From NCBI GenBank assembly GCA_030765605.1, contig JAVCCG010000101.1:1-47311 (forward strand): a DNA stretch of 47,311 bases, read 5' to 3'. The position numbers were made by a program, and so were the translations under genes. The notes under the pieces are model-generated. The model had not been told where the DNA came from. It saw nothing but the letters and a program-made list of their open reading frames with translations, and searched no databases. This document shows, piece after piece, positions 1 to 47,311 of the stretch. Position 1 is the first letter of the stretch. The number at the start of each line of letters is the position of its first letter. This stretch comes from Candidatus Alcyoniella australis. Its GTDB lineage: Bacteria; Lernaellota; Lernaellaia; JAVCCG01; Alcyoniellaceae.

Positions 1-78
1 TCGCCATCCCCCCTCTCGCAGGAGGCTATCCCAACCTGATTCGGGGTGTCAACAAGAGCTCGTGGAACTGCTGCGGTC

Positions 79-999
79 CTAAAAAATATACTCGGCACGA
101 TGGACCGCGACCTGTTCGGCTCCGCAATCGCGCAGCAGGGCCACCAGCCGATCCAGGGCATTGGCAGGCGCAACGATCTCGACGCGCATGCCCGCGTCCG
201 AGGGCGCTTGGCTGACCAGCCGTGCGCCGAGTTCGTCCAGCCCGGCAACGAGCCGCTCCATTTCGCAGTCGACCTGCGCCCTGAACTCCAGCGAGTTGCG
301 CGCCTCGATCGTGGCCAGCATCCTCCCGCACAGCCGCGCCACCGCCTCGCTCGTGGATCCGGGATCCAGAGGCCGTCCAACCAGACAGGCCTGCGATTCG
401 AGGATCACGCCGTCGTCCAGGCGCCTTAGCCCATTCTGGGCCAGGGTTACACCGCTGGAAGTCAGGTCGACGACCAGGTCCGCGCGTCCCGAGGCGGGCA
501 TCGCCTCGATCGCCCCCTGCCCGCGCACCAGCGCATAGGCGGTTAGACCGCGCTTGCCCAGAAAGCTCCGCGTCAGGTTGGGAAAGCTCGTGCCCACGCG
601 CAACGTCCTGCCGTGCGCTTCGAGGAACTGCGGCGCGAGCTCGATCAGATCCTCGATCCGGGTCACGTCGATCCACATCTGCGGCACCGCCGTCACCAGG
701 CTCGCCGCGCCGAACCCCAATTCCTGGATCAGGCAGCTCAGCCCATGCGTATGCTCCTGGTCCTCGTGAAACAGGTCCAGGCCGGTAATCCCCGCGTCGG
801 CCGTGCCGTCGCACAGCCGCCGGGCGACCTCCTCGGCACGACAGAACAGCAGGTCCATCCCGTCGATCCCGATAAGCGTGCCGCTGTAGCTGCGGCCTCC
901 GCCCGCGACCTTGAGTCCGCAACGGCCGAGAAACTCGATTGCCGATTGGTGCAGGCTGCCCTTGCTCGGCAGAGCCAGCGTCGCGCGTCGGGCGCTCAT
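79..999 (-). CDS. hisG: ATP phosphoribosyltransferase HisG
   Basis: This enzyme condenses ATP with PRPP in the first step of histidine biosynthesis, in the cytoplasm. The N-terminus has the HisG pattern (LALPSKGSL), then VGTSFPNLT near residue 157, and the PRPP-loop region VDLTSSGVTLAQNGL near residues 177-191, which matches the family's D-I-x-(E/S)-(T/S)-G-x-T-L motif. At 306 residues it is longer than the short HisG that normally partners HisZ (about 210-230). The last ~80 residues (VEIVAPANALDRLVALLRDCGA) resemble the ACT-like regulatory domain of long HisG. Its ATG overlaps the hisZ stop by 4 nt (ATGA) and is preceded by GGAGGAAGG, so translation is probably coupled. The pairing of an apparently long HisG with HisZ is odd. 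The family call is firm; the regulatory-domain call is inference. Confidence 0.93.
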   Translation of the reverse strand: MSARRATLALPSKGSLHQSAIEFLGRCGLKVAGGGRSYSGTLIGIDGMDLLFCRAEEVARRLCDGTADAGITGLDLFHEDQEHTHGLSCLIQELGFGAASLVTAVPQMWIDVTRIEDLIELAPQFLEAHGRTLRVGTSFPNLTRSFLGKRGLTAYALVRGQGAIEAMPASGRADLVVDLTSSGVTLAQNGLRRLDDGVILESQACLVGRPLDPGSTSEAVARLCGRMLATIEARNSLEFRAQVDCEMERLVAGLDELGARLVSQAPSDAGMRVEIVAPANALDRLVALLRDCGAEQVAVHRAEYIF

Positions 1000-2156
1000 C
1001 CTTCCTCCCCATCGATCGCCAGCGCGCCTTGGAGCGAGACGGCGAAACCCACGGCGTCGACATCAAGCCGCGGATCGATCATTTTCACCAGGGGATCGTA
1101 GCGGCCGCCGCCGCCGATCACTCGCTCGCCGCGCCGCAGCTCGAAGATCATCCCGCTGTAGTAGGCAAAGGGGCGGCTCAGGCCGAAGTCGAGCAGCAGC
1201 CGCTCCCCGCTGCCGACCGCTTTGTCGATCATCTCGATCAGTCGTTCCAGCCGCTCCAGCGGTTGGCAAATCTCATCGGCAAAAGTCGCGGTGATCTTCG
1301 CCAGACTTCTGAGTGCCTGCTGCGGCGATCCGCAGATCGAGGACACGTCGCGCAGCAGCTTGCGCGTGGCGTTGTCCAGAGTAAACGAGCTGCGTACGAT
1401 CTGCGTATCCCAAAAGCGCTCGGCGATCCGGCGCGGATCGCGCTGCCCCACCTGCTGCAGCGGCATGCCTGAGATGATCTTCAATACCAGCTGGACTCCC
1501 TGCTCGCGCTCGAGCTGCGCCAGGGCGTCGGGCAACGCCGGCTCCTGCGGCTCCTCGTCGGATATCGCGCGTTGCAGCGCCGCCGGATGATTGAGCAGGT
1601 TGATCAGCCGACGACAGGCGTGCTGCGGCAGGTCCAGCGCGTCGATCAGCGTGCCGACCAACGAGAAGTCGCTCAGCGCCAGCACAGCGTCGTTGCAACC
1701 GATCGCGTCGATCGCGGCGATTGCCGTGGAGATAATCTCGGCGTCGGCCGCCAGCCGGTCTTCAGCCCCGATCAATTCGGCCCCAACCTGGCGTTCCTGG
1801 CGCGGCCTGCCGGCGGCTGCCGGACGATGGCGAAATACCGGGCCGTCGTAAAACAGCCGTAGCGGCCGCGGACGGTCGGTCATGTGCGCGGCAAATGCGC
1901 GAATCACCGGAATCGTCATCTCGGGCCGCAGGCAGACCTCGTGCCCGCCGGGGTCCTCGAACACGTACATCGAGCGGCGCACGACCTCGCCCGAGCGCAG
2001 CAAAAACGGCTCCACCGGCTCGATCACCGGCACGTCGATCTTGCCGTATCCGCGCTGCGCCAGCACAGCACAGGCCTCGGCCGCGGCCGAGCTGAGGCGT
2101 TGCGCCTGCTCGGGTAGGTTGACCACCATTCCCGCCACCGACCTGTTGGGACTCAT
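996..2156 (-). CDS. hisZ: HisZ, ATP phosphoribosyltransferase regulatory subunit (HisRS paralogue)
   Basis: The product has the catalytic core of a histidyl-tRNA synthetase but no anticodon domain (386 residues). It shows a class II motif 2 region (VFRHRPAAAGRPRQERQVGAE), then YYSGMIFELRRG and IGGGGRYDPLV near residues 333-355. The HisRS signature R-G-L-D-Y-Y-T is altered to S-R-P-F-A-Y-Y-S, as expected for HisZ rather than a charging enzyme. In known systems HisZ binds short HisG and supplies histidine feedback control. The ATG overlaps the upstream ammonia-lyase stop by 4 nt, and the stop overlaps the hisG start by 4 nt, so these three genes must share one transcript. A HisS paralogue role is unlikely because a full hisS lies two genes upstream. 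Confidence 0.92.
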   Translation of the reverse strand: MSPNRSVAGMVVNLPEQAQRLSSAAAEACAVLAQRGYGKIDVPVIEPVEPFLLRSGEVVRRSMYVFEDPGGHEVCLRPEMTIPVIRAFAAHMTDRPRPLRLFYDGPVFRHRPAAAGRPRQERQVGAELIGAEDRLAADAEIISTAIAAIDAIGCNDAVLALSDFSLVGTLIDALDLPQHACRRLINLLNHPAALQRAISDEEPQEPALPDALAQLEREQGVQLVLKIISGMPLQQVGQRDPRRIAERFWDTQIVRSSFTLDNATRKLLRDVSSICGSPQQALRSLAKITATFADEICQPLERLERLIEMIDKAVGSGERLLLDFGLSRPFAYYSGMIFELRRGERVIGGGGRYDPLVKMIDPRLDVDAVGFAVSLQGALAIDGEEG

Positions 2157-4339
2157 CCTTGCCTTGACCTCCGTCTATCCATCTCCTCGGCCAAACCGGC
2201 GAGGGTTCCGTTCCTGATCAGCCGCACCACCCGATCGATATCGGGGAACAGCACTCGGTCGTTCTCTAAGAACTCGACACCTTCGCGCTTGAGCGTCGTC
2301 ATCAGCCTGCGGGTCATCGCTCCGGGTTTGAACGGCAGGCGGAAGTGCAGCGCCTGGAACGCGGTCAACAGCTCGATGGCAATCACCTGCTCGGCGTTGT
2401 CGATCACCTCGCGGCATTTGCGCGCCGAGATCGGCCCCATGCTCACGTGGTCCTCGCTCCCGGCGCAGGTCGGGATCGAATCGGTGGACGCCGGATGGGT
2501 CAGCACCTTGTTCTCCGAGACCAGGGCCGCGGCCGTGTACTGCGGCACCATAAACCCAGAGTTGAGCCCCGAATGCTGCACCAGAAACGCCGGCAGCCCC
2601 GATGAGACGTCCTCGTCCACCAGGTGCGCGATCCGCCGCTCGGAGATGCTGGCCAGCTCGCTCAGCGCGATGGCCAGGTAGTCCAGGATGATCGCCAGCG
2701 GCTCGCCGTGGAAGTTGCCGCCGCCGATCACCGAACCCAGGCTGCGCTCGATCAGCTCCGCGTCGCTGGTCAGCCAACGGCGATATTGGGCCGGGCTCAT
2801 CGATCCGAAACCCTCGGGCGGCTCGGGTGGAAACAGCAGCGGGTTGTCCGTGGCCGAGTTGATCTCGATTCGCAGCACCTCGTAAGTATTCAGACACGCC
2901 TGGTAGGCGCAGGCAACGACCTGCGGTATGCAGCGGAACGAGTAGTCGTCCTGGAACGGCGGCGCCGAGGGGACCGAGTGTGCCAGATCGCGCAGGGCGT
3001 CGGCCACGTGATCGCGCGCCTTGTCCGCCGGTGGAAAGCGCCGCGCCAGCATCGTGCGGTAGACCTCGGTCAGAGCCTGTTCGGTATCGGACAGCGCCAG
3101 TCGGAAGGCGCGGATCTGGCTTCTGATCTCCGGTTCCCAGGCCACGGTCTGCTGTCGCGACTGCTGTGCCAGACGCAGGCCCTGGCGATAGCGGCGCGCC
3201 GGGCTGTCGAGAAATTCGCGCAGCCGCCCGGCGATCTGATCGATATCGGATTTGCAGCGCAACAGTACCTGGGCGTCGGCCTCGCCGCTGTGCTTGGTCA
3301 AGTCGGCCAGGTCCTTTTCGGCGTCGAGCAGACGCAGGATCGCGCGATTGACGTAAGCCGAGTTGAGGTGCCAGCGGATGATGTCGCTGCCCTCGATGTA
3401 CCCGCGAATGCGCCGGCTGACCTCGAGCTGGAACGGCTGCGGCCGGACTTGGGCCAACCGTTCGTCATAGGCATACGGCACGGCCTTCTGCGCCTCGATG
3501 CTCGCGGTGTGAGCGATCTCGACCGCCTTGAGCATCTGCATCGAATCGTACAGGCCGAGCACTCCCAGGGCGGCCATCAGCTGGGTGCCGTTGTTCAGCG
3601 CCAGGCCCTCCTTGGCGCGCAGCTCGATCGGTCGAAACTTCCAATCCCGTGATTTGGCCAGCCGCTCGAACTCACGCGACGATTGGGGCAGTCGTTCGAA
3701 ATCGTCGACACACAAATGACTCCAGAACCGACCCCGATCGTGGTCGCCGTCGGGTTCGCGGTCGCGGGGACGCATCACGCGGCCCTGGTCGTCGCCCATT
3801 AATACCAGCGCCAGGTGCGACAGCGGCGCCAGGTCGCCCGAGGCCCCGACCGAGCCCTTGGCCGGGATGAACGGGAAGATGTCGTCGTTGAGCATCTGGA
3901 CCAAGCGCTGGACCACCTCGGCTCTGATCCCCGAGTGCCCTTGGCACAGGGCGTTGGCCCGCAAAAGCATCGTCGCCCGCACCACGTCCTCGGGCAGCGG
4001 TTCTCCCACGCCGCAGGCGTGGCTGCGGATCAGGTTGCGTTGCAGCCGACCCACATCCTCGGGCTCGATGATTTTATCGCGCAGTCGGCCGAAGCCCGTG
4101 GTCAGGCCGTAGACCACGGCCTGGCGTTCGAGCAGCACGTCGACCAGCGCGCGGCAACAGTCCATCCGCCGCCGTGCCTCGGGGGCGATGCGCACTCGCG
4201 CGCGGTGGCGCGCCACGGCCACTATCTGCTCTACGTTCAACGAAAGTCCGTCGAGCGTGACCCGCCGGATTTTTTTGCACAGCCTGGGAGCGGACAGAAA
4301 ATCCATCCCAGCCCGGCGAGCGTTGGCCGCGTCGTCCAA
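2153..4339 (-). CDS. Histidine ammonia-lyase-like MIO enzyme with large internal insertions
   Basis: This is a member of the HAL/PAL family, which eliminates ammonia using an MIO cofactor made from Ala-Ser-Gly. The ASG is at residues 166-168 (VGASGDLAPLSH). HutH active-site residues have counterparts here: Tyr77, His107 in RSHACGVGE, Asn250, Gln463 and Tyr466 in FQDDYSFRC, Phe543 in GGNFHGEP, and Glu629 in SEDHVSMG. His107 and Glu629 favour histidine over phenylalanine. The protein has 728 residues against about 510 for HutH. The extra length lies mainly at about 184-232, 321-458 (helical, charged) and 504-538. The middle insertion precedes the QDxYSxR segment, so it is not the plant PAL shielding domain, which lies further C-terminal. 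The start is TTG, 3 nt after the hisS stop; an ATG at codon 12 is an alternative. No hutU, hutI or hutG is nearby. A different amino acid substrate or a mutase role is possible. Confidence 0.88.
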   Translation of the reverse strand: MDDAANARRAGMDFLSAPRLCKKIRRVTLDGLSLNVEQIVAVARHRARVRIAPEARRRMDCCRALVDVLLERQAVVYGLTTGFGRLRDKIIEPEDVGRLQRNLIRSHACGVGEPLPEDVVRATMLLRANALCQGHSGIRAEVVQRLVQMLNDDIFPFIPAKGSVGASGDLAPLSHLALVLMGDDQGRVMRPRDREPDGDHDRGRFWSHLCVDDFERLPQSSREFERLAKSRDWKFRPIELRAKEGLALNNGTQLMAALGVLGLYDSMQMLKAVEIAHTASIEAQKAVPYAYDERLAQVRPQPFQLEVSRRIRGYIEGSDIIRWHLNSAYVNRAILRLLDAEKDLADLTKHSGEADAQVLLRCKSDIDQIAGRLREFLDSPARRYRQGLRLAQQSRQQTVAWEPEIRSQIRAFRLALSDTEQALTEVYRTMLARRFPPADKARDHVADALRDLAHSVPSAPPFQDDYSFRCIPQVVACAYQACLNTYEVLRIEINSATDNPLLFPPEPPEGFGSMSPAQYRRWLTSDAELIERSLGSVIGGGNFHGEPLAIILDYLAIALSELASISERRIAHLVDEDVSSGLPAFLVQHSGLNSGFMVPQYTAAALVSENKVLTHPASTDSIPTCAGSEDHVSMGPISARKCREVIDNAEQVIAIELLTAFQALHFRLPFKPGAMTRRLMTTLKREGVEFLENDRVLFPDIDRVVRLIRNGTLAGLAEEMDRRRSRQG

Positions 4340-4342
4340 ATC

Positions 4343-5731
4343 CTATTCCCCTCGTCCCAGTAGGCTTAGCACCTCGGGCACCAAACGTTCCCGCGGCACC
4401 TCGGTCTGCTTGCTGCGATTATCCTTGTCAACGAACTCGCCCGCCATCGAGCGGATCTGCACTGTACCGTTATTAAGCTCGTCCGAGCCCAGCAGCACGA
4501 CTACGCGCACGCCCAGGTCGTCGCCGTGTTTGAACTGGTGCTTTATCTTGCGCGTGCCCGAATAGAGTACCGTGTTGATCCCCGCCCCGCGCAACTGGGC
4601 GGCGATGCCGAAGCACTCGGGCCGCAGTGCGTCATCGAAGACCACGATCAGCACCTCGGCGGTCGAGGGCCGCTGCTGGATCAGCCCAAGCATCTCCATG
4701 GCCGCCATCACCCGGTCCACGCCGATCGAGGCGCCGGTGGCGGGCAGCGAACGTTTGCTGAAGCGTCCAACCAGGCCGTCGTAGCGTCCGCCGCCGAACA
4801 CCGTCCCGATCTGCGGCGCGCTACGCAGCATCGCCTCGAAGATCATCCCGGTGTAGTAATCCAGCCCGCGGGCGATCGAGAGGTCGATGCAGAACGCATC
4901 AGCCGGAACGTCGTTGGCCGGCAGCGCCTCGACGATGTTGCGCAAATCCGACAGCGCCTCGTCGGCGCGCTCCACGCCGTGGAAGAATTCGACCAGCTGT
5001 GCAAGCTGATCAAGCGCGTCGCCCCTGATCGCCAGGAAACGTTCGATCGTATCGACCGCAACGGTCGACAAGCCCAGCGGCGGCGCGTCGATCCCATCGA
5101 CCATCTGCTGCGGCGCGTTGCCCAGCAGGAGCCGCACTTTTTCCCAGCCCAGCCGGTCGAGCTTATCCAGGGTGCGCAGCACACCGAAGCTCTGCTGCTC
5201 GTCGATGCCGGCCTTGGCGATCAAGGCCTGCAGTATCCCGCGGTGACTGATCTTGATCAGCGAGTCGGACATGCCGATGGCGCACAAGGTGCGGTGGACC
5301 ATGGTTAAAATCTCGACATCGGCCCAGACCGCGGGCTCGCCCACGATGTCCGCGTCGAACTGGGCGAACTCGCGAAAGCGCCCCGGCTTGTGCTTCTCCG
5401 CGCGCCAGACGTTGGCGCAATGGTAGACCCGCAACGGCCAGACGAGCTGTTTGGAGTGCTCCGAGCAGACCCTGGCCAGCGGCACGGTCAGGTCGAAACG
5501 CAGCCCGACCTGGTTGTCGTCGTCATCCACGAAGTGGTAGATCTCCTTCTCGACCTCGCCCTGGCCCAGCAGCACCTCGCGGTACTCCAACGCCGGGGTG
5601 TCGATCGGCGAGAACCCGTGCCGCTCGTAGACCGTGCGCACGCGCTGGATTAACTCGAGGCGCGCCATCTGCCGCGAGGGCAGGAAATCCTGGAACCCGG
5701 GCAGGGTCCGCGGTCTGACGAAATCGGCCAA
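4343..5731 (-). CDS. hisS: Histidyl-tRNA synthetase
   Basis: This enzyme charges tRNA-His. The 462-residue product carries class II motif 2 (NVWRAEKHKPGRFREFAQFD), the two histidine-binding signatures (ARGLDYYTGMIFE and GGGRYDGLVGRF), motif 3 (GASIGVDRVMAAME) and a C-terminal anticodon-binding domain of about 95 residues. The start is TTG, chosen because a strong ribosome-binding site GGAGGTGA lies 3 nt before it and the protein begins as expected (PRTLPGFQDFLP). It is the first gene of hisS - ammonia-lyase - hisZ - hisG, with 3-nt spacing or 4-nt overlaps throughout. A 170-nt leader upstream contains a long nested inverted repeat (5791-5845). Confidence 0.97.
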   Translation of the reverse strand: MADFVRPRTLPGFQDFLPSRQMARLELIQRVRTVYERHGFSPIDTPALEYREVLLGQGEVEKEIYHFVDDDDNQVGLRFDLTVPLARVCSEHSKQLVWPLRVYHCANVWRAEKHKPGRFREFAQFDADIVGEPAVWADVEILTMVHRTLCAIGMSDSLIKISHRGILQALIAKAGIDEQQSFGVLRTLDKLDRLGWEKVRLLLGNAPQQMVDGIDAPPLGLSTVAVDTIERFLAIRGDALDQLAQLVEFFHGVERADEALSDLRNIVEALPANDVPADAFCIDLSIARGLDYYTGMIFEAMLRSAPQIGTVFGGGRYDGLVGRFSKRSLPATGASIGVDRVMAAMEMLGLIQQRPSTAEVLIVVFDDALRPECFGIAAQLRGAGINTVLYSGTRKIKHQFKHGDDLGVRVVVLLGSDELNNGTVQIRSMAGEFVDKDNRSKQTEVPRERLVPEVLSLLGRGE

Positions 5732-5790
5732 AAATCACCTCCCAGGGCGGATTATCGGTACGGCTGCGTTATATCCGGCCCACGGCGCGA

Positions 5791-5845
5791 GGTCAATCCT
5801 TCGGCTTTCCCCGGACCGAGAGCCGGGGCTTGCTCAGGATTGACC
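5791..5845 (-). promoter_or_regulatory. Nested inverted repeat in the hisS leader
   Basis: Between the SGNH gene and hisS, GGTCAATCCT at 5791-5800 is matched exactly by AGGATTGACC at 5836-5845. Inside it, CCCCGG (5809-5814) pairs with CCGGGG (5823-5828). The RNA would fold as a 10-bp outer stem, an internal loop and a 6-bp GC stem, about 60 nt before the hisS start codon. No T-run follows, so it is not a classic terminator. I see no T-box AGGGTGGNACCGCG sequence. A processing site, attenuator or repeat element is possible. Confidence 0.55.
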
Positions 5846-5901
5846 CTGAGCGGCGTTTTCAACCCCGCCTTGATAGGCAAAGTTTGGCGCCGTCGAACGG
5901 G

Positions 5902-7248
5902 TCAATGCAGCATGTGATAGCTGAACACGTCGATCAGCGGCACCTGCATACGCAAAAGCAGATATCCTGCGCCCAACGCCGCCGCATCTTGGATGTATTG
6001 CTCTTTGGAAAAGATAGCGAGCCGTGCTCGGTGCTGCGCGTTGTCAACGGTCGTAAGTTCGTCCGTTCCGCCCTCAAGATAATTGTGGTCTACCACGTCG
6101 GCGATCTGCATTCCCAGCCGCGAATACCCGTACCAGCGTAGATGGCAGGTGTCGTAATACAGGTTGCGGTCGGCGATTCCGTGGACGGACATCTGCATCA
6201 CCAACTCGTTCAGGTCGATAAACGTCGTTTTGGAGCGCTGAGCCTCCTGGCGAACGATTTGGTTGAACAGCTCCAGATATAAGTTGGCGTTCAGACCGGC
6301 GTAGATTCCCTGCGCTTGATCGATCATGCCCAGTTGCTCCAGGCAGTTCGCGCGCAGGTATCGCGAATAAGGATCGATCCTTCCGCGCACAAGCTGCTCG
6401 GCGGCCGCGTAATCGCCCTGGAGAAAAAGCCGGACCGCACCTTCCAATTCATCGCCCAGCTCAAGATCTTCCAGCGGGCGGCTGCTTTGCAGTTCAGCGA
6501 GCCTCTCCGCACGACGATACATCAAGCCCCACGCCCGATCCTTGTGATTGATCGGAATCGTCGCCAGAATCAGCTCAACGTTCGCCTGCCTTGCTCGACG
6601 CTGCATTTGCCGTATGTTGTCGCAAAAAATATCCCGCATCTGCTCGGGATTGAGATCGACCGGCGGTTCCTGGTTCACATTATCCAATAGCGCCCTGCGT
6701 AAAATCCTCACCAGCGCCAGTTTATCGTCTTGATAATTATGGCTTGGAGTTGACCCGGCCATCGTCTCATTGTTGCCCATTGAGACCAGAATCGCGTCGG
6801 GCTGATAGCCCAGCGCCTCGTTAAAAATCCGTAGAACGTCCGAAGATCCGGGGGTGCCGGCACCGGCATTGATGATGCGGAAGCGCCTCGTCGGATAACG
6901 CAACAACAATTCGCGCTCGATCCAGCGACTCATCGGGCACATGGTTTTATAGGGAAAACTTTGGGCAAAGGAGTCGCCGAGGATGAACATTCGGAACTCA
7001 CCCTCGGGCTTGATCGCCGTGAACTCATCGGTCAAATCACTCTCGGGTTCAACTACCTGAACCGTGTCGCCCTTGATCTCGAAGATGCTCGTTGGATTGT
7101 CGGATTCGAGTTCCTGCCACAGCAATCCCTGTTGTTCCAGATAGACGGCGGCGAATTCGAGCAGCACCAACAGAACCAGCACGACCGACAGCGCCCAAAG
7201 GATTGTACGGATCGGCTTCCATAGCTTAAAAAAAACGCGCCGTTCCAT
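5902..7248 (-). CDS. Membrane-anchored SGNH/GDSL-fold protein
   Basis: The 448-residue product has one N-terminal membrane segment (about 15-36) followed by an extracytoplasmic SGNH-hydrolase-like domain. Block I is FILGDSFAQS with Ser93. Block III is SMGNNE near 156-161, and block V is YYDTCHLRWYG with Asp366 and His369. The putative Ser-Asp-His set is therefore complete. About 120 residues between blocks III and V (near 250-330) look like short helical TPR-style pairs (GDYAAAEQL, MIDQAQGIY). Such proteins often hydrolyse or acylate cell-envelope sugars, but no substrate can be named. ATG is preceded by GGAGAGCG. It starts 31 nt after asnS and ends 170 nt before hisS, so it may be read through from the synthetase genes. 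A distant relative is at 31669-32643. Confidence 0.75.
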   Translation of the reverse strand: MERRVFFKLWKPIRTILWALSVVLVLLVLLEFAAVYLEQQGLLWQELESDNPTSIFEIKGDTVQVVEPESDLTDEFTAIKPEGEFRMFILGDSFAQSFPYKTMCPMSRWIERELLLRYPTRRFRIINAGAGTPGSSDVLRIFNEALGYQPDAILVSMGNNETMAGSTPSHNYQDDKLALVRILRRALLDNVNQEPPVDLNPEQMRDIFCDNIRQMQRRARQANVELILATIPINHKDRAWGLMYRRAERLAELQSSRPLEDLELGDELEGAVRLFLQGDYAAAEQLVRGRIDPYSRYLRANCLEQLGMIDQAQGIYAGLNANLYLELFNQIVRQEAQRSKTTFIDLNELVMQMSVHGIADRNLYYDTCHLRWYGYSRLGMQIADVVDHNYLEGGTDELTTVDNAQHRARLAIFSKEQYIQDAAALGAGYLLLRMQVPLIDVFSYHMLH

Positions 7249-7279
7249 CGCTCTCCGATCGGGTCAGCGTACGATTGGT

Positions 7280-8575
<1,296 letters not shown>

Positions 8576-8582
8576 CTTGTCC

Positions 8583-10376
8583 CTACTCTTTGTCCTGTTT
8601 CACGATGCTGATTTTCAGCTCCTCGAGCTGCTCGGGGTCGACCTCGCTGGGCGAACCGGTCATCAGGCAGGTCGCGCGCTGGGTCTTGGGAAAGGCGATC
8701 ACGTCGCGTATTCCCTTGGCGCGGGCCAGCAGCATCACGATGCGGTCCATGCCCAGGGCGATTCCGCCGTGGGGCGGCGCGCCGTAGGTCAACGCGTCGA
8801 GCAGGAAGCCGAACTTCAGCCGCGCCTTTTCCTCGCTTAGACCCAGTGCCTGGAATACGCGCTGCTGCACGTCCTGGCGATGAATACGGATCGAGCCGCC
8901 GCCGATCTCCGAGCCGTTGAGCACCAAGTCGTAACCCTTGGCGCGCACCGACCCCGGATCGCTCTCGAGTTTTTCCAGGTCTTCGTCGGCCGGACTGGTG
9001 AACGGATGGTGCATCGAAAAAAAGCGTTGTTCCTGTTCGTTCCATTCCAAAAGCGGGAAGTCGACCACCCAGAGGAAGTTCCACTTGTTCTCGTCGATCA
9101 GCTCCAGCTCGGCGCCGAGCTTGAGTCGCAATGCGCCCAGTGCGTCGAGCACTACATTGCGTTTGTCGGCCACGAACAGCAGCAGGTCGCCCTGGGCCGC
9201 GCCGCAACGCTGGATCATTTTTTCCAACGCCTTGGGTTCGAGAAACTTTCCCACGCCCGAGCCGCGCCCTTCGTCCGTGTTCTTGACCACGGCCAGCCCC
9301 TTGGCGCCGTAGATCTTGACGAACTCGCCCAGGGCGTCGGTCTGCTTGCGCGACCAGCCGGCGCAGCCCGGGGCCACAATCGCGCCCACGGTTCCGCCGG
9401 CCTCCACCGCCTTCTCGAACACGCCGAATCCGCAGCCCTGGGCCAGATCGCCCAGCTCGCACAGCTCCATGCCAAAGCGCGTATCGGGTTTGTCCGAGCC
9501 GAAGCGCGCCCGGGCCTCGTCAAAGGGCATGCGCGGGAAGGGTCGCGGCGGCTGGTGGCCCACGGCCTTTTGCCAGATCACGTCGACCAATCCCTCGATG
9601 ATTTCGAACAGCTCGTCAGGGCTGATGAAGCTGGCCTCAACATCGATCTGGGTGAACTCGGGTTGGCGATCGGCGCGCAGGTCCTCGTCTCGAAAGCAAC
9701 GCACGATCTGAAAATAGCGGTCGAATCCTGCGACCATGAACAGTTGCTTGAACAGCTGCGGGCTCTGAGGCAGCGCGTAGAAGTCGCCGGGGTTGACCCG
9801 GCTGGGAACGATGTAGTCGCGCGCGCCCTCGGGCGTACTCTTGGTCAGCACCGGGGTCTCCAACTCGAGGAATCCCTTGTCCGACAGGTACTCGCGGGTC
9901 ATGCGGTTGATCTCGTGCCGCAGTACCAGCATGCGCTGCAGCGAGGGTCGCCGCAGGTCCAGGTAGCGGTACTTCAATCGCAGATCCTCGTTGGCGTCGA
10001 TCTCGTCGCGGATGGTGAACGGCGGCGTCTGGGCCTGCGAGAAGATCAGCAGCTCGTCCACCAGCAGTTCAACCTCGCCCGTGGGACGGTCGGGATTAAG
10101 CTGATCGTCGGGACGAGCGTTGATCTGGCCGCTGACGCCGACCACCCATTCGGACCTGATGCTGCGGCTGCGCTCGTAGAGTTGCTCGTCGCGCGAGGGA
10201 TCGATCACTACTTGACAGATCCCGCTGCGGTCGCGCAGATCGACGAAGACCATCCCGCCCAGATCGCGGCGCGAGTGGACCCAACCAAACAGCGTAGCAC
10301 GCGAGCCCACGTCGGCCCTGCGCGGTTCGCCGCACATCTGCGTGCGACGCCGATCGTTCAAATTGTCGAATTGCAT
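8583..10376 (-). CDS. aspS: Aspartyl-tRNA synthetase, bacterial type
   Basis: This enzyme charges tRNA-Asp. It has an N-terminal OB fold ([21 protein letters not shown]), class II motif 2 ([22 protein letters not shown]), the bacterial GAD insertion domain in the middle, and motif 3 ([15 protein letters not shown]) near the C-terminus. The open frame continues 90 nt further upstream with low-complexity arginine-rich residues. I chose the ATG at 10374-10376 because GGAG lies 8 nt before it and the resulting 597 residues match bacterial AspRS (about 590). It is followed 7 nt later by asnS and preceded by a short GC hairpin after the upstream gene. Confidence 0.96.
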
Positions 10377-10444
10377 CCCGAATGCTCCAGCTCGTCCGGG
10401 ACCATCATCCCGACCGTTTTTCCCGATCCTACATCGTCGGGCGG

Positions 10445-10461
10445 CCGGGCGCGGCGCCCGG
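10445..10461 (-). terminator. GC hairpin directly after the small exported-protein gene
   Basis: CCGGGCG (10445-10451) and CGCCCGG (10455-10461) form a 7-bp stem with a 3-nt loop, starting one base after the TGA of the gene ending at 10463. There is no T-run on the minus strand, so it may protect the transcript 3' end or attenuate rather than terminate. Confidence 0.4.
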
Positions 10462-10462
10462 G

Positions 10463-10996
10463 TCAATCGTTGCAGTGTATCGTGGAGATCACGTTGGCGA
10501 TCACGGCCTTATCGTAGCGCGCCACGAGGTCGTTGGTGAAAAAGTTGAAATTGATCAGCGACCCGCGATTGAGCACGATCAATACCTGGCCGTGCAGCTT
10601 ACCCGCCTCGTTGACGATCTCGTACTTGATCGAGACCGCCTTGGAGCCGCAAATCCCCGGCCGTTCCGCCTCGACCAATTTGCCCCCGGGCTGGTTCGTG
10701 ATCTGTTCCGGCAGCGTCGAGGCCAAGGTATCCAGACTCTCGGCACTATGCTGCTTGTCATTGTTGACGTAGACGAATACGCCGGTCATTTTGCCCGGCG
10801 ACTGGGCGATGAACAGATCCTCGGCTTTGAGCGTGGGCATCTTCTCCCAGATCGTGGGGTAGGTGAACTCGATGCCGAACTGCTCGCTGGTGAACGTCTC
10901 AAACCCGGAGACCGGCTCCTGGGCCGTTGAGCTCACGGCGAGCAGCATTGCCGCGGCCAACAGACAGGCGAAGGTCGGCAGCTTAAAGCGGCGCAT
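10463..10996 (-). CDS. Small exported protein, possible DcrB/PsbP-like fold
   Basis: The 177-residue product has a clear signal peptide (MRRFKLPTFACLLAAAMLL, then cleavage near SSTAQE). The mature part begins with GIEFTYPTIWEKMP, a pattern like the beta-strand start of PsbP/DcrB-type domains, and ends in a helix (VARYDKAVIANVISTI) typical of that fold. It has no lipobox cysteine. It overlaps the 3' end of the upstream lipoprotein gene by 14 nt, and both mature proteins have similar size and organisation, so they may be diverged copies acting together in the periplasm. The fold assignment is inference from pattern, and no function is claimed. Confidence 0.6.
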   Translation of the reverse strand: MRRFKLPTFACLLAAAMLLAVSSTAQEPVSGFETFTSEQFGIEFTYPTIWEKMPTLKAEDLFIAQSPGKMTGVFVYVNNDKQHSAESLDTLASTLPEQITNQPGGKLVEAERPGICGSKAVSIKYEIVNEAGKLHGQVLIVLNRGSLINFNFFTNDLVARYDKAVIANVISTIHCND

Positions 10997-11627
10997 CGCA
11001 TTTAATCGAGTTGAGCACCACGTCGGCCCACTGCTTGAGCTCGTCGCTCAGCTGCCCCTCGCCGCTGCAGAACAGCACGTCGATCAGCTGATTGTTGCGC
11101 ACGGTAACGCGCTCCTTGCCGTAGCAGATCTTGTCGCGTTCCATGCTGGTGCTGTTAAATGCCAGGGCCGTGTCTTTGCAGACTATCGTGGTCCAATAGG
11201 TCGGCGGATCGGCTCCGGGCATGTTCTCGGGCCGTTTCCTGACGTAGTCTGTGAGCTGTTCGACAATCAGGCTCGCGACCTCCATCGGCGCCCCGCCGCT
11301 GCCATCGTCGGCCATTTCCATTAAATCGGCATCAACCCGCACGGGTCTGGATGTCGGTTTATCCCACGCGGCGGTCCGCACAACGATCCAGGTTTGATTC
11401 TTGTTGTTGACCGCATCGAGGGCCACGTTGACGTCCGGCTGCTCCCAAATCTCGTATCCGGGTGGAATCGTGATCTTCATCCCCAGGTTGTGGATCGACA
11501 CTTCGGTCCAATCGCTGGTGACTCCAGACGATTTATCTCCTGCGCTGCCGCGGCAATTACAGCCCACTGCCAGGGGCATAATTATCGCGAATACCAGCGC
11601 GACGACCATCAAGCGCTTGCGCACCAT
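10983..11627 (-). CDS. Putative lipoprotein of unknown function
   Basis: The product (214 residues from this start) has an N-terminal hydrophobic segment ending in a lipobox (PLAVGC), so it is probably lipidated and anchored in the envelope. The mature part has IHNLGMKITIPPGYEIWEQ, reminiscent of the 'physical pattern' strand at the start of PsbP/DcrB-like domains, and two cysteines (IVCKD, KICYG) that could form a disulphide. I chose the ATG at 11625-11627 because GGAG lies 6 nt before it; a GTG 12 nt upstream is also open. It overlaps the next gene by 14 nt. Confidence 0.6.
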   Translation of the reverse strand: MVRKRLMVVALVFAIIMPLAVGCNCRGSAGDKSSGVTSDWTEVSIHNLGMKITIPPGYEIWEQPDVNVALDAVNNKNQTWIVVRTAAWDKPTSRPVRVDADLMEMADDGSGGAPMEVASLIVEQLTDYVRKRPENMPGADPPTYWTTIVCKDTALAFNSTSMERDKICYGKERVTVRNNQLIDVLFCSGEGQLSDELKQWADVVLNSIKCDAPL

Positions 11628-11772
11628 TATTGTCTCCACTGCTTGTGAATCTCGTCTAATATGCCGCCGGACCCCGGCCTTGGCAAGCCCGCATTATTGA
11701 TCAAGCTTCTACTGCGGTAAGGCAAGCGGAACAAGGAGCGCTCCCCGTCCCGCGCTTTAGGGCAATGCGCAA

Positions 11773-13074
<1,302 letters not shown>

Positions 13075-13087
13075 TTATTTGTTTTCG

Positions 13088-15808
13088 TTAGTCGCGTAGC
13101 GCCGCCTGAGCCGCGGCCAGCCTGGCGATCGGCACGCGGAACGGAGAGCAGCTCACGTAATCCATGCCCACACGGTGGCAGAACTCCACCGACGCCGGGT
13201 CCCCGCCGTGCTCGCCGCAGATGCCGACCTTGAGCTTGGGACGGGTCTTGCGGCCGCGCTCGATGGCGATCTTGATCAGCTCGCCGATGCCGCGCTGGTC
13301 GATGGTCTGGAACGGGTCCGCCTCCAGCACTTCCTGCTCGATGTATTCGGGTAGGAACCCGCCGATGTCGTCGCGCGAGAAGCCGAAGCCCATCTGGGTC
13401 AGATCGTTGGTGCCGAAGCTGAAGAACTCGGTCACCTCGGCGATCTCGTCGGCGGTCAGCGCTGCGCGCGGGATCTCGATCATCGTGCCGTACATATAGG
13501 GGATGCGCCGCAGACCGGTCTTGGCCGCCACCTCGGCGTGGACCTCGACCACCAGCTTGCGCATCCGCTCCAGCTCGTTGACGTGGCAGGTGACCGGAAC
13601 CATGATTTCCGGTTTGACCTTCTTGCCCTTGGCGATCAGCTCGGCCGCGGCCTCCAAGACCGCCCTGATCTGCATCCGGCTGATCTCGGGGTAGGTCACG
13701 CCCAGCCGCACTCCACGGTGTCCCATCATCGGGTTGGACTCGTGCAGCTCCTCGGCGCGGCGCTCGAACTCGGCGGCGTCGATCCCCAGGCTCTTGGCCA
13801 GCCTCTGCCGCTCGGAGGCGCGCTCGGGCACGAACTCGTGCAGCGGCGGGTCGAGCAGGCGGATCGTCACCGGCCGACCCTCCATCACCTCCAGGGTGCG
13901 GCGGATGTCCTTCTTCACGTATTTGAACAGCCGGTTCAGCGCCTTATTACGCTCCTTGAGCGTGGCGCTGACGATCATCTTGCGCAGCTCGAACAGCGGC
14001 TTTTCCGAGCCCTTGCCGTAGAACATATGCTCGGTGCGGAACAGGCCGATGCCCTCGGCGCCGAAGGCCACGGCCTTGGCAGCGTCATCGGGGGTCTCGG
14101 CATTGGTACGCACCTTGAGTCTGCGGATCTTGTCGCAGAACCCCAGCAGTACGCCGAAGTACGGATTGTCTTCGGCGGCCTTAACCAACGGCAGCTCACC
14201 TTGGTAGACCAGGCCGCGCGTGCCGTTGAGCGAGATCAGGTCGCCGCGCTTAACCGTCACGCCGTTGACCGTGAACAGCCCCTTGCTGCCATTGACCTCG
14301 ATTGCTCCGGCGCCGACGATGCAGCACTTGCCCCAACCGCGGGCCACCAGCGCCGCGTGGCTGGTCATTCCGCCGCGGGCCGTGAGCACGGCCTGGGCCG
14401 CGCGCATCCCCTCGACGTCCTCGGGGTTGGTCTCCTCGCGCACCAGGATCACGCGCTTGCCAAGTTTGTTCCAGGCCACCGCTTCGTCGGCGGTGAACAC
14501 CACCTGCCCCGCCGCTCCGCCCGGTCCCGCAGGCAGACCCTTGGCGATCGGCTTGGTCTTGCTCTCGACCTTGGCGTCGAGGATCGGGTGCAGCAGCTCA
14601 TCGAGCTGATCGGGCGTGACGCGCATTACGGCCTCGGGCTGTTTGATCATCCGCTCGCGCACCATCTCGACGGCCATGCGCACGGCCGCAGGGCCGTTGC
14701 GTTTACCCACGCGCACCTGGAGCATCCACAGCTTGCCGTCCTGGATCGTGAACTCGATGTCGAGCATGTCGCGGTAGTGCTTTTCCAGCCGCTTCTGAAT
14801 GCCGTCGAGCTGACGATATGCCTTGGGCATCGCCAATTCCAGGGAGTCCAAATGTATGGTGTGATCGGTCTTGCCCTGTTCGTTGATCGGCAGCGGGGTG
14901 CGGATACCGGCCACCACGTCCTCGCCCTGGGCGTTGGGCAGCCACTCGCCGTAGAATACGCGCTCGCCCGTGGCCGGGTTGCGGGTGAAGGCTACGCCCG
15001 TGGCCGAATTCTCGCCCATGTTGCCATAGACCATCGCCTGCACGTTGACCGCGGTGCCCCACTGGTCGGGGATGCCCTCGATCCGGCGGTAGCTGTTGGC
15101 GCGTTTGCCGTTCCACGATTTTAACACCGCAAAAATTCCGCCCCACAGCTGCTGCTGCGCGTCGTCCGGGAACGGCTTGCCCAGCACCTGCTTGATCAGA
15201 TTTTTATAGCGATTGACCAGCTTGCGCAGGTCGTCCACATCCAGTTCGGTATCCTGCTTTACGCCCTTGGCCTTTTTGGCCGAATGCAGCAGACGCTCCA
15301 GCCGCGCGCGGATCCCCTGGCCCTCCTTAGGCTCGATCCCCGCGGCCTTCTCCATCACCACGTCGGCGTACATCTGGATCAAGCGTCGGTAGGAATCCCA
15401 GGCGAAACGCGGATTGCCCGTGTGTGCGGCCAGACCCTCGAGGGTCTGCTCGTTGAGCCCGACGTTGAGCACGGTCTCCATCATCCCCGGCATTGACTTG
15501 CGCGCGCCGGAGCGCACCGAGACCAGCAGCGGATTCTTTGGATCGCCGAAGCGGGCGCCCATGCTGCGCTCGACTCGCTTAAGCTGACGGTCGACCTGAG
15601 CGCTGAGGCCCTCGGGGTACTTGCCGTTGTTGAGCATGAAGTGAGTGCAGACCTCGGTGGTGATCGTAAACCTGGCTGGAACCGGAATCCCCAGGGAGCT
15701 CATCTCGGCCAGGTTGGCGCCTTTGCCCCCCAGCAGGTTCTTCATTCCCGTGTTCCCCTCGGCATTACCGTCGCCGAAGAAGTACACGTGCTTCGCAGCC
15801 TTGGCCAT
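13088..15808 (-). CDS. ppdK: Pyruvate, phosphate dikinase
   Basis: This enzyme interconverts pyruvate, ATP and phosphate with phosphoenolpyruvate, AMP and diphosphate. The N-terminal ATP-grasp part starts at YFFGDGNAEGNTGMKNLLGGKG. The phosphohistidine swivel domain has GGMTSHAALVARGWGK with His484 and the regulatory Thr482. The C-terminal TIM barrel carries GIGLFRTEHMF and the catalytic cysteine in CGEHGGDP. At 906 residues it is slightly longer than the 870-880 typical. ATG is preceded by GGAGGAAAG. Spacing is 18 nt to glyS upstream and 28 nt to eno downstream. A diphosphate-dependent PpdK beside enolase suggests energy-saving or reversible glycolysis, common in anaerobes. Confidence 0.98.
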   Translation of the reverse strand: MAKAAKHVYFFGDGNAEGNTGMKNLLGGKGANLAEMSSLGIPVPARFTITTEVCTHFMLNNGKYPEGLSAQVDRQLKRVERSMGARFGDPKNPLLVSVRSGARKSMPGMMETVLNVGLNEQTLEGLAAHTGNPRFAWDSYRRLIQMYADVVMEKAAGIEPKEGQGIRARLERLLHSAKKAKGVKQDTELDVDDLRKLVNRYKNLIKQVLGKPFPDDAQQQLWGGIFAVLKSWNGKRANSYRRIEGIPDQWGTAVNVQAMVYGNMGENSATGVAFTRNPATGERVFYGEWLPNAQGEDVVAGIRTPLPINEQGKTDHTIHLDSLELAMPKAYRQLDGIQKRLEKHYRDMLDIEFTIQDGKLWMLQVRVGKRNGPAAVRMAVEMVRERMIKQPEAVMRVTPDQLDELLHPILDAKVESKTKPIAKGLPAGPGGAAGQVVFTADEAVAWNKLGKRVILVREETNPEDVEGMRAAQAVLTARGGMTSHAALVARGWGKCCIVGAGAIEVNGSKGLFTVNGVTVKRGDLISLNGTRGLVYQGELPLVKAAEDNPYFGVLLGFCDKIRRLKVRTNAETPDDAAKAVAFGAEGIGLFRTEHMFYGKGSEKPLFELRKMIVSATLKERNKALNRLFKYVKKDIRRTLEVMEGRPVTIRLLDPPLHEFVPERASERQRLAKSLGIDAAEFERRAEELHESNPMMGHRGVRLGVTYPEISRMQIRAVLEAAAELIAKGKKVKPEIMVPVTCHVNELERMRKLVVEVHAEVAAKTGLRRIPYMYGTMIEIPRAALTADEIAEVTEFFSFGTNDLTQMGFGFSRDDIGGFLPEYIEQEVLEADPFQTIDQRGIGELIKIAIERGRKTRPKLKVGICGEHGGDPASVEFCHRVGMDYVSCSPFRVPIARLAAAQAALRD

Positions 15809-15826
15809 TGTACTTTCCTCCAGTTG

Positions 15827-17890
15827 CTACACGGACAATCGTTTGAAGTCCGCCAGCCGCATAAACAACGCGGCCAATCCACTGAGCAGCCGAATCCGGT
15901 TAAGGCGGGTGTCTGTATTTTCGCAAAGCACCATCACGTCGTCAAAGAAACGATCGATGGGGCCCTTAAGCTCCACAAGTTTGGTCAGCGCCGCGATATA
16001 GCGTCCGGCCTGCAGATCCTCGTCCACTGCCGCGCGGTGCGACTCAAGGGCCGCGAGCAGGTCGTGTTCGGCCTGCGACTCGAAGAGCGCCGCGTCGACC
16101 GGACCCTCGTCGGTCTGCTTGAGAATGTTGACCACGCGCTTGAACGCCACGGCCAACGGCTCGAAATCGGGACGCTGCGCAAACTCGCTCAGCGCGTCGA
16201 AGCGCGCCCGGGCGTCGAGCACGTCGTTGTACCCTGCGGCGAGCACCGCGTCGGCCACGTCGGGTCGTCCTCCGGCGTTGGTCCACTGATAGTACAGCCG
16301 GTCGCGGAAGAACTCTGCGATCTGGACGAACAGTTCGTCGTCGATTTTGACCTTGTCGGCCAAAGCAACGCGCGCCGACTGGAGCAGCTCGTCGAGCTGT
16401 AGCCGGTAGCCGGCGCGGCTGATGATCGCCATCACGGCGATGGCGTGACGCCGCAGCATGTACGGATCGCCCGCGCCCGAGGGTTTGAGCCCTGCGGCAA
16501 AGCAGCCGACGATGGTGTCCGCGCGGTCGGCCAGCGAGACCAGATAGGCCTCGTCGGGCAGATCGAAATCCTCCTGGGCAGCCGAGCGCGGTACGTAGTG
16601 CCCGGCAATCGCCAGCGCCACGTTTTCCGACTCGCCCTGTTTACGGGCATAGATCGTGCCCATGGTGCCCTGCAGCTCGGGAAACTCGCCGACCATCTGG
16701 GTCACCAGATCGGCTTTGCACAGCCACGCCGCGCGCCGCACGCTCTCGACCTTTTCCGGCGCGAGTTTGCGCGCCAGCTTTGCGGCAGTGGCCTGGATCC
16801 GCTCGACCTTGTCCAGATAGCTGCCCAGCTTCTCCTGGAACACCACCGCGCCCAGCTGCTCGACCCGTTGGTCCAGCGGCATGCGCAGGTCGTCCTCAAA
16901 GAAGAACTTGGCGTCGTCCAGCCGCGCCTTGAGCACCCGCTCGTTGCCGCGGGCGATGATCTGCTCGTCGCCGTTGCCCAGATTGGCCACGGCGATAAAC
17001 GCCGGCAGCAGGCCGCCGTCTTGGTCGACCAGCGAGAAATACTTCTGGTGCTGGCGCATCGGCGTGATCAGCACTTCGTCAGGCAGCTCGAGATAGGTGC
17101 GATCAAAGCGACCGAGCACCGCATGCGGTGACTCGGTAATAAACGTCACCTCATCGAGCAGCTGCGGATCGTCCATAACCTTGCCCTCGACGCTCTGCGC
17201 CAGCCGCTCGAGCTGATCCCGGATCAGACTGCGCCGCTGTTGCGGGTCGACGATCACGCCGCGCTGTTGCAGCAGTTCCAGATATTGGTCGGGGCCCACG
17301 ACCTCGAACGGCTCCGGGCTCTCGAAGCGATGGCCGCGGCTTTGGTTGGACGAGTCAATGCCGGCAAATGAAAGCTTTACAACCTCGCCTTGGAGGCTGG
17401 CCAAAATCCAGTGCACCGGCCGCACAAAGCGCTGATCCAGCTCGCCCCAGCGCATGGACTTGGGAAACTGCAGCTCGTTGATAATCGAGTCCAGAATCGA
17501 GCTCAGCACCTCGAGGGTCGGACGTCCGGCAATCGACTTGCGCAACGCCGCGACCTCGCCCTTTTCCGTGGTCTGAAAGTACAGCTCCTCCACGGGCACG
17601 CCCTGTCCGCGGGCGAATCCCAGGGCCGCCTTGGTGTAGTTGCCCTCTTGGTCCAACGCCGCGCGCTTTGGCGGACCGGTCTTAATCTCCTCGCGGTCGG
17701 CCTGCCTCTGGGGCATTCCCCAGGCCAGCAGGGTCAGCCGACGCGGCGCGCCGACCACTTCGATCCGCTCCGCCTGGATCATCTCGGCGGTGGTCTTCTC
17801 GATAAATGCGCCCTTGATCTGGTCCAACGCGCCGGGGATGAAGCGCGCGGGGATCTCCTCGCAGCCGATCTCGAATACCAGGTCGCTCAT
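15827..17890 (-). CDS. glyS: Glycyl-tRNA synthetase beta subunit
   Basis: This is the beta subunit of the alpha2beta2 bacterial GlyRS, needed for tRNA binding and charging. The N-terminus [19 protein letters not shown] is diagnostic, and the body has [17 protein letters not shown] and the HD-like segment [25 protein letters not shown]. The protein has 687 residues from the ATG at 17888-17890, as expected. The frame continues upstream inside glyQ, but this ATG overlaps the glyQ stop as ATGA, the usual arrangement, and gives the canonical N-terminus. Confidence 0.97.
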
Positions 17891-18780
17891 CGCGCACCCC
17901 CTTGGGCCGCGGCTTGTTTGAGCAACGGGAATCCCAACGCCTCGCGCGAGGCGAGCCAAACGCGGGCCACGTGACGCGCCATGTTGCGCACGCGACCGAT
18001 GTACCCGGTGCGCTGAGTGACGCTAATCGCGCCGCGGGCGTCGAGCAGGTTGAAAACGTGGGAGCACTTGAGCGTGTAATCGTAGGCCGGCAGCGACAGA
18101 TCGAGCTGAACCAACCGGCGGCATTCGGCCTCGTACATATCGAACAGCTCGCGCAGCATTTTCACATCAGCGTGTTCGAAGTTGTACTTCGACTGCTCGA
18201 CCTCATTTTGATGGTAGACGTCGGCGTAGCGCACTCCATCGATCCACGTCAGGTCGTAGACATTGTCGACTCCCTGCAAATACATGGCGATACGCTCGAG
18301 TCCGTACGTCAGTTCCACGGGAATCGGCCGCAAATCAAGACCGCCGACCTGCTGAAAATAGGTGAACTGCGTGATCTCCATCCCGTCGAGCCAGATCTCC
18401 CAGCCCAGTCCCCAGGCCCCGAGGGTCGGGCTCTCCCAGTCGTCCTCCACAAAACGCACGTCGTGCTTGGTCGGGTCGATGCCCAGGGCGCGCAGTGAGT
18501 CCAGGTAGATCTGCTGCACCTCCAGCGGCGAGGGCTTGAGGATCACCTGGAACTGGTAATAGTGCTGCAACCGGTTGGGGTTCTCGCCGTAACGACCGTC
18601 CGTGGGCCTGCGGCTGGGTTCCACATAGGCCACGTTCCAGGGCTCGGGACCGATGCTGCGCAGGAACGTAGATGGGTTAAACGTGCCGGCCCCGACCTCG
18701 AGGTCGTAGGGCTGCACCAGCAGGCAGCCCCGCTCAGCCCAGAAATGCTGTAACGCCAGAATCAGCTCTTGGAAATTCAT
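17887..18780 (-). CDS. glyQ: Glycyl-tRNA synthetase alpha subunit
   Basis: This is the catalytic alpha subunit (class II core) of bacterial tetrameric GlyRS. It begins [18 protein letters not shown] and contains [42 protein letters not shown] and [21 protein letters not shown] (given here as family landmarks), over 297 residues. It is the first gene of glyQ-glyS-ppdK-eno. The 183-nt AT-richer stretch upstream (18781-18963) separates it from the 3' end of the TPR gene and should hold its promoter. The best -10 I see on the minus strand is TATTCT, with no convincing -35. GGGGGAT precedes the ATG. Confidence 0.97.
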
Positions 18781-18963
18781 CGATCCCCCGCAGGTGCACG
18801 TCTCAAAGCTACCAGAGAATAGCTAAAAAGCCATGTGCGGTCCAGAATTCAATAAAACGTGCGCAATTGCCCTGCCCCAATGGGAAATCCAATGCTTGAT
18901 CGATTAAAGATAATGCTATTTTTCAAGCCTTAAATACATATTACCTACTTTTCTACATTAGCT

Positions 18964-20603
18964 TTAACGACATATCTCATTGATTTTTTTGGTGTTTGCT
19001 GGGTATTTAAGCTGGTTCGCCAGATGCAGACGCATCTGCTCGCGATCGGCCGCGATCTGCGGATCGTCGGGGAACAATTCGTGCGCCTTGTCAATATGTT
19101 GCAGTGCATCGGCCGGACGGCCCAGGTAGAGCTCGACGATCGCCAGGTTGCGCAGTGCCCCGGGCGCGCGCGGATCGATCTGCACTGCCGCGCTCAGGGG
19201 TGCAATAGCTTGCTCCAGCTCGCCCTGACGAAAGTACGCGTCGCCCAGGGCGACCAAAATCAGCGGCTGGTGCGGATCGAGTTTGTCCGCCGCGAGCAGT
19301 TCGTCCGCAGCCAGGTCGAGCTCGTCGTTCTCCAGGTGCATAATCCCGAGGTTGTAAAAGGCGCGCACACTGTGCGGGTTGACCTGGCGCACGCAAGTCC
19401 AGAGGGTCCGAGTGTCGCGGAAATCCAGGTTGTGCTTAAGCGAAATCCCGGCGAACACCAGGCAGCACAGTGTCAGCAGCGCAATGACCAGCCGCGCCCG
19501 CGCCTTGCCCCCTTGGTAAACGCGGTCCAAGCCGATTCCCGCCAGTGCGGCCAAGCCCAACGAGGGTAGGAACGCGTAGCGGTCGGTCACCGCGTCGGGC
19601 AGCTCGTGCAGTTGGCTGACCGGAATTAGCGCCGCGAGGAACCAGACCAGCCAGGCTGCCCAGGGACGACCGCGCCGCAGGCCCCAGACAGCGGCCGCGA
19701 CCGCCGCAACCGATGCTGTAATCGACACGATCACGCGCGGCGAGGCCCAGTTCGCAACGGGCTTCCACGCGTAGTCCACGCACAGGTTCAGCGGCAGGGC
19801 CAGCTTGGCCGCGTACCACAGTGCGATCTGCGGACCGGCCACGATCCCGCGCGCCGGGCCGCTGATGGTCTCGCCCCCCTCGACCGGCGAGTATTGGCCC
19901 AAAACCGCGTTGCGCAACAGCAGGTACACGCCGCAGGTCGCGGCGAACAACACGCCGACGCGGGCCGCGCGCTGCCAGCGCCGCTTTGGCTGGCCCTGCG
20001 CGCCGACCAGCAACAGGGCCGCGGCCGCGATCGGCACAAACAAAACCGTGGGCTTACACAGCAGCGAGGCGAACAACAGCAGCGCGGCGAGCAGGTCGCG
20101 CGCGAGGCTTTGGTTCCCGAGCACCAGCAGCAGGGCGCAGCCAACGAGAATCGCGCCGCTAAGCGAGCCCTGCCCCATCAGCATCCCGACCTCCTCGGCG
20201 TGCAGCGGGTGGACCGCGAACAGTAGCGCGGCAAAGGTCGCGGCCCGGGCGCTGAGGCCTGAGCGGCGTAGCAGCACGGCCAGCAACGGGCACAGCGCAA
20301 CGTAGAGCAGTAGGCTCAGCGCGTGCCACGGCAACGCGTGGAGCCTGAACCACTGGTACTGCAGCACGTAGGGCGCCACGTGCAACGGCCGAAAACTGGG
20401 CGAGGCGCGCTCCGACCCGTGATACATCTGCTGGGTGAACGCATCGACCAAGCCGTCGTAGGAGCGCAGGGTCTGGTTGTTGACGATCATGTGGATGTCG
20501 TCCCAGACAAAACCGTTGGCCAGCCCGCTTAGGTTGGCGGCCAGGGCGGCCAGCGCCACCAGCAGCAGGATCCCGCGGCCCAGTCCCTGCTTCGAGCTGC
20601 CGA

Positions 20604-20607
<4 letters not shown>
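18964..20607 (-). CDS. TMTC-like polytopic membrane protein with C-terminal TPR repeats
   Basis: The 547-residue product has about ten hydrophobic segments in its first ~390 residues, then a tetratricopeptide region of about 130 residues (VRAFYNLGIMHLENDELDLAADELL and two further repeats). The first loop contains NGFVWDD with Asp36-Asp37, and another loop has FAVHPLHAEEVG. Both match the GT-C fold glycosyltransferases of the TMTC (DUF1736) group, in which the acidic loop residues are catalytic. In bacteria the substrate is unknown; protein or lipid O-glycosylation across the membrane is the likely chemistry. Its ATG overlaps the stop of the VWA gene (ATGA). It is the last gene of the diiron-protein operon, and its link to redox stress is not obvious. 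Confidence 0.78.
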
Positions 20608-21803
<1,196 letters not shown>

Positions 21804-21828
21804 ATCGTCTCAGATCAACGAAAGCCGG

Positions 21829-22281
21829 TCAGCGCAACTTGCTGAGCATCAACTCAAGCTGCTCGCGGTGGCCTTCCTCCTCGCGCTTGAGCCTGACGAA
21901 CAGCTCGCCGATGGCCGTTCCCTGGAAAATATCAACGTAGCGCGCGTAGTATTCCACCGCGCGTTGCTCGTGCATCAGGGCGAACTGCAAGACCTCGCGC
22001 GGGCTCGAGCCCGAATCGACCGATTCGTCGCCGAGCTGCTCGGGCTTGGGAAGCTTGCCGCTGACCTGCGGCTTGCCGATGCGTTCCAGCTCGCCCGAGC
22101 TCAGGGCCTGGGTCAGCAGCCGCTTGTGGCGCAGTTCCTCGTTGCGCAGTCGATTGATGATCTTCTGCGATTGGGGATTGCGCACGATCTGGAGCATCGT
22201 CTCGTAGTTGCGGGCCGAGAGCTGTTCGCGGTTGATCGCCGCGGCGATAATCTGCTTGGGATCGAGCAGCTCGGGGCTCAC
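21829..22281 (-). CDS. Erythrin-like diiron (ferritin-fold) protein, paralogue E
   Basis: The 150-residue protein has two similar halves, each with Glu, Tyr seven residues later, and E-x-x-H thirty residues after the Glu: Glu19/Tyr26/E49-x-x-H52 and Glu105/Tyr112/E135-x-x-H138. This is the iron-binding plan of rubrerythrin-type four-helix bundles. There is no rubredoxin domain (no CxxC). Known relatives reduce peroxide or store or oxidise iron in the cytoplasm. It starts with GTG overlapping the Crp/Fnr stop (GTGA), so the regulator and this protein are translationally coupled. It is the fifth such protein in the operon and the only one downstream of the regulator. Confidence 0.82.
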   Translation of the reverse strand: MSPELLDPKQIIAAAINREQLSARNYETMLQIVRNPQSQKIINRLRNEELRHKRLLTQALSSGELERIGKPQVSGKLPKPEQLGDESVDSGSSPREVLQFALMHEQRAVEYYARYVDIFQGTAIGELFVRLKREEEGHREQLELMLSKLR

Positions 22282-23000
22282 AGCTCGTCCTCCTGCTGCG
22301 CTATTTCGCCCAACTGCTTAAGGTCGTTGATGTAGATAATCCGGCTGCGGGTCTCGATCAGCCCGCGCTTGGTGAAGCGCGAGAGCACCCGGATCGTGGT
22401 CTCGACCGTGGTGCCGACCATGTTGGCGATCTCCTGGCGCGTGATGTGCAACCCGATGCGGATCTGTTCGCTGCGCTGCTCGCCTAGCTGCGCGGCCAGC
22501 TTGAGCAGCAGCCGGGCAATGCGCTGCTCGACCTGTTCGCTGGAAATGCTGCGCAGCATCTCCTGGCACGAGCGCAAACGGCGCACCAGCTCGAGCACGA
22601 TCTCGCCTTGTATCTGCGGTTGACTGCGCAGCATGCTGATGAACTCCGCGCGCGGCAAACGCAGCACTGTCGAGGGCTCCATCGCCAGAGCCGTGGCGTC
22701 GTACGGACGGCCGTCGAGCACGGCCAGCTCGCCGAAGGTCTCGCCCTGGCCCACCATGCCCACGATGGTCTCGTTGCCCTCGCGCCCCTGCTTAACCAGC
22801 TTGACCTTGCCCTGGACCAGGATATGCAACGCCTCGGGCGGCTCCTGCTCCCAGTAGATCTGGTCGCCGCGCTTGAACTCATCCAACGCGGCGCTGTGCG
22901 CGATCGACTCGAGCTGTTCGGCGGACATTCCCGAAAATATGAAGATATTTTTGAGCGCTTCGATGGTATCGAACTTCAAGCGAAAACCCCCGGGAGGCAA
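22278..23000 (-). CDS. Crp/Fnr-family transcriptional regulator
   Basis: This is an N-terminal cyclic-nucleotide-type sensor domain plus a C-terminal winged helix. The sensor has GETFGELAVLDGRPYDATALA. At the spot where cAMP-binding members have Arg-(Ser/Thr) after the PRP-type turn, this protein has Tyr-Asp, so cAMP binding is doubtful. No N-terminal Fnr cysteine cluster is seen. The DNA-reading helix is ITRQEIANMVGTTVETTIRVLSRF. Both open starts are TTG (22998-23000 or 22977-22979) and neither has a strong ribosome site; the second gives a more typical N-terminus. It sits inside the diiron-protein operon, so control of that operon and perhaps the divergent nqr genes is likely. Confidence 0.9.
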   Translation of the reverse strand: MPPGGFRLKFDTIEALKNIFIFSGMSAEQLESIAHSAALDEFKRGDQIYWEQEPPEALHILVQGKVKLVKQGREGNETIVGMVGQGETFGELAVLDGRPYDATALAMEPSTVLRLPRAEFISMLRSQPQIQGEIVLELVRRLRSCQEMLRSISSEQVEQRIARLLLKLAAQLGEQRSEQIRIGLHITRQEIANMVGTTVETTIRVLSRFTKRGLIETRSRIIYINDLKQLGEIAQQEDEL

Positions 23001-23060
23001 TGGCTCACAGCGCGCTCGATTGTGTCAGATCGAACCGCAGAGCACAACAGAACCGCGGCC

Positions 23061-24398
23061 TCAGTCGGCTTGGCCCTTACCGTGCTTGATGGTCTGCCAG
23101 CGCTTGCCAAACTCGAACTGCGGATCGCGCAACGTGGTGTGACAGCGCAGGCAGGTATTGACGTCCGCGGGCACGCCCTTGATCGTCGGATCGGCCGTGT
23201 GCGCCTTGCGCGCGCCGTGGCAGACCTCGCAGCCCACGTTGCCCAATCCCGGAGTGAAGTCCATCGAGACGAAGCCGCCGGGCGTGCCGTAGCCCACGCT
23301 GTGGCAGACCACGCACTCGGGGTCGAAATCCTGGCCCGCCTCGGCCAAGCTCTGCATCGCCAGGGCGTGCTGAGTCTGGGTCCACTTGTCGAAGTCCGCC
23401 GAGTGGCAATTCATACAGCTCTCGGAACCGGCAAACGGGCTTTGCTGCTCGTGGAGCTGAGCCTGCTGGGCAGCCTCGATAAAGATCTTTTTAACCTCGT
23501 CCAGGTAGGCTTCGTAGAATTTCTTATGTTCGGGATGGTCGGCGAGCTTATCGCCAAGGGGCGTGTAATCGACGCTCACCTGCTCCAACGCGCCGTCCGG
23601 CGCCAGCGAGAGCTCGAAGCGGCCGACCAGCCGGCCTTGATCCGCGGCCTCGGCCCAGGCGCGCTTGCCGACCACCGTGTACGTGGGATTGTCGGCCCCG
23701 GCCGCTCCTCCGGCGTAGGAGCGCACCAGCAGGTCCACGCCGGGCAGTTCAAATATGCGTTTGGCGTCGTCGGGCTTGACCGCGGCGAGCACCAGCACCA
23801 CCGGCCGCGGGCTCATCGCATCGGCCGCGGCCAGCTGTTCGCGCACGGCCTGCAGCGGATCGGAGATGCTCAGCGAGCCCTGTTCGCCCGAGTACAGCAC
23901 GTCGGGTCCGGTCACGCCGACTATCATCAGCGAACGCGGCGTCATCTCCACCAGCTTGTAGGGCACGCTCAGCCCCTGCGGGGCGTCGCGCAGCGTGACG
24001 TTGGCCGAGACGTAGGGCGCTGGCCCGTACTTTGCCAGGAAGTTCGCGCCGAATAAAAAGTCGTTCGCGCCGAAGGTGGCGGTGGTATAGCCGCTGAGGC
24101 GCAGCGATTCGAGCAGGGTCTGGGCCTTGATCCGCTCCTGGCGCGTGCCGCCCTGGAAATTGTGCCCCAGGTCCACGACCACCAGTTGGGGATTTTGGAC
24201 GCGCTGCTGCTCGATGAACGTGGCTCGGCGCATCAGGCCGCCGGCCATCTCACCGCCTGCGCAGCCGCAGGGCTTGATCCAACCGCGGCAGTCGCCGGTG
24301 AACAGGATCGTCATCCGCGCCGGGGTTTGGGCCCGCGACGGTGCGAAGGACACCAGCGTCAGCAGCGTCAACGCAGCGATCAACAGCACGCGTTTCAT
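23061..24398 (-). CDS. Exported 5'-nucleotidase-like / tetrahaem cytochrome c fusion
   Basis: The product (445 residues from the ATG at 24396-24398, which has a G-rich ribosome site) has a signal peptide ending near SRAQ. Residues about 28-280 follow the UshA/metallophosphatase layout: ILFTGDCRGWIKPCGC, VVVDLGHNF and FGANDFLFG. The usual metal ligands D-x-H and G-D are changed, so phosphatase activity is doubtful. The C-terminal 120 residues carry four haem sites CxxCH (about 328-332, 362-366, 390-394, 416-420) like cytochrome c-554-type proteins, with extra His residues for axial ligands. It should be periplasmic and move electrons. Fusions of this kind are known in metal- and sulfur-cycling deltaproteobacteria. 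It is the only c-type cytochrome in the window. Confidence 0.85.
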   Translation of the reverse strand: MKRVLLIAALTLLTLVSFAPSRAQTPARMTILFTGDCRGWIKPCGCAGGEMAGGLMRRATFIEQQRVQNPQLVVVDLGHNFQGGTRQERIKAQTLLESLRLSGYTTATFGANDFLFGANFLAKYGPAPYVSANVTLRDAPQGLSVPYKLVEMTPRSLMIVGVTGPDVLYSGEQGSLSISDPLQAVREQLAAADAMSPRPVVLVLAAVKPDDAKRIFELPGVDLLVRSYAGGAAGADNPTYTVVGKRAWAEAADQGRLVGRFELSLAPDGALEQVSVDYTPLGDKLADHPEHKKFYEAYLDEVKKIFIEAAQQAQLHEQQSPFAGSESCMNCHSADFDKWTQTQHALAMQSLAEAGQDFDPECVVCHSVGYGTPGGFVSMDFTPGLGNVGCEVCHGARKAHTADPTIKGVPADVNTCLRCHTTLRDPQFEFGKRWQTIKHGKGQAD

Positions 24399-24440
24399 CA
24401 AATCCCCCCCGATAAAACTATTCGGAGCGGGGTCGGGTAA

Positions 24441-24911
24441 TTATTCTCCCCAGGCCCAAAACCCCTCGTTGGTCAAGGCGTAGAACTGGTCGTTAAGCAC
24501 GCGCTCGTGCAGTAGCTCCTCCTGGATCAGACGCTCGAAGACTTGCCTGCCCGCCGGATCGTCGGTGGAAGCGGCCAGCTCGCGGTAACTCTGGGCCGCG
24601 TTGCGCTCGGCCTGGATCGCCTGCGAGATGATATCGAGCACATCGCCGCTCTCGGAAACCCGATCCGCGCCGGCCTCGTCGATGTTGATCCGCTGCGGCT
24701 CGTCGCCGTATTCGGGATAGCCGTTACCGCCCTGAAGCGACTCGATCATCTCGTCGAGCTTGTCGCGGTGCGTCGACTCGTAGCGCGCCAGCTGCTCGAA
24801 CAGGTCCTTGCCCCGCGGATCAGCGCAGCCCAGGGCCGCGTCTGCGTAAAAGTGCGCTGCGCGGTCCTCGGCCTGCCGCGCGATTACGATCGCCTCGATC
24901 TGCGTAGTCAT
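24441..24911 (-). CDS. Erythrin-like diiron protein, paralogue D
   Basis: The 156-residue, two-repeat ferritin-fold protein has Glu15/Tyr22/E45-x-x-H48 and Glu102/Tyr109/E132-x-x-H135. The 30-residue step from Glu to E-x-x-H is the same as in its four paralogues here. The linker (about 60-88) is acidic and glycine-rich. There is no rubredoxin domain. It starts 12 nt after the flavodoxin gene; the 12 nt form a small palindrome (CGGTA-AA-TACCG), and no strong ribosome site is seen, so translation may depend on the upstream gene. Iron oxidation or peroxide reduction is the family role; the electron donor could be the adjacent flavodoxin (inference). Confidence 0.82.
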   Translation of the reverse strand: MTTQIEAIVIARQAEDRAAHFYADAALGCADPRGKDLFEQLARYESTHRDKLDEMIESLQGGNGYPEYGDEPQRINIDEAGADRVSESGDVLDIISQAIQAERNAAQSYRELAASTDDPAGRQVFERLIQEELLHERVLNDQFYALTNEGFWAWGE

Positions 24912-24923
24912 CGGTAAATACCG

Positions 24924-25349
24924 CTAGAGCTTGGCGGCCAGTGCGTCGATCACGCGACCGACCTGCGCCATGCCCTCTTCCTCTTTCCAGGCGTTGACCT
25001 TCAGCGGCTCGACAACGTCCATCTTGAACAGGTAGATCAGGGTCTCCTGGATAATCTCGATGGCGTCGGCACTCCAGCCGAACGAACCGAAGGCCAGCCC
25101 CGGCTTGCCCTCGAGCTTGGCAGCCTCGACCTTGAACAGGAACTCCTTCATCGAGGGGATCAGATCGTGGTGGTAGGTGGCTCCGCCCAGGGCCACGGCG
25201 TCGGCCGCCTCGAGATCGGCAACCTCGGTATCGCGACCGCGCTTGACCTCCGCCTCGATTCCCTTGGCTTTTGCGGCCTCGGCCAGGACCTCGGCGATGC
25301 GTTGAGTGTTGCCGGTGCGACTCTGGTAGACGATCAGCAGCTTGGCCAT
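24924..25349 (-). CDS. Flavodoxin
   Basis: This 141-residue flavodoxin-fold protein should bind FMN and carry electrons in the cytoplasm. The phosphate loop is YQSRTGNTQRIAE at the N-terminus, followed by ALGGATYHHDLIPSMKEFL and a GSFGWSADA segment, which matches the loops that hold the isoalloxazine ring in flavodoxins and in the C-terminal domain of FprA-type proteins. I chose the ATG over a TTG two codons earlier because GGGGAG lies 9 nt before the ATG. It sits between diiron genes C and D with 20-nt and 12-nt spacers. The context suggests that it delivers electrons to the diiron proteins, perhaps taken from a membrane complex. Confidence 0.9.
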   Translation of the reverse strand: MAKLLIVYQSRTGNTQRIAEVLAEAAKAKGIEAEVKRGRDTEVADLEAADAVALGGATYHHDLIPSMKEFLFKVEAAKLEGKPGLAFGSFGWSADAIEIIQETLIYLFKMDVVEPLKVNAWKEEEGMAQVGRVIDALAAKL

Positions 25350-25369
25350 TTGCAATATCTCCCCTTTTG

Positions 25370-25846
25370 CTAGTTATCAGTAAGTATGTGCTCGTCGTAG
25401 AGGCGTTCGAGCCGAAGCTTGTGCCCCTGCTCCTCGTTGACCAGCCAATCGAACAGCTCGGCCAGCTGGTGCCCCTCGAACATTGCCTTGAGCGCGTCGT
25501 AAAAACGCGCCGAGCCCTCCTCGAACTTGATCGCCGCGATCATCACGTCCTGGGTCGTGGCGTCCGCGGCCAGCTCGTCGTAGGTCAGGTAGCGGGCGAT
25601 GCCCAGATCCTGCCGCTGAGGACGTTGGGCCAGTCCGCCGGCGTAGCGGCGATCGTCGAGCACCTGCTGCAGCCGCCGTTTGTGCTCGATCTCCTGCTGG
25701 GCAAGTTCGCGCAGCATTTGGCGCGCGGCCAGGTCCGCGAGCTTGTCGCGGTGCTGCTCGTAGAAATCGTGGGCAAACTGTTCGCGCTTGATCGCGTACT
25801 CCAGAACCTCGCGCGCGCTTTTAAATCCCATGTTCTGATTGTCCAT
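25370..25846 (-). CDS. Erythrin-like diiron protein, paralogue C
   Basis: This is a 158-residue two-repeat ferritin-fold protein with Glu22/Tyr29/E52-x-x-H55 and Glu109/Tyr116/E139-x-x-H142. Iron ligands are complete in both halves and no rubredoxin domain follows. ATG is preceded by AAAGGACG. It lies 17 nt after paralogue B and 20 nt before the flavodoxin. Divergence from the other four copies is large outside the metal motifs, so this is an old duplication rather than a recent tandem repeat. Confidence 0.82.
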   Translation of the reverse strand: MDNQNMGFKSAREVLEYAIKREQFAHDFYEQHRDKLADLAARQMLRELAQQEIEHKRRLQQVLDDRRYAGGLAQRPQRQDLGIARYLTYDELAADATTQDVMIAAIKFEEGSARFYDALKAMFEGHQLAELFDWLVNEEQGHKLRLERLYDEHILTDN

Positions 25847-25863
25847 AACGGCGTCCTTTGAAC

Positions 25864-26370
25864 TCAGGCCCCGTCCAGGCCGATTTTGTCGGCCCCCTCC
25901 TGCCAGGCTTGCGGATCCTTGAGCGCCTCGTAGGAGTCGAGCAGCACCAGGTAGTGCCAGTGCTCCTCGCGCGCCAGGATCGCGAAGAAATCGCGCTCGT
26001 TCTCGTGCTGCGCCTGCTGTGCGGCGCGCTGGTAGTACTGTTCTCCGCGCTGCTCGAACTGCATTGCGCGCTGGATCGCCTGCATGTCGTCCGCGTCCTC
26101 GGGCAGGGCCTGCTCGACGTGCTTGAGCGCGTCGCTGAACACGGTCTTGAGCCCATCGATGTCGCCGAACTTGGCCGGCGACTCGGGCATGCTTCCGAGC
26201 TCGCGCAGTTTCTGCACATAGCTCTCGATGGTAGCCATGTGACGCTGCTCCTCCGCGATTAGATAGGAGAAGATCTCCCGCGCCATGCTGCTCTGCGCGT
26301 TTTCCAAGGCTTGCCGATAGAGCGCCTCGCCCTCGAGCTCGGTATTGATCGCAATTTCAAAAGGCGTCAT
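25864..26370 (-). CDS. Erythrin-like diiron protein, paralogue B
   Basis: This is a 168-residue two-repeat ferritin-fold protein with Glu11/Tyr18/E41-x-x-H44 and Glu106/Tyr113/E136-x-x-H139. The first motif begins almost at the N-terminus (EGEALY), so this copy has the shortest leader of the five. The C-terminal 20 residues after the last helix (PQAWQEGADKIGLDG) are a tail not seen in the others. ATG is preceded by GGGGGATGATC, and spacing to paralogue A is 14 nt. Confidence 0.82.
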   Translation of the reverse strand: MTPFEIAINTELEGEALYRQALENAQSSMAREIFSYLIAEEQRHMATIESYVQKLRELGSMPESPAKFGDIDGLKTVFSDALKHVEQALPEDADDMQAIQRAMQFEQRGEQYYQRAAQQAQHENERDFFAILAREEHWHYLVLLDSYEALKDPQAWQEGADKIGLDGA

Positions 26371-26384
26371 CGATCATCCCCCTA

Positions 26385-26882
26385 TTATGGTCCGACGTGG
26401 ATCAGGATCGCTTCCTTGTCGTACAGGTCCGGGTCGCGCGTGATGAAGCGCAGCTCGGACTCGAGTTGACGTTGGTGCCCGTGCTCGAAATCGGCCAAAT
26501 ACTCGAGCATGGTGCGAGCCGAGGGATCGACGCTGCGCGCCGCCGCCTCGGAGTAGAGCTGCCGGGCGTCTTTCTCCATCCTGATGGCGATTTTCAGCAG
26601 CTCTTTGGTTTCCAGCTCATCGAAGACTTTGAAGTCGATCTCGGGTTGATACTTGTCCGGAACCGGCGGGCGATCCTCGCCGCTGGCGCGCCGGTACTGC
26701 TGCAACAGCAGCTTCTCGTGACCGCGCTCCTGGGAAGCCAGCGTCTTAAACTTGCTCTTGGTCATCGGATTGCGCACCCGGTCGGCGAACTTGGTATAGA
26801 ACCTCGCCGCGTCGTGCTCAGCCTTGACCGCAACGCCCAGGATCTCCAGGCTGGTCAGCCCCTTGGCGATCTGTCTGCTCAT
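26385..26882 (-). CDS. Erythrin-like diiron protein, paralogue A (first gene of operon)
   Basis: This is a 165-residue two-repeat ferritin-fold protein with Glu22/Tyr29/E52-x-x-H55 and Glu103/Tyr110/E133-x-x-H136. A proline-rich linker (EDRPPVPDKYQPE) joins the halves. The last residues (KEAILIHVGP) form a short strand-like tail. ATG has AGGGGGATG before it. It is the first gene of a probable ten-gene transcript running to 18964 and is divergent from nqrB, with 316 nt between them. Confidence 0.82.
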   Translation of the reverse strand: MSRQIAKGLTSLEILGVAVKAEHDAARFYTKFADRVRNPMTKSKFKTLASQERGHEKLLLQQYRRASGEDRPPVPDKYQPEIDFKVFDELETKELLKIAIRMEKDARQLYSEAAARSVDPSARTMLEYLADFEHGHQRQLESELRFITRDPDLYDKEAILIHVGP

Positions 26883-27042
26883 CGCATCCCCCTGCCGCAG
26901 GATTCAGATCCCGCAAGTGAGCCGCGCTGTCGGTTGTCCATAGATGTTATTGTCTTCCAGCTTAATCCAACAGACGCTCCGAATACCACAACTTCCATTA
27001 TCATATTCTTATAACTAAGTTCTTCGGTCGACAAAGTAGTAT

Positions 27043-27059
27043 GACCTCAATCATAGGTC
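27043..27059. promoter_or_regulatory. Inverted repeat, possible operator
   Basis: GACCT (27043-27047) and AGGTC (27055-27059) are exact inverted repeats separated by 7 nt. They sit between the two divergent operons, where a shared regulator such as the Crp/Fnr protein encoded at 22278-23000 could bind. The spacing differs from the classic Crp TGTGA-N6-TCACA, so the binding protein is unknown. Confidence 0.3.
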
Positions 27060-27119
27060 GCGATCGGTGCGAACGATTTTTTGCATTCCGCCGATCATCG
27101 CCGCTGTAACCGCGGCGTG

Positions 27120-27148
27120 TTGACGCTGTGTGGTCCGCGGGGTAAAAG
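27120..27148 (+). promoter_or_regulatory. Candidate sigma-70 promoter for the nqr operon
   Basis: A -35 TTGACG at 27120-27125 is followed after 17 nt by a -10-like TAAAAG at 27143-27148 (four of six consensus bases). It lies about 50 nt before the nqrB start codon. Confidence 0.4.
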
Positions 27149-27198
27149 GCATTATCAATGTAAAGCGCAAAATCAATTCGGGCGGGTGACAGATCAAG

Positions 27199-28218
27199 AT
27201 GAGCACGGCCTCCAAGCAAGCTACAGGCGCCGAACCCGCGGGCAAGCAGCGCAGCTACTTCAAATACCTCAAACCGCAAATGCACGTGGTCTACGCCACC
27301 TCTCCGCTGGCGCTGGTCGGCGTGTTCCTCTTCGGCTGGCGCGTGCTGGCACTGTTGGCGTTCGTCTTCGTGATCGGCATCATCACCGAGGGGCTGTTCA
27401 CCCTGCCCAAAGGCAAGCCGATCACCACGGCCTGCCTGGTAAGCTGCATGCTCTACACGCTGACCCTACCGGCCACAGTCCCGCTGTGGATCGCCGGCGT
27501 GGGAATCGTCTTCGGCCTTGCCATCGGCAAGATGGCCTTCGGCGGGACCGGGATGAACGTGTTCAACCCCGCACTGGCCGGACGCGCGTTCATCTACGTC
27601 AGCTTCCCGCAACACATGACCAATCGCTGGATCGACCCGGCCGTCGGCCCGCTGGGCGGATTCCAGGAATGGATCTCGCAGCCGCTGCAGCCCGACGCGC
27701 TGAGCACGGCCACGCCCTTGATCGACATCTCGCAAAACGTGCCCTTCGACTGGATCAAGGCCTTTATCGGCTACACGCCGGGCAGCATCGGCGAGACCTG
27801 CGTACCGCTGCTGGTGCTCGGGGTGCTGTGGCTGCTGTTCGTATCCAAGAGCGCCAGCTGGCGCATCGTGCTCGCCTGCCTGATCGGCTTTATCGGCTGC
27901 AACGTGATCTTCTATTTCTCCGACCTGCTGCCGCAGTCGGCCACGCCGCTGAACTGGCTGGTCACCGGCGGGTTCCTGTTCGGCGCGTTCTTCATGGCCA
28001 CCGATCCGGTGAGCGCCGCAAGCACCAAGGACGGACAGTGGATCTACGGCCTGCTGATCGGAGCGCTGGCCGTGGTCTTCCGCGGGTTCAGCAACTTCCC
28101 CGAGGGCACGATGTTCGCGATCCTGATGGGCAACATCTTCGCCCCGACCTTCGATTACCTGGCCAAGGAACGGATCAAGCACCGCAAGGCCCGTCGCTCC
28201 TCGACCGGGGGGGGCTGA
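27199..28218 (+). CDS. nqrB: Na+-translocating NADH:quinone reductase-like subunit NqrB, shortened
   Basis: This is the polytopic membrane subunit that carries covalent FMN and, in Nqr, the sodium path and quinone site. It is closer to NqrB than to RnfD: PATVPLWIAGVGIVFGL, FGGTGMNVFNPALAGRAF, KAFIGYTPGSIGE, FFMATDPVSAAS and the C-terminal PEGTMFAILMGNIFAPTFD all match NqrB blocks. It has 339 residues against about 410. The N-terminal ~60-70 residues of NqrB, part of the quinone and inhibitor region, are mostly missing. The flavinylation site reads D-A-L-S-T-A-T (166-172) instead of D-x-x-S-G-A-T; Thr172 is the expected acceptor. A G8 run ends the gene and serves as the ribosome site for nqrC, which follows the TGA directly and in the same frame. 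Confidence 0.92.
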   Translation: MSTASKQATGAEPAGKQRSYFKYLKPQMHVVYATSPLALVGVFLFGWRVLALLAFVFVIGIITEGLFTLPKGKPITTACLVSCMLYTLTLPATVPLWIAGVGIVFGLAIGKMAFGGTGMNVFNPALAGRAFIYVSFPQHMTNRWIDPAVGPLGGFQEWISQPLQPDALSTATPLIDISQNVPFDWIKAFIGYTPGSIGETCVPLLVLGVLWLLFVSKSASWRIVLACLIGFIGCNVIFYFSDLLPQSATPLNWLVTGGFLFGAFFMATDPVSAASTKDGQWIYGLLIGALAVVFRGFSNFPEGTMFAILMGNIFAPTFDYLAKERIKHRKARRSSTGGG

Positions 28219-28878
28219 TTGAGCAACCGCTCGCGCGCCTTCTCCGTGCTCTACACGGCGCTGATCAGCGCGCTGTTCGTCGCCCTGGTCTCGGCCGTGG
28301 CCCTGGCCACCCGCCAGCGTATCGAGCTCAACGAGCAAGTGGCGACCCAACGCGAAATCCTCAAGGTCAGCGGACTGTGGGACTCGCAGCGCTACGCCTC
28401 GGTGCGCGAGATGCCCGCGGCGCAAATCGCCCAACGCTTCGAACGCCTGATCCAGGGGCCCAAGCGGGTCGGCGGGCTCGAGTTGTACTACGCACGCAAC
28501 GACTCGGGCCAGCTCGAAGCGATCATCTTCGACATCCAGGGCATGGGCTTCTGGGGGCCGATCCACGGCTGGCTGGCTGTGGAGCCGGGCACCAACCGCA
28601 TCAAGGGAATCAGCTTCGACCGCCAGGAGGAGACCCCGGGGCTGGGCGGCGAAATAGTCAAGCCCTGGTTCCAGCAACAGTTCGTGGGCATCGAGCTGGC
28701 CGCGCCGCGCGCCGGACGGCCGGCGATCGAGCTGGTGTCCAACGCGGCTGAAAAACTGCCCAACCAAGTCGACGCGATCACCGGCGCCAGCCGCACCAGT
28801 TACGCGGTGCAGCAGATGCTCAACGCGGACATCGCCGCGTTCCTCGCCGCCGGCGTTGACGCGCTGCCCGCGGAGTAA
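28219..28878 (+). CDS. nqrC: NqrC-like subunit with a serine flavinylation site
   Basis: This 219-residue protein has one N-terminal membrane helix (about 9-31) and a periplasmic FMN-binding domain. Nqr-type blocks are GMGFWGPIHGWLAVEP and ETPGLGGEI (138-146). The flavinylation motif is D-A-I-T-G-A-S (185-191): the acceptor is Ser191, where the family usually has Thr. ApbE-type flavin transferases are reported to use Thr or Ser, so modification is still plausible. The start is TTG directly after the nqrB TGA, preceded by the G8 run. RnfG is the homologue in Rnf, but the ETPGLGGE and GFWG blocks plus the neighbours favour Nqr. Confidence 0.9.
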   Translation: MSNRSRAFSVLYTALISALFVALVSAVALATRQRIELNEQVATQREILKVSGLWDSQRYASVREMPAAQIAQRFERLIQGPKRVGGLELYYARNDSGQLEAIIFDIQGMGFWGPIHGWLAVEPGTNRIKGISFDRQEETPGLGGEIVKPWFQQQFVGIELAAPRAGRPAIELVSNAAEKLPNQVDAITGASRTSYAVQQMLNADIAAFLAAGVDALPAE

Positions 28879-28881
28879 GCC

Positions 28882-29499
28882 ATGGGCAAGCCCGGCGCCG
28901 GCACGATCATGCTCAACGGTCTCTGGCGCGAAAACCCGATCTTTCGCCAGATCCTCGGGATCTGCTCGGCGCTGGCCGTGACCAACCTGCTGGTCAACAC
29001 AGTTACGCTCTGCGCGGGAATGGTCGCGGTGACCGCCCTGAGCAGCGGCACGGTCTCGCTGCTGCGCAACGTCACGCCGCGCCGGGTGCGAATGATGGTC
29101 CAGGTGCTGATCATCGCCTCCTACGTGATTTTGGTCGACCTGGTGCTCAAGGCCTATTTGCCCGAGATCAGCAAGGCGCTGGGCCCCTACGTGGGGCTGA
29201 TTATCACCAACTGCATCATCATGGGCCGCGCCGAGGCGTTCGCCGGCTCGAACCGGGTGCTGCCCAGCATGCTCGACGGCCTGGCCTCGGGACTGGGCTA
29301 CAGCCTGGTGCTGGTCTGCGTGGCGGTAGTGCGCGAGCTGCTGGGCTTTGGCACGATCTGGAACGTGGCGCTGATGCCCGAGGACTTCACCCGCTGGACG
29401 CTGATGGTGATGGCGCCCGGCGCGTTTTTCATGCTCGGAATCTTTATCTGGATCGCGCGCGGCCTGTTCCCGTCCAAGGCCGAGGCAACGGGGAGCTGA
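28882..29499 (+). CDS. nqrD: NqrD-like membrane subunit
   Basis: This is a 205-residue polytopic subunit of the NqrDE/RnfAE pair. It has NPIFRQILGICSALAVTN near the N-terminus and LIITNCIIMGRAEAFA in the middle. The two cysteines (in GICSA and TNCII) are those that, with the NqrE pair, hold an iron-sulfur centre inside the membrane. ATG is preceded by GGAGTAAGCC and is 3 nt after the nqrC stop. About six hydrophobic helices are visible. RnfE is the homologue in Rnf; the operon order B-C-D-E-F supports the Nqr naming. Confidence 0.92.
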   Translation: MGKPGAGTIMLNGLWRENPIFRQILGICSALAVTNLLVNTVTLCAGMVAVTALSSGTVSLLRNVTPRRVRMMVQVLIIASYVILVDLVLKAYLPEISKALGPYVGLIITNCIIMGRAEAFAGSNRVLPSMLDGLASGLGYSLVLVCVAVVRELLGFGTIWNVALMPEDFTRWTLMVMAPGAFFMLGIFIWIARGLFPSKAEATGS

Positions 29500-29500
29500 G

Positions 29501-30088
29501 ATGGAACCCGGGCCCATAGCGATCTTCTTCGCCGCGATCTTCACCAGCAACATCCTGCTGGTCAACTTCCTCGGGATGTGCTCGTTCCTCTCGATCAGCC
29601 GCGAGCTCAAGGCCAGCGTGGGACTGGGGCTGGCCGTGACCTTCGTGCTGACCACCACATCGTTGATCGCCTACCTGCTCAACCAGTACGTGCTGGTGCC
29701 GCTGGAGATGGAGCACCTGCGCTACATCGTGTTCATCGTGGTGATCGCGGCCTTCGTGCAGTTGGTCGAGATCGTCATCGAACGCATCAGTCCGGTGCTC
29801 TACGTCAACCTCGGGATCTTCCTGCCGCTGATCACGGTCAACTGCGCGATCCTGGGCTCGCTGCTGTTCCTGGTGATCCGCGAGTACGACCTGTGGCAGT
29901 CGCTGGCATTCGGCGCGGGCTCGGGCCTGGGCTGGATGCTGGCGATCGTGGCCCTGGCCGGCATCCGGCAGCGGATGAAGTACTCCAAGGTCCCCGCGGC
30001 CCTCGAGGGGCCGGGCATCGCGCTGATCATCACCGGGCTGATGTCCCTGGCGTTCGTGGGCTTCAGCGGAATGATCCCGATCCAATGA
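29501..30088 (+). CDS. nqrE: NqrE-like membrane subunit
   Basis: This is a 195-residue polytopic partner of NqrD, with inverted topology in the family. It has NFLGMCSFLSIS near the N-terminus and LGIFLPLITVNCAILGSLLF in the middle, then GAGSGLGWMLAIVALAGIRQ, KYSKVPAALEGPGI and the final FVGFSGM. The two conserved Cys residues complete the membrane iron-sulfur site. ATG has GGGGAG 6 nt before it. The stop overlaps the nqrF start as ATGA. Confidence 0.93.
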   Translation: MEPGPIAIFFAAIFTSNILLVNFLGMCSFLSISRELKASVGLGLAVTFVLTTTSLIAYLLNQYVLVPLEMEHLRYIVFIVVIAAFVQLVEIVIERISPVLYVNLGIFLPLITVNCAILGSLLFLVIREYDLWQSLAFGAGSGLGWMLAIVALAGIRQRMKYSKVPAALEGPGIALIITGLMSLAFVGFSGMIPIQ

Positions 30089-31194
30089 TCACCAGCCTGG
30101 CGATTCAGGTCGGCGTGGTGGCGGCCATCGGCGCGCTGCTCGCCGCGCTGATCGAGCTGGCCGACCGTTTCATCGCCAACTACGGCGAATGCCGAATCAC
30201 GATCAACGACGAGGAGGAGCGCAGTCTGAACGTACAGGGCGGCGGTCACCTGCTCGGCGCGCTGGCCGAAAACAAGCTGTTCATCCCCTCGGCCTGCGGC
30301 GGGCGCGGCAGCTGTGGGCTGTGCAAGGTCAAGGTGCTCGAGGGCGGCGGCCCGCTGCTGCCCACCGAGGCGCCCTACCTCAGCGCAACCGAACGCAAGA
30401 ACAACGTACGCCTCAGCTGCCAGGTCAAGGTGCGCAATAATTTGCGAATCGAGATCCCGCAAGAACTGTTCGCGATCAAGCGCTACGCTGGACGCGCGGG
30501 CAAGATCATCGATCAAACCCACGACATGAAGCAGCTCGACATCGAGTTGACCGAGCCTGAAACCCTCGATTTCAAGGCCGGCCAGTACGTCCAGCTCACC
30601 GCGCCGGAATACGCCAAAAGCGACCAGCCGATCTACCGCGCCTACTCGATCTGCTCCGACCCCACTGACGAGAGCACGATCAGCCTACTGATCAGACGTG
30701 TGCCCGACGGAATCTGCACCACCTGGGTCTTCGACTATCTCAAAGTCGGCGACCAGGTCGAGCTCAACGGCCCGCACGGCGAGTTCTGTTTGCAACCCAC
30801 CGCGCGCGAAATCCTGTTCATCGCCGGAGGCTCGGGCTTGGCGCCGATCCGCAGCATGCTGTTCCAGATGCGCAACGAAAAAATCGACCGCAAGGCGACG
30901 TTCTATTTCGGCGCGCAGACCAGCGACGACCTGTGCTATCTGGAGCAGATGGCGCAGTTCGAGCGCGATTTGCCGCAGTTCAAGTTCGTGCCCGCGCTGA
31001 GCATGCCGCGCGACGAGGACCGCTGGGAGGGCGCGCAAGGGCTGATCACCGACGTGTTGGACGCGGGCGAGCACGAGTTCGCCCAGGCCGAGGCCTACCT
31101 CTGCGGCAGCCCGGGGATGATCGACGCCTGCATCAAGGTGCTCTTGACGCACGGCATGCCCCAAGAACGCATCTTCTACGACAAGTTCGCGTAG
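30085..31194 (+). CDS. nqrF: NqrF-like NADH dehydrogenase subunit
   Basis: This is the electron-input subunit that oxidises NADH through FAD and a 2Fe-2S centre. It has one N-terminal membrane helix (about 5-25), a plant-type ferredoxin domain with Cys71, Cys77, Cys80 and Cys112 (ACGGRGSCGLC, RLSCQV), FAD-binding RAYSICS, NADH-binding IAGGSGLAPIRSM and CGSPGMIDACIKVL, and the C-terminal FYDKFA. It has 369 residues against about 405. The frame is open far upstream inside nqrE, but the ATG at 30085 overlaps the nqrE stop and gives the canonical membrane-anchor N-terminus. The presence of NqrF shows that this is an NADH-driven Nqr-type complex and not Rnf, although no nqrA is found beside it. 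Confidence 0.95.
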   Translation: MITSLAIQVGVVAAIGALLAALIELADRFIANYGECRITINDEEERSLNVQGGGHLLGALAENKLFIPSACGGRGSCGLCKVKVLEGGGPLLPTEAPYLSATERKNNVRLSCQVKVRNNLRIEIPQELFAIKRYAGRAGKIIDQTHDMKQLDIELTEPETLDFKAGQYVQLTAPEYAKSDQPIYRAYSICSDPTDESTISLLIRRVPDGICTTWVFDYLKVGDQVELNGPHGEFCLQPTAREILFIAGGSGLAPIRSMLFQMRNEKIDRKATFYFGAQTSDDLCYLEQMAQFERDLPQFKFVPALSMPRDEDRWEGAQGLITDVLDAGEHEFAQAEAYLCGSPGMIDACIKVLLTHGMPQERIFYDKFA

Positions 31195-31201
31195 GAGGAT
31201 C

Positions 31202-31660
31202 ATGAAGCAATCGCCGCAACTGGACGAGGTCCAACGCAAGATGCAGCCGGGCCGGATCGTGATCAACGGCATGCTCGGCCACGACCAACGGCCGCTGGTC
31301 GAAATCCTCACCGCGGACCAGGGGCGCGTCAACGCCCTGGATCTGAGCCACGAGCAGATCGCCGACTTTCTGAGCAACCTGCTCGAAATCGGGCGCGACG
31401 GCCTGGGCGACCCGATCCACGCGGGACAACTCGTGGTGCAGGTCGAACACTTCCGCGGCCGCACCCCCTGCCCCTGGGCTGACGGCGTTTTCCCCAAGGT
31501 GCTGATGCGTCTGCGCCACGAGCCCAGCGCTCGCGCGATGCAGGTCAGCGCCCTGGGAATTCACATGATCCACGTCCACGGCTTCTATCAGGGGCGCGGC
31601 TCGCAATATCGGGTCGAGCCCGAGCTGATCGCCGAGCTGATGGCGCAATCCGAAAGGTAA
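31202..31660 (+). CDS. Conserved-looking protein of unknown function in the nqr operon
   Basis: This 152-residue soluble protein follows nqrF by 7 nt with a strong AGGAGG ribosome site, so it is almost certainly cotranscribed. It has no signal peptide or membrane segment. The most distinctive part is GRTPCPWADGVFPKV (87-99) with one cysteine (Cys90), followed by a strand-rich part with three histidines (GIHMIHVHGFYQGRG). A metal site from Cys and His is conceivable, but I recognise no family. Its position suggests an accessory, assembly or replacement role for the Nqr-like complex. Confidence 0.7.
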   Translation: MKQSPQLDEVQRKMQPGRIVINGMLGHDQRPLVEILTADQGRVNALDLSHEQIADFLSNLLEIGRDGLGDPIHAGQLVVQVEHFRGRTPCPWADGVFPKVLMRLRHEPSARAMQVSALGIHMIHVHGFYQGRGSQYRVEPELIAELMAQSER

Positions 31661-31668
31661 GCAGGACG

Positions 31669-32643
31669 GTGCCAAAATCAAAGCGGTCGTTTAAACCGCT
31701 GATCTTCACCCTGCTGGCAATGCTGCTGTTTTTCGGCCTGGCCGAGAGCGCGTTGCGCCTGCTCAAGTATCGGTCCGAAGATTTTTCGATCTGGATGCGC
31801 TTTAACAATCCGCATCGCGACGACAGTTCTATGCAGCGCGACCCGCAACTGTTCTGGCGCTTCCGCTGCGACGGCAGCGCGGGCATGAAGATTAACGAGC
31901 AGGGATTGCGCGGCGAGGAGACCAGCGTATCCAAGCCCGCGGGCGTGTTCCGCGTGCTGTGCCTGGGCGACTCGAGCACCTTTGGCTGCAACGTGCCGCT
32001 GAAGCAAACCTACCCCTACCTGCTCGAGCGCTTGCTGCGGCAGCGCAATCCTCAACGGTCGATCGAGGTGCTCAACGCCGGTGTGCCCGGCTACTCATCC
32101 TACCAGGGGATGCGCGCCCTGGAGACCTGGCTGGCCGACTACCAGCCGGACTTGGTGGTGGCCTACTTCGGCATCCACGACACGGCCCAGGCCGTACTGG
32201 TGGCCGATAAGGACCAGCGCGAACTGGCCGCGAGCGGCGTATGGCTCGACCGGCTGCTGGAGCGCTCAGTGGGCTACCAGTTTTTAGCCAAGCTGGTGCG
32301 GCGAACGCGCGGCCTGGAGCCGGGCCTGATTCTCGGCGACGAGAACCAGCCCAAGCGCGTCAGCCCGCAAGACTACCTAGACAACCACGCGCTAATGGCT
32401 GAGCTGGCCCAATCATGGGGCGGCTCGCTGCTGGTGATGCCCGCGGTCTCGATCACCGAAAGCGGCCAGTGCCGACTGCACGTGGAGCATCCCGAGCAGC
32501 TAAAGCAACGCTTCGACGTGCTCGATCTATGCCCGCTGCTTGTCGAGCAACGCCCGCCCCTGGAGCTGTTCGATCCCGGCGGCGTGCACCCCACCCCCGA
32601 GGGTTACCGGATCTACGCCCAGGCGCTCTTCGACCGGCTATGA
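31669..32643 (+). CDS. Membrane-anchored SGNH/GDSL-family hydrolase
   Basis: The 324-residue product has an N-terminal membrane segment (about 10-27) and an extracytoplasmic SGNH domain: CLGDSSTFG (block I, Ser102), LNAGVPGYSSYQG (block II), VAYFGIHD (block III) and DPGGVHPTPEGYRIYA (block V, Asp and His). It is an esterase or acyltransferase-type fold; the substrate is unknown, possibly envelope sugars. It starts with GTG 8 nt after the preceding gene, with AGGA very close to the start. It is a distant relative of the SGNH protein at 5902-7248, but lacks the TPR-like insert. A link with nqr is by position only. Confidence 0.8.
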   Translation: MPKSKRSFKPLIFTLLAMLLFFGLAESALRLLKYRSEDFSIWMRFNNPHRDDSSMQRDPQLFWRFRCDGSAGMKINEQGLRGEETSVSKPAGVFRVLCLGDSSTFGCNVPLKQTYPYLLERLLRQRNPQRSIEVLNAGVPGYSSYQGMRALETWLADYQPDLVVAYFGIHDTAQAVLVADKDQRELAASGVWLDRLLERSVGYQFLAKLVRRTRGLEPGLILGDENQPKRVSPQDYLDNHALMAELAQSWGGSLLVMPAVSITESGQCRLHVEHPEQLKQRFDVLDLCPLLVEQRPPLELFDPGGVHPTPEGYRIYAQALFDRL

Positions 32644-32775
32644 CCGGCTTAGAGCCGGTGCAATACTCGCGCATCACGATCATCCCCGACCAACGTCTCA
32701 CCCCGCGTAGCAGCCAGCTCGATCAATAAGGATTGAACGCTAGCCCTCCGCTATTCCGGGGCCGCTGATCCGTGC

Positions 32776-32781
32776 TATGAT
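32776..32781 (+). promoter_or_regulatory. Candidate -10 element for the small membrane-anchored protein gene
   Basis: TATGAT lies 28 nt before the ATG at 32809. No good -35 is seen 17 nt upstream (ATTCCG). The 165-nt gap after the SGNH gene suggests a separate promoter. Confidence 0.35.
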
Positions 32782-32808
32782 TTTTCGATTTCATCCCTTG
32801 GATGTCAG

Positions 32809-33285
32809 ATGAAAAAAGAACTGCTGATTACCGTTATCGTGGTGGCCTGCTTGATCGCAGGCATCGCCTACTTCCGTTCCGCGCACCGTCAGACCGTGGG
32901 GCCCGAAGCGCAGCAGTCGCAGCCCGCGTCGGACTGGCGCGACGCGGTGCGCAGCAAACCGGCCAGGTCGGTAGTCACGCCGCGCGGCTCGGACACGGAA
33001 ATGGAGATCATCCCGGATCTGCCGCGCACGCGCCACGAGCGCAATGGTGAACAGAATCCGGCCGATCGCCCGGCGTATCGCCAGCCGCGTAGCGCCGAGG
33101 CGCCCGAAGCCGCATTGGGAGTCGACCCGGCGTCAGCGGCCGGAGTGCGACGCAACGCGCCCGATCAGTTGATTCAGGGAAACGAAGAAGACGACTACGA
33201 CGACGAGGTGCCCTACTGGGAGAACGTTGTCGAAAAGGCCGAGGACCATCCAGAGTTCTATCAGCCCGACGCGTCCGAAGACTAA
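32809..33285 (+). CDS. Small membrane-anchored disordered protein, unknown
   Basis: The 158-residue protein has an N-terminal hydrophobic helix (LLITVIVVACLIAGIAYF, residues 4-21) followed by a polar, proline-, arginine- and acid-rich tail that looks disordered and ends in an acidic stretch (EEDDYDDEVPYW). No domain is recognised. The start ATG follows TTGGATGTCAG, a weak ribosome site. It may be a scaffold or regulator at the inner membrane. It ends at a strong hairpin shared with the convergent Crp/Fnr gene. Confidence 0.6.
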   Translation: MKKELLITVIVVACLIAGIAYFRSAHRQTVGPEAQQSQPASDWRDAVRSKPARSVVTPRGSDTEMEIIPDLPRTRHERNGEQNPADRPAYRQPRSAEAPEAALGVDPASAAGVRRNAPDQLIQGNEEDDYDDEVPYWENVVEKAEDHPEFYQPDASED

Positions 33286-33286
33286 A

Positions 33287-33316
33287 CCGAGCCGTTCAAC
33301 CCATAGAACGGCTCGG
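33287..33316. terminator. Bidirectional hairpin between convergent genes
   Basis: CCGAGCCGTTC (33287-33297) pairs perfectly with GAACGGCTCGG (33306-33316) around an 8-nt loop. It lies right after the stop of the plus-strand gene and 15 nt past the stop of the minus-strand regulator. T-richness follows it only on the minus strand (TTTAGT), so it probably terminates the regulator best. Confidence 0.75.
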
Positions 33317-33331
33317 TACAAATGCTGGCTA

Positions 33332-34033
33332 CTAACTGATCCGCGCCAGGCCCATCTCGTCCTTGATGATGATCTTGCGGTCGTTGATGTCGATCACCCC
33401 TTCCTTGCGGAAGTCGCCCATGGTCAAACTGACGGTCTCGCGGCTCGAGCCGATCAGGTTCGCCAGGTCCTGGTGGGTGATCTTGATCCGCAGCATATTG
33501 CCGCGCGCGTCCTTGATGCCGTAGTCCTTGGCCAGCTTGATCAACAGCGATGCCAGTCGTTCGCGCACGCCCTTGTAGAGGAACGATTCCATGTTGCGCT
33601 CGGCCTCGAGCCGTCGTTCGCCGATCATCTTGGCCAGCCGGATCGCCACCTCGGGCCTGCTCTTCATCAGCGCGATCAGGTCCAGCCGCTTGATGTAGTA
33701 GTAGATCACGTTCTCCTGGATCTCGGCGAAGTTCTCGCGCTTGCCCTCGCTGATCACGGCCATCTCGCCGAAAACGTCCCCAGGCTTGACCAGGTTGAGA
33801 ATGATCTCTCTGCCGTCCTCGGTGATCTTGCAAATCTTGACCCTGCCGGCCTTCAGAAAATACAGCTCGGTTCCCGGATCATCGGGCATGTAGATCATCT
33901 GGTTGCGCTTGGCGCTACCGATATGGGTAATGCGCTCCACTTCCTTGACGTCTCCGGTGAAGTTGGAAAACACAGAGGAGTCCATCACCATTTTGATATC
34001 GATCCGTTCCATTTCCTGCTTTTCAACTGACAT
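33332..34033 (-). CDS. Crp/Fnr-family transcriptional regulator (second)
   Basis: The 233-residue regulator has a cyclic-nucleotide-type sensor (ELYFLKAGRVKICKITEDGREI, KPGDVFGEMAVISEGKRENFAE) and a winged helix with ITHQDLANLIGSSRETVSLTMGDF. The sensor lacks the Arg-(Ser/Thr) pair used for cAMP, and there is no Fnr cysteine cluster, so the signal is unknown. I chose the ATG at 34031-34033 because GGAGG precedes it; the frame extends 19 codons further without a ribosome site. A Crp-type palindrome lies 43 nt upstream (34076-34091), suggesting self-regulation. It is only distantly related to the regulator at 22278-23000. Confidence 0.92.
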   Translation of the reverse strand: MSVEKQEMERIDIKMVMDSSVFSNFTGDVKEVERITHIGSAKRNQMIYMPDDPGTELYFLKAGRVKICKITEDGREIILNLVKPGDVFGEMAVISEGKRENFAEIQENVIYYYIKRLDLIALMKSRPEVAIRLAKMIGERRLEAERNMESFLYKGVRERLASLLIKLAKDYGIKDARGNMLRIKITHQDLANLIGSSRETVSLTMGDFRKEGVIDINDRKIIIKDEMGLARIS

Positions 34034-34075
34034 CTCTATTTCCTCCAAACGTATGTCACGCTCAGAGAATAACCG

Positions 34076-34091
34076 CGTGTCAACGCACACA
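34076..34091 (-). promoter_or_regulatory. Crp-type palindrome upstream of the second Crp/Fnr gene
   Basis: The plus strand reads CGTGT-N6-ACACA: two half-sites of 5 nt separated by 6 nt, four of five positions symmetric, with the 16-nt geometry of Crp-family operators (TGTGA-N6-TCACA). On the minus strand it overlaps a TTGACA that could be a -35. Binding here would give autoregulation. Confidence 0.4.
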
Positions 34092-34169
34092 GATATGATC
34101 TATGTCAGGTGGATTACAATAATCATCAGGCAGCGCAAACAATGGCGAATCAGGGCGGCCAGCGGGGGG

Positions 34170-34748
34170 CTAGCGATCTCCTATCTCTATGGTGTTGTTG
34201 CTTATTTCAGATTCGGGCACACGCGACTTACTCACGCCCGAGGACATGATCAACACCGTCATGATCAGCAACAGAAAAAACCCGATCAGCGCCGCTATTA
34301 CGCATCCGTAGCGGCTCTTTTTATCTGCCGTGCTCGACTTGTCCTTGTACATCCGCTGCAGGAACGTCGGCTGGGCAATCCCGGCCGAGAGCGGCGCGCT
34401 GATCTCGATCCCCTTGGCGCGCAGCATGGCCATCAACTGCAACGGGTTGCCCTTAAGCCCCTTGACGTCGAGCTCCTCGATCGCCTGCCGCACGTGCCGG
34501 GCCGACCCGATGGCGGCCGCAGCGGTCACTGTCGCCGGGATCGGCTCGACCAGTTGCGCGCAGAACTCGCAACGCAGCGGACCATCCGCGGCCGGACGCT
34601 GAAGCGGCGCGCTGCAGTTGGGGCACTCGTACTTGCCAAAGTCCTGCCGGGGCGTGATCTCGTCCAGGGCCTCGCCGCAGTAAATGCAACGCAACGCGTC
34701 GTCCGCGATGCGATGCTTGCACTTGGGGCATTTGCGCGCGTCTTCCAT
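34170..34748 (-). CDS. Zinc-ribbon protein with a C-terminal membrane segment
   Basis: The 192-residue protein begins with two zinc ribbons: C7xxC10 with C21xxC24, and C42xxC45 with C60xxC63. A helical middle part (about 80-135) leads to a single membrane helix (148-170) and a short polar tail. There is no signal peptide, so the ribbons face the cytoplasm. Such tail-anchored zinc-ribbon proteins are common in uncultured bacteria and have no known role. It stands alone between two divergent or unrelated units. Confidence 0.7.
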   Translation of the reverse strand: MEDARKCPKCKHRIADDALRCIYCGEALDEITPRQDFGKYECPNCSAPLQRPAADGPLRCEFCAQLVEPIPATVTAAAAIGSARHVRQAIEELDVKGLKGNPLQLMAMLRAKGIEISAPLSAGIAQPTFLQRMYKDKSSTADKKSRYGCVIAALIGFFLLLIMTVLIMSSGVSKSRVPESEISNNTIEIGDR

Positions 34749-34849
34749 TGGCCTTAAAGATACCCCAATCGATGCTCTCGATAAAAACGGATTTGTTGCA
34801 ATGGCAATTTTTTTCGATCTCCCGCATTGCGTCGAAGTAACAGCGCGCC

Positions 34850-34878
34850 TTTACTGCGGACCAACGGCTGCGCATAAT
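34850..34878 (+). promoter_or_regulatory. Candidate promoter for the ceramidase-like gene
   Basis: TTTACT (34850-34855, -35) and CATAAT (34873-34878, -10) are 17 nt apart and end 26 nt before the ATG at 34905, which has AAGGAGAG as ribosome site. Confidence 0.5.
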
Positions 34879-34904
34879 TGGCCGCAGCTTATTAAGGAGA
34901 GAAG

Positions 34905-36770
34905 ATGAGCCGACAGCTTAAACGCGCACTGACAATTTCGATCCTGCTGACTTTGGCGATTGCCGCTACGGCCGGAGCTGAGCAGACATACCCTCCGGGC
35001 ACGGTCCTGGCCGGTGCCGCGGAGTACGACATCACACCCGAGGTCGCGCTCTACGAGGATCTGAACGGCGACGGCGAGTTCAGCATGGGCGACCCCAGCC
35101 TGCCCTTCGGCCTGGGCGATCGGGTGAAGTCGTTCGCCTACGACAACGACCAGATCAACGTGGGCAACGGCAACGGCGCGGCGCTGTACATCTACGACCG
35201 GCTGTGGGCCCACGCGCTGGTGCTGCGCGACGTCGACAAAGGCACCACCGTGGCAATCCTGACCTCGGATCTCTACCTGCTGACCAACGCCGACGTGCAG
35301 GAAATCCGCGACCGCGTCGACCCCGAGCTGGGCATCGACTACATCTTGGTCACGGCCACGCACAACCACATGGGCCCCGACACCTTGGGCCTCTCGGGCC
35401 TGAACAACGTCACGCCGGGCGAAGTGCTCAAGATCGCCTACACCGACGCCGAGGCGACCAGCGGGATCAACCCCGACTACTTCGAGAGTTTTATCAACAT
35501 CTCGGCCCGGACGATCGAGGACGCGACGCGCAATCTGGTTCCCGCGCGCCTGACCTTCGCTCAGACGAAATTCAACTTCGGCCTGTCCGACCTACGCGAG
35601 CCGCTGATCATCGACGACACGCTGAGCGTAATGGCCGTGGACAGCCTCGATCGCCGACCGATCGCCACCTTGCTCTCCTGGGCCTGCCACCCCGAGGCAG
35701 TGCTGACCTACGCGGGCAAACGCACCAACGTCGACCTGACCCAGCTTGACGAGCAACAAATCGCGGCCTGGGGCAAGGTCTTCAGCGCAGGATTCCCCGG
35801 CTACGCCTGCCGCTACGTCAGCGAGCGTCGCGGCGGAGTCACGCTCTATGCCAACGGACCGCTGGGCGGGTTGATCACCAACCTGTGGACCTACGTCTGG
35901 GACCCGGAGCTGCACCCCGAGTACCCGGCCGACGTCGACCCCGCATCAGTGCCCGAGGAGCTGCGGATCCCCAACGACTTCCGCTTTGCCGCGGTCCAGG
36001 GGCGCGAGCTGGCCAAGGCCGCACTAATGGCCCTGCTGCGCAACGGTGAGATCGCCAACGAGGCCTCCGTGGAGTACAAGCGCGCCTACGTGCTGGTGCC
36101 GATGCAAAACCCGGTGATGCGCCTGGCCGGATCTTTGGGAATTCTGGGCTACAAGCCCGGCAGTTTCTACGACGACGATTGGCAGATCGACAACAGCAGC
36201 GCCCCCTGGCTTAGCGGGATGTTCCTGCCCGGCGTGGACGTGCATCACGGCAAGAACCTGCGCACCGAGGTTGCAACCCTGCGCATCGGACCGGCGCAGA
36301 TCGCAGCGGTACCGGCCGAGCTGCTGCCCGAACTCTCGCTGGGTCTGCCCGATGATTTCATCGAAAACCAGGAGCGCTACTATCCCCACGATGCGGATAA
36401 GCACGCCAGCGGCGAGAAGCTGGTGCTGAGCTATCCGGCGCTTAAACAGCAGATGGACGCCAAGTACAAGATGGTGTTCTGCCTGGCCAACGACAACCTG
36501 GGATACGTGATCCCGCGTGTCGATTTCAAACCGCCTCACGATCTTAAAATCCCGCCGCTGGCCTGGTGGTGGATCTGTTTTGACTCGGACAACAATCCGC
36601 ACTACGAGGAGAGCAATTCGGTCAGCCGCGAGATCGAGCCCGCGCTGATGGGCGCGCTGACCAGACTGCTCTCGCCCGAATACTTTGAGCCCGAAATTTC
36701 CGAGTCAGAAGACGATCAGAATCAGGGACAGCCTTCGGGCGAGGACGAAGGCGGGGACGACCGTCCGTAG
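34905..36770 (+). CDS. Exported neutral/alkaline ceramidase-like hydrolase
   Basis: The 621-residue protein has a signal peptide (cleavage near AGAEQ, residue 26). The zinc-site motif is ATHNHMGPDT (151-160), matching the THNHSGP of neutral ceramidases, followed by SWACHPEAV near residue 255, which supplies another His ligand. An EF-hand-like loop D-L-N-G-D-G-E-F (52-59) sits in an N-terminal insertion. The C-terminal 22 residues are strongly acidic and overlap the 3' end of the convergent gene by 49 nt. Members of this family split ceramide or related amides outside the cell; some are only ceramidase-like, and the true substrate is open. It is a single-gene unit. Confidence 0.82.
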   Translation: MSRQLKRALTISILLTLAIAATAGAEQTYPPGTVLAGAAEYDITPEVALYEDLNGDGEFSMGDPSLPFGLGDRVKSFAYDNDQINVGNGNGAALYIYDRLWAHALVLRDVDKGTTVAILTSDLYLLTNADVQEIRDRVDPELGIDYILVTATHNHMGPDTLGLSGLNNVTPGEVLKIAYTDAEATSGINPDYFESFINISARTIEDATRNLVPARLTFAQTKFNFGLSDLREPLIIDDTLSVMAVDSLDRRPIATLLSWACHPEAVLTYAGKRTNVDLTQLDEQQIAAWGKVFSAGFPGYACRYVSERRGGVTLYANGPLGGLITNLWTYVWDPELHPEYPADVDPASVPEELRIPNDFRFAAVQGRELAKAALMALLRNGEIANEASVEYKRAYVLVPMQNPVMRLAGSLGILGYKPGSFYDDDWQIDNSSAPWLSGMFLPGVDVHHGKNLRTEVATLRIGPAQIAAVPAELLPELSLGLPDDFIENQERYYPHDADKHASGEKLVLSYPALKQQMDAKYKMVFCLANDNLGYVIPRVDFKPPHDLKIPPLAWWWICFDSDNNPHYEESNSVSREIEPALMGALTRLLSPEYFEPEISESEDDQNQGQPSGEDEGGDDRP

Positions 36771-38386
36771 AGCACGAATCCGGCACGCCGCTCGTCCTGA
36801 TCCACTCCGCATGGGACCTCCAGCCGCGCCAGCGGCCTGAACTGCTGTTCGATGATCTTGATCAGCGCCGGGTCGGACTCGTCAATGGCCGTAAAGTCGG
36901 GAAAGGCGATGCGCAGATCGCGCGCCAGCGACTCGCGCTCCCACTGCTGCAGACCGCGCAGATGCAGCGGGACCAGCAGCAGTTCGATCTCCCCTATTCC
37001 GCAAACCAAGTCCGGATAGCGGTTGCTGTCCCAGGGCGCCAAAACCCAATCGCGCTGCTCGACGCCGCGGCGCAACCAGTAGCTCAGCGCGTGTTGGCCG
37101 AGAAACACGTCGTCGCGGCTCAGCGGGTGCATCACAACCAACGCGCCGCGTTGGCCCAAAGGCACGCTGCTCTCGATCCAATCAGCCGCGCGTTTGGCCG
37201 TGCCCAGGCAGCTCAGGTCGGCCACCGGCACCAGGCCCGCGGACTCGGTGACCAGCATCGGTCGCACGAAGCTCAGCTGCAGCACCTGCCATCCACCGCC
37301 GATAATCAGCAGCCCGGCCAGCAACCAGCGCAACGGACGCCAGGGCATGGCGCAGGCGCCGTGGGCCACGACCAGCGCCAGGGCCGGCAGCAGCGGCAGA
37401 ATGTAGCGGCTCTCCTTGTGCGGCAGCGCACTTAGCACCAGGTAGCCCACGACGATCCAGACCACCGCGGGCAGCAGCTCCAGCCGACGTCTGCAAAGCG
37501 ACGCGACGCCGCCCGCGAGCACGATCAGCGCGCCGGGCAGCAGTAAGTGGTGAGTTAATAAGTTTTCCAGGTAGTAGGTCCAGTGCGAGCCCGAGTCCAG
37601 GTAGGTCGGGTCGATGGTCGAGTGCACGCGGATCGCATGCCAGTCCATCACGCCGAAATACCACGGCGCGAGCAGCGCCAGCCCCAGTGCCGATCCCAGG
37701 GCTAGGTTGATCAGGCGCGGCCCGATCCGGGCAGCCTCGGACCGCCGGGCATCCCGTTGCCAATCGAATACCGCCCAGGCCGCGGCCGCGGGCAGCGCGA
37801 CGATCAGGAAGTTCCACTTGATCAGCATTCCTGCGCTGAACAGCAGCGCGGCGATCAGCGTCTCCCTGCGACGCGACAGGCCATCGCTGCGCGCGACCCA
37901 GGCCAGGAAGGCCGGGGTCCACAACGCCAGGGCCATTTCCTTGGAGGCCACGCGCAGGCCCATGGCCAGCGAGGGGATCATCCCCAGCAGCGAGGCCGCC
38001 AGCAGACCCTCGAGTCGGCCGCCGATGCGACGTCCCAGGTCGTACATCCCCCAGCAGCCGATGCCCAGCAGCAGCAGGTTGAGCCACAGCGCGCTCGCCG
38101 GACCGAACCCCGCGACCGCCATCACCAGCCCCAGGCCGATCTCGTACAGCGGCGGGAAGTAGTCGTTCTGCCCTAACGCGCCGATCAGCTTGTCCGCGCC
38201 ATCGCCGTTGAGCAGCATCTTCAGCGCGGTGGCGTATTCGTCGCCGCGCTCCAGGTCGAACACGCCCAGCGGGCAATCGGCGATCAAGACCCAGGTCAGG
38301 CCGACCAGCAGTTGGAACAGCAGCAGTGCGGCGATGATCGTCAGCGGTCGGCCGACGACGTCTCGCGCTCTGGCAAAAATTCTCAT
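36722..38386 (-). CDS. GT-C family membrane glycosyltransferase (PMT/ArnT-like)
   Basis: The 554-residue protein has about ten hydrophobic helices in residues 15-370 and a soluble C-terminal domain. The first extracytoplasmic loop carries RGDEY (Asp49-Glu50), the expected catalytic acid of GT-C (GT39/GT83-like) enzymes, which transfer sugars from a polyprenyl-phosphate donor outside the membrane. A later loop has LPHKESRYILPLLP, typical of the group. It begins 2 nt after rng and ends inside the ceramidase gene on the other strand (49-nt overlap). It is the last gene of the radical SAM operon. Confidence 0.8.
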   Translation of the reverse strand: MRIFARARDVVGRPLTIIAALLLFQLLVGLTWVLIADCPLGVFDLERGDEYATALKMLLNGDGADKLIGALGQNDYFPPLYEIGLGLVMAVAGFGPASALWLNLLLLGIGCWGMYDLGRRIGGRLEGLLAASLLGMIPSLAMGLRVASKEMALALWTPAFLAWVARSDGLSRRRETLIAALLFSAGMLIKWNFLIVALPAAAAWAVFDWQRDARRSEAARIGPRLINLALGSALGLALLAPWYFGVMDWHAIRVHSTIDPTYLDSGSHWTYYLENLLTHHLLLPGALIVLAGGVASLCRRRLELLPAVVWIVVGYLVLSALPHKESRYILPLLPALALVVAHGACAMPWRPLRWLLAGLLIIGGGWQVLQLSFVRPMLVTESAGLVPVADLSCLGTAKRAADWIESSVPLGQRGALVVMHPLSRDDVFLGQHALSYWLRRGVEQRDWVLAPWDSNRYPDLVCGIGEIELLLVPLHLRGLQQWERESLARDLRIAFPDFTAIDESDPALIKIIEQQFRPLARLEVPCGVDQDERRAGFVLYGRSSPPSSSPEGCP

Positions 38387-38388
38387 TG

Positions 38389-39897
<1,509 letters not shown>

Positions 39898-39900
39898 CGA

Positions 39901-40959
39901 TCACCTGTGCCGGTCGAGCCACTGAATGATGATCGGGAACACGTCGTGCGTCGCGGCCTGGCCGTGCACCAAGTCCATGTGGCCGTAGTCGGCCGAGGCG
40001 CCGTTGGCCCGGCCGATCATAAAGTAGGTCTTATCCGCAGCGCCCAGCGCGTCGTAGCCACGCCGGACCTGATGCGGAGACGCGGTCTCGTCCATCGATC
40101 CGGCGAGCACCAGGGTCGGCACGTCGGCCTGCGCGAGCATCGCCAGATAGTCCTGCTGCGATTGCGCGTCGGTCAGCCCGCAAAAATTGTAGGTCGCCAC
40201 CCACTGTCGAGCCTCGCCCGCGCTCAGGTCGTTGACCGCCCTGCGCATCATGGTCTGGCGCACTTCGCGCGTGACGTTGTGCGGGTTGTACAGCGTGGTG
40301 GTGACGAAATCAGCGCTTTCCGGCAACAGCGCGCCGACCTCGGCCCCGATGTTGGCCGGCAGCTTATTAAGGTGGTTCAGCAGCCAGCCCGAGCTGAGCA
40401 TCATTTCGATCCAGCGCGAGCTGTGCTGGAAATAGGCCGGGCTGGCCACGATCACCAGCGCGCGGACCTGTTCGAACTTGCCGTGGGCCAAAGCGATGTA
40501 GGCGACCATCCCGCCCATCGAGTGGCCGACGTAGTCCACCCCGTCCGCGCCGGTGCGCTCCAGCACCTCGTTAATGGCCGCGTCCAGGTCGCGCAGGGCA
40601 TAGTCGTCCATGTCCCAGCCATCGCCGTCCGCATCCTGGCTGCGCAGCTTGTCGGACATTCCGTGGCCGCGCAGCTCCACCAGATAGACGTCGCGACCAT
40701 CGTCGGTGAGGGCGCCGACAATGTTGTTCTGCGGGTCGCAGATAAACGAGTAACGGTTGCTGCAAATCCCCGGGCAGAGAACCACCGGACGCCTGTCGTC
40801 GGCAACGTAATCCGCTGCCCGGTAATGATGCAACGCGATCTTCACGCCGTCTTCGGTCGTCGCGCTAAGGCTTTGATGAAACGGCGTGGGACTGAACTCG
40901 TGCCGAGCGCAGCCCAGCAGCAGCATTGCGATCAGCAGCAGCAGCACCGTGCGCCTCAT
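39901..40959 (-). CDS. Alpha/beta-hydrolase lipoprotein
   Basis: The 352-residue protein has a lipoprotein signal peptide (lipobox LLLGC, Cys17). The alpha/beta-hydrolase fold shows YLVELRGHGMSD, the nucleophile elbow GHSMGG (Ser147), a later acid in GSMDETASP, and a His in GHMDLVHG. The insert DADGDGWDMDDY is calcium-loop-like. Esterase or lipase activity on an envelope substrate is likely. Its ATG overlaps the stop of the radical SAM gene by 4 nt, and rng begins 3 nt after its own stop, so it is firmly inside that operon, an unusual place for an exported lipase. Confidence 0.85.
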   Translation of the reverse strand: MRRTVLLLLIAMLLLGCARHEFSPTPFHQSLSATTEDGVKIALHHYRAADYVADDRRPVVLCPGICSNRYSFICDPQNNIVGALTDDGRDVYLVELRGHGMSDKLRSQDADGDGWDMDDYALRDLDAAINEVLERTGADGVDYVGHSMGGMVAYIALAHGKFEQVRALVIVASPAYFQHSSRWIEMMLSSGWLLNHLNKLPANIGAEVGALLPESADFVTTTLYNPHNVTREVRQTMMRRAVNDLSAGEARQWVATYNFCGLTDAQSQQDYLAMLAQADVPTLVLAGSMDETASPHQVRRGYDALGAADKTYFMIGRANGASADYGHMDLVHGQAATHDVFPIIIQWLDRHR

Positions 40960-43508
40960 GCTCGATCCTCGTCCGTAAAAAAGGTCCGCTCCCTGGTCAT
41001 ACGTCCCCCGGCCATGCGCTCATCGGACCACTGAAAGATCGATCGAATGATGCTCAGCGGTTTTGCTCCGCGCTTGCCCGGCCGGTGCGCCAAGTCGATT
41101 AACAACCTGTCCGCGCCCTGCAGCTCGATACGTATAACCAGCGGCTTTATTTCGATTTCTCGTGTAGCCTTATCACGAACCTCCACAACTATCCAGCTTT
41201 CGCCGCTCGAAAATTGCGCAATGCGCTCCAGCGCCAACGCACGCTCGGACTCGTCGAGCGCCAAGTCGGCGGGCAGGATAAAACTATAGGAAAAGCCGCT
41301 GATCGACTCGAACAGGCTGCGATCCCGACGCGCGATCAGCCGCGCCTCGCGCAACACGATCCCCTGCGGCAGCTGCTCGCTCAGCTCCTTACCCAGCTGG
41401 TACAAATCCGGCTGTTTGACAAGCAACGCCTCGAAGTACTCCTCGCGGCCCTGGGCTCCCACGGGCAGCGGCGGGCCGAAGCTCAGCCGCGGCTTGGGAT
41501 GATGCCCCTGGCTGTAAGCCATCGGCGCGCGGGCCCTGCGTAGCGAACGCTCCACAGCCGACGCCAGCTCCAAATGGCTCAGCAGCCGGGCGTCCCCGAG
41601 CTTCTCGAAGCGGATACGGACCCGCGCCAGCGGCACGTCGGAAGCGGGCCGCACAGCAGCAACGTGGATTGGCGCAGACTGCGCCGCGCCCTGCTTTGGC
41701 GCACGCGCCAGCCGGTTCTCGAGCTGATCGTCGCACGCTCCGCAGGACGAGCACTGGCCCGTGCGACAGTCGGCGGTCAGCTCGCCGACCTGCGAACGCC
41801 GCAGTTCCTCGAGCAGGAAGCGTTTGTCAATGCGGCAGTCGATGTGGTCCCACGGCAGCAGCGCGTCGAGCTCGAATCCGTTTTGCGCGCAGTGCTCCAG
41901 ATCGAGGCCCATGCTGGCAAAGGCTTCGATCCAGCGCTGGTTATCGAAGTGTTCGGTCCAGGCGTCGAATCGCGCTCCCGCCGTATAGGCTTCGAGTATC
42001 GCCTCGCCTACCTCGCGACCGCCGCGGGCGAACGCCGACTCCAGTCGGCTGGTTCGCGGATCCTGCCAGCGCAGCTTGATCCCGCTGCGACGCAGCGCGT
42101 TATGGATCAGGTCGATCCGTTGCCGGGCCTGTTCCAGGCTGATCATCGGCTCCCACTGAAACGGGGTGAACGGCTTGGGCACGAAGGTCGCCAAATGCAG
42201 ATTGACTCCGCCGCGGCGCGAAATCGAACGCACATTGCGCATCACGTTGCGGGCCAGCTCGACGATCTGTCGCAAGTCGTCCTGTGTTTCGCCGGGAAGC
42301 CCGACCATGAAATAAAGTTTGATGTGTTTCCAACCTGCCTCGAAAACCCGCCGGACCGTTTCCAACACCTGCTCGTCGCTGATCGGCTTGTTGATCGCGC
42401 GGCGCAGCCCTCCGCCGCCAGCTTCCACTGCAATCGTGAAGCCGGTCTTGTGCACCTGGCGGATCGACTCCACGATCCGCGCATCGAGGCTCTCCACGCG
42501 CAGGCTGGGCAGACTGGTGCCGATGCGGTCGTCCCGGGTCAGCCCCAGCACGCCGGGCAACAGGGTTGCCAGGTCGGAGTAATCGCCGGTGGAGAGCGAG
42601 AGCAGGCCCAGCTCCTCGAATCCGCTCTGCCGCAGCTCGCGCTCGATCTGCTCCAGCAGCGGCTCGCTGCTGCGTTCGCGCAACGGCCGATAGATGTAAC
42701 CCGCCTGGCAGAAGCGGCAACCGCGCGTGCAGCCGCGGCACAGCTCCACGCTCAGCCGGTCGTGGATCGCCTGGATCGTCGGAACCAGCGGACGACCCGG
42801 CGGCGGATATTGGTCCAGGTCCGGGATCACCGTGCGCCGCACGCGCTCCGGAGCCGGGCTGATCGGCGTTAGCGGCAGCGCCCGGTCCTCTGGCGCGTGG
42901 TACAGCGCGGGAACGTACAGCCCTTCGATCTGCGATAGCTGTTCCAGAATCGCGCGGCGGGAATCTCCGGCCGCACGACGCTCGCCCACCAGCCGCAGCA
43001 TTTGGGGCAGCAACCGCTCGCCATCGCCGATGGCCACAGCGTCGAAGAACAGTGCGAACGGTTCGGGATTGATCAACGCCGGGCCGCCGCCGATCACGAT
43101 CGGGTCGGACTCGCCGCGCTGATCCGCGCGCAAGGCGATGCGGGCCAGGTCGAGAATCTGCAGCACGCCGGTGGCCAGCAGCTCGTAGGGCACGCTGAAG
43201 CCGATCACGTCAAAGCCGCTCAGCTCAGCGCCGCTCTCCAGCGTGGTCAGCGCCAAGCCCCGCTTGCGCAGCAACTCTTCGGCATCGCTCCACACCGCGC
43301 AGACCCGCTCCGCTGCCAGGTCGGGCTCGGCGTTGACAATGCGATACAGCAGTTGATAGCCAAGGTGGCTCGCCGCCACCTCGTACACATCGGGGAACGC
43401 CAATACCATTCGGGCGCGCAGGCCGACCGCGGGCTTGACCACTTGGCCGACCTCGCCGCCGATATAGCGGCCTGGCTTGATTACATCGGCTTTAAACAAC
43501 ACGTTCAA
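40956..43508 (-). CDS. Fused radical SAM protein (TIGR03960-like) with TIGR03936/DUF2344 domain
   Basis: The 850-residue protein has an N-terminal B12-binding-type domain, a radical SAM core with CTRGCRFC (C260, C264, C267), the glycine-rich VEAGGGGLRRAINK, an extra cysteine cluster CRTGQCSSCGAC (near 625-636), and a C-terminal domain of about 190 residues (RIRFEKLGDARLLSHLEL, AYSQGHHPKPRLSFGPPLP) of the DUF2344 type. These domains are often separate neighbouring genes before rng; here they are one chain. The function is unknown; RNA modification or ribosome work is suspected from the neighbours. The start is TTG, with GTG two codons later as an alternative. Confidence 0.9.
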   Translation of the reverse strand: MNVLFKADVIKPGRYIGGEVGQVVKPAVGLRARMVLAFPDVYEVAASHLGYQLLYRIVNAEPDLAAERVCAVWSDAEELLRKRGLALTTLESGAELSGFDVIGFSVPYELLATGVLQILDLARIALRADQRGESDPIVIGGGPALINPEPFALFFDAVAIGDGERLLPQMLRLVGERRAAGDSRRAILEQLSQIEGLYVPALYHAPEDRALPLTPISPAPERVRRTVIPDLDQYPPPGRPLVPTIQAIHDRLSVELCRGCTRGCRFCQAGYIYRPLRERSSEPLLEQIERELRQSGFEELGLLSLSTGDYSDLATLLPGVLGLTRDDRIGTSLPSLRVESLDARIVESIRQVHKTGFTIAVEAGGGGLRRAINKPISDEQVLETVRRVFEAGWKHIKLYFMVGLPGETQDDLRQIVELARNVMRNVRSISRRGGVNLHLATFVPKPFTPFQWEPMISLEQARQRIDLIHNALRRSGIKLRWQDPRTSRLESAFARGGREVGEAILEAYTAGARFDAWTEHFDNQRWIEAFASMGLDLEHCAQNGFELDALLPWDHIDCRIDKRFLLEELRRSQVGELTADCRTGQCSSCGACDDQLENRLARAPKQGAAQSAPIHVAAVRPASDVPLARVRIRFEKLGDARLLSHLELASAVERSLRRARAPMAYSQGHHPKPRLSFGPPLPVGAQGREEYFEALLVKQPDLYQLGKELSEQLPQGIVLREARLIARRDRSLFESISGFSYSFILPADLALDESERALALERIAQFSSGESWIVVEVRDKATREIEIKPLVIRIELQGADRLLIDLAHRPGKRGAKPLSIIRSIFQWSDERMAGGRMTRERTFFTDEDRA

Positions 43509-43535
43509 CGCGCCCCTTTGCCAGGGGCTTGATGG

Positions 43536-43943
43536 CTAGAAAACGAGATGGATCAGGTTGGCGCCCAGGACCGTCTGCTGCTCGCCGTCGTAATTGTACT
43601 GGGCAACAAAGGGCGCGGGCCAGAGCAGGATCGAGCCTTCCAAATAGCGCGACATATCGACGCCGGGCGTGAAGCCAGCTCCTTCGGGCACGAACGATCC
43701 AAGCACGAATCCACCGGCCCCGCCGATGGCCACTCCCGACCAAAGAAACGTATCCAGGTTTTCGTCGCTCGTCTCGTTGTTGGGCGAGAACAGCAGAACC
43801 GCTCCACCCAAGGTCACGCCCATTCCCATTCCCAGGAATGTGCCGATGGCGATTTCACGAGTGCCGCCAGCCTGAGCAGGCAGATCGAGGACGAACAGAT
43901 TAACAGCACAAATCAACAGTATCAGAACGATAAAACGCCTCAA
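43536..43943 (-). CDS. Small exported protein, unknown
   Basis: The 135-residue protein has a signal peptide (cleavage near PAQAGG). Two glycine-rich hydrophobic stretches follow (GTFLGMGMGVTLGGAVLLF and VAIGGAGGFVLGSFVPE), then a C-terminal part with strands ending in Phe (LGANLIHLVF). The pattern fits a small glycine-zipper or outer-membrane-associated protein. It lies 27 nt upstream of the radical SAM gene and could be cotranscribed with it. No family is recognised. Confidence 0.6.
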   Translation of the reverse strand: MRRFIVLILLICAVNLFVLDLPAQAGGTREIAIGTFLGMGMGVTLGGAVLLFSPNNETSDENLDTFLWSGVAIGGAGGFVLGSFVPEGAGFTPGVDMSRYLEGSILLWPAPFVAQYNYDGEQQTVLGANLIHLVF

Positions 43944-44034
43944 GGCCGTCCTCCAATTTGGTACGTAACGCTTGCGGCAAAGTTAAACATGAGCGGCGCG
44001 CCAAGTCAATCTCGTCCAACCTGATGCTGAATCT

Positions 44035-44043
44035 TGTTATACT
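44035..44043 (+). promoter_or_regulatory. Extended -10 promoter for the epimerase gene
   Basis: TGTTATACT is an extended -10 (TG-n-TATACT), 54 nt before the ATG at 44098. The -35 position is weak (TCCAAC). It lies in the 154-nt divergent gap between the small exported protein and the epimerase. Confidence 0.5.
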
Positions 44044-44097
44044 CGCCGCAGGTTGTGCAGCCAAATTCGACATTCACAGCGCATTGCGGGGGATGTG

Positions 44098-45096
44098 ATG
44101 ACCACCTTGATCACCGGCTCCACAGGGTTCGTGGGCAAGTTGCTGCTCAAGCGGCTGCTGCTCGAGGGACAACAGGTGCGCGCCCTGGTGCGCGACCCCT
44201 CCAAGCTGGGCAACCTGGTTGACCACCCTGCTCTCGAAATTTTTCAGGCCGACTTGGAGCAGTTCGACCGACTGCCCGCCGCGTTGCAGGGGATCGACCG
44301 CCTGTATCACAGCGCCGCAGTGGTCAAGGAATGGGTGCGAGATTGGTCCGTGTTCGACCGCGTCAACGTCAAGGCGCACCGACGGCTGCTCGATGCCGCG
44401 CTTGATGCCGGCGTGAAGCGCATCGTGCATACCAGCTCGTTCATCGCCCTGGGACACAGCGACGGGCCGGGCGTGGCCGACGAAACCGCGCAGCACGAGC
44501 CGGGGCATTTTCACAACCCGTACGAACGCACCAAGTATCAGGCGATGCGCATCAGCGAGGAGTTGGCTGCGCAGGGCGCGCCGATCGTGATGGTGCTGCC
44601 CGGCATCGTCTTCGGTCCCGGCGAGCTGACCCAGGGCAACTTGATCGTCAACATGCTCAGCGACTGGGCCGCGGGACGGCTGCCCGCGCTGCCGGGCCCC
44701 TGCGACAAACCCTGGAGCTACGCCTATGTTGGCGACGTGGTAAACGGACACATGTTTGCCATGGAACGCGGCAAGCTCGGCGAGCGCTACATCCTGGGCG
44801 GCGAGAACAAAACCATGGATCAACTGTTTGCCAAGGCCGCGCAGCTTAGCGGCCGCAAACCGCCGCGCCTGCATCTGCCGCTGTGGCTGCTCAAGGGCTC
44901 GGCCGCAATGCTGGCCGGACTGGGCAACACCCTGCGCTTCACCCCGCCACTGGTTCCCGGCACCGTGGGCGTGGCCGAGCACGCCTGGGCCTACAGCTCG
45001 CAAAAGGCGATCGACGAGCTGGGGTACACGATCACGCCGTTCGACCAGGCGCTGGAGACCACTATCCACTGGATGCAGGGGCTTGATCTGATCTGA
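44098..45096 (+). CDS. NAD-dependent epimerase/dehydratase (extended SDR)
   Basis: The 332-residue protein has the Rossmann motif GSTGFVGKLL, DLEQFDRLPAAL after the second strand, YHSAAVVKEW, and the catalytic YERTK, with Ser in TSSFIALG before it. It resembles the dihydroflavonol-reductase-like/hopanoid-associated sugar epimerase group (single-substrate reductases or epimerases). The substrate is unknown. The ATG at 44098 is chosen because GGGGG lies 5 nt before it and the Rossmann strand follows at once; an ATG-like start 45 nt upstream adds an unrelated leader. It is a single gene, the last GC-rich gene before the accessory patch. Confidence 0.88.
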   Translation: MTTLITGSTGFVGKLLLKRLLLEGQQVRALVRDPSKLGNLVDHPALEIFQADLEQFDRLPAALQGIDRLYHSAAVVKEWVRDWSVFDRVNVKAHRRLLDAALDAGVKRIVHTSSFIALGHSDGPGVADETAQHEPGHFHNPYERTKYQAMRISEELAAQGAPIVMVLPGIVFGPGELTQGNLIVNMLSDWAAGRLPALPGPCDKPWSYAYVGDVVNGHMFAMERGKLGERYILGGENKTMDQLFAKAAQLSGRKPPRLHLPLWLLKGSAAMLAGLGNTLRFTPPLVPGTVGVAEHAWAYSSQKAIDELGYTITPFDQALETTIHWMQGLDLI

Positions 45097-45222
45097 CGGT
45101 CACCGACCCTGAGCTACCCTTTCTTTCACCAAAAATCCTTCCTATCTTGCTATAAACTCTCTATTAACGAGATCGCACTTTTTAGGAAAAGACGACATAA
45201 CCCTGTCGCGCGTGGATGCTAG

Positions 45223-45303
45223 GTTTGTCCCCGGTGTACGAAACGTGCCTTGGCAAAGTGGCTATGGACGTCCGGGAAGCAAAGGTATCAGCAAGCACCG
45301 TAA
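45223..45303 (+). pseudogene. Possible scrap of a zinc-ribbon (IS1-like) transposase
   Basis: One frame reads V-C-P-R-C, then KWLWTSGKQRYQ, then a stop after 26 codons. The C-P-x-C plus G-K-Q-R-Y pattern is the start of InsA-like zinc ribbons in IS1/IS1595-type transposases. The match is short and the second CxxC is missing, so it may be chance. Confidence 0.2.
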
Positions 45304-45338
45304 CAAGATCGTGTAGATAGTTAAAAGGAGAAACCTGA

Positions 45339-45413
45339 ATGGAATTCGTAGACGGCGATTGGTTGCAGATCGAATACGGCAATGCACTACTCAAAATGGT
45401 GGCCTTCGGCTAG
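45339..45413 (+). CDS. Very small open frame with strong ribosome site
   Basis: A 24-codon frame starts at ATG 45339 with AAAGGAG 8 nt before it and ends at TAG 45411-45413. The peptide (MEFVDGDWLQIEYG, then NALLKMVAFG) is not recognised. It is in the same frame as the nuclease gene downstream, separated by three in-frame stops. It may be a leader peptide or the remains of an older gene. Confidence 0.3.
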   Translation: MEFVDGDWLQIEYGNALLKMVAFG

Positions 45414-45548
45414 GCGTTCTGGTAGACAGGGGATGGTTGAAATGGACTATTTCGAAAAGTTTTCAACGGTCGCCTGAATCTCAACCGACACGGATTCATT
45501 GCACAAGAAATCCGGGATGCTCCTGTTGATTTTCGAGAAGGGCTGAGA

Positions 45549-46505
45549 ATGCACCATACAACCTGGGAAATGGAGAAAAAAATGAACGGTAGCCGAGGTC
45601 TGTCCGAGAAATTTCTTCAGCAACTAGAATCCGGTCTGATGCACCCTGTTCTGGAACGGGTGCGTAACGACACCACACTTAATTTTCAAATACGGGACGA
45701 TTATATAAACCTCTATTACCGGGGCGGAAACCTTTCAAGGATTTCGCGCAACCCGCAAGGCGAATTCTCCGTAGCGTTTGACTCTAACTATTTCAAAGGC
45801 ATTGCTGCCATAAAACCGAACCTTCCTAAGGCATTGACGTCACCGCAGCATGTCGCTGAATGGCTTGATGCGCTACCAATGTTGAAACAGGGCATGGACC
45901 TGTGGTTCGCCAAGCACCCGCGCGATGAAAAGGAGATTCAGCAGAGGATCGCCCGGATCAACAACATTGGAAAAGTTGCCAAAGGAACGGACTATTTCAT
46001 CTGTGACTTTGAATACCAAAGTAAAGAGGGGCGTTTTGATCTGGTTGGTGTTCGCTGGCCGTCCAAGGGAAGCATCAGGAAGCGGAACCGTGGTTTGACG
46101 CTCTCGTTTGTCGAGGTGAAGTATGCTGATAGTGCACTGAAAGGAAAAGCCGGAATAGTTGCCCATTTGGCAGATATAAAAAAATTCTCTTGTATCCAAA
46201 GCAACCTGACCGGACTCGCCGACGAGATGAAAACCGTCTTCAACCAAAAACGACGTCTGGGCCTGATAGACAATCAGAAGGACATTGAATCCTTTGACCT
46301 ATCCCAGGTCGAGCTGATGTTCATTTTGGCGAATCACGACCCCGAGAGTAAAATCCTCTCTCAAATCATTGGAAAGCAGAAGATGATCGGCCGCCAAAAA
46401 GTTGAGGTCACCTTTGCTACCGCCAATTTCATGGGCTATGGGCTCTACCTTGAGGGTATATTCTCACTGGCGGATTTCATGAAAAAATATCCCAAGCGTA
46501 TTTGA
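45549..46505 (+). CDS. PD-(D/E)xK nuclease-like accessory protein, 5' end probably frameshifted
   Basis: The 318-residue protein has a likely nuclease core: RFDLVGVRW with Asp164, then SFVEVKY with Glu189-x-Lys191, the D-(x)n-E-x-K pattern of restriction-type nucleases, preceded by GTDYFICDFEY. The family is otherwise unknown to me; defence or DNA repair are the usual roles of such lone nucleases. Codon use and base content are less GC-rich than its neighbours, suggesting transfer. Coding sense continues upstream of this ATG in frame (RLNLNRHGFIAQEI, APVDFREGLR) to about 45462. There a one-base shift would join it to an ATG at 45442 (M-D-Y-F-E-K-F). ATG at 45582 with GGAG 6 nt before it is another start. 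Confidence 0.7.
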   Translation: MHHTTWEMEKKMNGSRGLSEKFLQQLESGLMHPVLERVRNDTTLNFQIRDDYINLYYRGGNLSRISRNPQGEFSVAFDSNYFKGIAAIKPNLPKALTSPQHVAEWLDALPMLKQGMDLWFAKHPRDEKEIQQRIARINNIGKVAKGTDYFICDFEYQSKEGRFDLVGVRWPSKGSIRKRNRGLTLSFVEVKYADSALKGKAGIVAHLADIKKFSCIQSNLTGLADEMKTVFNQKRRLGLIDNQKDIESFDLSQVELMFILANHDPESKILSQIIGKQKMIGRQKVEVTFATANFMGYGLYLEGIFSLADFMKKYPKRI

Positions 46506-46626
46506 ACGGTCAGGAAGACGTTTGAAGGTCTGCATACATCGATAACGTAAAATATTTTTCGCACATTTAAAAGATGTTCAGCAGGACGGTGTCTGGTGGG
46601 AAGCATGATCAAGGCAGCATAAAACG

Positions 46627-46654
46627 AAAAGGCCGCCCTATTGGGCGGCCTTTT
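46627..46654 (-). terminator. rRNA operon terminator
   Basis: AAAAGGCCGCCC and GGGCGGCCTTTT form a perfect 12-bp stem with a 4-nt loop just past the 5S gene. On the minus strand it is followed by CGTTTTATG, giving an intrinsic terminator. It also works in the plus direction for the nuclease gene. Confidence 0.9.
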
Positions 46655-46662
46655 ATTAGTTC

Positions 46663-46778
<116 letters not shown>

Positions 46779-46869
46779 AATTTGCATTCGATCCAACTTA
46801 AGATTTCCTATAGCAATCGTCTTATCAATAGCTTTACGATTCGCCCCCCAGGCTTGGACAAAAATCTGG
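46779..46869 (-). other. 23S-5S spacer
   Basis: About 91 nt, AT-rich, with no tRNA. It should contain processing stems of the rRNA precursor, but I see no strong hairpin. Confidence 0.7.

Positions 46870-47311
<442 letters not shown>

Follow-up and report, generated by a model that had tools for sequence, protein, structure and literature searches.

Two earlier genome papers describe nqrBCDEF genes with no accompanying nqrA, the organisms being Pseudothermotoga thermarum, P. lettingae and Clostridium ultunense, and do not settle which electron acceptor is used: the accessible parts of these papers place Rnf elsewhere in the same genomes and regard the acceptor as unknown or as lower in potential than quinone (PMC4148951, PMC5924567). 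The nqrA-less set is therefore already in print, and in gene content, gene order, absence of nqrA and presence of Rnf elsewhere it corresponds, as far as that text goes, to the locus that we describe here from Candidatus Alcyoniella australis. A sixth gene (here called X), the loss of an N-terminal arm of NqrB, the pattern of quinone genes and a link to rubredoxin or rubrerythrin are not mentioned in the accessible parts of either paper. The clade of X-bearing complexes, together with the lost quinone part and the frequent lack of detectable menaquinone genes, opens the acceptor question to testing. Electron transfer to a soluble protein, if confirmed, would be a new coupling of NADH oxidation, and possibly of oxygen detoxification, to ion pumping.

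The window (the whole stretch of DNA that was analysed) comprises 47,311 nucleotides, being positions 1 to 47,311 of contig JAVCCG010000101.1 (GCA_030765605.1). The nqr locus and its divergent neighbours are as follows:

27199..28218, plus strand: nqrB-like, 339 aa (Pfam E 5e-84), with the covalent-FMN Thr and the equivalents of E144 and D397 present
28219..28878, plus strand: nqrC-like, 219 aa, FMN-binding domain (Pfam E 3.5e-14), DAITGAS motif
28882..29499, plus strand: nqrD-like, 205 aa (Pfam E 2e-57), two cluster Cys present
29501..30088, plus strand: nqrE-like, 195 aa (Pfam E 1.4e-55), two cluster Cys present
30085..31194, plus strand: nqrF-like, 369 aa, Fer2 with four Cys, FAD_binding_6 and NAD_binding_1
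31202..31660, plus strand: gene X, 152 aa, sixth gene, 3' of nqrF, of no known family
26385..26882, minus strand: ferritin-like (rubrerythrin family), first gene of the divergent cluster, 317 bp 5' of nqrB, a possible electron sink
25864..26370, minus strand: ferritin-like (rubrerythrin family), context of the nqr locus
25370..25846, minus strand: ferritin-like (rubrerythrin family), context of the nqr locus
24924..25355, minus strand: flavodoxin, candidate soluble acceptor, context of the nqr locus
24441..24911, minus strand: ferritin-like (rubrerythrin family), context of the nqr locus
21829..22281, minus strand: ferritin-like (rubrerythrin family), member of the divergent cluster, context of the nqr locus

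The six genes from nqrB to X follow each other almost without gaps on one strand. Pfam and the coordinates agree with the B-C-D-E-F order assigned earlier in a sequence-only reading, and the Pfam E-values and domains exclude an identification by chance. All five subunits score below the equivalog cut-offs that NCBIfam sets for nqrB to nqrF, and NqrE is scored about equally by the rnfA and nqrE models. The N-terminus of NqrF carries a hydrophobic segment (judged by eye). A promoter scan of the region between nqrB and the divergent cluster returned no promoter-like sites.

With the Na+-NQR of Vibrio and others this complex (Nqr-X) shares the NqrF-type NADH entrance, the Cys pairs of NqrD and NqrE, the FMN sites and the gene order, whereas NqrA and the NqrB arm are missing, Gly141 is replaced, NqrF is about 40 aa shorter than canonical and X is extra. 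Rnf (RnfABCDGE) has a homologous membrane core, an RnfD N-terminus that is about equally short and a bulky residue at the Gly141 position, but Nqr-X lacks RnfB and RnfC, and NADH enters via NqrF. A further group, consisting of 11 nqrBCDEF loci with an RnfC-like A protein (e.g. L025 from Anammoxibacter and L027 from Omnitrophica), resembles Nqr-X in its NqrF-type entrance and related core; unlike Nqr-X, these loci encode an A protein of 460-510 aa with two CxxCxxCxxxC motifs, have a longer NqrB arm and no adjoining X. They are candidate intermediates on the way from Rnf to Nqr, and suggest that the recruitment of NqrF came first and the loss of Fe-S motifs from the A subunit later.

No nqrA exceeds the cut-off anywhere in the genome (4.29 Mb, 157 contigs, 98% complete): the NQRA_N profile has zero matches, and the single match of the nqrA model, at 24 bits, falls on RnfC, encoded in a complete rnfABCDGE cluster on a different contig. 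Upstream of nqrB, where the sequence-only reading had already noted the lack of nqrA, the next gene is the divergent ferritin-like one. Its further statement that RnfB and RnfC are missing holds for positions 27199-31660, but not for the genome, which has both in the separate Rnf cluster. As the genome is a draft, it might be argued that nqrA was dropped from the assembly or sits on a missing contig. The probability of such an artefact is practically negligible: it is already refuted by the recurrence of the nqrA-less set in many genomes, single-contig ones included, with a matching short NqrB.

Surveying for nqrBCDEF plus a homologue of X without nqrA shows that the arrangement recurs in several lineages. 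X occurs in 15 of the 386 sampled genomes (the window's counted), directly 3' of nqrF in 12 of them and apart from it in three (two of these matches being weak). In the phylum of genome G211, which we take to be Thermotogota, 53 of 103 genomes have X; nqrF stands directly 5' of X in all 20 loci fetched, and the full nqrBCDEF set is present in 19. Over all inspected nqrF-type X loci the order is nqrF then X (38/38); locus L032 stops within nqrF and hence allows no verdict on X. Beside none of the 31 X-type loci with nqrB and an upstream neighbour visible do we find nqrA. The nqrA count over whole genomes (above cut-off in 0 of the 15 sampled X genomes, against 31 of 386 overall) proves little by itself, because the chance expectation is about 1. 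The absence of nqrA at the window locus is not a local loss.

In a tree of NqrB, NqrD and NqrE (20 of the 38 X loci, 12 of the 31 NqrA genomes and 5 Rnf loci; the long-branched L029 was kept out, but is present in another tree), the 20 X rows and two Tindallia rows form one clade with a support of 100/100. This clade takes in genomes of G211's phylum as well as Tindallia (Bacillota), where the complex is present without a neighbouring X. Judged from this tree, Nqr-X complexes can form a single clade across several phyla.

The NqrB of the window has 28 residues ahead of its core, and its open frame amounts to just 342 aa, making a longer start impossible. Measured from the longest open frame, so that all values are upper bounds, the arm counts 82-140 residues at 12 NqrA loci (median 102), 50-90 at the 11 RnfC-like A loci and 9-42 at 19 X loci (the truncated L020 being excluded). 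About 75 residues are thus missing from the window NqrB: the short N-terminus seen in the sequence-only reading stands, and its estimate of 60-70 residues was slightly too low. A similarly short N-terminus is found in none of the nqr loci that have an A subunit (0/23; 12 NqrA, 11 RnfC-like), where the minimum is 50 residues by the longest open frame. Counting from the first Met instead gives 2 residues for L174, 43 for L177, 45 for L165 and 51 for both L171 and L172, all of them A-bearing rows; for L174, L165, L171 and L172 the longer start is favoured because the longer frame starts at the end of the A gene. Rather than shortened, NqrB is better described as being without the arm that accompanies the Nqr A subunit, which RnfD lacks as well.

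The quinone-site helices in the NqrB N-terminus are absent in the window and in the X loci. The residue equivalent to Gly141 is Gly in 12/12 NqrA loci and in 0/20 X loci (Ile in the window); we assume a role of G140 and G141 in quinone binding, and a literature search on these residues returned no paper. The Cys pairs of NqrD and NqrE, the four NqrF Cys, the FAD motif RxYS of NqrF and the FMN Thr of NqrB are kept in 20/20 X rows, and the cofactor cysteines of NqrD, NqrE and NqrF are, as had been noticed before, all present in the window. The NqrC motif pattern is found in 14/20 X rows; in the window it is of the flavinylation type with Ser replacing Thr (TGAS), and attachment of the flavin is predicted.

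Could the complex still reduce quinone directly at NqrB, with NqrA and the arm being dispensable since NqrA holds no cofactor? The accessible part of one source does describe NqrA as free of redox cofactors (PMC12174285). Among the X genomes G044 has MenB and G052 has clear MqnA/D-type matches; in the window genome, five UbiA-family matches make some prenylated quinone possible. Nonetheless we regard direct quinone reduction as quite improbable, given the missing helices, the replaced Gly141 and the distribution of quinone genes. Of the 18 X genomes in which nqrF adjoins X (six of unstated completeness; G160, with X but no nqr, left out), 2 have a menaquinone marker (MenB or MqnA/D), or 4 once two weak partial matches are included (PF02621 over the Pfam cut-off, in G211 and G323), against 9 of 12 NqrA genomes hand-picked from the 31 with nqrA in the 386-genome sample (two-sided Fisher p 0.001 and 0.008, respectively). 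That leaves 14 to 16 of the 18 X genomes without a marker. The UbiA family is too broad as a quinone test, as most X genomes have a member, and only its complete absence was used: this concerns 7 of 25 X genomes, three single-contig genomes among them. With NqrA and the quinone part of NqrB missing and X genomes mostly without menaquinone genes, a soluble protein becomes the probable acceptor, and the earlier suggestion of another acceptor gains support from both the lost quinone determinants and the quinone-gene pattern.

The Nqr-X complexes have a conserved gene set and conserved electron-path residues, lack the A subunit and the quinone-site arm of NqrB, and fall in one clade. We read them, with a probability of roughly 0.4, as a branch within the Rnf/Nqr family that has no NqrA and may have kept the NADH entrance and the pumping core, lost the quinone exit and turned to a soluble acceptor, X being an NqrF-linked subunit. 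By analogy with solved Nqr, electrons would pass from NADH via FAD and [2Fe-2S] of NqrF to the [2Fe-2S] cluster of NqrD/NqrE, the FMN of NqrC and finally the FMN and riboflavin of NqrB, and this transfer would drive Na+ (or H+) outward. Less surely, riboflavin might then reduce, at the cytoplasmic side, a small soluble carrier instead of quinone: rubredoxin is a candidate in some lineages, and perhaps flavodoxin in the window genome. Such a carrier could feed the reduction of O2 and peroxide by proteins of the rubrerythrin, flavodiiron or peroxiredoxin type. X would be a dedicated soluble subunit acting with NqrF, either as docking partner in the role of NqrA or as presenter of the soluble acceptor. 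In terms of function, the complex is most likely an NADH oxidase that pumps ions and passes its electrons to a soluble acceptor. The more specific proposal of a third, quinone-free branch, i.e. a pumping NADH:rubredoxin (or flavodoxin) oxidoreductase with X standing in for NqrA and a Na+ gradient built during O2 and peroxide removal in presumed anaerobes, is doubtful.

The X protein itself gives few direct clues. Its sequence has no convincing match in Pfam, NCBIfam, PHROGs or PDB chains, save for the fused rubredoxin of locus L021 (PF00301, 7e-21). The structure model of X is confident; Foldseek against the PDB gives nothing under E 0.001 (best 0.23), and a second structural comparison yields a Z of at most 2.8 across 63 residues, which does not show that the modelled fold is new. 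A Cys/His metal site was considered and rejected: Cys90 is invariant in 8 sequences, but Ser in 4 of 18. The alignment of 18 sequences has no invariant Cys and no other clear cofactor ligand, so X is probably not itself an electron carrier. In the model of the X-rubredoxin fusion (pTM 0.74) two well-folded domains are joined by a loose linker, with no indication of a fixed interface.

These properties would also suit an assembly or maturation factor like ApbE or NqrM, acting on a plain NqrA-less pump: X lacks an invariant Cys and a cofactor motif, and its place 3' of nqrF equals that of apbE and nqrM in V. cholerae, according to the accessible part of the source (PMC12174285). The rubredoxin fusion and NqrF-X units without nqrBCDE alongside point instead to a role at NqrF or the acceptor, and make an assembly function unlikely. 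The same holds for the lack in X of the Cys set that we would expect of NqrM.

It is likewise unlikely, in our estimate, that NqrF and X alone act as an NADH-dependent reductase whose substrate is peroxiredoxin, rubredoxin or a different soluble protein; electrons would then exit at NqrF, and the membrane subunits would serve as a second outlet. This idea draws on L155, L021 and L019, which have no nqrBCDE directly 5' of NqrF-X. In L155 NqrF seems (by eye) to lack the hydrophobic segment at its N-terminus, and the genes next to it are X and then a BCP-type peroxiredoxin. On the other hand, nqrBCDE may sit elsewhere in these three genomes, and the idea is opposed by the full gene set in G211's phylum (19/20 X loci) and by the cofactor residues kept in 20/20 X rows.

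A soluble acceptor is also in line with the neighbourhood of the X loci. Genes of the rubrerythrin, ferritin, rubredoxin, flavodiiron or peroxiredoxin type lie within 1 kb of 12 of the 38 X loci, compared with 1 of 30 controls (one-sided Fisher p 0.003), though the classes were picked after the first examples had been seen and many X loci are kin by descent. In this second version of the test a locus's own queries and matches below 20 bits were omitted (thereby dropping a 16-bit control match in L174); the first version, with queries drawn from the tested loci themselves, gave 12/38 against 2/30 (p 0.015, two-sided). Within the X loci, genes of these classes number 16 over 70 kb of near flank, as compared with 10 over 391 kb of far flank. 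A redox neighbour is absent at 26 of the 38 X loci, including L021, whose X-rubredoxin fusion was not counted. Among the RnfC-like A loci that served as controls, L025 has a peroxiredoxin gene adjoining nqrF.

Finally, the complex might run in reverse, with a Na+ gradient driving electrons from a higher-potential soluble donor via NqrB and NqrF to NAD+. The Rnf relatives are reversible according to the accessible parts of two sources (PMC12174285, PMC11889175). Besides Nqr-X, the genomes of the window and of G002 encode Rnf, and at least two NqrB/RnfD-type matches occur in 13 of the 15 sampled X genomes, so that the gradient could come from another enzyme. Still, reverse running appears very unlikely, as the neighbours are electron sinks (rubrerythrin, flavodiiron and peroxiredoxin types) rather than donors.

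The cluster consists of five nqr genes and a conserved sixth gene, X:

27199-31194, forward strand: nqrB, nqrC, nqrD, nqrE and nqrF, head to tail, all five clearly identified with Pfam
31202-31660, forward strand: X, encoding 152 aa, 7 bp after nqrF

None of the five subunits reaches its NCBIfam equivalog cut-off for Nqr, and NqrE matches the rnfA model about as well as the nqrE model, which places the complex, by sequence, between the Rnf and Nqr families. The sequence-only reading had seen no nqrA beside these genes, and none was found in the rest of the genome (98% complete): a search with NQRA_N gave no match, and the only protein matched by the full nqrA model (24 bits) is an RnfC, whose gene belongs to a complete rnfABCDGE cluster located on a different contig. 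nqrBCDEF without nqrA, as in the window, has already been published for Pseudothermotoga thermarum, P. lettingae and Clostridium ultunense; the available text of the papers describes the acceptor as unknown or as having a potential below that of quinone (PMC4148951, PMC5924567). No mention of X was found in the accessible portions of the literature on NqrA-less Nqr, on NqrA/RnfC evolution and on rubredoxin with Nqr.

The combination noticed in the window recurs elsewhere: nqrA was not found beside any of the 31 X loci (loci with nqrF and X) in which nqrB and its upstream neighbour are visible (38 nqrF-X loci were inspected in all). The window organism's phylum is represented by seven genomes in the searched set; one of them, G002, also carries nqrBCDEF-X without an adjoining nqrA, its X being 31% identical to that of the window. 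Within a sample of 386 genomes, X is present in 15 (the window's counted) and lies directly behind nqrF in 12 of these; nqrA exceeds the cut-off in 31 sample genomes, none of which is among the 15 (chance alone would give about one). A separate scan of named genomes with an NqrF alignment yielded 14 loci, 13 of them judgeable for X: X lies behind nqrF in six (two Kiritimatiellae, an unassigned bacterium, Phycisphaerae, Auribacter and Planctomycetota) and was not found in the examined flank of the other seven (0.9 kb in L026), while nqrA exceeds the cut-off in 0/14 genomes. In the phylum of G211, which we infer to be Thermotogota, 53 of 103 genomes contain X; 20 further loci from this phylum all have nqrF directly upstream of X, 19 of them with the full nqrBCDEF. 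Four X genomes (G044 and G053 of the named scan, G247 and G168 of the sample) have an additional nqr cluster in which an RnfC-like protein takes the place of NqrA (RnfC-like A). At one locus (L074, 8953-9408, in the single-contig genome G160) no nqr gene adjoins X.

In a maximum-likelihood tree of NqrB, NqrD and NqrE with Rnf as outgroup, 20 X rows and two Tindallia rows form one clade (support 100/100), in which the window groups with G002 (96/89) and Tindallia takes an internal position (97/90). The sister group of this clade (100/99) is made up of the 12 canonical NqrA loci together with three RnfC-like-A loci; eight further RnfC-like-A loci are earlier branches. This is most simply read as a single loss of the A subunit and a single acquisition of X, which Tindallia would later have lost or relocated. 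A long-branched Muiribacteriota locus without a neighbouring A subunit (L029) was excluded from the main tree; since its position is not settled in a separate tree that includes it, a second loss is possible.

The RnfC-like A proteins (460-510 aa) accompany nqrBCDEF at 11 loci (L025, L027, L043, L044, L045 and L174-L179). All 11 have two CxxCxxCxxxC motifs and lack the GLGGA-type motif of RnfC; the Cys motif is absent from 12/12 NqrA, and both the Cys and the GLGGA-type motif are present in 5/5 RnfC. According to the available text of a published model, RnfB was lost, RnfC degenerated to NqrA and NqrF was recruited next (PMC4014512). Because the 11 loci combine NqrF with such an A protein, they suggest that, contrary to this order, NqrF arrived before the Fe-S motifs of the A subunit were lost, and they are candidate intermediates between Rnf and Nqr. 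The accessible parts of the literature on Nqr/Rnf evolution and on NqrF-RnfC yielded no mention of RnfC-like A beside NqrF.

As far as the available text of a review goes, two N-terminal amphipathic helices, missing from RnfD, form the quinone site of NqrB (PMC12174285). The accessible part of a cryo-EM study describes the C-terminal loop of NqrA as intertwined with the N-terminal stretch of NqrB, where korormicin and aurachin bind, and the soluble domain of NqrF as anchored on NqrA (PMC9325719). The short NqrB N-terminus pointed out by the sequence-only reading proved atypical of ordinary Nqr: the arm (residues before the core, from the longest open frame) measures 9-42 residues in 19 X loci against 82-140 in 12 NqrA loci, with 50-90 in 11 RnfC-like-A loci, 23-37 in three loci without A and X, and 22-59 in five Rnf loci. 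At the position of Gly141, taken to belong to the site where quinone and korormicin bind, glycine is found in 12/12 NqrA and 7/11 RnfC-like-A loci, and in 0/20 X loci, 0/3 loci without A and X and 0/5 Rnf loci. Judged from these features, the quinone end of the complex is gone in X loci. MenB over the cut-off or clear MqnA/D matches occur in 2/18 X genomes (the exceptions G044 and G052; 4/18 if two weak partial matches are counted) against 9/12 NqrA genomes, and these markers were not found in the three genomes without A and X. A UbiA-family prenyltransferase was not found in 7/25 X genomes (three of these seven single-contig) and is present in 12/12 NqrA genomes; the window genome has five such matches.

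The remainder of the electron path is retained. All 20 X rows keep the cysteines of NqrD and NqrE, the FMN threonine and E144-equivalent of NqrB, and the four cysteines and FAD motif of NqrF; the D397-equivalent of NqrB is kept in 19. A flavinylation-type motif was detected by pattern in 14/20 NqrC rows; in the window NqrC (28219-28878) it reads TGAS, with Ser replacing Thr at the expected FMN acceptor, as in the homologue of G002.

Searches of Pfam, NCBIfam, PHROGs and PDB chains placed X in no known family, and comparison of its confident predicted structure (pLDDT 93, pTM 0.87) with the PDB gave no convincing match. Comparing 18 X sequences gives nine fully conserved positions. Six of these are Gly or Pro, with neither Cys nor His in the set, and His121 and His126 come close to full conservation. 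X is probably not a redox carrier. At L155 (7035-9237, G479) X and a BCP-type peroxiredoxin come after an NqrF in which no N-terminal hydrophobic segment is visible by eye, without nqrBCDE upstream (L160, from a genome with the same genus code, has the full operon), and at L019 and L021 NqrF-X lacks nqrE directly upstream. These units argue that X stays with NqrF, by analogy with NqrA of Vibrio, which holds NqrF. At L021 (6461-7102) X carries a rubredoxin domain fused to its C-terminus, and the model of the fusion has two well-folded domains with a loose linker.

Ferritin-like, ferritin, rubredoxin, flavodiiron or BCP-type genes lie within 1 kb of the cluster at 12/38 X loci (window, L022, L031, L069, L077, L145, L146, L148, L150, L154, L155 and L159) against 1/30 control loci (11 RnfC-like, 12 NqrA, four Rnf, three without A and X; one-sided Fisher p 0.003), the classes having been picked after the first cases were seen, same-phylum loci being related and flank lengths unequal. 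Nine of these neighbour proteins and the control match were checked with Pfam. The near flanks of the X loci, 70 kb in total, hold 16 genes of these kinds, against 10 in the 391 kb farther out; 26/38 have no redox or diiron neighbour of these classes. Going by the published locus tags of C. ultunense, a rubrerythrin (CUESP_0386) is seven tags away from nqrBCDEF (CUESP_0375-0379; PMC5924567). The window has a divergent cluster:

21829-26882: five ferritin-like (rubrerythrin family) proteins and a flavodoxin, with a Crp/Fnr-type regulator and a cytochrome c554 protein with a UshA-like part

NqrF would oxidise NADH and pass the electrons through the membrane core, since the residues of this path are kept and relatives have been solved. 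Without the quinone pocket, the NqrB riboflavin would face the cytoplasm and could, as a presumed last step, reduce a soluble carrier, for which the fusion and the neighbours suggest rubredoxin; the window flavodoxin is a candidate local carrier. With rubredoxin as acceptor for the electrons of NADH, the potential drop is similar to that with menaquinone, or larger. X may dock NqrF or the carrier.

Elsewhere in the window, at 79-5731, a 728-aa aromatic amino acid lyase (PF00221) lies amid hisG-, hisZ- and hisS-like genes (by eye), an odd combination of histidine synthesis and breakdown genes.
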